A stretch of 64,000 nucleotides of DNA from Apophysomyces variabilis (Eukaryota; Mucoromycota; Mucoromycetes; Mucorales; Mucoraceae). Under the pieces are notes generated by a model. It saw nothing but the letters and a program-made list of their open reading frames with translations, did not search any database and was not told where the DNA came from. The position numbers and the translations under genes were made by a program. Positions 1 to 64,000 of this stretch are shown here, piece after piece. Position 1 is the first letter of the stretch. Each line of letters begins with the position of its first letter. The DNA is taken from assembly GCA_002749535.1 (NCBI GenBank), contig MZZL01000408.1, positions 604,693 to 668,692 on the forward strand, written 5' to 3'.

Positions 1-1149
1 TCTTCTGTGAAAGAGCAAATCAGCTTGAGTAATGAGAACAACAATTTCGATGCAGTGCAGTGGATTCGCGGAAAATTGATTGGCAAGGGGTCCTTTGGAC
101 GGGTGTATTTGGCGTTTAATGTGGCGACCGGAGAAGTAATTGCCGTTAAACAAGTGGAAGTTCCGAAAACCAAGTCAGACAAACTGGATGTACATCAACA
201 TGACATGGTGAAAGCGTTATATCAAGAGATAGTTATGCTACGCGATCTTGATCACGAAAACATTGTACAATATTTGGGCTATGGCTCGGATGAAAGTGAG
301 GGGGTTATCAATATCTTCCTGGAGTATGTGTCTGGTGGAAGTATCTCTAGCCGATTAGCTCTCCACGGCGCTTTTGACGAATGTCTTGTGCAGTACTTCA
401 CGCGGCAGATACTGTCAGGCCTTGCTTATTTGCATTCGCGAAATATATTGCATCGAGTTAGTATGAACCTGTTCTGTGGAGATTCGGACTTCTTTAATGC
501 CTATTATAGGATATCAAAGCAGCCAATATTCTAGTGGAGGCTGATGGTATCTGTAAGATATCAGACTTTGGATTGTCCAAAAAGAATGACTACGACGAAG
601 TGTATGATCAGAATTCGCGAATGTCCCTACGAGGATCTATTTATTGGTACGTATATCAATGTTGTTCAGTTTAGTTATTGAAGTTTATACATCGTAGGAT
701 GGCACCTGAAGTCGTCAAAAACGAACCTTATAGTGCCAAAGTTGATATTTGGAGTCTTGGCTGTACAGTCATCGAAATGTTTACTGGACAGCGGCCATGG
801 CTGACATACACTCAGATTGCTGCAATCTACAATGTAAGCTTGCAATGGTTCTGAGCAAACTTTTCGGGAACCTATTGGTTGATATTTTTGTTTCTAGCTT
901 GGTCGACATAACTCGCCAGATATACCAAACGGGATATCCGATATTGCTAAGGATTTCTTGAGGCTATGTTTCGTCATGTAATTAGTTATTTCACATTACA
1001 TAACATTCGCATATTGATAGTTAACAATTAGCGATCCAAGCCAGAGACCTACAGCTACTGTATTATTGTCTCATCCATTCTGTCAGCTGGATCCTTCATT
1101 CGACTTCAAGGTACAGGCTCTAGAAGGAAATCTTTTGGAAATGGACTGA
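1..1149 (+). CDS. MAPKKK (Bck1/MEKK-like) kinase domain, 5' end outside window
   Basis: C-terminal catalytic domain of a serine/threonine MAP kinase kinase kinase; the reading frame is open from base 1, so the N-terminus lies upstream. Exons by splice consensus and frame: 1-456, 510-646, 698-833, 898-977, 1032-1149. Visible motifs are the glycine loop GKGSFGRVY, the VAIK-type lysine in IAVKQVE, HRD split by the first intron (HR / DIKAANIL), the DFG motif in ISDFGLS, and WMAPEVV followed by [10 protein letters not shown]. The C-terminal pattern (LLSHPFC near the end, then a short FDFK tail) resembles fungal Bck1, the cell-wall-integrity MAPKKK; Ste11-like is the alternative. The family role is to phosphorylate a MAPKK in a cytoplasmic cascade. 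The last codons after FDFK are read straight to TGA, and a further intron there is not excluded. Confidence 0.88.
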
Positions 1150-2652
1150 CGGGCTCTTTTAGGATTACGTGGATAAAGGAAAAGTCTAGTTGAAACATTC
1201 ATGTAATTAAGCACTAATTCCGATCGATTCGCGACCGAAGCGATAGATGATAGGAGGACAACCGACATCAAAAAAGTCAAATTTATATCATTGTTACAAA
1301 GCATAACGAGCACAATCACATTAACAAAGGGAAGAAAAGCTCAAAATCCAAGTCATATAAAAAAAAGCCACGAAAAGAAGTCATGTATTTCGTTATGATT
1401 TTATTTCGTTTCAACACTGTTTATTGAACGATTTTTTACGCTATTCTAAATAAATCTCGCTAAAGAATAAGATAATATGCGTCATTAGTAAATGATTTGT
1501 AGGGGATGTACATTTTACTTACATGAACTTGATCCTTCACTGGATACAAAATTTTGTTCGACTAGCATAAAAGAATATATTTTATAGTTAGTAAATGAGA
1601 AATATATGCTGTATGTCTTTTTTTCTTATCACCGAAGGGTTTTCCCGCGTGATCGTGGGGACAGGAGCCGCATCTATTACCGGTGGGCACGGTAGAAGAG
1701 AGTAAGAAGCGACGACAGTCTGCTTTTTCTGACTAGCGCATAGTGAGGACGTGGATGATGCAGAACTCGGCGAGGACTTGGAAGATGTAAGGATGAGTGA
1801 CAACAGCGTAGGCAAACAGAGGACTGATTCACTTACCGAAAGGGAGACATGGAGCTAGTCACTAAGCCAAGGTGGGTCTGTCAGAGGTCCTGTAGATTAA
1901 AAACGTAAACACGTAGCATGAGTCATCCTGTACATATGATCAACACGAAGTAATTACCCGGGATGTTTCTGGAGAACAGAGCCAAAGAGTGAAAAGACGT
2001 TTGTACCTTCGGTTTCATATAGTTTGATCAGTGAAACAAAAAATAACATTCCTTGATTTCCAATCAACGGATGTCTAAACAACGACAGCACCACAAAGAT
2101 AAGACAGCAATATTCCCAGAGTAAATGGAATCAGTCTAATGGAAGATCTGGAACAGAATGGAACATGTGTAGCGTATATGCTCTCTTCACTCGATTTGTA
2201 TATCTCTCGTGGGGCTATTCTATCCATTTCCGTCATTTATGGCACCAAAGTCCAGGTATATTCGTGTAACGCATACCCAGTGGGTAGTTCATGCGAAAGG
2301 ATGCAATAGTATTCTTATTGACCGAACCGATCTTATTCAACCAGTTTCTTACAAGATATACCCATGGACTTTGTTTACTTTCTAGTTTGCTGTTTGTCCA
2401 TTTCTTTCTATTGCAAACGACAATTGCCACCATGAGTAGCGCGGCAATATATATTTAAGAAACAATTGGTTCCGGAGATAGACCTGGTTTACATAGGGCG
2501 CGTGACCTTCTATTCGGACATGATCCTCGATTTCTGCATAGTAAACGGTGCACATCAGAAATAAACGTGTTCTTGTAAACGTGAATTACCAATAAGTGGT
2601 ACATATTCGAGTTTGAGTCATAGATATCGTTCCCTTATGGTATTTAAATAAT
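1150..2652. other. intergenic, no supported gene
   Basis: About 1.5 kb without a gene I can support. An AATAAA-type signal near 1449 may end the upstream kinase transcript. Short open frames on the minus strand (1588-1815, and 2233-2433, 66 codons) have no recognisable domain. The second has protein-like composition and could be an exon of an unrecognised gene, but I could not connect it to other exons. Confidence 0.4.
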
Positions 2653-2672
2653 GTGATAGCAACTATCTCAGA

Positions 2673-3763
2673 TTGGTACCTTCCTCTCTTAGTACAAAAG
2701 CTTTTCAGAATCTTAATCTTTGTTGTAATTTATCGGATGCTCTCAATTTCATGCGATTGGAAGTGTTTACGGAAACAGGAGCCTGTATTGAGAAGGGAGA
2801 TGAAACAGTTAGAATCCGTCATTTTTGCAGAACGATCAGCGGATTTGATTTGTCCTTGGCGTAGAGTAGTAAAAGTTGGAAACTACAAGAAGTACAATTT
2901 TTCTTACCTTAACTGCTGTCCAATCCATCTCTTCAGCACTTTTTCTTACAACAAGTACAATGTCTAAATCGCGCCAAAAGACAAGAAGGGTCCAAGTTAA
3001 TTTTAAGAACGTGCACATATCTCCCGTGTCCAAACATGCCAATGTTCCACAGAAAAGAGAAGCAAAGACTTTGTTGAGTCCAAAGAAGAATTGCTTAGCT
3101 GTCTTCACCAAGCATCTGACTCACGCTTAGTGGGATATTGCAAAAGACAAATCCGATGATGGGAATAATCAATCTTCGGACAAAAAACTAGCAAGTTTTA
3201 AACAAACGCTAAAAAACACAAAGACACTATCCAAAGGTATACTGGAGACAGTCCATGAACTGGACAACTACGGGCCTCTCATGGCTCCAAAAAAGTACGC
3301 GGCTCTATGAAGTTGATGAAGCTGCCGAATGAAGGATTGTTTGCAGAGTACTACTTTGATAAAACAGTAGTAGAAAGCAAGGAGCAGTTGGATGCCAATG
3401 CTAATGGCTCAGCAGTAGAGAAAATGGTTACGGAGAACACAGACAGCTATGAAGAATCATAATTGCGAAATATGCAGTGTTGCAATTTCCACAATTCTTT
3501 AGAAAGACTTGCCTACAAAACACCAAGAAACATTCACCGCTGAAACCTCTGCCGCTGCCATGGCTTGCACCGGCCATTCAGCGGAATTCTCAGCCATTGG
3601 TCGTGCAATCATACTGAAATTTGCCGCTCGCGGGTTCCATAACGTAAACAGTAACTTATATGCTATCCCCCAATGCCTATTACCTGATGATATAAAGAAG
3701 CTTTTTAGGCAAGAGCACATTCAGTTTCTTGACGTAAAATACTTCATTGCTGCGTATAAGTAA
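2673..3763 (+). pseudogene. decayed ORF cluster, possible retroelement or gene remnant
   Basis: A string of short plus-strand reading frames of coding-like composition interrupted by stops and frame changes. They are 2673-2864; a Lys/Arg-rich frame starting MSKSRQKTRRVQ near 2961 that meets TAG at 3128-3130 but continues open afterwards to about 3307; a shifted 53-residue acidic segment ending at a TAA near 3462; and 3509-3763. The basic N-terminal segment followed by Ser/Lys-rich sequence is reminiscent of Gag/ORF1-like proteins, but I see no zinc knuckle or reverse transcriptase. An intact intron-containing gene is unlikely because no GT-AG pair clearly bypasses the stop at 3128. The assignment is tentative. 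Confidence 0.35.
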
Positions 3764-4210
3764 ACAGCAATCATCATTCGCTATGGCAGAGCTTCATATC
3801 TCTGTTTCAGACAATTGTTGAAAAAAAAAAAAGATTTGCAGTAATTTCAATTTCTTTATATTTCTGGCCGCCATTGAATGTCACGGTAATTTCGCAACTT
3901 TATCTTCCATCACTTGTTTTTCTTTTTTGGAGACTTGCATCGCATAAATTCCGAATGGAAACTGTTACTGGCAAATAGAGGGCAATATGCGAACTATCGG
4001 TACTTTCTCGGTTTCCGAAACTCGTTTTAAAAAGCGGGTGATGTTTACCAAAAGCGGTAAAGGTGCTGATAGACTTCCGTTAACTGTTGCATGCCCCAGG
4101 AAAGGCAAGCGGATATGTGATATGCTACGCAATTGGTTTGCTTAAGCGGTTTCAGTTTAATGATAAAGATACATGACGTTTATATATGGAACTAATGGAT
4201 GGTTTGCTAC
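3764..4210. other. intergenic, no gene seen
   Basis: AT-rich stretch with homopolymer runs (poly-A near 3822-3833). It would contain the 3' untranslated region of the minus-strand NlpC/P60 gene. No coding frame, RNA gene or repeat was recognised. Confidence 0.5.
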
Positions 4211-5171
4211 TTAAAAGCGAACAACGTAGGGTGCATGGCCACCACGAAGAGGGTGGGTACCGACGGGAACGGAGTGGTCCTTGGCCTCAACCATCTTTCC
4301 GTTACCGGCAAAGATAGCAACGTGCTCATTGCATTTCTGACTATCCGAACCCCAGAAGATCAAATCGCCAGGTTGAGCTTGGGCAAAGGGAACCTTCTTT
4401 CCACGTCTGTCGTTGTATTGAGAGCAAGTGTAGTGGTCCAAAGAAATCTTGGTAGCTTGGTAAACAGCGTACTTAGTAAGACCACTGCAATCAAAGCCCT
4501 TCTTGTGGCTGTCGTTATAGCCGGAAGGAGAGCAGCAGATACCGTTGGTAGGACCGCTGTTTCCTCCTCCACCCCAGGAGTACTAAATTAAACAAAGAAA
4601 GGAATGGTGTTAGTTAGAAATCTTGCTAGACATGAATGTGAGAGAGAGTGTTATGTCAACTTACGGGCCAGCCAGCCTGGGATTGAGCAGCTTTGACGAT
4701 AGCCTGACCGGTCTTTCCTCCACCAGTGCTGCCACCGCCGCTGCCTCCACCGCCGCCGCTACCCTTGCATTTCTAAAATATTGGATGAGAACCTTTTCTC
4801 GTTCTGGAAGTCGACTTTGTTAAGTTACCGGAATGTTAGGGTTGAAGCCGGAATAACCAGTCTTGATGTAAGCATCAGGAAGGTAGTATTTACCATCAAA
4901 GTCCCAGATGTTGCTACCATAGATAGAATCACCGGTGGTCTGACATTGCACTGTCGAGGTATGTTAATAACGTGAAGAATAGATCAAGAGCAAGTTTTGT
5001 ACCGTTTACACAGTCACCCGATTTGTGGACATTGGAGGTTCTGGAGGCACCAGTAGATGGAGAAGAGCGACCATCAAGATCAGCCTTGGCTGGGAAGCAA
5101 GCAGCTTCAGTGCTTCCCATAAGACCAGCTGCAAAGAGAGCAGAAACCAAAAGGGTGTTGAAAGACTTCAT
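4211..5171 (-). CDS. secreted NlpC/P60 (C40) cysteine peptidase
   Basis: Predicted 256-aa secreted protein from four exons on the minus strand: 5171-5003, 4950-4829, 4772-4665, 4582-4211. All junctions are GT-AG and frame-consistent. The first 23 or so residues form a signal peptide (MKSFNTLLVSALFAAGLMGS..). Next come an N-terminal Cys-containing module (residues about 25-95), a Gly/Ser-rich linker (about 99-115), and the peptidase domain from about residue 118. The catalytic cysteine is C165 in FDCSGL, the histidine is H220 in NEHVAIFAG, and QPGDLIFW is the usual conserved strand. Family members cleave D-Glu-dibasic or related bonds in bacterial peptidoglycan, so a role against bacteria or in scavenging is plausible but inferred. 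The family is mainly bacterial and occurs sporadically in fungi, so an ancient horizontal origin is possible. The introns show it is now a resident eukaryotic gene. Confidence 0.87.
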
Positions 5172-8100
5172 CGTGTTGTTTGATTATGGAGACAAGACTG
5201 ATGACCAAATCGATCGCTTATTTATACCTTTTCTTTCCCCAGCTTTCTGTATTGCTCAGTTTTTCTGATCTCGGCTAATTTGTGGGTCAAAGAGCCGTGA
5301 ATAGTTACACATGGTTATATTTTCTTCTCATTCGCTGAGCAGACGTTAAAGAAAATTTTTGGTTGTGCTGCGTGTTTCCGTTCTGAAAAAGGAAGAAAGC
5401 ACTGGCCTTTTTTCTAGCTAGGCTATCGTTTCGTGCCCATATCTGCTACATAAAACCTAAATGTCATTGTCGGTGAGCTCTAGATTCTTTAGCAGATAGG
5501 CTACGGATTGTTAAGATTAGTTACCTGTTTTTCCCAGCTAGGTATTGAGTGAAGATTGATGATCATTTAGCACGTCCTAGGACGTTAACGGCACGACTTC
5601 TGTCTCATTGGCTGCACGTCAAAAAATTGCCTCTGTGCTACGATCACCGTCGAAGGCGCATTTTCCCTGTTTTGGAAGTCATTTCCCAACGGATATTTCA
5701 ACTTCTGCTTCGCGTTAGGAACGGTGTAACTCTGATTTGTTCTCGGTTTTACTTGCTATGGATGTGGCTGTGCGTTCTGGGACCGTATTAAAAATATGTT
5801 CAATATGATGTTCATGACGCAAAATCACAACTTATTATCAGTCAAAGTAGATAAATGCTACTTTAACGCGTCTCACCACATGATTTCCATATTGTCTCGC
5901 CAACCTTAACTTTTTCTACATAGACCGAGAGATACAAACCGTAGAGTTAGGAAATAGAAAGGCACAACCCAAACAAATGGGAATGGGAAGATCGTCGGAA
6001 CCAATCTAGGACATACAAAGTATTGTTATGACTAGAGAAATTTTCTAATAATAATAAAAGGCGAAGATCAGCTTCTTACCCGTCACTAGCCAATCACAGA
6101 AGATGTAATGCATAACAACCATTTCATACTCAGCTATCGCCTTATTATTCTTTATTACTTTGCACCACGTTCGTGACGGGATAGGCCCAAAAAAGGACAA
6201 TTGCTTTCCATCCCGCAACAAGCCCCGGTTTTGGGCTAACACATCTTCGGTGAATTTTTTCTTTATTTACGAAGACGATGTATAACTATTTTTCCTCGAT
6301 CTGGAATACACGTGCTAGTCGTGCCGCCTGCAATGCTTCGTCTCTGTTTCCTATTGGATTCCATAGATTCCCTATCGGACGGACAAGCATATCATACTTC
6401 AGTTCCACATTACGGCCGATGCGCCGCTGCAGTCAAATGTAGGGCTGTACCTGTAGACTTGGGAATTTAATTTTGCGTTTCGCGCGCTAACCAACCGTGT
6501 GTTCCACAAGGCAAATTCTTCAGAGTACTGACCTTCCTTCTTGATATTATAGCTTAACGTCAAGAAAAGATAATCTCTCTGTCTCATTCCAACATATCAA
6601 GGAAGCTCTATTCGCAAGGGACATCATAAAATTGCTGGAGCAGGCTTACTCATCTCCGTCCGGTAAGTTACCCACAGTTAAGGATTTAAAGCTTATTCGT
6701 ATAGGTTTACAGTCGCTATATCGTGAATCCATGAAACATGACTATGCTAAAACTAGCATTGTTATATCGCCAAAAACATAGCTTTGCAAACAGAATAAAA
6801 CACTACGGGATATCAATAAAACTCTTTCTTTCTCTCTCTGCTAGATCAATGGTTAATCCATCTCAATCGATCTTTACCAGCTTAAGGTATTTCCAGCACA
6901 TTTTAGCGTGAGATTCTCCTTGACGTTAGAGAAATATCTAGCCGAAGTTTACACCTAAGGCTTTCTAGAATTTGTTCGCGTTTTACCCTATCCAATGTTC
7001 TGCACACCACATAACTGGCACTTTAAGAAGTCTAAAGTTTTCGGAGAAGAAAAGAATCTAGGAATATTTTAAACAAGTCTCGAAAAACTAAATTCAATCT
7101 TAGCTTCGGGATCAGATTTGTCTCGGACTTTATCTCATAGTGTTTGAACTTAAGTTTGCTTAATCTTAATAAAGGTTAAGTAAGAGTTGCAAGGGGATCT
7201 TTAGCGCGGGAGACATCCTGCAGTGTTTGTTTGAAAGCTTGTATGTAAAGCAGTCTGTTACATTTGCTCACATGTGCTGAATTTTTTTCATTTGGATCAA
7301 GTATTCACAAATAATTCATGCGTGATTGACCTGGGAACGGTGCATACGCCAATCTGAGTTTAACATCATCCATACAACAGCAGATTCAATGTCTTTTTTC
7401 GTAGCCAACCATATCCTGGGACTATGAACGGGTCCTTTTCTTCGGACATATATCAGTTAATGATCGAATTCGGTACCTTTCTTTAAATGGACCGCTTGTT
7501 GTTTGTTAAGATTAGTTTGTGTTAGCTTGTCCCAACATTAATAAGCTAAGAATCATAGACACAGCCACAGCTTACGACGATCATTTGGCAATTGTACCTA
7601 TGCTTCTTACTGTTTGGGATTAGATCAAGTAACAAATAGTCTCTCGTAAATCTGTCTGAAAAAACTTCATTGCTGATAACGGAAGGCAGCAGTAAACGTA
7701 AAATTAATCCTCTCTAAGCTCATACCCCTTTACTGCTGTTTGTTCGTCTTTTGTCAACGGCGTGTGCGCTACAACTTTGTCATATAATTTAAGTTTCGTA
7801 ATTCGCAAGACAGTTCATTCTAATAGCGTTGCCCGTTTTTGGCATACAGCATTCCCAGCATGTGAAGTAGGAATATAAAACATGTCGTACAATCCAAGAC
7901 CCAGGAGCTGGTCAACAAATTACGTCGATACCAGCCTAAGATTAATAATCTTTGGTGAAGGTTTCAATACCAGCTCACACAATCCCTGCCCCTAAAATTT
8001 GTAATAAAGAAAAAAAAAGTCATTGCTGGGATAGCTATTGAGTAAGAAGATCCAATGAGCTTGATGTGAAAATTGGCTATTTTAGACGTGTTTTACTTTT

Positions 8101-8725
8101 TAAAAGGAAAGAATGGACTTTTATGCTGGCAATGATGTTGATACATCATCATCTGTAAATTTTCCTCTTCTGTCCCAGCTCTTACTCGTGCTTTGTTGTC
8201 ACTATCACATTTGGCCTCCAACATTGTTCTTCCATAAGTAAACTTTTACAATGCAACGTATCTTTTTTAAAAGCAGAAACGACTCTGGCTCGCAGTGAGA
8301 AATATCAAATGCACCCACATTGCTACATCAGTCGTGACAAGAACTCTTATTTTCTTGCCGTTAAATCAACTTGTCATACGGCAAATGCACGGTTTTGTTA
8401 GCATTTTACTCTATCCTGTTCACAAATATAAGTCTGATTGATATAGACGACAAAAGCAAATGAAAAGTTACAAGAAGATAAACTGGGCACCCTGTTGTAA
8501 CTGAAAATTCCGAATATAAAACCAAGATACGAAGGGAATTAGCGAGTAGAAAAGACGAGCTATATAAAAAGAGAAAATGAAGAAGAGACGAAAAATAGTG
8601 AGAGATAGCCCTATCTTAAGGGTAGCAAGGATGTGGGAAAATGGGGTCCTCGTTAATGAGGTTTTGGGGTAGGTTAAAATGATATGTGTCAAGACTTGAA
8701 CGGATGTGGCTACCATGTTAGTTGA
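5172..8725. other. long gene-poor region with one orphan terminal-exon-like frame
   Basis: About 3.5 kb with no gene I can identify on either strand. The only stretch with convincing coding character is a plus-strand frame of about 75 codons from about 6552 to the TAG near 6781 (contains RDIIKLLEQAYSSPSG and LIRIGLQSLYRESMKHDY). It begins just after a possible splice acceptor (attatag) and may be a last exon or a remnant of a transposon-encoded protein. Other open frames are short and compositionally random. No tRNA or terminal repeats were seen. Confidence 0.4.
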
Positions 8726-8881
8726 TTGAGTTTTAATACTACCTGTGCTATGCCACGATATAAAGTGTACAAGCTGTCAAAGACAGGCACCATGGTCGAT
8801 GACTATGAAGAGGAAACCTTTCGATTTGAGGATGCAAAGTTTATTTCATGGGCTATATTATCGATGTGCAAGTTTAAGCGA

Positions 8882-9087
8882 CACTATGGGAAATGTGGGT
8901 TCCTTCTGGTCTCTATCAGTTCCTATTGAGCTATTTCCGGTTCCTGATGTACTATTTTCTATAGAGTATGAAATAGTCCATTGGGAACCAACGTTACATT
9001 CTGCAGCGGACTCTGAAACTTTGGTTCCTGAAGTACTATTTCTTTACTTAATGAAAAATAGTATATCAGGAACCACTTCCCGTAGTG
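8882..9087. mobile_element. 206-bp CACTA-type MITE
   Basis: Non-coding element with imperfect terminal inverted repeats. The left end at 8882-8903 begins CACTATGGGAAATG and leads into GGTTCC. The right end at 9069-9087, read on the minus strand, begins CACTACGGGAAGTGGTTCC. It is flanked by a perfect 3-bp duplication cga (8879-8881 and 9088-9090), the target-site length known for CACTA/EnSpm transposons. Internally a motif GGTTCCTGATGTACTATTT occurs at 8939-8958, again with changes at 9023-9041, and inverted at 9055-9074, so the element has nested palindromic structure. It carries no transposase and would need one in trans. The flanking sequence reads as a short open frame (from ATG near 8750) that the insertion interrupts. 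Confidence 0.8.
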
Positions 9088-9090
9088 CGA

Positions 9091-10953
9091 GGGGAATCAT
9101 GAAGCAGCAGCGCAAAAGTTAGTGTGGGAAACGGTTATAGTATAGACATGCGAACTGTGGTGTAATGGGAGGTTGACCAAGTTATGGACAACTGTAGTGA
9201 AACTGTTTGCAAAACAGGCGCCGCACAATGACCGGAGCAAGTGTTTATCTATTTTCTGAGCTTTCATTAAGCCAAGTCTTTCAATATTTTCACTAGACGT
9301 CCGAGACGCTGACTTTGGATATACCTTAAATTTAAAGTATAAAAATTTGAAAGATAATCGTTAAAAGAGTGCAAAATCAATGAAGCTATAAAGTGTTCAC
9401 AACTATGCTCTGAGTTTCTTCCTTTATGCACGTGTACAAACCGCTCTGGCAATGGTAGCTATAAAGCTATCGACTTCCTTGCTATGAAGCTTTTTTGTTT
9501 CCAAGAATAGTCATTAACCAGAGCGTCTTATTCCAGTGCTCCAGTGCTCCAGCACTTCGATTTGTGCTTTTTTTCTCTTTATGTACTGTTTTGCGATCGT
9601 CATAAATCGTTTCAATGCTCATGTCAACAAAAATTGAAGAAAACTAGAATAAATCTTACGTATTACTGTTAATGGCGATATCGGATGCCTTTTCAATGTC
9701 TTACCAATAACCTACCGTTACAGTGGATACTCTTAGGATTGATCGGAACTCGCATTGAGTATTTCCTATTGTTTGAGTAGGGAAAGGCGGAAAGCTTTAT
9801 TGTCTTTGATGCTACTAAACTTGCCTGAGGAAAGAGCGCCGTTGACCAATTTTGCCTTCTGCATAACATACGATAGTCGAGGGCACTACTACCAGTTTCT
9901 ACTCCTTCTTCTGTACTTTCTAATCCTCTGACCTACTGAACGATTCTTTTCGGATACTAAGAGTACTACAAAGTGTACCTATTAGAATGTTTCTATCAAC
10001 TGACTGCTTGATTGTCTCTCTCATTAGTGTGGAAAAGGACAGAAACGTGCAGAGTATGTCTTCAGTACGTTGTTTCATGATCGATGTAATGTCTTATACA
10101 CTGCAACCGAAAAACCGAGAAAATCAAGCAACACTGTGAGACCTCTATGATTAGACCATTAGTTGCCAAGGTTGGCTATAATAGTAGCAAGGGAGTGAGC
10201 TCGGTTATAATAGTCGGTGTGTGCCCCCAACTATTAGCAGGGTTCATGATGAATTCTATTTAAAGTTCTGTTGCTTAAAACGCTGTTGCACTGACGACAA
10301 GTGTTATCAAATATGTACAGCAGTAGAGGTTTCTCTTGCTTTTACACAAAATTTACAAGGAAATGTTTTCGTTTCCCTCGTTTCCAATGCCTGCGACGTC
10401 AATTTCGGTAACTAGCGTAGACACGTCCACAAGCGATCTGTGCATCTTCAAGAAACTTTGTGTAGCGGCAAAATCTAACTCAAGATGTTAAAGCTTACCC
10501 TTTGATGGTCCGTGATGCCGAACAACTTGCGTGATGCAAAAAGTTTCATTACAGCTTCTGTTATTTAAAGTAACAAACAAGTGATGCTTAAGGAATTGAT
10601 TGACCTCTTCAAAACGATCTACTGACTACCAGTAGTGGTTCGAAAGGGGTAGTATGCCGGTGCTTAAACCTTATTTTCTTAAGAATTTTGTTCTATCGTA
10701 GACACATAGTTGTTTACTGTTAAATACATTAGCAGCAATGTTGCAAGGTTACAAGATTACGTGGAAGACTCGTTCAAGACTAAATGCAAGTTTGAATTTA
10801 CTCTCAATATTGTTGGTTGCATTTTTCTACAGGAAGACAATTTCAGCAAAGTGATAAGGTTGCACGAATTGAGCGCTGTATCACATGCCTTAAGAAAAGT
10901 CCAAGAAAAATCTTGCATGGAACACCTCTTCCCTCTTCTTTTACGTGGCACCT
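9091..10953. other. intergenic region upstream of the Hsp110-fusion genes
   Basis: About 1.9 kb, AT-rich, without a supported gene. There is a short imperfect tandem of ccagtgct near 9533-9552. Open frames at 10221-10415 and 10710-11021 show no domain, and the latter overlaps the first exon of the downstream gene in another frame. It presumably contains the promoter of the fusion gene starting at 10954, but no motif could be assigned. Confidence 0.4.
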
Positions 10954-13900
10954 ATGTCCATTGTGGTAAGACAATATTTTTCTCTTTTCACTGTTTAACG
11001 GCATTTATCTTAGGGATTTGACCTCGGCAGTTTTCGGTCGGTTGTCGCAGTTGTAAAAAGTGGAGGTGTACACATCGTCACGAACGAGTACTTAAACACG
11101 GCAATCCCGTAAGCACCCCTTTCGACTGTTTTATGTACCCATATTAAGGCAGTATCCTCATGGTAGTTCGCTGGTGGCATTTGGGTTCAATCAACGATAT
11201 ATTGGTGAGCAAGCAAAGACTTGGGAATTAGTCAATTTCGAGAACACGGTGGGAAACTTCAAGCGACTCGTTGGTAGATCATTTGCCGATCCGGAGATCC
11301 AAGAGTACGAGAAAGAGTTTATGACAGCTGAACTGATGGATGTAGACAACCAAGTAGGAGTCAAGGTAAATACGGATAAACAAAGGAAAGAAAAAATGAT
11401 GATTAACGCGACCAGCACGAACTTTGTTGCTTCAGGTAAATCATCTGGGGCAAATAGCAGAATTTTCCAGTGTACAGATCGTCGCCATGTACCTTAGTAT
11501 GCTAAAAGAAATGGCCGCAGCTGAGGTTCAGGCACCAGTGTCTGAATGCGTCATTGCGGTTCCTAAGTGGTTTACGGACATTCAGCGCCGAGCGGTCATG
11601 GATGCGGTAAAGATTGCGAAGCTGAACTGCTTTCGTTTGATAAATGATACAACTGCCGCAGCGTTGGATTATGGAATCACAAAGCTGGATCTTCGCAAAG
11701 ATGGTCAAAAAAATATCGCACTTATTGACTTTGGTCACTCCAGTTTCTCAGTGGCAGTTATATCTTTTACCAAAAATAAGCTCACTGTTCTTGGAACTGC
11801 CCATGACAGTCATCTTGGTGGGAGAAACTTCGATCAACTTCTTATGGAGATGTTGGCTGCCGAAATTAAATCAACGTACAATATTGACGTGTACAGCTGC
11901 AACAAGACCATAGCTCATCTTCGCATTCTCGCCGAGCGCTGTAAAAGAGACCTTTCCGCTGCACCTCGAGCATCGGTAAATATCAGTTCGATAATAGGAC
12001 AGAAGTACGAAGTGGTGTTGGAAATCGATCGTTGTAGTTTCGAGAAAAAGGTCGTCCATTTGCTTTCCCGTATTAAAGCTTCGATTTCAAAGGCTTTGGA
12101 ATGTTCTAAATTAGAAATAGAAAACATTGACTCTGTAGAGATTGTTGGAGGATGTGCTGGAATACCAGCAGTTAAACGTACTATTTCAGAATACTTCAAC
12201 AAAGAGCTCTCGGCTTTGCTAAATCAAAATGATACTGTTGCGCGCGGTGCAGCCCTTCAATGTGCAATCATATCCCCTTCCGTCGTGGCTCCCAATTTTC
12301 GTATTGACGACGTATGTAATTTTACTGTCAAGGTGAAATGGGACCCGACCCCAGAGGAAGAAGAGACGGAAATTACGGCGTTCAAGGCGAATGAACATTT
12401 TCCATCTACAAAGACGCTAACTTTTTATCGGCGACGGCCTTTCACAATTAAGATCGTTTACGATAATGACGATGGATTTGCTGCAATGATTAACCCGTGT
12501 ATTTGTCGGGTTGATATCAAAGATGTTCGCGACTTTAATGGCGGACCGGCAGAGATCAAGGTTAAAATCCGATTAACTATCCATGGCATGATAGCAGTTA
12601 GATCGGCCTGTACTGTTCAGAGAAAATTAGCAGAGGAAGAGATCATAACTAAGGGAGGAAAAAGGGAGCTGAGACTTGTAGAAAAGCTAAAGGCGGAAGA
12701 TCTTCCGCTGACGGTTACAAGCACTGCAATATCAAATGATCTAAAGGCCAAGTGTATCAAGCAGGAAGAGGAGATGATGCATAAGGACAAATTAGCAATG
12801 GCGAGAGACACTGCAAGGAACTGGTTACAGGAATATGGTTCCAATATGCGTGATAGCATCTTGCTTTCTTGTGCGGCTTACATGGATCCAGCAGTATGTC
12901 TTAGCAGTTAGACTTGCAGAATTTGCTAATGGAGTAATGGTTTATCTTAGGTTAAAGAGAAGCTTGTCGGAGGTATACAAGCACTTGCGGAGTGGGCTTA
13001 TGAAGGATCCAGCGAGGCAGCGAGGTTCGGGAATATCGGAAACGCGCCGTGTCACGAGTATCGCAAACGACCTGCGATTTACATACCAGACCAACAGACA
13101 CAAGCGGAAGTCCAGCTTGCGACCTCCGTCCGCCACGAAAAGTTCCGTAAAAGCACGTCCAATCATGAAGATAGTGTATCATTTCAAGCAGATGCATCAA
13201 TAATTAACAGCAAAAGTGGATTCTGTCATAATGCCTCCCGCTCGGGCTATTGTACTTCTGATGCAGATCCTACCAATGCGTGGAATAATAGAAAATTCGG
13301 CGGTTCCGTCAGAACTCGCTATTCTCTGATGTTTGTTCCTGATGATCCCGTACCATCTAAAGGCGTTAAGTTAGTAAAAACTCGTGCATGGCGCGTAGGA
13401 CGATCTCCAAGTAGCGTTTTTTTCGACATCACCTCCAGTGGTGGTCTAGCCAAAGAAGCTTTGAAAGCAATTTCAAAACAGTATCCCAAGATTATTGGCT
13501 GTACTACGCATCAAGACGGTCATAAACTGTTTGCAGAAATCAGCTTTGACGAGGAGGATACAGAATCCCGAAATAAGGCATGCAGCTTTGGATTTGAATA
13601 CAAAAATACACGTATCGTGGCTGTTGAAGCATTTCAACATGAGCCACAGATTGTTCGACTTAACCTACTTCATCTACCGTTTGTAACCACCGACAAACTA
13701 CGAAGTGAGCTTCGCGACAGTCTTTCCAGTTACGGAAGGATACTAGATATGGGGATATGGCGTGATGCTGACTTGGATCTGTTCATGGGGGAAGGATATG
13801 CAGTCCTTGATCGGTATCAGTTACCAGGAGAACCGCCTTTTAATGACCTCACCCATCAGATCTCATGTGTGCTGTGTACAGGTGTTTTCTATGCAACATG

Positions 13901-14159
13901 GAGCAACATGCCTATTCATTGTATGCTTTGCCATGTGCAGGGTCACAGCGTTAAAAACTGCTCTCGACGGCGTAATAATAGGATCTTTTGCTTTAATTGC
14001 GGCGAAAACGGACATACAGCAAACAAATGCCCAAACAACGGCCGCTTGTTAGATGCAGATAATACACAGCTTATCGACCTTAACGGAGTAGTAAAAAAGT
14101 TGGATTCAGTACATTTGAGCCAGCTTTCAGCGAACATGCCGTTTGAAAGTATTCTATGA
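10954..14159 (+). CDS. Hsp110/Sse1-like chaperone fused to Gag/ORF1-like double CCHC zinc-knuckle domain (copy A)
   Basis: Predicted 990-aa protein from five exons: 10954-10965, 11014-11108, 11167-11365, 11436-12893, 12951-14159. The 12-base first exon encodes MSIV and joins GFDLGS, the Hsp110 start. The nucleotide-binding domain follows (about 1-385): RYIGEQAKTWE, LINDTTAAALDYG, IDFGHSSFSVAVI and VGGCAGIPAVK, Hsp110-like rather than canonical Hsp70. A beta substrate-binding region (about 390-500) and helical segment (about 500-630) end in a Hsp110-type LAEWAYEG helix. After a polar linker the chain continues without a stop into a domain starting near residue 730 (VKTRAWRVGRSP), with an RRM-like SYGRILDMGI..GYAVLDR stretch. 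Two zinc knuckles follow: C-X2-C-X4-H-X4-C at about 912-925 and 935-948. No reverse transcriptase or endonuclease follows. Hsp110 is a nucleotide exchange factor; Gag/ORF1 domains bind nucleic acid. The function of the fusion is unknown. Confidence 0.85.
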
Positions 14160-14922
14160 ACAAAATCATGAGATTAACAGGATGCAGCACCGAAAAGCAA
14201 TAGTGACAATAAGAAGGCTCGGATGTCGATTAAGCAATAAAGGAAGTACAGCACGCTGGTCTCCAAGGCATTCTCACTTCGGGTTTATTGATTGTGGAAT
14301 TTAGATCTTGCTCTAATCCGTGTAGCTTGAGACTTTGAAGATTGACGGATAACTCGCATCCATGAGAATGTGTAGAAGCATCAAAGCTACAATCCACTCT
14401 AATACCAGCAAGCTCGGAGTTGCTCCAGCGACAAGTCTATGACAGGGTGAAAAGTAGTATCCAATTATCCTGTAGCTAATGTCGCTCGATGTGAGATATT
14501 TAGGTCATACCACGTATGCTGCGAACTTCTCCTTTCCTTTTTGGCTGCACCTTAAATAAACAAAAATGAGTTTGTCAAAGTAAGATGCATAACATGAAAT
14601 AGAGCAAGCTTAGTTTACTTTCAATGAAAGTCATCTTATATTCAAGGTTGTGTGAAACACCAAATCATGTAACAGTTTTTCTTTGTTTTGGTTACCTTGG
14701 CACCGCATCCAACGCCTTGCGCTTCTTGAATCTTATATGCTAACTAGAGGCTCGGCATCTGGAACAGGGACCCAGCAAACAAAACAAGGCTTTTTTTCTC
14801 TCATACATGGCCTTGTGACTTATGCAACATTACACAGGAACTCCGAATGGCGAAGAATACATGAGTAAGATTTTCACTTACTCCTCTTTCACTTGGGGCA
14901 AGTATCTTAATACCTTTTAACC
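14160..14922. other. intergenic spacer between the two fusion genes
   Basis: About 760 bp between the stop of copy A and the start of copy B. It contains no reverse transcriptase, endonuclease or long terminal repeat that would make the upstream Gag-like domain part of an intact retrotransposon. A 61-codon frame at 14683-14868 shows no known domain. Presumed to hold the copy A 3' end and copy B promoter. Confidence 0.5.
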
Positions 14923-17900
14923 ATGTTAGTTGTGGTAAACTTCTAAGAATCTACTCTTTTCCATATCAAACTTGTTTCTTTAGGGTTTTGATTTAGGGAA
15001 CTACCAGTCTATTGTCGCTGTAGCAAAAAATGGTAGCGCTAATATAATATGTAACGAATTTTCAGACCGTGCCACACCGTAAGAGTATCCCAATCAAGTG
15101 AGATCTGACCTAATATACCCCTGACCTTTATCTATATCAGATCTTTAGTATCGTTCGGTGCTGAAGAACGATACTTTGGGGCATCTGCAAAAAGCCGGGA
15201 AATAGATGCTTTCCAAGACACGGTCAATTGTATGAAGCGTCTCATAGGTCGAACGTTTAATGATCCTGAAGTCCGCGATTATGAAAAGCGCTTCTTCACA
15301 GCAAGATTTGCAGATGTAAATGGTAGAGTAGGAGTAAAGGTAATAGAATGACAAGCAAGAGGAACTATACTAAAATTCGTTTTTGGCTATATCCAGGTCA
15401 ATTACTCAAATCAAAAAGTCAGTTTCTCAGCAGTCCAGGTCTTTGCCATGCTGTTAAACAAATTGAAAGCAGTGGCTGCTGCACAACTAGACAGTCCAGT
15501 GGCAGATTGTGTTATAGCTATTCCAGGATGGTTCACTGACTGCCAGCGCCGCGCTGTCTTGGATGCCGCGAAGATCACAAAGTTGAACTGTCTGCGGTTA
15601 ATAAATGATACCACTGCTGCTGCGTTAGACTACGGAGTTTCTCAAGATTCGCTTCCGAAGAGTAAACCAAGGAACGTTGCGTTTGTGGACATCGGACACT
15701 CTAGCTATAACGTCGCAATTGTATCACTCGCCAAAGGCAAGCTTGATGTTCGTGGTACAGCTTATGACATACATTTCGGAGGGCGCGATTTCGACGAGGT
15801 CATTGTTGCAAGAGCGGCTGCTGAGATTAAGGAAAAGCTTAAAATCGATATTTTCAGTAACAAGGCAGCGTTGGCAAAGCTCAGGAATAGCGCTCGGCTT
15901 TGCAAGGAGGAACTTACCAGCCAGCTTCAGTCATCAGTGAAGGTTCCATCTATCATCAATGGAAAGGACTTCTCTATGATTGTTCATATTTGTGACTTTG
16001 AGCAATGGGCTGCACCATTGCTTAATCGAACCAATGATACACTCCAGAAGGCTATGAATAATGCAGGTTTAACGATAAAAGAAATCGAATCTGTAAGGTT
16101 AATGGGCGGGAGTACGCGGATTCCGGCGTTAAAAGCCGCCGTATCGAAATTTTTCGGCAAGAGAGTGGTCACCACGCATGATCAAGAAGAAAGCGTTGCG
16201 CGTGGTGCTGCTATACAGGGTGCTATGTTGCATCCTGGTTCAGGTTTTAGGCAATTCGAAGTCCTTGATGTCTCCAGCTATGTCATTAAGGCCACTTGGA
16301 ATGATAGGGCGGAGGATAAAAATGGGGTTGTAATATTTGGAACCAAGCGTCGTTTCCCTTGCAGCAAAGTCGTTCCACTTCGCCGTAACGAACCTTTTGA
16401 AATCGACGTTGTCTATGATCGACCAGAGGATCTTCCCAATGGCATAAAACCCTGGATTGGCCATTATACACTCAAGGAGCTAAAGCCAAGTAAAGGGGAA
16501 ATTATTCAAACTAGAGCTATATTCCGACTTAATGTCCATGGAATCATGTCCGGTGTATATGCACAGACAGTGGAACAAAAGGCAAAAGAAGGGGAGGGTG
16601 CATCCACAGATGGAAATAAGAAAACTTCAAAAAGCAAGAATGACACCAAGATCGTTGATCGACCTGTAACGGTGCGAAACACGTCGATCGCGAAGGAGCT
16701 GATAGCTAAATATACCGAAAGGGAAACCGAGATGGTTAATCGGGACACTTTGATTGCGGCAAGAAACACAGCCAAGAAATGGCTGCAAGAGTGTGGCTAT
16801 GCCACTCGAAACCAGATCGAAGGGCCACTCTCCCATTGTATAGATCCTACGGTAAGGAACTAACAATCCTGATTAAGAAGCTCTAACGCATCTTGTCTTT
16901 GTAGCTCAAGAGCCAGTATATGAGCAACCTCAACACGCTGATACAGTGGACGGATAGTAAGAATAATAAAATTCAAGCATCCTCGTACGTAGAAAAGCTC
17001 GAAACCCTGAAGAGCATGGCCACTCTTTTTGCTACTAGTGTTGGACAGGCAAACGAGATGGCAAACACAAATCATACGTCGCATAAAACTGTCGATCATA
17101 CTTCTGTAGCAGTAAGTAAGAACACCTCAGACAATCAGTATCGCACGGAAGATATGCAAGATATAATGGATTATTGCAACGATTCCATCGAGACATTATC
17201 GCGTTCGCCTGCACCTATCCACAAACTAACGTCGACCGATCCGGCTCCACCCCGGACGGATGCCAAGACTCTAAAAGACGGCTGCTCGTTAGTCTATACT
17301 TCGCCTGGAACACCCACACGTGAGAGCCATAAGACGGTTAAAACACGCGCATGGCGAACAGGTCGATCACCAGGCAGCGTGTTCTTTGACATTACTATGT
17401 TTGATAGTCAGACAAAGGACGTCTTAAAAGCAATCAAAACGCAATATCCAAATCTAATAGGAGGTAGAACAATCAAGCATGGACCCCAAATACTTGCTGA
17501 GATCAATTTCGACCTGTCTGACATCACCTCGAGAACACAATCATGCACTGCCGGTTTTGTATATAAAGAAATACGTATTCTGGCTGTCGAAGCTCTTCAA
17601 TTTGAACCTGACATCTTTCGAATCAGGCTTACGGATCTGCCATTTTTAAAACCTGATAAACTGAAGCAAGGAATCCAGCAGAGTCTCGCCCCCTATGGAA
17701 GAGTGTTGGACGTTGGCATCTCTCGTGATGCTGACTTTGGATTGTATATGGGTAATGGCTATGCTGTCCTTGATCGACGACCGGAAGAAAACGGTCCGCC
17801 GTTCGCAGAGATTAAACATAGCATTCAGTGGTGTGACTCTACTGACTGTTTCTACGCATTTTGGAGAGATATGCCCGTTCATTGCGTATTTTGCCATGAA

Positions 17901-18224
17901 CTTGGACATATTCGGGAGGATTGCCCCCGCAGAACAGTTAATAAGACTATTTGCTTCATCTGTGGTGAGAAGGGGCATAATCAAACGGACTGCTTATCAT
18001 TCAGCACCGGGACAAAAAACTCTAACTCGGATTCTTGCTCGGATTCGAAAGATACGGTGGAGACGCTTATCGACCTGGATACGCCCACAGCTGTTAGCGT
18101 GCCAGTACAAGTTCTAAAACCTAACTATGACGAATACGTGGCTAGTCAGACACCTTTCACCGGAGATCTGATTGAACTGGACGATGACGTTATAATGATT
18201 GATAACAACGACTCATTGCTTTAG
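14923..18224 (+). CDS. Hsp110/Sse1-like chaperone fused to Gag/ORF1-like double CCHC zinc-knuckle domain (copy B)
   Basis: Predicted 1026-aa paralogue of the upstream gene, with five exons: 14923-14934, 14984-15078, 15141-15339, 15397-16851, 16905-18224. The first three exons (12, 95 and 199 bases) match copy A in length and phase, and the fourth differs by only one codon. The Hsp110 part includes GFDLGNYQS, RLINDTTAAALDYG, VDIGHSSYNVAIV and LMGGSTRIPALK. It ends in the C-terminal helices, where the last intron sits at the same place as in copy A. The Gag-like domain starts near residue 731 (VKTRAWRTGRSPGS) and contains YGRVLDVGISRDAD and GYAVLDR. CCHC knuckles lie at about 914-927 (CVFCHELGHIREDC) and 937-950 (CFICGEKGHNQTDC). 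The acidic tail contains IDL and IELDDD motifs. Identity to copy A is roughly half across both domains by eye, so the pair is old and both frames have been kept open. No adjacent pol gene. Confidence 0.86.
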
Positions 18225-18540
18225 GCAAAGGCTAATCTCAAGATAAACGACAGACCGATTGGATGTTGTTAAGGAGCATTATCAGACTACGGTAACTAAG
18301 GCTTAACTCCAAAGCAGCTACTATCTTCTAAGAAAGCGTTTAAAACCGAGTGTTATCAATTTTGTAATCACAGAAAAAAGCTGTCGGGCAAATCGCATTG
18401 GCGTCATTATTATTGTAAACAAACGTGCGCTTTCTTTCTTTCCTTTTGTTGCTGTAGGTCTTTATTTGATATATATACTTCCTTAAGCTACCGCTTTTTG
18501 TGCCAAAGTGATTTTGTCGCCTAATCCAGTGATTAGCTTT
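18225..18540. other. convergent intergenic region
   Basis: About 315 bp between the stop codons of the plus-strand fusion gene and the minus-strand coatomer gene. It must hold both 3' ends. No element recognised. Confidence 0.5.
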
Positions 18541-21500
18541 TCAGCGTAACAAATTACCGATATAATTACCTAGACTCAAAGCAATTCCCTGTGTCTTACT
18601 ACGTATGCGAATATGACCGGTGATGGAGCCACTGCTTGTCTTTTCGATGCTGAGATTTGCCAGTGCATCCTCACCTACAAGAAGGTTGAGTGTCTCAAGT
18701 AGATCGTATGAAATAAAGCTTACCAAAGATGCTTCGTGCGTACATATTTGCGGAAAGGAAGCCGCAATCACCTTCCAGTTGCTTCTCTGGAGTTAAGCAG
18801 TTCATATTGGTGGAGGCCATGATGTGGTTAAGGTAAGTTCTCAAGTCGCTAATTTGATAAGGTGAATAATCGATCAGAACCATTAGACCCTAATACTTAC
18901 GTGATGTTTGTGCTAACATTGATTTTGTTTTCCCACTCGAACTCCGACCACTGAGAGCGGAACTAAAAATGCAAATGAGTATGCGTTAATAGACTCGACA
19001 TTAATTTACTTGAGTTTCGCTACAAGTTGCGGGCTTGATATAGTCCATAATATCAATGTGTATATCGTTGAGCACCACGCAGTTACTTTCGGAAGTGCCG
19101 TGGGAATCATAGACAATGTTACCAAAAATAACACCTGTTTCCGTGGATGAGACTTTGATGGGCGCTTTGATAGTGAGGAAGGAATGCGGGGCAAGGTTAT
19201 GGGTTGCAGGTCGATCAACCAGCTTAAGGTCGCCCAAAGTTGCAAACTCTACTGTCAAGTTTTGCAGGGTTTCGGCCGTCTGGTTCACTATCAATACATC
19301 TAAAGCGCCAAACTGAGTCTGCATGAACATAATATAGGAATACCAACTCACCCATCAAAATATCGTATTGGTGGACATTGACCACAGCTTCCGCATACAC
19401 TGGATCAGAAAAGCCAGTCAACTGGACAATGTGATTCAACTTAGACATAAGATCATCCCTATTATCCGAGATGCCGGTCGCTCGAGAAAGATCTTGATCG
19501 TACTACGTAGCGGTTAAGTTCTCTGCTTTTTCTTCGGATAGCTTTAGCATACCTCATCTGCCGCACTTTCGCCACCTTTCTTTGAAAACTGTCTGAATAC
19601 AATTGCCTCATCCACTTGAACTTTTACACCGGCCTTATCCTTTGCTTTTGCTTCAGCAGCGCGTTTCTACAGGCTTGATTTAGCTTTACATACGATAGAA
19701 TCAATCTCCTCACATCCTCCGCCTGAATCTGCTTGGAGAAAACAGCCCTTGTCTCCTGCAAATACACATTATCCACGGTGCTGTCGGTGTTGTGGTTTCC
19801 GACAACGCGAATATCCTGCATAATGCGATCATACGAATCCTCGTCGATATGATAAGTGACAAACTGCGACTGACCAACACGAATGATGCTTGTCATGATA
19901 AGCATGGCCTAGTCATTACTAAGTCCATCTGATCACTCCTATATAGTTAACTCTTACCTCTGCTTTACGGGAGTTGGCAGCTGCAACGTCGGATACAAGA
20001 CTACTATATCTCAATACCAGTTTTGTCAGCGTAGTAGCCAACACAGATCCCAAGAAGTAGTCGCCATGAAGGATGAGTGCTAATACAATTTCGAAATTAG
20101 TCCTAGAAAGCGATTGACACAACGTACTTCGTAGTGGAGGCTTTGCTGCAGATTTAACAGCCTCAATCTTAGCAGCAGTACCAGCAGCTGAAGTATAAGC
20201 ACTTTCTGTAGCATAGGTACCATCAGGAAGGATGCGTCTTGGTGCTGCCGAACCAGAGGGGACAGCCTTTGCCTCATCGGTCGCTTCTTCTTCGGCTTCA
20301 GCAGCTTCCAAAAGACGTTGCTCAGAGGCTAAGAGAGGGATCTCACCCAAAGAGTTACGAATTTGCTGCCATGCTTCATCGATCTCCTCCACATCCTGAC
20401 AGTATTCACCAATAATCCACAAAGCGCCACGGAAAACCTTTCCTGACTTCATGTCCATGAATGTTTCCAGAAGCTTTTCCAAAATGGAGCGTCGCAGATC
20501 AGGGAACTTTTCAACAACTTCTCGTACAAAGCAAATGACATCGACAGCCGAAGGGTTATTCGAGTCACCGAGGAACTCCATCAAAACGTGAACTACGTTC
20601 GCTGCAACTTCGGAAAATTTGATAGCACATGAGTGGATAGATTGGATCAACAGCTGACGGTACTCGGTGTTCTTTGGACAGAAAACTTAACCATAATGTT
20701 CAGAACGTAATCACCACTGCTAACCTTTTCATATTCCTGATCATGTGTCTTGCTAAGTTCCTTCTTGAGGAAAAGTACTACTTCCTGTACATTTCTGGAG
20801 GACACCATCTCCAGTGCGATACGGAGAGCCTTTCGGCGAACCTCAATATCAGGACTATAGAGATCAATCAGAAAAATGAAGCAAACCGAGGGATCATGTT
20901 GCTCACCTAGACAATACTCGTAAGATATCCATCACCAAATCATCAAGAATGCGTTCGTGTTTCGATCGAATATCCTCAAGTCGGTCCAATACAATAAGCT
21001 TAACATTATTATCAGACTCCTTCACAATAAGCTCAATATAACAGGATGCGGCGGCTGAAGAAAAAATTTGAATAATTAAATCTTCAGCATTTGGTGTCCC
21101 TAGTATCCTACCCTTCACCGCTGCCGGATTGGATGTCAGTACCATTAGGATGTTGGCAGCTTCATATTTAACAGAGTGGGAAGCTGCGGTCAAAAGCTCG
21201 GAGACACAGCGAATATAAGCCCCCTATTTGCATAATTGATCAATGCCCTGAACATCTCATGACTGGAAGCTTACCTTACTAGCAGTGTTGGTTTTACTGT
21301 CTTTTCGGATCAGCTCAATCACTGCTAATTGAAGCAACTCGTCAAATGAAGATACGAGCGCAAGGGATTGGATGAGATAGTCGACAGCGAGGGCCTGGCT
21401 AGTGTTGCAAAGCACGACAAAGGCATTTCGTCTGCAGGTCATATCGGCTTCCTATGTATCCATTTAGTCTTTCTCGCCTTAATTAGATCCGTAGAAACAA

Positions 21501-22183
21501 ACCGCTAGAAGGAAATTATGAATGACTTCAGGTGCATCGGGGAAAAGAATATCAAAGTGTTTATAGATCGAGCCAATGGCGAAGACGGCGTTTTTACGCA
21601 CGTAAGAATGCCGATGTTCCTGAAGTGACAAAAGGAATGATATTTAGCAAAAGAACAATCCTGCGGTAAGTTTGATTTACCAAACATTCTCGAACACAGG
21701 GAACAAGCGGCTCCAAAACCTCGGCTTCCTTAATCTTGCAAAGAAATCGAAGAGTTGCTCCACGAATATACTCGTTTGGATGTTGTAGGTCGTTTCTCAG
21801 AGCGTTACTGAAACAAAAAAGGAACGAGGGTCTCAGGCACGTCTCCTTCACCACACCCTTGAAAAAAGAACAGGCAAAGCTTACCAGACCAAGATAAATT
21901 CCTCTTTCAGTTTCCCGTCCGGCCTTGTCTTGGGACAGATTTCCCAGTAGAAATGTAACAACTTTTTCAATTGCTTGTTCTTGGATGGGAGTACGAAACG
22001 GATAACATGAAGTAGCAATTTCTCCATGGGATCGCCATTAAGCATGATGACTAGAAGCTTTTTCATGGTTTCTATGCGCGTTTCATCAGATCCTTTTTCG
22101 AATGCCTTTTGAAATTCTTGGAGGCTCGGCTGTTCCGTCGCGTCATCTTGATGAACGAGGGTATAGCAAATATCAGTTGCCAT
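18541..22183 (-). CDS. SEC26: coatomer subunit beta (beta-COP)
   Basis: Minus-strand gene of about 16 exons encoding a roughly 950-aa protein collinear with beta-COP over its whole length. Landmarks in order: N-terminal [15 protein letters not shown] and [16 protein letters not shown]; adaptin-type HEAT repeats with [47 protein letters not shown] and [25 protein letters not shown] and the GTYATESA segment; [16 protein letters not shown]; then the appendage with [56 protein letters not shown] and [17 protein letters not shown]. The COPI coat subunit acts on Golgi membranes in retrograde transport. The start at 22183 matches the family N-terminus. Two introns read open in frame (near 20085-20133 and 19665-19690) and must be removed to restore family alignment. 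The neighbouring PCC1 gene is divergent, with about 300 bp of shared promoter. Confidence 0.93.
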
Positions 22184-22486
22184 GACTGGTTTGGACAGTA
22201 GAAGAGAGGAGCGTGAGGTTCGGCTATATTTATGTTTTGCTTTGTTTTCTCCCAGACGTCAGATACCGGTAAGGCCCAAGCAAGTTGTATAGATATAGTA
22301 TAAGCGTTTTCAAAATGGGTTGCAAAGCAGCAGCGCACTGCGAAACGGAGAAGATGATACACCCATTTGCAGTTGATTGGGCGAAAGAGTGACTGTGCTG
22401 TTTTCCCGAACGCACCGCCAGTCGGAGAGGTCCAACTTGCACAAAAGCTTTGGCTTTGACCAATTCAAGCAAAGACCATTTATTCA
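22184..22486. promoter_or_regulatory. divergent promoter between beta-COP and PCC1 genes
   Basis: The two start codons lie 303 bp apart on opposite strands, so both promoters must be in or overlap this stretch. I recognise no specific factor-binding site. The call rests on gene layout only. Confidence 0.45.
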
Positions 22487-22865
22487 ATGGATCACTCTTT
22501 GTAAGACAACACTAATGTTCGTTGGCATTAGTTGGCTCTAAAGAAAGAAAAACACGGGATTACGTATTAGACAGTTGGAGGTACCTTTTCCAACAGAGCG
22601 ATTAGCCACTATAGCCATGCGCGTTTTGAACGTGGACAAGGAACTCAAGTCATCGCAGGTGAAGCGGACTCTTACAGCAGAAAACGAAGTCTTGAAAGTG
22701 TAAGGAGGACAAGAAAATGATAAAGAAAAGCAATAGATGGCTGACAGGGAGTCACTTAGTCAATTCGACTGTGCCTCTGCGAAAATGCTTCGTGTTTCTG
22801 TTAATTCCTTCTTGGATATGTTAACCATGGTGACAAGGACGATGGACCAGTTTGATACTGCTTAA
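22487..22865 (+). CDS. PCC1: EKC/KEOPS complex subunit Pcc1
   Basis: An 82-aa protein in three short exons: 22487-22500, 22571-22699, 22760-22865. All junctions are GT-AG and in frame. The sequence starts MDHSLQLEVPFPTERLA, has the middle helix MRVLNVDKELKSSQVKR, and ends KMLRVSVNSFLDMLTMVTRT. This follows the compact Pcc1/LAGE3 fold: beta-strand with VPFPTE, helix, beta hairpin, then a long C-terminal helix with LR.SVNSF. Length is typical for the family (about 80-90 aa). Pcc1 is the dimerisation subunit of KEOPS, which makes tRNA N6-threonylcarbamoyladenosine and is linked to telomere maintenance. The exons are too short to show as an obvious ORF. Recognition rests on the conserved motifs and on clean splicing. 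Confidence 0.83.
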
Positions 22866-23339
22866 ACACTTGCTACCCAAATCATTAATTAATAATCAAC
22901 CTTCAACAAAACTCGTGCAATTCTGCGAGATGGTTAAATCATTTGGTCCATACAGTGTGCTGGGGAATCATGCGTTGAGCGGGTTCGGATTTCTTCCGCT
23001 TTAGCAAAGATAATTCTTCTGAAATGCAGTATGAACCTTTACTATCGAAATGTTATATCTAGTTATCAAAGTCGGATAAAGAATGATATGACTATGGGTC
23101 AAACAACTTTTTACATTATAGCTTGCTGATCAGACAGGGGAAACTACTTGATTACTCTGTTAGCAAATGCGCAACTTTCTGTGTCTCCTATACATCTCGA
23201 CTTGGGGAATCTCAGAAGCCAATGTACTAGCATACGGTTACATGCTTCGTTCTGCTGAGTACATGTGCAACCGATATAAACCATACAATGACTCTCACTT
23301 CTTGAGTAAAACCCCTCTCGCAACTTCTACTGTTGAACA

Positions 23340-25148
23340 ATGGCAAGCGACCGTCCTCTTATCGCAGGCATAACCCAAATGGCGCTCACTTCATCGGCTA
23401 ATGAGTTGCCACCTGCTGTCCTGCGCAACATTGCTGCTCGATTGTCAAGAATGACGCTACTCACAGTTATCACCGTTTGTCGCTCATGGAATGCTACACT
23501 TACATCTCAACTTTACAGCACTGTAGAAATACAGATGGAGGACCAACTGGAATTATTTGTTAACACCTTGACTACTATAGCCCCAGACAAGAGACTCGGC
23601 TTCCTTGTGTTCAACTTCTCCACGGATACCTTTCTAGACGAGGATACCGCCCATCTACTGCCACGGCTTCTCCCAAATGTCATTAGCGTGTCATGTCCAT
23701 ACAACCATGCTTTAGGTCGGGAAATTCTACCTATTTTGCAGGAATGGAAGCAACTTAGAAAGATATCGCGCTTGCGTTTGAAGGCGTTTACCACTCTGCC
23801 GACAGAGTTTCTTCGAAACAGACTCTCCGAATTAGAATTGGGCGGATCCACCATTGAAGCATGGATTGACACTGTGGCAGAAATCAAAACACTAGAGCGT
23901 CTATGCATAACAGTTCCCGACTACAGGACTTCCGAACAAATTGTCTGCGGAAACACAAGTCTTGACTCGCTAGAAAAGCTTCAAAACGGTCTTCCCCGGC
24001 TGCGGTCTTTCAGCTTGAAGATCTTTCAAATCAATGGAGATTTACCAGAACATATCGTACCGTGCAACACGTTACGCGAACTTGAATTCCAAACGATGTA
24101 CTGCAACGATGCTTGCGGTGAGTATTTTGCGCGAAAGTACCCGAAACTTGAAAAGTTAGCCATCGAGGGACAATGTCTCTGGATGGATATCGCTCCTCTA
24201 GCCATCTCGTTCCCTTTCCTTCGAGAGTTCGCCACAAGTGATCAAGCTCGCTACATCAAGTTTTTCGATGTACGTGCAATGGCTGGTCTAACTATCTCGC
24301 ATGTTAGTTTCTGCGACACTATTCCTTGGCAATTTGAGAAGCTCCAAGCTTTCCATACGGCACTCGCCAATGTCCAACTGGATTCATCGTGCATCGGAGT
24401 ACCCATCAAGGAAATAATAGAGCATTTAAAGGCTTGCGAAACATTGGCTACTTTGGACATGCGCTATCATCACCAAACTATGAATTTAGACTGGATCGTC
24501 AACGGGCAGCAAAACTTGAGAAACCTTACGCTTCGTTGCACGAAAGTTTCTGTCAGCAAGGAGGACACAACAACCATGTTTTCTCACAAATTGAAACGGC
24601 TCCATATGACAGCAAGTATTATAGAAGATGATGTCTATTTGTATCTATCGCGACAGTGTGTCCATCTGGAAAATCTTGAATCTTACTATAGAGAACCGAT
24701 TTCGCAGCAGCACTTGGTATATTATCCGTGGCCAGGGCTCCAATGTCTGGTGGTTATGTTCCATTTCAATGAGGCTTGTAATTTGACACGGATGAAGGAG
24801 GAGGAACGCATCAAAGCTGGGCATCCAATTGCTTACAAATCAGACGAAAATTATGAATCACTCGGACGCACACATCGGCTTCGCTACCGGTCCTCAGATG
24901 AGAACTTGAATGTTTCTCGGCAGAATCCGTCGAAACCAGAGGATATGATGAACGATATACAGAAGAAGGACGATTTGTCATCCACAATCCAGCTGCAAGG
25001 GGAGTCGGATGAACAAATACCATTACCTACAGAACCTATTATCCACGTTGTTTGTCATTATGTGGACCTCATTAATATAGGTCTTCGCAACAAATACTTC
25101 ATTAGCCGTGGCCACCTGCATCCAAAGCTATTAGGAAGCGATTACTGA
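23340..25148 (+). CDS. F-box/leucine-rich-repeat protein (left copy)
   Basis: Intronless 602-aa ORF. An F-box-like motif lies near residues 18-60 (NELPPAVLRNIAARLSRM, then VITVCRSWNATLTSQLYS). A long series of degenerate leucine-rich repeats follows to about residue 480 (for example LSELELGGSTIEAW, LRSFSLKIFQING, LRELEFQTM, LATLDMRYHH, LKRLHMTAS). The last 120 residues are polar. F-box proteins recruit substrates to SCF ubiquitin ligases through Skp1, and LRRs usually bind the substrate; the target here is unknown. Such genes are numerous in Mucorales. The start at 23340 is the first ATG of the frame and precedes the F-box by the usual short leader. An identical copy lies in the other arm. 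Confidence 0.85.
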   Translation: MASDRPLIAGITQMALTSSANELPPAVLRNIAARLSRMTLLTVITVCRSWNATLTSQLYSTVEIQMEDQLELFVNTLTTIAPDKRLGFLVFNFSTDTFLDEDTAHLLPRLLPNVISVSCPYNHALGREILPILQEWKQLRKISRLRLKAFTTLPTEFLRNRLSELELGGSTIEAWIDTVAEIKTLERLCITVPDYRTSEQIVCGNTSLDSLEKLQNGLPRLRSFSLKIFQINGDLPEHIVPCNTLRELEFQTMYCNDACGEYFARKYPKLEKLAIEGQCLWMDIAPLAISFPFLREFATSDQARYIKFFDVRAMAGLTISHVSFCDTIPWQFEKLQAFHTALANVQLDSSCIGVPIKEIIEHLKACETLATLDMRYHHQTMNLDWIVNGQQNLRNLTLRCTKVSVSKEDTTTMFSHKLKRLHMTASIIEDDVYLYLSRQCVHLENLESYYREPISQQHLVYYPWPGLQCLVVMFHFNEACNLTRMKEEERIKAGHPIAYKSDENYESLGRTHRLRYRSSDENLNVSRQNPSKPEDMMNDIQKKDDLSSTIQLQGESDEQIPLPTEPIIHVVCHYVDLINIGLRNKYFISRGHLHPKLLGSDY

Positions 25149-27848
25149 ATAGATTAGCAGTAAACAGTGTTTTCTTGCGGTTTACTTTTCTATCTTTTTC
25201 TCTGAGCACGTTTCGTCGCCTATCATGCAATTTAACGCACTTTGTCACATACACAACTTAGAATTTTTTCAAATGCAAAAGAAAAAAAACAGGACATTTT
25301 AAAGTGTATTTGCCTTCCAACGTATGTAACAAATAGCGAATGAAATAACTAAAGAAAGCGGAGCGGTTATTCGCACCAAGTACGTCGTTATATTTTAGGT
25401 AACTTTAACACTTTGATTATATGTTTTCTTAATCCAAACCACTCTGACCAGCTCAATCCACATGAGCAGACACGCGCCCCTTCTTTTATAAAGTTAGCAT
25501 ATTAAAATATTGCACTATAAATCACCATTTATCAAAACAATTGACTGCCGTTGCTGTCATGCGCGAAGTAGTTCTGTTGTCCGGACTTCTTACCAACAAC
25601 AACGGTAAAACACTTTAGGCTCCAGAGCGAGCAATGGAGGAATCAACCTTCCAAACAAGTACTTTTGTTTCGCTATTTCCTCCTCAGTACGTACAGTCAT
25701 AGGGATCTGTTTCTACGGTGGTCTCATACCGTGTAAAACATTGATCTTTGAAGGCATGCGAACAATTCATGCAATCTGATATTGTTTGTACTCAGGAACG
25801 CACGATCCAGCATTTGGAAACACCCGCATGGTGTGGCCTCACTGATGCCAGAGCTGATACTGCTGCACGGCATTTTCATCTCCTGCAACAATTTCTGAAG
25901 AAGTTGCTCGAGTACTTTACCGACCATGTTAATTTTGAACCTGTAACTGTCGATTTCTGCAGACAATTTCCAGGGCGCGTTTCGGCGTAGCTTCTACAAA
26001 ATGTTTTGCACGTATCCCCTCTTTGTTATGGGCGTAATTCATGCGAGAAGATTCGCATCACTCAGCTGATCTGCCCATCGGCGCCAGTCCTTTCTTAATA
26101 CAATGTAAACACAGCGTTATGATGGCCTCTGATATACTTGTCTAGGGCAGATAAGCTTTTCCCAATACGGGGATGGTTGAAACTACCGGTAAACGTTGTT
26201 AATTGGAAGATGTACCAAAGATAAATAAATGAATAGCCTGTGCGATTTCCATACTTTGCAAATTTTCCAATTCTCTCATTAACTTGCTTGTGTGGACTAT
26301 ACGCCTACTAAGACAGCCGCTTGTAGTAAAAACCCAATCCGATTGTCTGGGGAAGACCGTATGAATACTTACCGAAACCATTCCGAGCTTTTATAGAAAA
26401 ACGTGGAAATGCATCAAGATTTGTTTATTTGCGATGATTGAGATTCATTTGCAAATGTTGTAACGTATTATGTGGCACCAGCGCTTATGCTTTGTGTCTG
26501 GAAAATGTACTTGGCAGACCATCAAGTACAAGTCATGGGCCATCATTTAACCGATAAAAGTGGAGATGAACGGTACCAGGTCCTCATCACAAGCGAGATG
26601 GCTGGGTTATGGCACGTTGCCAAACGAGACGCTCAATGGTACAATATATTCAACGAATTACAATTCATAGTATAAACATCTCCAGCTAGCTGCGCATACA
26701 CTCACTTTGATATGCATCGTAGGGCTTTTGTGTATTACAACACCAAAAGAAAAATCGACTTTTCTGTTTAGGAGTCGATTCGGCCGTAAGGCAACGAACG
26801 CTGAAAACGGCCAGTTAATCATTTGTAGTCAACGGATGCTACCGTTGAACCTTCCTGTGCGCCACCCTGTGGATCTGCCCATGACCCAGCAATGGAATTT
26901 ACGCCGTCTCCTAACTCCACTAGCTCCCCTCTATCGTTTTCGTCTGTCTCCTCACCTTGGAAAAGTAAGACTAGAATGTTGCACAATAATTCTTCTTTTT
27001 CTTAATCTCAATTTGATCTAGGAGGTTACGAGAAAGCTATAATTTGCTCGAAGCGGAGATCGAGAAGACTCAATAACGATTACGGCATTTCCTAACGAGA
27101 GCGTGCTGTATTGGAAGAACTCCTAGTTGATCCCTTAGAGGGCTACAATCGATCGGGTCAATCTGGGCTGGGCCATAACTGGGTTGGGCTTCAAGTCCTA
27201 AACATATATAACATTGCTCTTCCCACACATTATATATTATCACAAGAAATTGTACATGTCATGCTGCCTGTACCAATTATATGCCTTATCCAGGGTAGAA
27301 GCTTTTTGTCTCTGGTACCTGACTACAAATGACGTTTATTATTCAATCGGGCTGCTTAGAAAGTTATCACCGGAATTGATTTTTAGCAAAAGAAACCATG
27401 ACAGGACTGTTGTCAACTTTTACAGCTTGTTAGTTGGGCAATATATTATTACTATAACCAAGGGTAATGCTCCTCCTAAACACGCTTCCTATCAAGTAAA
27501 ATCATGGCCATCTTTACATGACTCAGAAATGCTTCGAAATACATATCAAATGTCTCGGGTAAAATGATTACAGTATCTGTTACTTGCATGTTGATGTAAC
27601 GTTAGCCAAAGTTCTATTGTACAATGCCATGTTTACAGCTTAGCTTACACAGCATCTCAGATTAAGATCTTTTCTAGATACGGTTGGAAGTAACGCAATA
27701 CAAGGGCTTTGCGGGCCGGGTATTTCCAGACAGGGTTGCACCATCATCATGTCATGTCCTACTCGAAACATTCAACTGACTGACATTTGCTGTTCTTTAA
27801 ATATAAAATGCAAACCAGCAACTGTAAGTGTTTTCTATTCGGTTAAAC
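25149..27848. other. left arm region with only unassigned short ORFs
   Basis: About 2.7 kb downstream of the F-box gene. Short frames (25748-25990 plus, overlapped by 25724-25966 minus; 26472-26675 plus; 26707-27021 plus; 27111-27332 plus) have no recognised domain and may be exons of unknown genes or chance. All recur exactly in the right arm, so conservation between arms is not evidence of coding here. Confidence 0.35.
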
Positions 27849-28052
27849 ATGATATCCTTTTCAATCGTCTTCTTATTTGCAATCCTTTCCCTTGCCTTGG
27901 CCGAGTCACTTTATCGCATCGGTTATACAGGACGGGAATATTACTATGCACCTCTTGGAGTTAAAGACATGTTATCACCAATAGGATCGTATACAAAAAA
28001 TGACCCGGATGTTGTGAACGAGCTATACTACCGTGAGCAAGACCCTACATAA
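27849..28052 (+). CDS. small secreted peptide, uncharacterised (left copy)
   Basis: A 67-aa ORF starting with a clear signal peptide (MISFSIVFLFAILSLALA) and a Tyr-rich mature part containing RIGYTGREYYYAP and ELYYREQD. It has no cysteines. Downstream, in another frame, 28065-28197 is also open with Tyr/Phe-rich sequence (FFPYALDFYSNYS, YTFYANDTKFYPRQ) ending at a TAG. The real product may therefore be longer through an intron or may be frameshifted; no clean GT-AG pair joins the two frames. I do not recognise the family. Export from the cell is inferred from the signal peptide only. Confidence 0.45.
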   Translation: MISFSIVFLFAILSLALAESLYRIGYTGREYYYAPLGVKDMLSPIGSYTKNDPDVVNELYYREQDPT

Positions 28053-28266
28053 AAGATCTCCGAAGCCCTTTGCAAAATCGTATCCCTTAGACGTTCAACG
28101 TATCAAGTTCTTCCCGTATGCTCTAGACTTCTATAGCAACTACAGCATTGTTTACACCTTCTACGCGAACGACACCAAGTTCTATCCCAGACAGTAGAAT
28201 CAACGAACAGAAATTTACACTCTTCTAGTAAACACAAAAATGACATTGGACATACACTAGAATATA

Positions 28267-28353
28267 CACTGTGGGAAATTTTTTGTCTGCTTCGTTGGGA
28301 TTCGTCGTTAGCTAAAGGAGATTCGACGAAGCTGACGAAAAATTCCTACAGTG
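28267..28353. mobile_element. 87-bp palindromic MITE-like element (left copy)
   Basis: Short hairpin-forming element bounded by inverted repeats. The left end reads CACTGTGGGAAATTTTTTGT. The right end, read on the minus strand, begins CACTGTAGGAATTTTTCGTC, and both continue into GCTTCGT. The ends resemble those of the CACTA-type MITE at 8882-9087 (CACTATGGGAAATG). No target duplication is evident (ata on the left, ccc on the right), so the boundaries are less certain. It could also act as a transcript-end hairpin for the adjacent secreted-peptide ORF. Confidence 0.6.
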
Positions 28354-28585
28354 CCCATAATTGATCTGTGTCGAGCAGATATACGATATTTTCGTCCTGT
28401 GCTCATTTGAGACATTAAATAAACTTAATTCCATCTGTGTATACGAGATTAAGCTATAGTAGCTGCGTAGAAACCTATGCTCCGTAGCAGACTGGTGGAT
28501 CGTAAGGGTAGAATAACTGCAAATTTATTATTTTCTTTTTCCTCGCAAAAGACACAGTACTTTGGCTGATCCAGCATTGATGAAA

Positions 28586-29242
28586 TTATCCTCGAGCAAA
28601 TTTTTGGAGGCCAGCTAGATCACCATTCCAAACGTCTTGATCACCTGGTTGACCACCGCGATCTGCGTATTGCCAGAACGAGTGGTACGACCACCCTGCA
28701 GGAAGAGGATTAGGTGTGCTACCCCAGCTAGCAAGCCACAACGGATTCTCGCTACCAAAGCTTCCATCATTCCCAGTACATTCCTTCCACCAGCTCGTAG
28801 TTATATAGATAACAGGAGGGCGACCAGTTCTAGCTTTGTACATGTTTGAAAAATCGTGAATCCAATTAAGCATTTGAGCTTGAGTTAGACCACTGCAGCC
28901 AGCCTCGAGGTCAATAGCGCCAGGAAGGGTTCTACCATCCGCAGACCATTACCCTCCATGAGCAAGGAAAAAATTGGCCTGCGCAGCACCGCTTGAATCA
29001 GCTGGACGGGCAAAATGGTACCCTCCTCGAATTAGGCCAACATTCGTAGCGCCAGTGTATTGGCTGTCAAACAGAGGGTTTATGTAATCGGTGCTCTCAG
29101 TGGCCTTGATATAGGCAAACTGAATTCCGCCAGCTTTTACAGAATTCCAGTTTATGGAGGGTTGATGCGAGGATACATCTATGCCAGTTGGGCCTGCACA
29201 ATGTGCAACAGAAGCACATAAAAGAAGGGCAGCTATCTTCAT
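28586..29242 (-). pseudogene. GH25 lysozyme with in-frame premature stop (left copy)
   Basis: Minus-strand frame of 219 codons, interrupted once by TAA at 28951-28949. Signal peptide MKIAALLLCASVAHCA, then the GH25 (Ch-type lysozyme) start GPTGIDVSSHQPSINW, FAYIKATEST and GGYHFARP. After the stop, in the same frame, come LPGAIDLEAGC (the conserved Asp/Glu pair), PPVIYITTSWWKECTG and SYHSFWQYADRGG. GH25 enzymes cleave the beta-1,4 bond between N-acetylmuramic acid and N-acetylglucosamine in bacterial peptidoglycan. The stop falls between HGG and WSADG, where relatives usually have glycine, and removes both catalytic carboxylates from the first product. No plausible intron removes it (the only GT-AG pair is 21 bases). 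Readthrough or a base error are the alternatives. The right arm carries the same stop. Confidence 0.85.
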
Positions 29243-30412
29243 AATCGTAAGGGAAATATGATGGCTACTGATGTGTGATAGATCTGCAAATCCGTTAATT
29301 GCAATTCGCAGAAATCAGTAAAATCTTTACAGTTGTACAAAGAAGCAATGCGTGAATTGCCGAGAGTTGTCTGTCAAAGTTTTTAAAAATATAGATGTGA
29401 GATTGATGAACTAGGCTAACTCATCAATGGCATAAAAATCAAACTAATAAGCTGAATGCTCATTATTTACCTTGCTTTTGTGTTGAAGAGCACTATGAAG
29501 GTTGAGGACGTGAGAATTCGTTTTGTATGGAAATAGAACTATGATAAATTTGAATATTTGAAGCTCAGTGAGAAGAAAGCACGCTATATGAGATGCGACT
29601 CTAAGCTGACAACAATGACAAGGGTTGCTAGGCGTATAGGACATCACATTAAAGGAAGAGAATGTTTCTCACCTTGATTTGCTTTTCCAAACTGCCGAGG
29701 AAGGCGAAAGTGTAAGAAGAACACGGTAGACCCTTTTTATATGTGAAAGGCTATGCACCTTGGATTTGTAATGTATAGACAAGCCATGGTACGCAGGTTA
29801 ACGACTGGACTATGAGGGATCAAATGCAGGATAGCATCAGGAATACAGGACGTGCAACGGTAAGACAATGCAAAGAATTTGCAGAGGTAGTGTTTGTACC
29901 CCTTGCTTCTTTCTTGCAACCGAACCCAAACAAACACTAAACGGACAACAGCAATAGCAACTGAATGTTAATTCTCAACATCAAACCTTTTACTTATATG
30001 TAAGGGTAATCGACTGTACCAATTTCTTATAAAGGAGTTAATAGTTTTTAGTGTTGGTTATCTCTTTCTCTTCGACAAACTAAGACTCTTTCTTCATTTA
30101 ACTAATCAGTTAATGTTAGAAATGGTTTTGGTTCCTCCGTTCCTCCGTGAAAGAAAGAAGGTCGGTTCTGGTTCCAGTCCAGGTTTCGATTCCTCGGTTC
30201 TGTCGTTGAACCGTATGCAGGACTACAGTAACCATAAGCTGACGGACACATGGCTGGCCCGCGACAGCTGACTGTTCACTGATAGTAGACTGTGATCCTT
30301 TGATAAACAAGAAAAGCCTCAAGAACAAAGTAAATACTACATGCATTGAGAGCCCCGGTCCATTTATTAAGTCTTTTGTTTTGTACGATGGGAACGAATC
30401 ATGCATGTAAGC
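29243..30412. other. inner left-arm region without supported gene
   Basis: About 1.2 kb. A stretch near 30116-30200 is rich in GGTTC/GGTTCC and its variants. A 50-bp segment at 29969-30018 recurs in direct orientation just after the N, at 30414-30464. Minus-strand frames at 29444-29647, 29737-29937 and 30116-30406 have no domain and look non-coding. Confidence 0.4.
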
Positions 30413-30413
30413 N
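30413..30413. other. single ambiguous base N, probable assembly join
   Basis: The only N in the window. It sits exactly at the inner end of the left repeat arm and directly before a copy of a 50-bp sequence found 445 bp upstream. This suggests that contigs were joined or a repeat was not resolved here. Confidence 0.95.
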
Positions 30414-33368
30414 TAATCCTCAACATCAAAACCTTTTACTTATATGTAAGGGTAATCGACTGTAAATAAATTCCTTATTTAGAAACGGAGTTTAAACGCA
30501 AATTTTGAACATTGTTGATTATATATTTGGCGCACCATAGCAGTTTCAGATTATGCATTTCCTTTTCATAGCCCATTTTTACTTCACATTTTGTATAATA
30601 TCCAAGACGAGTGGTAATATATGTGGTTTTTCCTAAAGAGTGAGCTCTTTTGCAAATAATTATAAATGCAACAACAGAGAAAGATTTATTTTTTGGATAC
30701 AGAAGGAACAATAAATGGTAACGAAGAAATGTTCGAATAGGACTGTGAGAAGTAAAGCAATACATGCAGGTTTTTCTAGAGGGATACATATCCAATAACT
30801 AGGCTAAGCACTTTTTATTACCCGCTGATCCTGTCATTTGGTGCATCTGGTTTAAAGTGACTAACTTTTCTCATTGTTATTTCCAGAAAAACTAGGATTG
30901 ATACAGCTATTCGAACATTCGACAGCGCATGCCAATTGTTCAGACATTGCCTTATTCCATAAAATAGGGACTCTAACCTAAAGTTGTAGATCCAGGAACT
31001 CTCCACGGCGCGGCGCGCAGCTTCACAGAGCAATATAAACAAACTTCTGCACCTGGAAAAGGAAACTGGAAGGAGTTTTTTAAGGTTGGTAACTCTAGCC
31101 CGAATGCATGATAGTAGTGCATACTGCCTTGACCCGGGCATTATTGCGAATGGTCGGGATTGTTTGGACACGGACGGAACCATCTTGACATTGTAAGAGG
31201 GCAATTGATCTGTATAAAAGCCCTTGAATTGTTTTCTTCCACTATCATTTCTTTGAAATTGACCTTCATATCTTGCGCTCTACAGAACCTCCCTCATTTT
31301 TTCTCTCAAGGACCTTTGCACTAATTGAAATTGCTTCTTTCTGTCACAATCTTAATCTTGATTTTTTACTGGTTTCGCGTTATCTCGCCCTGCCGTTCGC
31401 TCTAAGCTAAAGCCGCTTAGATACGTACAGGTAACAATGACGCATTATATTTAGCAAAGATGGAAATCAAGCCAACGTTCTTCCTACGCCTAAATATCTT
31501 TTTTTAACAATGAGTTACTCGCATTAACAGGATTGTCAAGCAGAAATAACTGAATATCCTTGTACCAATACAAAAAAAGCCAATTTGAGTTATCATGAAA
31601 TTCAACTCCCTTAGCTTTCTTTTCACCTACTTACCGGCAATCATCTCTGCCTCTCATTTTATCGCATACGATGGACAATATTACACAGGGGCCAACAGTG
31701 ATCTGGGTGCATGCGGTTGTTCGAATATTCCTTACCATGGCAGCTACAAGTGGTATGCTGATGGACAAAGTGCTCGACTGTACAATGACGTAGGCTGTCA
31801 GGGTGTTTCGCAAGATACATTATCTAGCTGGTGGAATAATGACGGCGACACAGGCTTTGGATGGAAATCGATATTCATCGAGTGCTAAAACACTTGTTTT
31901 GCATGCTATATTGTTTGCTTCAGAGACGCATAAATTCTCAAGATATGGCTTCACTTTATCACATGTCGTTCTTCGGACAATAAACATTATTTTATACATT
32001 TTAGCACCTTTTATTCATTTACTTTACTAATGTTTGTTCACTATTCAACAAGGTGCAAGAAAAAGTTTTACGTTAGAAAGAAAGACGAAGCTATAAAGAT
32101 GGCTTCGATCACCAATTATCAATAACTAAATAGAGACACACAGGCAACGCTTTTCCGCTTCCGTAACCCAGTTTCTATTGGCTAATGCATCTTAACTGCT
32201 TTTTCTAAAGCGTTAGCTAGATAAAGAAGCATTATTTGAACGCAAACTTAAAACAACGTTGCTATTCTAGTCTGTTTGTGAGAAGATGTAGCCAAAGTAA
32301 GGGTCAGAGGGTTGGCAAATGAAAATTATTGTAATCGCCTGCGGTATGTGAAACTGCTCTTTTGTTGCAAGAGGGTTATTGCACAGTTCATTCTATTTCG
32401 CATGCAAATTTAGGGCTGCAGGACAAACATTAATTACTTTAACCGTATCACTGTCTCCTTGGTGAGAGTTCACTGTCAATCCTTCAGGAAGAATCTAAGC
32501 GGGTTGAAAACGCCATCGTGATCAGACATAATTCATATAAAAGCAACAAATCACCTGACAGGATCGGGGAACTGACGATGATGCTTTTGTAAAAGTGAAT
32601 ACAAGGACAAAGGAAAAGGAAAAAAAAACGACTGCTTCCAATTATTTATCCACATGTGATCTAGTGCCTGTTCGGCTTCTAGGTGGACCAGTGATGGTAT
32701 TGTATGATCTGGGCTTTGCCAGATACTTTTTTCAACATAACATGGGAAACACGGCTTAGACTGCAGATACAGAAAAAGGCTGAGTGTTGTTCTTGCTTTT
32801 TCACTTTTCGCTTCTCATTTTTTCTTTTCGACTTTGAAAGAAAATCAAGAATAGAGCCCGTGTTTCTTTACAAATCCTAATGATGGATTTCCTTAGTCTC
32901 TATACCAGCCTTGCTTTATGAGCTTGGTTGATTGGCACTATAAAACTATATAACTGTCGTTGTTTTCCAAAATGCGGACAGGCTGCTACAACGCGCAAAG
33001 TACCCCGTCCATTTCATGTAGTCTGCATGCAATCCATTACGCTGCAGTATTACATTGTCATCAAGACTGCAACTGCACCGGCTTTCCGCAATACGTCCTT
33101 TTAACTGTGGAGAACTATTAGGCGCAGTAAAAGTTCGGATCACCTTAGTAACTCTTCATTTTCATGTAACCGTCAACCCATCATTTGCCAGGAACTTCTT
33201 CAACCTGAGGCTATCTTTTACTAGGCGAACTGATCCATAGGGCTCTATAAAATTCCTTGATATATTGCATGCCTAATGTTTGAAAGAAGTGCATTGTCTG
33301 CTATGCACATTAAAACACGATGCAAAGAATACGGCTGGCGTACCGAAAACTGGCTTAGGTTCAAAGAA
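30414..33368. other. spacer (loop) of the inverted repeat
   Basis: About 2.96 kb separating the arms, unique except for the first 51 bases (30414-30464), which repeat 29969-30018 with one substitution and one extra base. Apart from the secreted-protein gene at 31595-31888 I can support no gene. The minus-strand frame 30818-31204 (128 codons) has protein-like composition but no known motif. From 31900 to 33368 I see nothing recognisable. Confidence 0.5.
31595..31888 (+). CDS. small cysteine-containing secreted protein
   Basis: A 97-aa ORF with a signal peptide (MKFNSLSFLFTYLPAIISAS) and a mature part of about 77 residues. The mature part has four cysteines (GACGCSN, VGCQG, and a terminal Cys), many aromatic residues and the ending WKSIFIEC. 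The pattern, with Tyr/Gly-rich beta-strand-like segments (YYTGANSDLG, YHGSYKWYADG), is compatible with a small beta-sandwich such as a beta/gamma-crystallin-like or killer-toxin-like fold, but I cannot assign the family. Secretion is inferred. It is the only convincing gene in the repeat spacer and has no copy elsewhere in the window. Confidence 0.65.
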   Translation: MKFNSLSFLFTYLPAIISASHFIAYDGQYYTGANSDLGACGCSNIPYHGSYKWYADGQSARLYNDVGCQGVSQDTLSSWWNNDGDTGFGWKSIFIEC

Positions 33369-34538
33369 GCTTACATGCATGATTCGTTCCCATCGTACAA
33401 AACAAAAGACTTAATAAATGGACCGGGGCTCTCAATGCATGTAGTATTTACTTTGTTCTTGAGGCTTTTCTTGTTTATCAAAGGATCACAGTCTACTATC
33501 AGTGAACAGTCAGCTGTCGCGGGCCAGCCATGTGTCCGTCAGCTTATGGTTACTGTAGTCCTGCATACGGTTCAACGACAGAACCGAGGAATCGAAACCT
33601 GGACTGGAACCAGAACCGACCTTCTTTCTTTCACGGAGGAACGGAGGAACCAAAACCATTTCTAACATTAACTGATTAGTTAAATGAAGAAAGAGTCTTA
33701 GTTTGTCGAAGAGAAAGAGATAACCAACACTAAAAACTATTAACTCCTTTATAAGAAATTGGTACAGTCGATTACCCTTACATATAAGTAAAAGGTTTGA
33801 TGTTGAGAATTAACATTCAGTTGCTATTGCTGTTGTCCGTTTAGTGTTTGTTTGGGTTCGGTTGCAAGAAAGAAGCAAGGGGTACAAACACTACCTCTGC
33901 AAATTCTTTGCATTGTCTTACCGTTGCACGTCCTGTATTCCTGATGCTATCCTGCATTTGATCCCTCATAGTCCAGTCGTTAACCTGCGTACCATGGCTT
34001 GTCTATACATTACAAATCCAAGGTGCATAGCCTTTCACATATAAAAAGGGTCTACCGTGTTCTTCTTACACTTTCGCCTTCCTCGGCAGTTTGGAAAAGC
34101 AAATCAAGGTGAGAAACATTCTCTTCCTTTAATGTGATGTCCTATACGCCTAGCAACCCTTGTCATTGTTGTCAGCTTAGAGTCGCATCTCATATAGCGT
34201 GCTTTCTTCTCACTGAGCTTCAAATATTCAAATTTATCATAGTTCTATTTCCATACAAAACGAATTCTCACGTCCTCAACCTTCATAGTGCTCTTCAACA
34301 CAAAAGCAAGGTAAATAATGAGCATTCAGCTTATTAGTTTGATTTTTATGCCATTGATGAGTTAGCCTAGTTCATCAATCTCACATCTATATTTTTAAAA
34401 ACTTTGACAGACAACTCTCGGCAATTCACGCATTGCTTCTTTGTACAACTGTAAAGATTTTACTGATTTCTGCGAATTGCAATTAACGGATTTGCAGATC
34501 TATCACACATCAGTAGCCATCATATTTCCCTTACGATT

Positions 34539-35195
34539 ATGAAGATAGCTGCCCTTCTTTTATGTGCTTCTGTTGCACATTGTGCAGGCCCAACTGGCAT
34601 AGATGTATCCTCGCATCAACCCTCCATAAACTGGAATTCTGTAAAAGCTGGCGGAATTCAGTTTGCCTATATCAAGGCCACTGAGAGCACCGATTACATA
34701 AACCCTCTGTTTGACAGCCAATACACTGGCGCTACGAATGTTGGCCTAATTCGAGGAGGGTACCATTTTGCCCGTCCAGCTGATTCAAGCGGTGCTGCGC
34801 AGGCCAATTTTTTCCTTGCTCATGGAGGGTAATGGTCTGCGGATGGTAGAACCCTTCCTGGCGCTATTGACCTCGAGGCTGGCTGCAGTGGTCTAACTCA
34901 AGCTCAAATGCTTAATTGGATTCACGATTTTTCAAACATGTACAAAGCTAGAACTGGTCGCCCTCCTGTTATCTATATAACTACGAGCTGGTGGAAGGAA
35001 TGTACTGGGAATGATGGAAGCTTTGGTAGCGAGAATCCGTTGTGGCTTGCTAGCTGGGGTAGCACACCTAATCCTCTTCCTGCAGGGTGGTCGTACCACT
35101 CGTTCTGGCAATACGCAGATCGCGGTGGTCAACCAGGTGATCAAGACGTTTGGAATGGTGATCTAGCTGGCCTCCAAAAATTTGCTCGAGGATAA
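34539..35195 (+). pseudogene. GH25 lysozyme with in-frame premature stop (right copy)
   Basis: Inverted copy of the left-arm lysozyme gene with the same 219-codon frame and the same TAA, here at 34830-34832, between HGG and WSADG. The signal peptide, the GIDVSSHQ start, the GAIDLEAG catalytic segment and FWQYADRGG are all present. Because both arms share the stop, the mutation either predates the duplication or was spread by gene conversion, unless the arms are one locus assembled twice. Confidence 0.85.
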
Positions 35196-35427
35196 TTTCA
35201 TCAATGCTGGATCAGCCAAAGTACTGTGTCTTTTGCGAGGAAAAAGAAAATAATAAATTTGCAGTTATTCTACCCTTACGATCCACCAGTCTGCTACGGA
35301 GCATAGGTTTCTACGCAGCTACTATAGCTTAATCTCGTATACACAGATGGAATTAAGTTTATTTAATGTCTCAAATGAGCACAGGACGAAAATATCGTAT
35401 ATCTGCTCGACACAGATCAATTATGGG

Positions 35428-35514
35428 CACTGTAGGAATTTTTCGTCAGCTTCGTCGAATCTCCTTTAGCTAACGACGAATCCCAACGAAGCAGACAAAA
35501 AATTTCCCACAGTG
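35428..35514. mobile_element. 87-bp palindromic MITE-like element (right copy)
   Basis: Mirror copy of the left-arm element at 28267-28353, with inverted ends CACTGTAGGAATTTTTCGTC and (other strand) CACTGTGGGAAATTTTTTGT. It lies between the lysozyme pseudogene and the small secreted-peptide ORF, as in the left arm. Confidence 0.6.
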
Positions 35515-35728
35515 TATATTCTAGTGTATGTCCAATGTCATTTTTGTGTTTACTAGAAGAGTGTAAATTTCTGTTCGTTGATTCTACTGTCTGGGATAGA
35601 ACTTGGTGTCGTTCGCGTAGAAGGTGTAAACAATGCTGTAGTTGCTATAGAAGTCTAGAGCATACGGGAAGAACTTGATACGTTGAACGTCTAAGGGATA
35701 CGATTTTGCAAAGGGCTTCGGAGATCTT

Positions 35729-35932
35729 TTATGTAGGGTCTTGCTCACGGTAGTATAGCTCGTTCACAACATCCGGGTCATTTTTTGTATACGATCCTAT
35801 TGGTGATAACATGTCTTTAACTCCAAGAGGTGCATAGTAATATTCCCGTCCTGTATAACCGATGCGATAAAGTGACTCGGCCAAGGCAAGGGAAAGGATT
35901 GCAAATAAGAAGACGATTGAAAAGGATATCAT
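35729..35932 (-). CDS. small secreted peptide, uncharacterised (right copy)
   Basis: Identical inverted copy of the 67-aa left-arm ORF, with signal peptide MISFSIVFLFAILSLALA and a Tyr-rich mature part. The same possible frame break or continuation follows downstream (35584-35716). Family not recognised. Confidence 0.45.
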   Translation of the reverse strand: MISFSIVFLFAILSLALAESLYRIGYTGREYYYAPLGVKDMLSPIGSYTKNDPDVVNELYYREQDPT

Positions 35933-38632
35933 GTTTAACCGAATAGAAAACACTTACAGTTGCTGGTTTGCATTTTATATTTAAAGAACAGCAAATGTCA
36001 GTCAGTTGAATGTTTCGAGTAGGACATGACATGATGATGGTGCAACCCTGTCTGGAAATACCCGGCCCGCAAAGCCCTTGTATTGCGTTACTTCCAACCG
36101 TATCTAGAAAAGATCTTAATCTGAGATGCTGTGTAAGCTAAGCTGTAAACATGGCATTGTACAATAGAACTTTGGCTAACGTTACATCAACATGCAAGTA
36201 ACAGATACTGTAATCATTTTACCCGAGACATTTGATATGTATTTCGAAGCATTTCTGAGTCATGTAAAGATGGCCATGATTTTACTTGATAGGAAGCGTG
36301 TTTAGGAGGAGCATTACCCTTGGTTATAGTAATAATATATTGCCCAACTAACAAGCTGTAAAAGTTGACAACAGTCCTGTCATGGTTTCTTTTGCTAAAA
36401 ATCAATTCCGGTGATAACTTTCTAAGCAGCCCGATTGAATAATAAACGTCATTTGTAGTCAGGTACCAGAGACAAAAAGCTTCTACCCTGGATAAGGCAT
36501 ATAATTGGTACAGGCAGCATGACATGTACAATTTCTTGTGATAATATATAATGTGTGGGAAGAGCAATGTTATATATGTTTAGGACTTGAAGCCCAACCC
36601 AGTTATGGCCCAGCCCAGATTGACCCGATCGATTGTAGCCCTCTAAGGGATCAACTAGGAGTTCTTCCAATACAGCACGCTCTCGTTAGGAAATGCCGTA
36701 ATCGTTATTGAGTCTTCTCGATCTCCGCTTCGAGCAAATTATAGCTTTCTCGTAACCTCCTAGATCAAATTGAGATTAAGAAAAAGAAGAATTATTGTGC
36801 AACATTCTAGTCTTACTTTTCCAAGGTGAGGAGACAGACGAAAACGATAGAGGGGAGCTAGTGGAGTTAGGAGACGGCGTAAATTCCATTGCTGGGTCAT
36901 GGGCAGATCCACAGGGTGGCGCACAGGAAGGTTCAACGGTAGCATCCGTTGACTACAAATGATTAACTGGCCGTTTTCAGCGTTCGTTGCCTTACGGCCG
37001 AATCGACTCCTAAACAGAAAAGTCGATTTTTCTTTTGGTGTTGTAATACACAAAAGCCCTACGATGCATATCAAAGTGAGTGTATGCGCAGCTAGCTGGA
37101 GATGTTTATACTATGAATTGTAATTCGTTGAATATATTGTACCATTGAGCGTCTCGTTTGGCAACGTGCCATAACCCAGCCATCTCGCTTGTGATGAGGA
37201 CCTGGTACCGTTCATCTCCACTTTTATCGGTTAAATGATGGCCCATGACTTGTACTTGATGGTCTGCCAAGTACATTTTCCAGACACAAAGCATAAGCGC
37301 TGGTGCCACATAATACGTTACAACATTTGCAAATGAATCTCAATCATCGCAAATAAACAAATCTTGATGCATTTCCACGTTTTTCTATAAAAGCTCGGAA
37401 TGGTTTCGGTAAGTATTCATACGGTCTTCCCCAGACAATCGGATTGGGTTTTTACTACAAGCGGCTGTCTTAGTAGGCGTATAGTCCACACAAGCAAGTT
37501 AATGAGAGAATTGGAAAATTTGCAAAGTATGGAAATCGCACAGGCTATTCATTTATTTATCTTTGGTACATCTTCCAATTAACAACGTTTACCGGTAGTT
37601 TCAACCATCCCCGTATTGGGAAAAGCTTATCTGCCCTAGACAAGTATATCAGAGGCCATCATAACGCTGTGTTTACATTGTATTAAGAAAGGACTGGCGC
37701 CGATGGGCAGATCAGCTGAGTGATGCGAATCTTCTCGCATGAATTACGCCCATAACAAAGAGGGGATACGTGCAAAACATTTTGTAGAAGCTACGCCGAA
37801 ACGCGCCCTGGAAATTGTCTGCAGAAATCGACAGTTACAGGTTCAAAATTAACATGGTCGGTAAAGTACTCGAGCAACTTCTTCAGAAATTGTTGCAGGA
37901 GATGAAAATGCCGTGCAGCAGTATCAGCTCTGGCATCAGTGAGGCCACACCATGCGGGTGTTTCCAAATGCTGGATCGTGCGTTCCTGAGTACAAACAAT
38001 ATCAGATTGCATGAATTGTTCGCATGCCTTCAAAGATCAATGTTTTACACGGTATGAGACCACCGTAGAAACAGATCCCTATGACTGTACGTACTGAGGA
38101 GGAAATAGCGAAACAAAAGTACTTGTTTGGAAGGTTGATTCCTCCATTGCTCGCTCTGGAGCCTAAAGTGTTTTACCGTTGTTGTTGGTAAGAAGTCCGG
38201 ACAACAGAACTACTTCGCGCATGACAGCAACGGCAGTCAATTGTTTTGATAAATGGTGATTTATAGTGCAATATTTTAATATGCTAACTTTATAAAAGAA
38301 GGGGCGCGTGTCTGCTCATGTGGATTGAGCTGGTCAGAGTGGTTTGGATTAAGAAAACATATAATCAAAGTGTTAAAGTTACCTAAAATATAACGACGTA
38401 CTTGGTGCGAATAACCGCTCCGCTTTCTTTAGTTATTTCATTCGCTATTTGTTACATACGTTGGAAGGCAAATACACTTTAAAATGTCCTGTTTTTTTTC
38501 TTTTGCATTTGAAAAAATTCTAAGTTGTGTATGTGACAAAGTGCGTTAAATTGCATGATAGGCGACGAAACGTGCTCAGAGAAAAAGATAGAAAAGTAAA
38601 CCGCAAGAAAACACTGTTTACTGCTAATCTAT
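35933..38632. other. right arm region with only unassigned short ORFs
   Basis: Mirror image of 25149-27848, with the same short frames of unknown meaning on opposite strands and no additional features. No gene can be supported. Confidence 0.35.
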
Positions 38633-40441
38633 TCAGTAATCGCTTCCTAATAGCTTTGGATGCAGGTGGCCACGGCTAATGAAGTATTTGTTGCGAAGAC
38701 CTATATTAATGAGGTCCACATAATGACAAACAACGTGGATAATAGGTTCTGTAGGTAATGGTATTTGTTCATCCGACTCCCCTTGCAGCTGGATTGTGGA
38801 TGACAAATCGTCCTTCTTCTGTATATCGTTCATCATATCCTCTGGTTTCGACGGATTCTGCCGAGAAACATTCAAGTTCTCATCTGAGGACCGGTAGCGA
38901 AGCCGATGTGTGCGTCCGAGTGATTCATAATTTTCGTCTGATTTGTAAGCAATTGGATGCCCAGCTTTGATGCGTTCCTCCTCCTTCATCCGTGTCAAAT
39001 TACAAGCCTCATTGAAATGGAACATAACCACCAGACATTGGAGCCCTGGCCACGGATAATATACCAAGTGCTGCTGCGAAATCGGTTCTCTATAGTAAGA
39101 TTCAAGATTTTCCAGATGGACACACTGTCGCGATAGATACAAATAGACATCATCTTCTATAATACTTGCTGTCATATGGAGCCGTTTCAATTTGTGAGAA
39201 AACATGGTTGTTGTGTCCTCCTTGCTGACAGAAACTTTCGTGCAACGAAGCGTAAGGTTTCTCAAGTTTTGCTGCCCGTTGACGATCCAGTCTAAATTCA
39301 TAGTTTGGTGATGATAGCGCATGTCCAAAGTAGCCAATGTTTCGCAAGCCTTTAAATGCTCTATTATTTCCTTGATGGGTACTCCGATGCACGATGAATC
39401 CAGTTGGACATTGGCGAGTGCCGTATGGAAAGCTTGGAGCTTCTCAAATTGCCAAGGAATAGTGTCGCAGAAACTAACATGCGAGATAGTTAGACCAGCC
39501 ATTGCACGTACATCGAAAAACTTGATGTAGCGAGCTTGATCACTTGTGGCGAACTCTCGAAGGAAAGGGAACGAGATGGCTAGAGGAGCGATATCCATCC
39601 AGAGACATTGTCCCTCGATGGCTAACTTTTCAAGTTTCGGGTACTTTCGCGCAAAATACTCACCGCAAGCATCGTTGCAGTACATCGTTTGGAATTCAAG
39701 TTCGCGTAACGTGTTGCACGGTACGATATGTTCTGGTAAATCTCCATTGATTTGAAAGATCTTCAAGCTGAAAGACCGCAGCCGGGGAAGACCGTTTTGA
39801 AGCTTTTCTAGCGAGTCAAGACTTGTGTTTCCGCAGACAATTTGTTCGGAAGTCCTGTAGTCGGGAACTGTTATGCATAGACGCTCTAGTGTTTTGATTT
39901 CTGCCACAGTGTCAATCCATGCTTCAATGGTGGATCCGCCCAATTCTAATTCGGAGAGTCTGTTTCGAAGAAACTCTGTCGGCAGAGTGGTAAACGCCTT
40001 CAAACGCAAGCGCGATATCTTTCTAAGTTGCTTCCATTCCTGCAAAATAGGTAGAATTTCCCGACCTAAAGCATGGTTGTATGGACATGACACGCTAATG
40101 ACATTTGGGAGAAGCCGTGGCAGTAGATGGGCGGTATCCTCGTCTAGAAAGGTATCCGTGGAGAAGTTGAACACAAGGAAGCCGAGTCTCTTGTCTGGGG
40201 CTATAGTAGTCAAGGTGTTAACAAATAATTCCAGTTGGTCCTCCATCTGTATTTCTACAGTGCTGTAAAGTTGAGATGTAAGTGTAGCATTCCATGAGCG
40301 ACAAACGGTGATAACTGTGAGTAGCGTCATTCTTGACAATCGAGCAGCAATGTTGCGCAGGACAGCAGGTGGCAACTCATTAGCCGATGAAGTGAGCGCC
40401 ATTTGGGTTATGCCTGCGATAAGAGGACGGTCGCTTGCCAT
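38633..40441 (-). CDS. F-box/leucine-rich-repeat protein (right copy)
   Basis: Intronless 602-aa ORF identical in protein sequence to the left-arm copy, on the opposite strand. F-box-like segment near residues 18-60 and degenerate LRRs to about 480. Its start codon lies only 198 bp inside the outer arm boundary. The first 120 or so bp of promoter match the left copy exactly, while everything beyond the arm tip differs. If both copies are real they may therefore be regulated differently despite encoding the same protein. Confidence 0.85.
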   Translation of the reverse strand: MASDRPLIAGITQMALTSSANELPPAVLRNIAARLSRMTLLTVITVCRSWNATLTSQLYSTVEIQMEDQLELFVNTLTTIAPDKRLGFLVFNFSTDTFLDEDTAHLLPRLLPNVISVSCPYNHALGREILPILQEWKQLRKISRLRLKAFTTLPTEFLRNRLSELELGGSTIEAWIDTVAEIKTLERLCITVPDYRTSEQIVCGNTSLDSLEKLQNGLPRLRSFSLKIFQINGDLPEHIVPCNTLRELEFQTMYCNDACGEYFARKYPKLEKLAIEGQCLWMDIAPLAISFPFLREFATSDQARYIKFFDVRAMAGLTISHVSFCDTIPWQFEKLQAFHTALANVQLDSSCIGVPIKEIIEHLKACETLATLDMRYHHQTMNLDWIVNGQQNLRNLTLRCTKVSVSKEDTTTMFSHKLKRLHMTASIIEDDVYLYLSRQCVHLENLESYYREPISQQHLVYYPWPGLQCLVVMFHFNEACNLTRMKEEERIKAGHPIAYKSDENYESLGRTHRLRYRSSDENLNVSRQNPSKPEDMMNDIQKKDDLSSTIQLQGESDEQIPLPTEPIIHVVCHYVDLINIGLRNKYFISRGHLHPKLLGSDY

Positions 40442-40643
40442 TGTTCAACAGTAGAAGTTGCGAGAGGGGTTTTACTCAAGAAGTGAGAGTCATTGTATGG
40501 TTTATATCGGTTGCACATGTACTCAGCAGAACGAAGCATGTAACCGTATGCTAGTACATTGGCTTCTGAGATTCCCCAAGTCGAATGTATAGGAGACACA
40601 GAAAGTTGCGCATTTGCTAACGGAGTAATCAAGTAGTTTACAG

Positions 40644-41060
40644 TGTGTGGAAAATCATTGGAATATAAAGGAAGCTACTTTATCCATCATTTTAGATTTC
40701 TATGCAGCCTTACTATCAGAATCTCTAATAGCATTTGGTGACAAAAAATTTGTTGTTCGCATTGAGGAAAATCGTGCGTATCAAAGCGGAAAAATTGGTA
40801 TCTGCTCCTCTTATTGGAACTGTTCAACACGTTTGTTTTCTATTTCACCTTTGAAAGTGAGGTTGAGGCAAGAAAACATGAGCTAGCCGTCCTCAAAGAG
40901 AAAGAAGGGTAATATGAGGGTTGCACTGCCTTATGCATAGTTCAAATGCGTCTAAAAGTCGTTTACCTCGCCAGCAAATTAAAGGAGGAAAATCAAAAAA
41001 CTCTTTTGATAAGATGGGATGACAGCGAGCAAGAAAATAATTGCATGGGTACCGTGCGGC
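40644..41060 (+). pseudogene. possible 5'-truncated gene at the outer repeat boundary
   Basis: Immediately outside the right arm, plus-strand frames of protein-like composition can be chained by GT-AG introns. 40644-40795 (contains IILDFYAALLSESL and KKFVVRIEENRAYQSGKI) opens after an acag acceptor-like site at the arm tip. A short segment near 40862-40905 (ARKHELAVLKEKE) follows. The last, from about 40943 (MRLKVVYLASKLKEENQK), is coiled-coil-like. No start codon with upstream exons is available because the sequence becomes repeat arm at 40639. A gene beheaded by the inversion or duplication breakpoint would explain this. I do not recognise the family and exon joins are uncertain. Confidence 0.35.
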
Positions 41061-41393
41061 AAAGCACTTGCGGACTTTTGCTCTGCTTTTTTCTTTACGT
41101 CTTTCATGCCAGGCCTATCTACTCGTGTAGTTCCCTCTGGTCCTCAGGACATGACCACATATGAAGCTTACCAAAGACTAGAACGTTTTGTTGACACCAA
41201 TAATCAGGCAGAACGTTTTGTCATAGACGATGATAATCATGGAATGGGCCTCATTTGTGCCTTTAACAGCGAAAGCCAACGAACTGCCACAGCTGTCCGC
41301 TTAAACAAACAAGAAATTCAAAACTTCATGATCCATCAGGGATTTGAATGCAATAACAGAGAGGGAACCATTGAATGTATACGATCTCTGTAA
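41019..41393 (+). CDS. hypothetical small protein (124 aa)
   Basis: ATG-initiated 124-codon ORF ending in TAA... in-frame at 41391-41393. The N-terminal third is hydrophobic/aromatic (CSAFFFTSFMPGLS). The rest is hydrophilic (TTYEAYQRLERFVDTNNQAE, then GMGLICAFNSE) with three cysteines and the ending ECIRSL. It overlaps in another frame the end of the possible truncated gene upstream, so only one of the two can be fully right; an exon starting inside this ORF is also possible. No family recognised. Confidence 0.35.
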   Translation: MTASKKIIAWVPCGKALADFCSAFFFTSFMPGLSTRVVPSGPQDMTTYEAYQRLERFVDTNNQAERFVIDDDNHGMGLICAFNSESQRTATAVRLNKQEIQNFMIHQGFECNNREGTIECIRSL

Positions 41394-41801
41394 ATCACAG
41401 TTAATGCTACTAGGAATAAAACCCATGTACCATTTTGTGGTGAAAAATCGAAGCTCTTTCTCAACTTATACGGGCAGCAACATGACTTGACGTGAGATAC
41501 TGTGGCTTGATGTAACAATGATATCGCGAAAGGAAATGAAAAAACTGCAATCCTCGTAAGGTTTAGCTATCATTTTGTGCTGTTGCATATGGTAGCTTAG
41601 AACAGCGTAATAGAGAAGGCGGCTCCAAGACAATACTATCCTTCATTTACAGAGCAGTAACTTAAGCGGCCCACACATTGTTAAATAGAAGAAAAGGTGC
41701 GATACAGACAAATACAGCAGTAAGTCCCAAACGACTATATGCGGTCGAGGGAAGAAGATACTATCGTATTGTGTTACAAGGATAAAAGCGTTTCTAGCTC
41801 T
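41394..41801. other. intergenic, no gene seen
   Basis: About 400 bp upstream of the carboxypeptidase stop codon. It would include that gene's 3' untranslated region. No feature recognised. Confidence 0.45.
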
Positions 41802-43754
41802 TTAGAGTCTAGTCCACCAGTTGAGCATATCCAGAGCATGCTCAGGTTGGTCGTAAGGAACCATGTGACCAGCACCATAGACACGCAAGAAAGCAAATCG
41901 GTTATCGGATGTAATGCGCAGCTCACCAGCTTTCTCACCCGTAATACCGGAGACCCATTCGACATCACCAGCAAGCGCAAATTCTTTTTTGCCGCTCCAG
42001 GTAAGCTCCTGGGTCCAGGCCTTGTTACCCATCCAATTACAGATAAAGTCAGCATCACCAGCATAGATCAAAACACGAACACCGTCTTCCAGAAGAGGAG
42101 GAACGTTCCTCACATAGGGTCGCATCCAATCGCCAGCCATTTGGAATTTGAAGTTGATCTTCATGTTGCAACTTTCGTATGCAATGTCAGGGTTGGCACC
42201 CACAGCATTCTTAACTTCGTCGCGATCAAGGTATTTCTGAACGCTTTCGAGGATTTCGTAACATAAGTTGCCGCCTAAGTCAAGCAGCTTGTTAATAGCA
42301 ATCACCGAGGGAAACCATCATAGTGCATTCTTCTTACCTTTGCAATCCTTGCGTACATCGTATGGATTTTTTCCGGTTCGCTGATAAGGAGAAATCTGGT
42401 CTGTGTTGCATTTCGCTGCGGCTGGGAAGCAAGACCATACACTCTGTGATTTGTAGCAGTTCTCGATCAGTCGAGCGCAGCTAGGATACTTGGCCTCCAT
42501 GGTTTCGCAGGATTGCTGGTCGAGCACAGGACCGTAGGAATTGTTACAAGCCATCTCTGCATAGTACTTGTATTGTACTAAAGGATCCGTCAGACCATTG
42601 CCAATCAACAGACTCTTGAGGTTAATATGGGACAAAGAAGAAGCATATTCCTTCATGCTGGCGGTCATGTATTGTCCCTTGTTCTTCTGGTTCAGAACAT
42701 TTCCAATAGCAGGAATATAATGACCGGCATCTTCAATTTCAAGTAAGTTTAGGAAACTATTTCTTCAGCTCTTCCTTAAAATCACTCACATGACTCGCCA
42801 GAAACATGGAAATCAAGTGAAGAATATTGCGGGAATTTTTCGAAAAAGAGCTGAAGGAAAGCATAGACATCCTCAGCAGCAGCCACACTGTTGCCTGCTC
42901 CACCGCTGCCATAGGAGTAGCCAACATTGAGAGGCTAGGTTGCACAGCATTTAAGTTTCCGCTGTCACGCGGTCTCACTTCTCTTCAAACAGGGCCGAAT
43001 TTTCCTTACCTGGTCCAAGAAGATCACACTGGCATTGTTATTCCAGGAATATTTGTTGATATAAGTACCATCACCTGCTTCGTTCACAGTACATGGTCTG
43101 TGCAAATAGATGATGTGAATTAGAAACAAAGCGAAGATAAAAAGGCCGTTGAAAAGATTTACCCAAGCTCCATCATCAGTCCAGTCAGAGAAGAGCATCC
43201 AGGACCGCCATTTAACCAGAGCACTAGAGGATCTTCCTTAGGTTTGTTTCGTGATTCAAAGAACCAGAAGAAAAAGTGCTTTTTGTCTTCAACATCAAGA
43301 TAACCACTGATCTGCAAAAGAAGAAAATTATGCCGGAACGCAAGATTAGCTTCCCATGGGAACAATATAAAGAAAAGGTGTTGGTCTGCCATACCTGCTT
43401 CACACTGGGATCACATAGCGAAGGACTCTTGTAGCGCATGGCATATTGTGGGAAGGCTGGATGCGAGAAGGTCTGGAAGACATCGGAAGCGATATCTTCC
43501 ACGGTCTGTTGGATACTGCCGACGGTATCATCGAAGACCTGATGGACATGCTTCCAGGCCGTATCCACCTTATCGTCAAAGACTTCGTGGACTTGGTTCC
43601 AAGTGGCGTCGACAGTATCATGAACCTGATTCCAAGAAGTGGCGAAGTTATCCACTTGTTGCTGAATGAAGCGTTCCGGAGTTTCAGCAAACACGAAGCC
43701 GGAACAAAGCGTTGCCAAGAACGCCACTTTTGTAAGTGATGTAAGTCTTGGCAT
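41802..43754 (-). CDS. serine carboxypeptidase, peptidase family S10 (carboxypeptidase Y-like)
   Basis: A 535-aa protein from six exons: 43754-43395, 43311-43163, 43097-43010, 42934-42790, 42730-42338, 42274-41802. All splice sites and phases agree. Signal peptide [20 protein letters not shown], then an unusual pro-region (about 30-100) with repeated WNQVHD / WNQVHE / WKHVHQ units about 15-17 residues apart. The mature enzyme has [20 protein letters not shown] (oxyanion region), the nucleophile S247 in GESYAG (split by an intron), D454 in [11 protein letters not shown] and H515 in [11 protein letters not shown]. This motif set is that of vacuolar carboxypeptidase Y, which removes C-terminal residues in the vacuole or secretory pathway. 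I placed the start at 43754 because it opens the signal peptide. An in-frame upstream ATG at 43793 would add 13 residues. Confidence 0.92.
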
Positions 43755-44633
43755 GAGAGAATAAAGAGAAAAGCAAGAAAACTTTCGCTCCACATGAACC
43801 TGTCCCTGCGCCCTTTGTATTTTATACGCCGTTGCATGGAAAATTGCACTTCCGGCGAAATTTTCCGCGTCACCATGGATATCGCCATGAGAAACATCCT
43901 TTTTCTATAATAAGATGATATGTGCACGCCATCCATAAAGGCGCGTGCAGTACAACACATTGTAACCGATTTTTGCAAAACCATCCTTTATTTTGCACTT
44001 TTAGCAACTGGATCTGCCTATGAAGCTCGTAGCATTCCTGCTGCAATGTTATGCTGCAACTGCGTAATCCCTTGCTGCACCTAACATTTGCAACGTTTTC
44101 AATGTCAGACAATGTCAATTGGACACACTATCTGTGTATTGCTTACAGGCAATCCTTCTCCTAGGATAATCGTAGCACATGTCAGCTTTCTCTGAAGTGC
44201 ATTTAATAGTATCAGATATTGAACCAGGCATTTTTACTTGCTAATGAAGGTGTGGATTCTGGACAGGAGATAACCGACCTTGTCTGCCACATTGATATAG
44301 GTCTGTATTGTTCCACCCTCATACAGTCAAAGAAAAGTTTGCTGTTGGAGCAACCCCAAAAGAAAGTTTCTCATATGGAATTCATCACACGAAAAACTAT
44401 AAGATGTGGCAATGCGAGTATACTTTTCTGGTTTCCATTTTACACACGCAATGCGTCGATGACCCATCAAATTACCAAAAGCAGTTATTCTGGCCATTTA
44501 AGTATCTAATGGACTCTTCTATTGAAACAAAGCCGTATCTTACGCTTTGGTCCAATCTTTAATTGTATGAGAGAGATGCGCATTCTTTTATTGTTGGAAA
44601 CTTCTTAGCATTGAAAAGAGATTAATCGCTTTT
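43755..44633. other. intergenic with unassigned ORF fragments
   Basis: About 880 bp between the divergent side of the carboxypeptidase gene and the next gene. Plus-strand frames 44219-44509 and 44308-44562 overlap in different registers. The second has protein-like sequence (KEKFAVGATPKESFSYGIHH), possibly one exon of an unknown gene or a transposon remnant. Not supported as a gene. Confidence 0.35.
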
Positions 44634-45339
44634 CTATGCCGGCTGTTGGCTGTCAAACTCTCTTTTCGCCCTCTTGCATTGTCCATCTCTCACAACAAGT
44701 CCTTTCCCATCCCAGTCCTCTCCTTCTTCACGTGCACCTTGCTTGGCCTCCTTTTCTGCCATCTGGCATAACCAGATTAAGCTTCCTTTTGGCCCCATTC
44801 CTTTAACTTCTCGTCTCCGCTTTTGTTCAGTCGTGGGACGAACAAACTCCAGGTAAGGCTTCATCACAGATGGATCAGGGTAGAGAGACTTCTTTTCCAT
44901 TGGCAATGACGTCGGCCGACGCCCACGGAAATTAGGATTGATTTCTGCCCGAACATCCGGCCTTCGGTTCGGTCTTGGTGCTGATTTAACCGCCGTTTCT
45001 GCTATATCACTTTTTATGACCTCCTCTTGCTCCCGGAGTGTCATGTTCTTGTACCGCATTGCCTGGTTCCATGCCACGTCCACAGCCATATTCTCAGTCA
45101 TGGTGACAGCATCTTCTTGTTCAACTTCCTTTCCTTTGGATGCTGTGTTGTCTTGAAGCTCAGATAGGATATAGGAGCAAATCTATAAAAACAACGTTGA
45201 AACATTGTCGCAATCCGCTTTGGCTTACTTCGCTATGGCTTTTCGATTCGTGCTTAAATCGTTTTCCTATAAGATATAGGGCTACAAGCAATTCTTTTGA
45301 TCGTAACCTAAGCGAGTGATTGATACAGCTATACTTCAT
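44634..45339 (-). CDS. conserved-looking hypothetical protein (219 aa)
   Basis: Two exons on the minus strand, 45339-45229 and 45182-44634, joined in phase 0 by a 46-base GT-AG intron. The N-terminus is basic (MKYSCINHSLRLRSKELLVA). The middle is helical and charged (AWNQAMRYKNMTLREQEEV), followed by a proline/arginine-rich part (SAPRPNRRPDVRAEINPNFR) and a C-terminal charged helix (QKRRREVKGMGPKGSLIWLC). It has no membrane segment or signal peptide, and its composition suggests a nuclear or nucleic-acid-associated protein, but I do not recognise a family. It lies about 210 bp downstream of the INTS13-like gene on the same strand. Confidence 0.6.
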
Positions 45340-45549
45340 CTGACAGTTACTATTCACCTGTTCTTTTCACTCCTACTTGCTGATTTCAGTTCGTTAATTA
45401 TCTAGTTTTTGCTTATCAGAGACTATATCGATATGGCTATCAAAGCTAAAACTTACTCTAGCTACCAGAGCAGTTCCAGCCTTGAGGTCATATATAGAGT
45501 CTTGCAGCATTAGCTCTCTTAATTGTAGAAAAGGACTCCTCATAGGTCC

Positions 45550-47789
45550 CTATCTCAACGTTAAGTCACATAGTTGATGCAGTTCAGGTGACCATACCAC
45601 CGTAATCCCGTATCCCGAATGCTTTGGAACGCCGTTTAATACATCCAGTGCATAATCGGATATAGAACGATCGTCGTTCAATGTGACTCCAAATAAATCT
45701 GTACCCATGCAATCACGGAAACACGTCCGCCATCGACTCGCCCTTTCCATTGGCTTTCGGGTAATCAGTACCTTTTTATCTTCTAAAAGTCTTTCGAAAG
45801 TGCGTTTGCGTGAAAATTGGAACGGGTCAAATTGGGTCAGATGGCCATTGTTTGCTGCCAACAATGCATCCAAATCCGGAAAATAGTTTGGCTGTACTAT
45901 AGTTTCGAAGAACTCCGTTTCTTCGGAACTACCCAGCGATGTTGGGACAAAAAGATCTTCCAGTTTGACCTTGGCGGTGTCTATAGTTTCCGATTTCACT
46001 TTCGCAAACGCAGTCTCCAAGTGAACATCATAGCAATGTAGATAAATAGCACCTAAGAAACCATAGTAAACCCTTTCCTTGTTATACGTTATTCATAAAC
46101 TTACCTTCATGCGCCATTAACATATGTGACCATTCTTTACTACTACCCATTGTTTGGCTAAGTTCAGGCGTCATTAGGTACGAAACACTTCCTAACGCCT
46201 GGGTTAGTTTTTCTTGTCTTTTGCCTTCCTCGGCTTCTGTTCATTTACCTTGTAGTGTCATTGACAAATAAGCTTCTGTAGGAGCATCCGTGATCTTGCG
46301 ATAGGAATTCTCGGTTAATACGAACTTACCACGACTTAACCGAATCTTAAACCTACATTGGTTGGCGAAACAACATGTGTACATGTACACCACCCGGTTT
46401 CTGTATGAACAAGTTAGGGCTTTTGAATGCCACGGGAGTTCACGGGATTACCGGACGTCTCTCTCTTACTGCGTCTTGAATAGATCAAATGTATTATCCG
46501 GTTTTCAAGATAACGTGGATCATAAATCGGGACATCGTTCCGGGGTGCTCTTTTTGCTAACATGTGTTGTAGTTTGACTCCAATCGGATGATATAATGTT
46601 ACTGTCTGAGTGGTCGGTTGGGCACCATCACCTTTTGACTGCGGAAAAGTAGTTAATATGAGCAATTCCACATGGATATAAAAAGTAGACTTTACCTTCA
46701 TTGGTATTTTAGAGATTTCTAACACGCCCAAATCATAATATAATTGAGCCGTATGGATCATGGCACGCTTGATATCCTCATGACGAGTGGGAATATTATG
46801 GACTGAAATCGTAACTTCCTTGGTTAACTGACAGCAGCAAGCGAAAAAGAATCCAATTTCTCAATCGATTTTTCCAGTTTTACGTTTTTATGTCGTAGTA
46901 GCTTACTGGGATATCCGGATGACTAGGCGCTATTGATTGTCCGTTGGATACAGGTGTTAGGCGTAGGATATCCAGCTGAACATTGAAATGCTTGCTGTAG
47001 TTGCTAGTTTATCATTATCAGGAACGAATACGAGTATAGGACAAAGCAAAACATTGTTGTATTACGTACACCTTTTTCTTCGCATTTGCCAAAAGGCTTT
47101 GAATCACAATACGAAGATCTTTAGGATGCTCATCCTCATTGTTACGAAAGCTGCAGAATGTCAGCACCGATATCGTATTACACGTTAGAAACCATGAAGC
47201 CTTACGTCATTAACGTCTCGTCAGGCTGTTTTGCAAGCAATAAAAGGACAAGACGACAGCAATAGAATGGCTTTTTGTTTGGTTCGTTCAGGAGCGAAAC
47301 CAATGCCTTTTCCAGTGCAACTTGCAACCGGTTAGCTTTGGTTGCGTTTCGCGGCTGGGCGGCGGCGAAGTTGTCTACAACCTAGACATGTTCGATCAAC
47401 AGATGAATTCAGCTTAAAAAGGAATATCCTCACTTTCTCGAGATTTTGGTTGGCTTTATTCCAATCATTCAATATATAAGGTGCTTCATTTGCGACCATG
47501 ACGGAAATCTAGTTGTGCATTATTCAGAGTTGATCGATTTAATTTCATTCATATACTTCATTCGGCTGTAAGTCTTGTTGCAGTTCCCATGCTATTCGAC
47601 AAAACTCAAGCGTCCCTGCCACCATACCTGCCCAAATAGGAATGGCAGGCAATTGATCTGCAATGACGAAAACATGTTCATCATCGATACAGATGCTGAA
47701 AACAAGACGCTACCTGATACATCTTTCTCGGTTTCTGAATGCTCAAATGCTTTTGGATGTCCATCGAGTAAAACAATGGTACGTGTCAT
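45550..47789 (-). CDS. Integrator complex subunit 13 / Asunder-like protein
   Basis: Minus-strand multi-exon gene (about ten exons, roughly 600-650 aa) whose pieces align in order with animal INTS13. N-terminal VWA-like strand MTRTIVLLDGHPKAF; IWAGMVAGTLEFCRIAWEL; ISVMVANEAPYILNDWNKAN followed by QNLEK; a Lys/Leu-rich helical part; VQLDILRLTPVSNG; EVTISVHNIPTRHEDIKRA with YYDLGVLEISKIPMK (the match to DLAxxxITNIPMK is striking); TQTVTLYHP; KEWSHMLMAHEG (SHML..H.G); and a C-terminal region ending WSPELHQLCDLTLR. Introns are short GT-AG; for example the one after LQPNE runs to cacaactag at 47512. Integrator cleaves nascent RNA at snRNA and promoter-proximal sites; INTS13 belongs to its enhancer/ciliogenesis module with INTS10 and INTS14. 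Individual exon borders between 46030 and 46900 are approximate. Confidence 0.72.
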
Positions 47790-47973
47790 GTCGCGACATG
47801 TAACGATCGCGGTACGAAGGAGCTAAGTTTTGCACGATTTGATTTTAAGCGGTTTCTTTCATTGTGACTATTGATTCTAACTGGAAACGCATACAATGAG
47901 ATCTTGATAAAACAGGTACGCTTTTTAACAGTCGAATAAACCAATCCTTTTTATTGTGAATAACTCATACAAT

Positions 47974-49173
47974 TTATGCAGAGGCAGACTTCTGCATGGA
48001 GGAAGTGCGACGTCTCTCAATCTTAGCCTGCTTGGACTCCTTGACGCGCTTAGCAAGCAACTGCTTGTATTCAGCTTCAGCGTCACGGGAAGCCTGAATT
48101 CTTCTGCGCTTGATGGCGTTTCTGTGGCGTCTGCGCTGAAGAGTAAGGGGAGTCACAAGACGCTGGATCTTAGGAGCCTTGGTGAAAGCCTTCTTCTCGG
48201 CGTTCTTGGGCTGGATCTCACGGCGGATGACATACTTGCGGACATCATCTTCCTTGGTCAAGTTCTACAATAAAAAAAACCATCCTAGCATCAGAACAAC
48301 TGTTGCTGCCGGATCTTTCTTCTCTTTTCTTTTGGTTTCCTTTCGCTTTTCCCCCTTTTTCTGGTAAAAAACTTACGAAGAACTTGCGGATCTTGCTGGC
48401 ACGCTTGGGACCGAGACGCTTGGGGACGGTGGTGTCAGTCAATCCGGGAATATCTTGCTCACCCTGCTTGACAATGACGAGCGAGAGAACGGAAAGATCG
48501 GAAGAAACAATGCAACCACGGACAGACTTTCTCTTGCGCTCACCAGTGCGACGGGGGCGGTAGCAAGAGTGACCCTTGCTCAACAAGAGGCGGACACGGT
48601 GGGGCAAAAGAACACCTTGCTTCATGGGGAAACCCTGCTTGTCGTTACCACCAGAGATGCGGAAAACGTAGCCCTTGAACTCATCGCCAAGGGAGTCGCC
48701 AGAGACCTCTTGGCTCATGCGCTTGTCATAGAAAGCACGGCTAGAAAAAAAAACAAACTGTGAATAAAGTTGTCCATTCGGATTTCATCGATCCATGACA
48801 CGGCGTGCTTGTCATTATCGCGTAATCGTTTTTTCTTTGTTTTCTCTCTTTCTCGCTCTAATGGACGCGAATCAAGTTACTTACAGGCGACGCTCATCGT
48901 CAACTTCGATCAACTTTTGGCAGCCAGTGGCGGGGTTGGCAATGTTCAACTGATTTAAAGTAAATGTATTAGCAAACATGCATCTGTCAAAGAAGGAGTT
49001 CTCATGTTTCTATTCTTTTTTTCTCCCTTCCAGTGCGCTTGGATCGGATTCCTCAAGATGAGCTAAACTGTTGTCGTATCCTTTCCCATCCATCATCCCC
49101 TCTGACATCCATCCATCCATCCATCCTCCTCTCTCCCGTTAGCTCAATGATTCACCGTTCATCTCACCTTCAT
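47974..49173 (-). CDS. RPS6: 40S ribosomal protein S6 (eS6)
   Basis: A 241-aa protein from four exons: 49173-49168, 48949-48885, 48740-48377, 48264-47974. The first exon is only six bases (ATG AAG) and joins [20 protein letters not shown], the invariant eS6 N-terminus. Then [52 protein letters not shown] and the basic C-terminal helix. The tail [13 protein letters not shown] keeps the Arg/Ser-rich sites that S6 kinases phosphorylate under TOR control in other eukaryotes. The small-subunit protein lies near the mRNA path. The first intron (218 bases) is much longer than others here and contains tandem ggat/tccatcca units. Start choice is forced by the conserved KLNIA context. Confidence 0.95.
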
Positions 49174-50465
49174 ATTGCTGACGACGGAAAGGAAAGTTCA
49201 ACAGACCATTGGACTGAACGATTTTCAGCCTACGAAAGGAAATACAGGCGCCGACTGAAATGATCAGGCAGTTTTCTACTGTACTATTTACAGTATGACC
49301 GGAACCCATTCCCTCACTAAACGAGAAAAAAAGGCCAATAAATGTCCTTTATGATGGACATACTATTGATGCTATTTCTTATTCTTCACTTGTAATTGAA
49401 ATTATTGGAATTGTCTATCTTTAATGATAGCATTTGCTGTAGAAACGGTTCTTTGAATAAGCTCTGATAATTTTAGAGTTTTTGAATACCTGCACGACTT
49501 GTTCTCGTCTACTTTTGCGAGAAAGTTTGAAGCGCGCAATGCGCATAAAAGGGGAGATGGAAAGGAGGTCTGCAACTAAGAAAAAAAAAGTCCCGGATAA
49601 ATCTGGGGATTTTAAGATCTTTCGAATGCTTTAGCATATTTAGAAAAGGTAGCAAGCACTAACTACCTTTAACAGAGTGGGATAGATAGGTGATATATTT
49701 GTGAAAAGAGAATTAATCCTAATTCAGGGCAAGACGGGTAGATATGTATTACAGAGATCTTTCGATGAGTTTGATAATATAAGATTTCTCCTGCGATATG
49801 CGTGTTCAAGATATTTCCCCTGTCATGAAGGGTATTTTTTTCTGCTCAGACCCTGCGGATTAGGTAGGTCATTAAGGCAGACCATAACGCGATGGGTAGA
49901 CATGATGTTGTCTACGTGCTTTTGATAATATGGCTTTATGCAGGTTCTTCATCTTCTTTTTCTTAGAAAAACTAGAAGCGCTATATTTTTTTATTTGTCA
50001 TATGTCGGAATGTTGAATCCGATGCCAGCTTGGCCGGTTCAAGGCTTAGAGTGGCCGTGTGTCACTAAATAGCACGGGCTTCTTGTTGGAAAAGTAAAGT
50101 AACCGTTCCCAAAACCTTGTCCGGGAATTTGTGGGCGCTGAGTCACATTTTCGTTACCGGAGTTCCGTATCCGACCTGACATGCTATCGCACGAAAAGGA
50201 AAAAGGAAGAAGAGGGAAGATGCTATTTTTTAAGCTGCGGTTGATCAACACATATGAAACGAAAGGTTGTAAGTAAGAAGAAAAAAAAAAGGGAACTTAG
50301 GGACATAATAATTCACGTCATTCTTCAGGGCAGAGCGAGGAATCCCCTTTTCGGCCCTATGATCTTTTTGATTCTGTGCAACCTGTAAGTTAAAGGACAT
50401 ATAAAGCCAATCCATAGGGAAAGTTTATTTCCAATTTTTTCTCTTTTGTTCTTTTTAATTTACTT
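49174..50465. promoter_or_regulatory. intergenic region between eS6 and RhoGEF genes
   Basis: About 1.3 kb between two divergently transcribed genes, so it should contain both promoters. Poly-A runs and a polypyrimidine tract occur just before the RhoGEF start (50430-50465). No further motif, RNA gene or coding frame is supported. Confidence 0.4.
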
Positions 50466-52378
50466 ATGTCGGATGAGAACTGTCGTTCTTCTGCCCATCA
50501 ACAACAACTCTCATCATCATCTTTTCTAAAAAGATTGTCATCACCGCCCCAACCATCCAAATCTGCTTCTCTTTTACAACGTTATGGCCAGCAACTACCA
50601 GAAAAACAAACGAAACGAGCCTCTGCGCCTACACTAAGCCGATTACAATCTGTTGGATTGCAATTGATGGCTTCCGTTTCCACACGACGAAAAAAAGATG
50701 GCTCGACAACACCAAAACAGACAAAAAGATCCATGTTATCCTCACCATGTACATATCTTCACAAAGTTAAACATCCTTCAAAGACGGAGAAACATGCATG
50801 CATTGATTCCCAACCTGCTGGTCCACCAAAAAATTCCTCAAATCGACCACGACCCTTTAATAAACGTAATAGTTTGCCTGACGTCGGGGCAGATCACAAA
50901 CCTATAGAGGATGGTGACCATCACCTTGACGACGACTCTCAACCACCCAAAACCTCCCGTCGGAGGTATACTCAACTCGAGATGTCAAACCTTACGATCG
51001 TTTCATCTTCGGATGGCAACAGAAGCAGAAGCAGCAGCATAAGTGCAGGGTCTTCTAGCGCCAGCAGCTCCTCCACAAAAACGCTCTCACATATGGATGG
51101 GCTGCTCGATTTTGAGAATGCGGATACAGATCATTCCCCCCTGGACAACGGCAGCACATCCTCCTCTCTGTTCACCCGCAGCTCGATGGTATCACGACCT
51201 GTGGTTCATAAACCGATACATGATCGAAATCGATTACCTTTCATTCCCCGTGCTGGTCACGGTACAACCATTACTTCTACTCATAATACTGCTACTAGTA
51301 CTACCACTACTACTCCTTTCTCTCCTCCACCATCACCACGGAAATCAAGCACACGGCATTTCTTCGGAAGATCTGATCTTCAGCGAAAAGAGGTCAAGGC
51401 AGTTGCCCTCTGGCATCATGTTATGTCTCGTTATCATCATGAGGATATCACTGTAGGGAATTCCCCCGGAAAAAAATTTTTTTAATAATTAGGCGCTTAT
51501 TTGATTACTTTTTCTTCTTTGGGATTAGCCCCAGCGACCTCTCACTGTCAAGGATGCAGCCCTCGCCAAATTTGTCATTCTTGAACTTTACACCACGGAA
51601 AAGTCCTATCATCGACTTCTTTCTATGATCCAAACGGTAAAATTAGGATCTCATGTTGAAATGATCCGATCCGTGGCTCATTCACTTTTTATTTTGTCCA
51701 TATAGAAATATGCCGAACCCATGGAAGCTGCTAGTAAGGTCAAGGATCCATTAATTAAACCATCCGATCTACCCGCCTTGTTCCGTCATTTACCCGACAT
51801 GATCAAGCTATCAGAAAAGGTCCTAGACTATTTCGAACCCAATCCTATTTGGCGCGACATGCAACCAGTACAAGTAGGACGACTCTTTCGTCAGCTGGAA
51901 AATGATCTTGTCATTTTTCTACGTTATGCAACCCATTACCAAACCTATTTAAAAACCATTCGACGAGCGTGCAATAGTGTCTTTATTCTTAAAATTGAGC
52001 AGGTAAAAAATGCCAGAGAGAGAATGAGCACACGCACACAAAAAAAAAGAGAAAGGCGAATGAGGAAATGTCTGTAGCTAAACAATGAGATCCTTGTACT
52101 AGGAATCACTGAAACGACATGAGACCAACCGTATGGGTATAGCCGATTATCTAATTGCGCCTTTTCAACGTGTTCCACGGTATTGTCTGTTAATCAAAGG
52201 TGACTCAAAGAGAGACGTTGTGTGACACATGGAAAATGGCACTAAACCCCACATGGCAGATCTTTTGAAGCACACCAGTCCATCTGATGCACAATATGAA
52301 GATCTTAATATGGCGCGTATCATATTGACGGGACTGGCCGTCGCTATGGATTCCTGCGCTAAAGTATCTGCACCATGA
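50466..52378 (+). CDS. RhoGEF (Dbl-homology domain) protein
   Basis: A 535-aa protein from five exons: 50466-51452, 51529-51636, 51706-52002, 52103-52199, 52260-52378. The first 329 residues are low complexity, rich in Ser, Thr, Pro and basic residues (many possible phosphorylation sites), and lack a known domain. The DH domain follows: AKFVILELYTTEKSYHRLL (CR1), LPALFRHLPDMIKLSEKVL, YATHYQTYLKT and the signature GIADYLIAPFQRVPRYCLLI (CR3), then the last helix LNMARIILTGLAVAMDSCAK. It should exchange GDP for GTP on a Rho-family GTPase, probably in polarity or wall signalling. No PH domain follows before TGA at 52376-52378. An unread GT site (AAA-gtatct at 52361) could lead to more exons, for example a coding-like segment near 53047-53090, so the C-terminus is provisional. 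Confidence 0.85.
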
Positions 52379-53815
52379 CAAAAAGCATAACAAAAAAAAG
52401 AAACGGGAACCAAGGTTACCCGGATCGTAATTAAAAAATTATGTTGTACGCTTATATTGCTTTCCCCATTCATGGATAAAGGAAAGAAAGAAAAAAGGGA
52501 GCCAAGACTCTATGTGAGTGAAGAGACAGAGAAAGAGAAAAAAAAAATAGGGTGACGAAGGGGTTTCCGGTTATTTGTTTTTCTGTACCACTAAATAAAA
52601 AGCTGAATGGGATCATCCATGTCCAATGAAAAACGTAGGACATAAGACACCAAACAATCCAAAAATGGCGCACTTATCTTTTTCTCAGTATCTTTTTCTT
52701 TCCGGCGAGCATAAGAGCAAACTCGGGCTTAGGAGAGAAGGACACACGAAGCAGGGGAAAAATCAAACGAATCTAACCGTGACCCAAAAGACCGTTAACA
52801 TTCTAGGGTCGATTTGTCCCACAGGAAGCCTGTTTCTTTTTCTTCCGTCGATCTTTAATTTGTTTCACTAAATTTTCTTGTGTTTGTTTTGCACCGCCCT
52901 CTTTTCTGGGGGATACACTCACTCAATATGCGTGTGTGGCTGAATTATTGGAACACATGAGGGGGTTGGGTTATTGTAAGCTGTGATGAATAGTTTTTCT
53001 TCTGTTTTTATATGTCCGTCCGGGAGTCCGGCGACTTTTATCTAATAGGAACAACTAATGCAAGCCAAGTTCAATTTAAACAAGGTAAAGGCGTTATATG
53101 AGAAATACAATGATGAGCTTGCCTATCAGTCCTATGATGTTTTCTGTTATTGCCAGACCGTCATTATGTGTATTTTTTTTGGTCCGGTTCTGTAAGTCTA
53201 CTTCGTGTAACACGTGCTGTTCCTTAAACATGAAGGCAAGTCAAAATGTATGTGTGGATGTTGAAAAAAGGAGATAAATTTAGTAATCGGTGATCCAAAT
53301 AGAACCTGGATATATTTATCGTTTTAGTGCGACCTGAACTTGCCCTAAGTTTTTGTCAGTGCCGAGAGTATGAGAGAGTGAGGGAGACGCACGCACACAC
53401 AGAGAGAGAGAAAGAGGGACAGAGAGAGCATCACCGACTGACTGACTGACTGTCTGAGTGACAGAGTAAGCGAGTAACAAAGACATACACAGAGAGAGAG
53501 AGAGAGGGAAGGAGAGCAGACACAGACACGGACACAGAGAGGCTTTTTCTTTTTTTGTCGTTTTAGTATTCCCTTTTACTTCTTCCGTTCTTTTCCTCTT
53601 CTCTCTCTCTTCTTCTTCTTTCTCTCTTTCTCTGTTCACTTGTTGACGTTCCGGATGATTCCATTGTACAAGTAGTATTCAAAAAAAATTACTTATCCTT
53701 TTTCCTTTTTATTATTGCCTTGTTCTTGTTTATATTGTGCTTTTCCTTCTTTTTCTTTTCTTTTTTTTCTCTTTTCTCTCTCTTTCTCTGTGTGTGTATT
53801 CTTTAGTACATCATC
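52379..53815. repeat. intergenic region with GA-rich and CT-rich tracts upstream of chitin synthase
   Basis: About 1.4 kb without a firm gene. From 53370 to 53545 the plus strand is strongly purine-rich (agag and acac repeats). From 53545 to 53800 it is strongly pyrimidine-rich (ttctctctctcttc, then cttttt runs) up to 15 bases before the chitin synthase ATG. Opposed GA and CT tracts can pair with each other or form triplexes, and polypyrimidine stretches before start codons are common in fungal promoters. A short frame at 53056-53190 (MQAKFNLNKVKALYEKYNDE) may be an exon of the upstream gene. Confidence 0.6.
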
Positions 53816-56800
53816 ATGGTTTCAGGCCAAAGAACATCAGCATATACGCCTACTTTAAATCGAAATCTTTCTTTGGCTTCTAATGCTTCTTCACCTGAAG
53901 AACCACCTTTGATATCAGATGGATTACAGTTCAACAAACCAAAACGCAATAAATCACTTGTACGGCCAGAAAGAGAACGAATCGATTCAACCCATCGACA
54001 ATATCATTATCGTCAAGCTACTATCAACCGAGGTTCCGAACACGTTGTGCCAAGCAGCACAGGAAACCAACCCATCAGACGAAATACCCTTGAACGAAGA
54101 CCAACTCGTACAAACAAGAACACAACCCTACGAAGAGGTCGAAGTATCCTAGGGAGAGAAGATACAGACGACGAAGAGGATGAAGAAGCAGCAAAACATC
54201 TAGGTGAAAAACACCTATACAGTTCAACCACAACCGATTCAAAATCATGTTTTCCTGACCCATGGTTGACTTATTGTCGGCTTATTACGTGTTGCTTTCC
54301 GAAGCCTATCCTGCGACTCGCAGGTATAGTATGGAAAATCTATTCTTTAACAGGTTAATTCAACCCTTTTTTCCTTTTTTCTTTATTACTTGTTTTAGGT
54401 ATTCCCGACGGTCCTGCTCAGTCAGCGTGGCGAGAAAAGATCGGACTTGTTTCATTCATCCTGTTTATCATGGCCTTCGTCGGCTTCTTGACGTTTGGCT
54501 TCACTCAAGCTGTTTGCCCTACACCCCCTCTAAGTTTGCATGGTGGGCAAATTAATCCAGGTTATATGGTTATCAACGGTTGGGCTTATATGCTGTCCAA
54601 TTGGCAAGGCCATCCTCCAATTCCCGGAGCCACCAATGGTTCCACCAATGTACTCTATCCTCCCATCAATGGCGGAGGTATGGACGCCTCATTCCTCTTT
54701 CAGCAATCCCCGGCTGCATGCGCAGAGACCTATCTGCCAAAAATGGGCCCTCAATCGATCTACTTTCCATGTCAATTATTCAATCCCAACAACACTATCC
54801 CTCCTGATCCCTCTACGTTTACAAACAGAACGAGTTGCCATACCCCTGCTGGCCTAAATCTTTACAAGCAGTTCGAAACGGAAGGAACACCCAATGCACA
54901 CGGAAGCTATGATAAACCAGCGCGTGTATATTATGAATGGAATGATATTAATACAACCAGTCATCTTATGGTCTATAACGGGTAAGTTTCCTTAATTTCG
55001 TCTTCCCCGGGAGACGGACGGATGACAGAGAATCAGAAAGGGTTTTGACTAACAGCATTTTACAAAAAAAATTATTTCATTCTCCCAGAGACGTGTTGAA
55101 TCTCCTATTGCTACAATCTTTGCCCACGACTTATTTTGGTTTCCAGCCAGGTGGGCTTGTTGAGCACATTCTTGCTGACATGGATTCATTCGGAGGCAAA
55201 GATATGACCCGACATATCGCCGCTCAACGCGGGTCCTCCGTCAATTGGGAAACGGAAGCAAGCTGCTTGGCGGCTACGATCAAGGTTGGCTCTCTCGAAA
55301 CCTTAAGCATTGGTTGTATGGCATCTGAAATTGTGCTTTACATATCACTCGTCGTCATTCTTGGTGTCATTATCACGAAATTCGTTCTCGCCGTCATCTT
55401 TGGCTGGTTCCTCTCCTGGAAGCTTGGCAACTTCAAGGAAGGAAATTCTTACGCCGCCAGAATGCAACGCGAAGCGGAGATAGAAAACTGGGCTCAAAAC
55501 ATCCATACGGCTGCACCTATCGCCACACCAAGACCGGTCCCATCCGTCTATTACGGCACTCAACAGAACAAAAGGAAATCTTTATTTCCTCAAACATCTC
55601 GTTTCACACAGCCAGAACATGGTTCAACTCGCTTTGACACTCCCGATAAAACGCCGCCTCCCTTATGGAAAGCATCTTCCACGTAAGTTTAAACAAAACC
55701 ATGCGTGTATGCATTATGTATACATGCATATGTATGTTGTTTTTTGATTATTCTGCACAGAATGATTGATAAGCTTTTTTTTTTATATTTTTATTTCTAT
55801 TTTATTTTTATATCTTTGGCTGTGGGATAACGCAGTGCACTGGCAGGAGCAGCAGGTAGTCGACCAGGCTCAGCTTATTTTGGATCAGGACGATTGTATG
55901 GAGAAAATGCCAATAGTATGCTTCGGTTATCTAGCGCTCGGCTCTCCACCTTTCTCACCCCTCGACCTTCATTTTCTGCATCTTCGTCTGATACCGGCGG
56001 AGAGATAAACATATGTCCTTTCCCACTTTCTCCTCATGTCGTTCCACAGCCATCGGCGGACTACATGCCCTTTAACTTTCCCCTGGCGCACACGATCTGT
56101 CTTGTCACATGTTACTCAGAAGGTGAAGATGGAATTCGAACTACGCTAGACTCGATTGCAACGAGCGACTACCCAAATTCGCATAAGATGATCCTTGTTG
56201 TTTGCGATGGACTGATCACTGGATCCGGTAATAGCAAGTCTACACCCGATGTTTGTATAGGTATGATGCGCGATTTGATCAAACCAGCTGAGGAAGTGGA
56301 AGCATTGTCCTATGTGGCCATCGCAGACGGAGCTAAACGAAATAACATGGCCAAGGTCTACGCAGGATTCTACAAATACGATGACACGACCGTGAGCCCA
56401 GAGCACCAACAACGTGTACCGATGATCACCATTGTCAAATGTGGTACACCCGATCAGCAAAATGAAGCTAAACCCGGCAACCGTGGAAAACGCGATAGTC
56501 AAATTATCCTCATGCAATTCCTACAGAAAGTGATGTTTGATGAACGAATGACAACGATGGAATATGAATTCTTTAATTGTATCTGGCGAGTGACGGGTGT
56601 GCCTGCTGATAGCTACGAGATCTGTCTCATGGTGGATGCGGATACAAAGGTGTACCCAGATGCTTTGTCAAGGCTTGTCTCTTGTGCAGTCAAAGATCCA
56701 GATATTTCGGGACTATGTGGAGAGACAAAGATTGCAAACAAAACCGATAGTTGGGTCAGCATGATTCAAGGTAATGTGCCCAAACGTCCTTTCTCTTTGC

Positions 56801-58293
56801 TCTTTTAAGTTTTGTTTGGCTTGGCTTGACTTGGCTTTTTATTTTCGTTTGCTGCACATAACTTTAAACGTAACTAAAATCTATTGTTCTATTTTAGTGT
56901 TTGAATATTTCATTTCCCATCATCAGACAAAAGCCTTCGAATCCATTTTTGGTGGTGTGACCTGTCTTCCAGGATGCTTCTGTATGTATCGTATCAAGGC
57001 ACCCAAGGGTCCGAATGGGTATTGGGTCCCCATCCTTGCCAATCCGGATATTGTAGAACATTATTCTGAAAATGTCATTGACACGTTACATAAGAAGAAC
57101 CTGCTTCTTCTTGGCGAAGATCGTTATCTTTCAACACTCATGCTGCGCACTTTCCCCAACCGAAAAATGGTTTTTGTACCACAGGCAGTGTAAGTGTTTA
57201 TCTTGTTCTTTCTCGTTTTAAAGCACTTGGAAACTAAACATCATGCTCTGTTGTATGAAATAATAGGTGCAAAACGGTGGTTCCTGACACCTTCCCGGTC
57301 CTTTTGTCTCAACGTCGACGATGGATTAATTCAACAATTCACAACTTGATGGAACTCTTGTTTGTGCATGACCTTTGTGGAACATTTTGCTTTTCGATGC
57401 AATTTGTCGTCTTTATGGAACTCGTTGGTACATTAGCTTTGCCGGCGGCCATTTCATTTACGCTCTATTTGATCATTCTTGCCATCATGGGAAAACCTGC
57501 TGTGATACCTTTGATCTTACTGGCCTTGATTCTTGGTTTACCGGCTGTGCTGATTGTCATGACGAGTCGAAAGATCGTGTATGTCGGCTGGATGATTGTA
57601 TATCTCTTCAGTTTACCGATATGGAATTTTGTTCTACCCACGTATGCCTATTGGCATTTTGATGACTTTTCTTGGGGCGACACTCGCAAGGTGGAAGGCA
57701 GTGAAAAGGATGAGGGTCACGGTGATAAAGAAGGTGAATTCGACAGTAGTCAGATCACAATGAAGAAGTGGAGTGAATATGAAAAAGAACGGCGAATCAA
57801 ACAGGCCATCGCCAACAACATGCCCATCCCTCGATTTATAGAGCGACCTCTCAGCGTTGACATTTTCCGGGAATCTCAACTCTTCAAACGGCATAGTCAG
57901 CCAGCTTCAGACGGATCGAATGAGAGCGAGGTGCCATTGACCCAGATGGAATTTTCGCCCGCAGGGGCTGACAAACGGCTAAGGGCGGAAGCATCCGGCA
58001 CCGGTAGCTTTATGGCAGATCGCACGCCCATTCAATTGGTAGACAAAGAAATGCCCATGACAACTCTCCGTCAATGTACATATAATCATAACGAGGAGGA
58101 GGGAGAGGAGGAAAAAGTCGTTGAAGAATTACAAACCATGGAACGAAATGAACAATGGCATGAAGAACATCATGTTACTGCTTCTACCCAATATCATACC
58201 CTTACCCGACTGGATTCACCCAACGACACAACGTTACCATTGTCCCCTCCTCCACCTCCTCCTCATGGTCATGCAGATGCTAATGAACAGTAA
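53816..58293 (+). CDS. chitin synthase, Chs3-like (class IV, division 2)
   Basis: A 1312-aa membrane glycosyltransferase from six exons: 53816-54323, 54399-54981, 55089-55682, 55836-56770, 56898-57189, 57267-58293. The cytoplasmic N-terminus (1-160) is basic and acidic. Next come a membrane span ([18 protein letters not shown]), a large lumenal segment with Asn-glycosylation sites, and a second span cluster ([20 protein letters not shown]). The GT2 catalytic domain begins near [20 protein letters not shown] and includes DADTK (829-833), [20 protein letters not shown] (947-952) and QRRRW (986-990). C-terminal spans follow, then SWGDTRKV and a polar acidic tail. No myosin motor is present, which separates it from classes V and VII. 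It polymerises UDP-GlcNAc into chitin at the plasma membrane; in Mucorales part of it becomes chitosan. Start at 53816 is the first ATG after the polypyrimidine leader. Confidence 0.93.
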
Positions 58294-58986
58294 CTGAATA
58301 ATAATAATAAAAAAAATAACAAAAAGGAAATAAAGCATATTTATATATATTAAACTCAGCGGCATTGCAACTTAGCAAAGCACCAAGTAGATGCTGGGTT
58401 AAAGAGCTTGTTTTTCTTTCTTAATCATAAGTAGGAGGAAAAAGATCTTTGAGTCTGATTCGACTATAACAAGTTTAACCAAATTCTACCAACAAGATAT
58501 CAACGAGGCAAACCCCCTTCCAGACCCTCATTCAGCGGTCCGACTGTTTTGGCGCTAGCCCATGTCCAAAAACACATAGGTCTTTGGTTCCCCCTTCTAC
58601 TGCCACTCAATTGCAAAGGGAGCAGGTAGAAAGAGCCATGAAATTTTTATTAACGGTAAAACGTTTTTGCGTGCAAAATTTTTGAGATTGTGTCCGTGCG
58701 GCCAAGCGCGGGCCCTTGGCTGAGTGACCTGTAGACGCAGCAAAAAGCACAGAGACGTTATTCCTTCTCTTCATTGCCGAACATTGGACATTACCCATCT
58801 TTTTTTTTGCGACATTGCGCATTACCTATTTTTTTTTTGCTTTTTTTACTGTTTATTGATAAAAAGAAGGTTCTTCCTTTTGTTTCTTTTTGTCTTGCTT
58901 GAACCTTTTCCGATATTCCCTTCTTTCTTCCTTTTTTATACCATTTATTTCTGGTTGGATGGCTTTCAATATTACTGTTTCCAGAT
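58294..58986. other. intergenic, no gene seen
   Basis: About 690 bp with AT-rich 3'-end sequence of the chitin synthase gene (aataataataaa near 58299-58311, a likely polyadenylation context) and long T-runs before the next gene. No coding frame or RNA gene supported. Confidence 0.45.
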
Positions 58987-60107
58987 ATGGTACGAGATGA
59001 TGTTGTGTAAACAGGGAAGACGAAAAGATACTAACCAAAAAGTGTGAAAAGAAAATTGAAAAACATATCCAAATCTTGTCTTCGAATACCATTGTTCGGT
59101 CCCGTTCGACTGAAGGCCATTTATGGAGATCATGGAAAGTCCAGATCCGGCCTATTGAACGCGACAAACAAGCGGCATTAAGTCGGTACGTTGACCGTGT
59201 CGAATACGTCTTGCATGAGTCTTTTGCAACGCCTCGTGTCGGTCCGTTTTCTTTTTTATACTGGTTTCCTCTCCCTTTAGCCACATCAGTATTTTAAAAT
59301 GAGAGAAATACTGACTTTCCATCTCGCCTTTGTTTATAGTCTGCACCGAGGAGCCTTATATTTTGGAGCAAGAAGGCTGGGGTGAATTTGATCTGGGCAT
59401 TCGTTTCCATTTCATAGATCCCCAAGAAGGTCCCCAGTGGGTCTGGTTTGATCTCAATTTTCTGAAGCCTAAATATTCAGTTTATACAACATTGGTGCGT
59501 CGCAAACAATACATGACAGAAATTTGCATAATTTCGTATCCAATGAGCTCATATCGGGATGTCTTGTAGACTTTCCATGATCCGAACCCAACTTTGGCTA
59601 CATTGCTTCAACCAACGGTGAAAAAGCATCATCGATCGGATGGAAGTTCTTCCTATACCCACAAGGCTTCACATGGCGGGTTAATGCGCCATGACAAGGT
59701 CAACACAATACCTGAGGTGACATCGTGTATTTCCTTTTTTTTTCCTATCATCTTTATGCATTTACTGATGCATGTCACAAATGATTATTTGGGAATAGGA
59801 AGTGGATATAGATGATCTTGTCGAATCGTTGCAGGCATTGAATGACGAGGAATTAAGAGAATTATATTTCATTATCCCGCAATACGATACCAGAAGTATC
59901 ATTGAAACAGAAGGTAAGTAGGTACGGTATGTAAGAGAAGGGGCGCGGAAAGGAATCAAAAAAAAAAAGAGAAAAGGCTTATTTTGACCATGTTGTTATT
60001 TAGCCGAAATCATGTTTGACATTTATTCTCTTGCGCCGTCCCTTTTGATACGATTGTGGGAATACACCAGAGATGTAAAACTTCGGCATCAAATGGAACG
60101 CCAGTAG
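58987..60107 (+). CDS. YEATS-ET protein, Taf14-like
   Basis: Predicted 235-aa protein. Exons: 58987-58989 (ATG alone, provisional), 59052-59235, 59340-59494, 59570-59716, 59799-59913, 60004-60107. The YEATS domain (about 2-125) contains HLWRSWKVQIRPI, DRVEYVLHESFATP, EEPYILEQEGWGEFDLGI and FDLNFLKPKYSVY, with the W-G-E-F reader-pocket region. A His/Ser-rich linker leads to a C-terminal ET domain (LVESLQALNDEELRELYF; IMFDIYSLAPSLLIRLWEYT). This two-domain layout is that of Taf14, which reads acylated lysine on histone H3 and is shared by TFIID, TFIIF, SWI/SNF, INO80 and NuA3 in yeast. The 3-base first exon is inferred from a perfect TACTAAC branch point before the acceptor; a different upstream start is possible. 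Confidence 0.82.
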
Positions 60108-60737
60108 ATATATAAGATAGCTGAATGCGTGCTGTCTCTTCAAAATGCTCCTGGTGTCTACACTTTTTCTTTTTTATTTTCCCCTCCCGGACCCCTTTGT
60201 TTTCCTTTCCTTCAAAGTAAAAAGACAATATCTCCTAAAAGGCCGCTAGCAATAATATAGATATGGATTTCAGAACAGACCAACAGAATGACAAATTAAG
60301 CGATAGGGTTCAGTCTGAGTGATCATACGTTTGTAATTAATCCTAAGGAGAAACGGGGAAAGCTGAAAAGAAGGGAAGGATACTAAGCGAACGAAAAAGG
60401 TAAAAGTACGCAGCAACAAAAAAAAAAGGAAGGAAAGAAAGGGATATGCCTGTAATCGAATCCTGTGTTGAATAGAGTAACTAACTGGATCAAACAATAA
60501 TTAAACGACGGTTCTTTTTTCTATGTAAAATTTTCATATTTATCATCGTAGATTATATCAACTTCTTCCGTTCTTTTTCGCATATCTTTCTTGTTTTGTC
60601 GTCTTTTCTTCTTGATCACCGTCTTTTGGCCGCACAATACACAGAAATACACAGAATCAAGGAAACATAGTACAGCAAAAAGAAAAACGGGAATAGAAAA
60701 ATATATAAAGAAAGAGAAAGAGAGAGAGAGAGAGAGA
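60108..60737. promoter_or_regulatory. promoter/leader region of the H+-ATPase gene
   Basis: About 630 bp. The last 70 bases before the ATG are almost pure A/G (aaagagaaagagagag..), giving a purine-only leader immediately upstream of the start codon. Upstream T-rich and A-rich tracts alternate. An in-frame upstream open stretch from 60591 exists, but the ATG at 60738 fits the family N-terminus better. No other gene seen. Confidence 0.5.
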
Positions 60738-62895
60738 ATGACCGACGACGAAAAGCATCCCAAAGCATTAGAGGTCACCTTGGAAGAACATCCAACGGTA
60801 GAACATGAGGACGATATTAGTCCGGAATTGGAAGCCTTACTCCATACGGATCCAACAACAGGGTTAACTGCTGCAGAAGTGGCAGAGCGTCAGTCCAAAT
60901 TTGGTTTGAATGAACTACCCGAAACCAAGAGAAATCCCTTTGTCAAGTTTTTTGGTTATTTCACTGGTCCAATTTCCTACTTGATCGAGATCTCTTGTAT
61001 CATTGCTGCTGTTGTCGGTGATTGGATTGACTTTGGGATCATCCTTGGTCTATTGATCGTCAATGCCGTCATTGGTTACATAGAAGAAGCCAAAGCCGAG
61101 TCAGCACTGGATGCCCTTCGTCAGACGTTGGCACTCAAGACAAGAAGTTGGCGCGATGGCGAACTTCAGGAGGTGGCCGTGAAAGACTTGGTGCCTGGGG
61201 ATGTGATCGTTCTACGGATCGGCGATATCGTTCCGGCCGATGCTCGATTACTTGGTTTGGGTGTGCAAGGCGAACAGAACGACACCGAGCTGCAGATCGA
61301 TCAGAGCGCGCTCACGGGTGAATCCTTGCCTGTCGGTAAACGCAAGAACCATACCGTCTATTCCTCCAGCATTGTCAAACAGGGACAGCAGCTGGCCGTC
61401 GTAACAAAGACCGGGCCACATACATTTATCGGTCGTGCTGCAAACTTGATAGCCATTACGACCGAGGAAGGCCATTTTCAAAAGATCATCGCCAAGATCG
61501 GCAATGTCCTCATTTGGTCCACCGTGATCCTCGTGTCCATTGTTTTCATCTATCAGATGGTGAAATACAGAAGCCACTGGAAGATGGTGCTTGAGAACTG
61601 CCTGGTCCTGACGGTCGCTGCCATCCCCGTCGGCCTGCCCACGGTCATGTCCGTGACCATGGCCATTGGGGCCAAACAGCTGGCCGCCAAGCAAGTCATT
61701 GTCAAACGCTTGACCGCCGTGGAAGAGCTGGCCTCGGTCTCGGTCCTCTGTTCAGACAAAACGGGGACACTGACAATGAACGAACTGACACTGGACAAGC
61801 CCTGGCTCACCCACGGCCATACGACAGATGACATCTTACTCTACTCTTTCCTGGCCTCTGAACCAGGGACCAATGACCCCATTGAATCGGCCGTAAGACG
61901 CGCGGCTGAGACCACCTTGGACTTATTGAAACATCGAAAAGACAAACTCCATATTCCTGGCTATCAGATTGAAAAGTTCGAACCATTCAACCCGGTGACG
62001 AAGATGACCCAGGCTACCGTGCGTGATTTGGCATCCGGTAAGGAATTCTGTGTCGCTAAAGGCGCACCTCAAGTCATCCTCCGTCTGGTGCAACAGTCCT
62101 CCTCCTCCTCCTCCTCCTCTTCTTCTTCTTCTCCTTCCCCCTTCGAAAGCACTCTATCGCCAGACGGTAAAACATCCGAAGAGAAGACAGCGGACGCGGT
62201 ACGTGCCGTCAACAGTCTTGCCCGTCGTGGATTACGTGCGCTGGGTGTCGCTCGGACGGTGGAAGGTCGGTTCGAATTGGTGGGTATGATCTCGTTATTG
62301 GATCCACCGAGGCCAGACTCGGCCGATACCATTGCCGCCTGTCATCGGCTCGGCGTGGATGTGAAGATGATCACGGGTGATCAATTGATCATTGCCAAGG
62401 AAGTGGCAGCACGGCTTGGTATGGGACGAGTGATCTTAGATGCCCATCATTTGGTTGATCCGACTAAGTCGGAAGAAGTCGTGACAGAGCATTGCCAGCG
62501 CGCAGACGGATTTGCTCAAGTGATTCCGGAGCATAAATACCGTGTGGTTGAACTTCTTCAGAACAAAGGTCTTCTTGTAGGCATGACGGGCGACGGTGTG
62601 AACGACGCTCCGGCACTAAAGAAAGCGGATGTGGGTATTGCTGTCTCGGGCTGCACAGATGCAGCGCGTTCTGCTGCAGACATCGTTCTCCTAGCCCCCG
62701 GACTTTCCACCATCACCGAAGGCATCATCACTTCGCGAGCCATTTTTCAACGTTTGAAGTCCTATGCACTCTATCGGATCACATCTACCATTCATTTCTT
62801 GCTGTTTATGTTTATCATAACCCTAATTGAGGATTGGTCTATGCCAGCAGTGTTACTCATCATGATTTGTGTCCTGGTAAGTTTAAATCTTCTTG

Positions 62896-62926
<31 letters not shown>

Positions 62927-63895
62927 GCTTTGTTTACTTTGTCCTCCCCCCAAAACACCTTTCGACGCACTTTCTCGCTATCTCCTTTTCTATCCCTGAT
63001 ATCGGTTCCTTTTGAAAAAAAAAGAAAACAACATCACAACATAAAGCCAAAAATTATATAGAATGATGCAGCGACACTGGTGATTTCTATCGATAACACC
63101 GAAATTTCCGAGCGACCTGACAAATGGCGAATTGGTCAACTTCTTACGCTATCCACTGTCTTGGCCGTATTACTAGCCGCTTTATCTTTTGGTCACTTCT
63201 ATGTAGCTCGCGATATCTTTGGCGTGACAGACAACGAACTCCATTCGATCATGTATCTTCATATATCATCTGGTAAGCAATAAAGAGAAGATGAGAAAAC
63301 TTCTAGTTTTTCCTAACTTTGTTTGTTTTTTTTTCTTGCACTAAAACAAAAAAAACTGAACCAGCTCCACATTTTGTGATTTTTTCCACACGTGTGCCCG
63401 GATTTTGGTGGCAAAATATGCCTCATTGGATTTTTGCTGTCTGTATTATCGGGACTCAGATTATCGCTTTGTTTTTCTCGGTCTATGGCGTCTTTGGAGA
63501 GAGTCAAGGTGTAGCTCCCTGTGGTTATGTCTGGGGATTATCGGTATTAGCCATTTCACTTGTTTACTTTATGATATTGGATGTTGTCAAGGTTTACATC
63601 ATGCGCATGTGGAGCTTTGAATTGACGGCGAAATTGGTACCTACCAAAAGTCGTCGGGCTAAGCTTAGTCAACGTCAAATGGAAGCCGAACGTAAACTTA
63701 TTGTAGATGGTTCATGGCTAAAACTGGCGAGGTAAAAAAAAAAAAAATAAGACGAAAAGGAAAATATCACGGCTATTTTTTCTTTATTAAGTTCTTTCTA
63801 ACCACTTTTTTTTTCTTTTCTTTCTCGTTACATCTAGCGCTATACAAGCACATACGATTGTGTCTGCTTTTCAAAATATATCTCCAAAAACATGA
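60738..63895 (+). CDS. PMA1: plasma-membrane H+-ATPase (P3A type, Pma1-like)
   Basis: P-type proton pump of about 924 aa from exons 60738-62876, 63062-63272, 63365-63731 and 63838-63895. N-terminal cytoplasmic segment; LNELPETKRNPFVKFFGYF before the first two membrane helices; actuator loop with DQSALTGESLPVGK; VLENCLVLTVAAIPVGLPTV (helix 4); phosphorylation site D340 in CSDKTGTLTMNE; KGAPQVIL; MITGDQLIIAKEVAARLGMG; and the hinge GMTGDGVNDAPALKKADVGIAV. LNDAATLVISIDN and RPDKWRIGQLLTLS are specific to fungal/plant H+-ATPases. It drives nutrient uptake by exporting protons. An uninterrupted 12-serine tract (454-465) sits in the nucleotide-binding domain. The last exon is chosen for its CTAAC branch point and polypyrimidine tract; if the GT at 63732 is not used, translation stops at 63735 (906 aa). 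Confidence 0.93.
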
Positions 63896-64000
63896 AAAAG
63901 TACAAGGAAAGATAATAATAATAAAGTCGCAAAGAAAAAAAGGGAAAGGCTATGGCCTTTAATGCAACCACAAGAAAACCCTAATTCCAAGTATTCACAT

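Follow-up and report, generated by a model that had tools for sequence, protein, structure and literature searches.

The window (the whole stretch of 64,000 nucleotides that was analysed) contains two neighbouring genes, HG1 and HG2, in each of which an Hsp110 chaperone runs in frame into the ORF1 protein of a LINE retrotransposon. The two genes and their parts are located as follows:

10954..14159, + strand: HG1, Hsp110-LINE ORF1 fusion gene (990 aa; open spliced frame)
10966-11013, 11109-11166, 11366-11435 and 12894-12950, + strand: HG1 introns (GT-AG; register matching HG2 and the canonical Hsp110 gene)
10954..13310, + strand: HG1 chaperone part with linker, residues 1-708 (Pfam HSP70 at 3-603; Sse1 is the nearest solved structure)
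12951..14159, + strand: HG1 last exon, containing the join (unbroken frame)
13380..13919, + strand: two RRM-like folds of HG1, residues 732-911 (predicted model, VIA matches, hhalign to LINE ORF1)
13920..14030, + strand: two CCHC knuckles of HG1, residues 912-948 (motif scan; Pfam zf-CCHC above cut-off)
14923..18224, + strand: HG2, Hsp110-LINE ORF1 fusion gene (1026 aa; open spliced frame)
14935-14983, 15079-15140, 15340-15396 and 16852-16904, + strand: HG2 introns (GT-AG)
14923..17273, + strand: HG2 chaperone part with linker, residues 1-710 (Pfam HSP70 at 3-629; Sse1 is the nearest solved structure)
16905..18224, + strand: HG2 last exon, containing the join (unbroken frame; Hsp110 homology at the exon start)
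17343..17882, + strand: two RRM-like folds of HG2, residues 734-913 (51% identity to the HG1 domain; part of the alignment behind the model)
17883..17993, + strand: two CCHC knuckles of HG2, residues 914-950 (motif scan; Pfam zf-CCHC under cut-off)

Both spliced frames run from ATG to stop without interruption and cross the join inside an exon, which agrees with the open frame reported in a preliminary description of the locus. The Hsp110/Sse1-type N-terminus that this description had assigned to the two adjacent genes was confirmed by the Pfam HSP70 match (E-values of 6.5e-128 for HG1 and 7.6e-133 for HG2) and by searches against solved structures, in which the Sse1/Hsp110 chains 2qxl, 3c7n and 3d2e headed the lists at E-values of about 1e-107 and 1e-110, above the Hsp70 chains. 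Five GT-AG introns at equivalent positions had also been proposed; the positions do correspond, but there are four introns in each gene rather than five. They lie at codons 5, 36, 103 and 589 in HG1 and at codons 5, 36, 103 and 588 in HG2 (phases 0, 2, 0 and 0 in both), and the two that had been singled out (12894-12950 and 16852-16904) were given correct coordinates. The conserved ORF1 block begins at residue 732 in HG1 and 734 in HG2 (alignable from near 709 and 711, respectively), in line with the domain start of about residue 730 noted earlier, and the motif scan found the CCHC knuckles in the intervals previously given for them, at residues 912-925 and 935-948 of HG1 and 914-927 and 937-950 of HG2. 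Pfam zf-CCHC exceeded its cut-off of 20.8 bits in HG1 (22.9 bits; E-value of 8.4e-05) and stayed under it in HG2 (13.8 bits; E-value of 0.065). Chance is excluded as the source of the fusion architecture of the two genes. Upstream of HG1 there are two overlapping heat-shock element matches (8/9), a number reached in 4 of 200 shuffles, and upstream of HG2 there is one (36 of 200 shuffles); upstream of the genome's canonical Hsp110 gene, no 8/9 match was found.

This canonical gene is located on contig C59 (L007) of the 38.7-Mb genome (126 contigs), and its spliced product comprises 764 residues, 756 of which are identical to the Hsp110 of A. ossiformis (P0005), which points to a close relative of A. 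ossiformis within Apophysomyces as the source of the window. Its introns fall at codons 5, 36, 103 and 589 with phases 0, 2, 0 and 0, exactly as in HG1 and with a difference of one codon from HG2, and this marks the fusion genes as copies of the canonical gene that arose by duplication at the DNA level. A retrogene origin was rejected because all four canonical introns are retained. In five of the six fusions tested, Hsp110 homology continues beyond the last intron as far as canonical residue ∼675-681, and for each of these five, tested apart, 0 of 500 shuffles matched the last-exon alignment (in HG2, residues 602-679 align to canonical residues 603-681, and no shuffle of 500 was as good). The single miss was HG1, for which 153 of 500 shuffles were as good. 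The join is thus placed within the last exon, 3' of intron 4, and ∼84 C-terminal residues of canonical Hsp110 are replaced in the fusions. A mis-joining of neighbouring genes was rejected, since the join is intra-exonic and common to the relatives.

The added part had been described as Gag/ORF1-like, and the ORF1 half of that label is the one favoured here: it is the ORF1 of a type I LINE (RRM-RRM-CCHC-CCHC, with an RRM directly preceding a CCHC knuckle) rather than an LTR Gag. This typing follows from its homology to the ORF1 of a LINE resident in the same genome (hhalign probability of 99.6%, E-value of 5.5e-25), in which the frame after ORF1 contains an endonuclease domain (E-value of 2.1e-10) and an RVT_1 match at C101:64833-65531. 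The resident ORF1 is 26-29% identical to the fused domain, and the HG1 and HG2 domains are 51% identical to each other. In the predicted model of HG1 residues 725-955, the alignment for which included HG2, the region forms tandem RRM-like folds with medium confidence (pLDDT of 73, pTM of 0.50; 34-57 in the knuckles), and its best VIA matches are two-RRM proteins. An LTR Gag source is not favoured because the region preceding the knuckles models as a tandem RRM and matches LINE ORF1; Pfam Gag families gave no match in HG1 or HG2 at E-values up to 1. No plus-strand frame of at least 230 aa that could represent an ORF2 is present from HG2 to 23 kb or between HG1 and HG2, and of 306 RVT_1 candidates, the 150 that were scored included no match inside the 64-kb window. 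Beyond the fusions, a search with the resident LINE ORF1 detected one open related LINE and decayed pieces at two other places.

Five more fusion proteins were found in four other Apophysomyces genomes, which brings the total to seven in five genomes. They are P0004 from A. ossiformis (1026 aa), P0002 from BC1034 (1030 aa), P0001 and P0092 from BC1015 (957 and 980 aa), and P0077 from BC1021 (955 aa), in which the last cysteine of knuckle 2 is lost; all were deposited under the name 'adenyl-nucleotide exchange factor sse1'. The entries of both BC1015 proteins give 108,169 bases as the longest contig, a hint that they may form a tandem pair as well. Among the best 120 of 412 proteins, six were longer than 850 aa, and the C-terminal tails of these six were read: five are the fusions just named, and the sixth, P0074, is an Acaulospora protein with a Sec62 domain; the other named Mucorales entries among the best 120 measured 673-791 aa. 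When HG1 residues 740-960 served as the query, 2 proteins were recovered from 677 candidates, and P0004, P0077 and P0092, which the search with 412 proteins detected, were overlooked, so absence from the results of this query proves little. No copy of HG1 was seen in A. ossiformis with these searches, one of which overlooked known fusions. A comparison of P0003 with viral contigs gave two pattern matches and no relative.

When 28 chaperone parts are placed in a tree, all seven fusions group together (100/98), and within this group HG1 pairs with P0001 (100/100), HG2 is joined by P0004 and then by P0002 (100/99), and P0092 and P0077 are weakly placed. These pairings imply that the HG1/HG2 paralogue split predates the separation of the lineage of the window from BC1015 and BC1034, and the fusion family extends beyond the tandem pair and predates it. 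A topology in which five fusions join the Apophysomyces canonical gene was not rejected (p-AU of 0.155). In the ORF1 tree, the outgroup branches of which exceed three changes per site, the fusions are united in only 8% of 200 bootstrap replicates; as this tree does not recover a single fusion clade, it is from the chaperone part alone that we infer a single capture of ORF1.

The three modules of the fusion proteins differ in their rate of change. Identity is higher in the ORF1 part than over residues 1-600 for 20 of 21 pairs (the pairs are non-independent), and the single exception is P0001/P0077. P0004 has the same length as the HG2 model and is identical to it at 982 of 1026 positions (572/600 in the chaperone part, 122/133 in the linker and 288/293 in ORF1), which corresponds to 28, 11 and 5 changes, respectively (Fisher p of 0.036 for ORF1 versus chaperone and 0.002 for linker versus ORF1). 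The canonical Hsp110 proteins of the same two genomes differ at 8 of 764 residues, so change has been faster in the fusions than in the parent gene. Between HG1 and HG2, with synonymous sites saturated, pN and pS are 0.320 and 0.764 in ORF1, 0.371 and 0.806 in the chaperone part, and 0.583 and 0.785 in the linker, and linker identity is 19-37% in every pair except HG2/A. ossiformis. Judged by these comparisons, the ORF1 part is the slowest-evolving and most constrained module of the protein, and purifying selection has maintained the fusions in related genomes. The preliminary description had named absence from related genomes together with neutral evolution of the added part as the outcome that would speak against it; what was found is five fusions in four other genomes and a constrained ORF1. 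The same data bear on the view that the ORF1 part is a functionless read-through or a mis-joined exon. Such passive baggage or prediction artefact would be compatible with the poorly conserved linker, the damaged knuckle 2 of the BC1021 fusion, the fast evolution of the chaperone part and gene models that come from DNA and deposited proteins alone, but it is difficult to reconcile with a join inside a single exon, seven open copies in five genomes and amino-acid constraint on ORF1. We therefore consider this explanation highly improbable, and the added domain does not look like passive baggage.

Conserved columns of the chaperone part were defined on 112 canonical rows (fusions and rows shorter than 700 or longer than 860 aa were dropped) and tested in six fusions, with P0004 left out as a near-copy of HG2. 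Ten positions of the Hsp110/fusion alignment were assigned from Hsp70 motifs and are taken by us to form the ATP site. Eight of them are conserved columns, with the residue retained in 47 of 48 cells; the exception is K69, which falls in a stretch that is absent from the predicted protein P0001; the remaining two, D8 and G10, are present in all seven fusions. Erosion of the chaperone part is otherwise general, as between 108 and 125 of the 173 columns conserved in Hsp110 are retained in each of the six fusions, with the fewest kept in the helical region (68/126 cells vs 510/714 in the nucleotide-binding domain). Changes at A280, N281, N572 and E575 of Sse1 are reported to impair the interaction with Hsp70 (PMC5440654, PMC4664246). 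Each of these residues is kept in 110 to 112 of the 112 canonical rows, whereas the six fusions keep 8 of 24 cells and none of the seven fusions has all four. The residues had been inspected in the fusions before they were tested, and the test is thus post hoc: 365 of 20,000 random draws from all conserved columns were as low, and 1,027 of 20,000 draws from region-matched conserved columns, which is marginal. At six further conserved sites from the published list of Sse1 mutants, the six fusions retain 27 of 36 cells. At the level of sequence, the erosion of the Hsp70 contact is a hint within general erosion. Because this result is weak, it is conceivable that the fusions are working Hsp70 nucleotide-exchange factors with an RNA address, which would serve Hsp70 at ribonucleoprotein (RNP) granules or ribosomes. 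They retain the overall Hsp110 fold and the ATP-site residues, and some contact residues persist (N281, N572 and E575 in the BC1034 fusion; A280 and N572 in HG1 and BC1015a). However, no fusion combines all four contact residues, the helical region is the least kept, and the C-terminal end of canonical Hsp110 is replaced; we regard continued service as an exchange factor as unlikely.

The capture of a transposon ORF1 by a chaperone gene, followed by duplication and retention, had been proposed beforehand and is borne out by the shared introns, the homology to LINE ORF1 and the constraint. That the genes are fused, derived in part from LINE ORF1, common to several genomes and constrained is directly supported, and we consider it very probable that a DNA-level duplicate of HSP110 gained a LINE type I ORF1, was then duplicated and was kept by purifying selection. 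In this course of events, an HSP110 gene would have been duplicated at the DNA level in the Apophysomyces lineage, with its four introns included; the duplicate would have lost its ∼84 last codons and gained nearly a whole LINE type I ORF1 in frame in the last exon; and the fused gene would have been duplicated afterwards (in tandem in the window) and retained in several lineages.

The mechanism that we propose for the fusion proteins, to which we give a little less than an even chance, is that of a holding chaperone with an Hsp110 fold that is tethered to RNA or RNP and has a weakened or changed link to Hsp70. The ORF1-derived part would bind RNA or RNP and tether the ATP-binding chaperone there, so that unfolded clients would be held at that site. 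The canonical Hsp70 contact may be weakened or altered, in which case the fusion would no longer be a general Hsp70 nucleotide-exchange factor, and general exchange would be left to the slowly evolving canonical Hsp110. The RNA-granule or anti-transposon role put forward in the preliminary description is a conjecture. RNA binding is suggested here by the predicted fold and by homology only. The net charge of the RRM part (between -6 and 0 across the seven fusions, i.e. near neutral to acidic) does not speak for it; LINE ORF1 proteins have similar net charges (-2 and -1), and HG2 and the resident LINE ORF1 have a similar acidic tail. A broader form of the proposal, a transposon-derived, RNA-addressed Hsp110 family that would act on RNP (LINE particles or RNA granules) largely without Hsp70, is one that we regard as doubtful.

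The fusions could also act as retrotransposon restriction factors, in which the fused ORF1 would co-assemble with ORF1p from active LINEs or bind LINE RNA and the chaperone would block or redirect the particle. The LINE ORF1 nature of the added domain, the several fast-evolving paralogues and the small number of related LINE copies in the genome (one open, with decayed pieces at two other places) agree with this, as does the reported paucity of transposable elements in Apophysomyces genomes (PMC5604411), and L1TD1, a domesticated L1 ORF1 gene, has been proposed to act in this way (PMC4161310). Yet low transposon content is a correlation that can have many causes, the resident LINE ORF1 is just 26-29% identical to the fused domain, and in an arms race ORF1 should be the fastest module rather than the slowest. 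Restriction fits poorly with a slow ORF1 because the comparable L1TD1 is reported to be under positive selection (PMC4161310), and we consider it quite unlikely. If the proposed tethered holding chaperone is real, the fusions would represent an evolved chaperone that finds its clients via RNA, as well as an Hsp110 fold that has been uncoupled from Hsp70 in nature, and an RNA-addressed chaperone would connect the control of RNA or transposons with protein quality control. Several copies make up the family, which has so far been seen in a single genus, Apophysomyces, and both kinds of parent, a canonical Hsp110 and a LINE related to the source, persist in the genome, so stepwise tracing of capture, duplication and divergence is possible.

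No Hsp110-LINE ORF1 fusion was found in our literature searches, for which broader queries were covered by their top-ranked matches. The matches that mention Hsp110 were a survey of Leishmania mRNA-binding proteins and a review of heat stress in maize. Host genes derived from transposons are already known (EKA in fungi and L1TD1 in mammals), and the joining of a chaperone to LINE ORF1, as read from these sequences, was not met among them. The fusions share with Hsp110/Sse1 the nucleotide-binding, beta and helical regions, the ATP-site residues and the canonical fungal gene structure, but they carry LINE ORF1 in place of the last ∼84 residues, their Hsp70-contact residues are eroded and their branches are long. 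Type I LINE ORF1 proteins are described as having an RRM upstream of a CCHC knuckle (PMC4120745). The fusions resemble them in the RRM-RRM-CCHC-CCHC order, the profile match to the resident LINE ORF1 and the acidic tail of HG2, but their ORF1 part is not followed by an endonuclease or reverse transcriptase frame and lies at the 3' end of a host gene with introns. The EKA genes of powdery mildew, reported as truncated LINE copies with >1350 homologues and proposed to be effectors, are likewise fungal genes from part of a LINE ORF1, but no fusion to a host protein is mentioned as far as that account goes (PMC4641428). L1TD1 is, according to the report on it, also a host gene that was derived from LINE ORF1 and long retained; in contrast to the fusions described here, it is made of two type II L1 ORF1 regions, is without a chaperone and is under positive selection (PMC4161310).

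The genome that holds the window (G000) also contains a LINE (L011) with an open ORF1 of 485 codons and a reverse transcriptase that lies within a 1327-aa frame. This was the sole such copy matched by the search with its ORF1, which otherwise returned pieces on contigs C91 and C87.

Features of the window and the LINE locus
G000:C101, about 62.2-65.5 kb: LINE L011, open ORF1 and reverse transcriptase frame
Window 23197-30412 and 33369-40584: inverted-repeat arms, 7,216 bases, 100% complementary
Window 55831-58293: chitin synthase frame, match to family (PF03142)
Window 60552-62999: P-type cation ATPase frame, match to family

Within the window, the arms of the inverted repeat are separated by a spacer of 2,956 bases, and each carries an F-box frame of 603 aa; Pfam gives the same result for the two frames. 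The repeat may have arisen through a recent palindromic duplication or through gene conversion, or it may be an artefact of the assembly. The chitin synthase and ATPase frames look like ordinary genes.

In the Acaulospora colombiana protein P0074 (1021 aa), Hsp110 is followed in one record by a Sec62-type membrane domain (PF03839), an extension that may be another type of tail on Hsp110 or may come from a prediction in which two genes were merged.

Two deposited Hsp110-LINE ORF1 fusion proteins have anomalies. In P0077 (Apophysomyces sp. BC1021), the last cysteine of the second CCHC knuckle is replaced by F, and there is a gap in the helical region where N572 of yeast Sse1, one of four residues reported to be needed for Hsp70 binding, would fall. 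The predicted protein P0001 (Apophysomyces sp. BC1015) lacks, perhaps through a mis-predicted intron, the stretch around the ATP-site residue K69 of Sse1, which is present in the other fusions.
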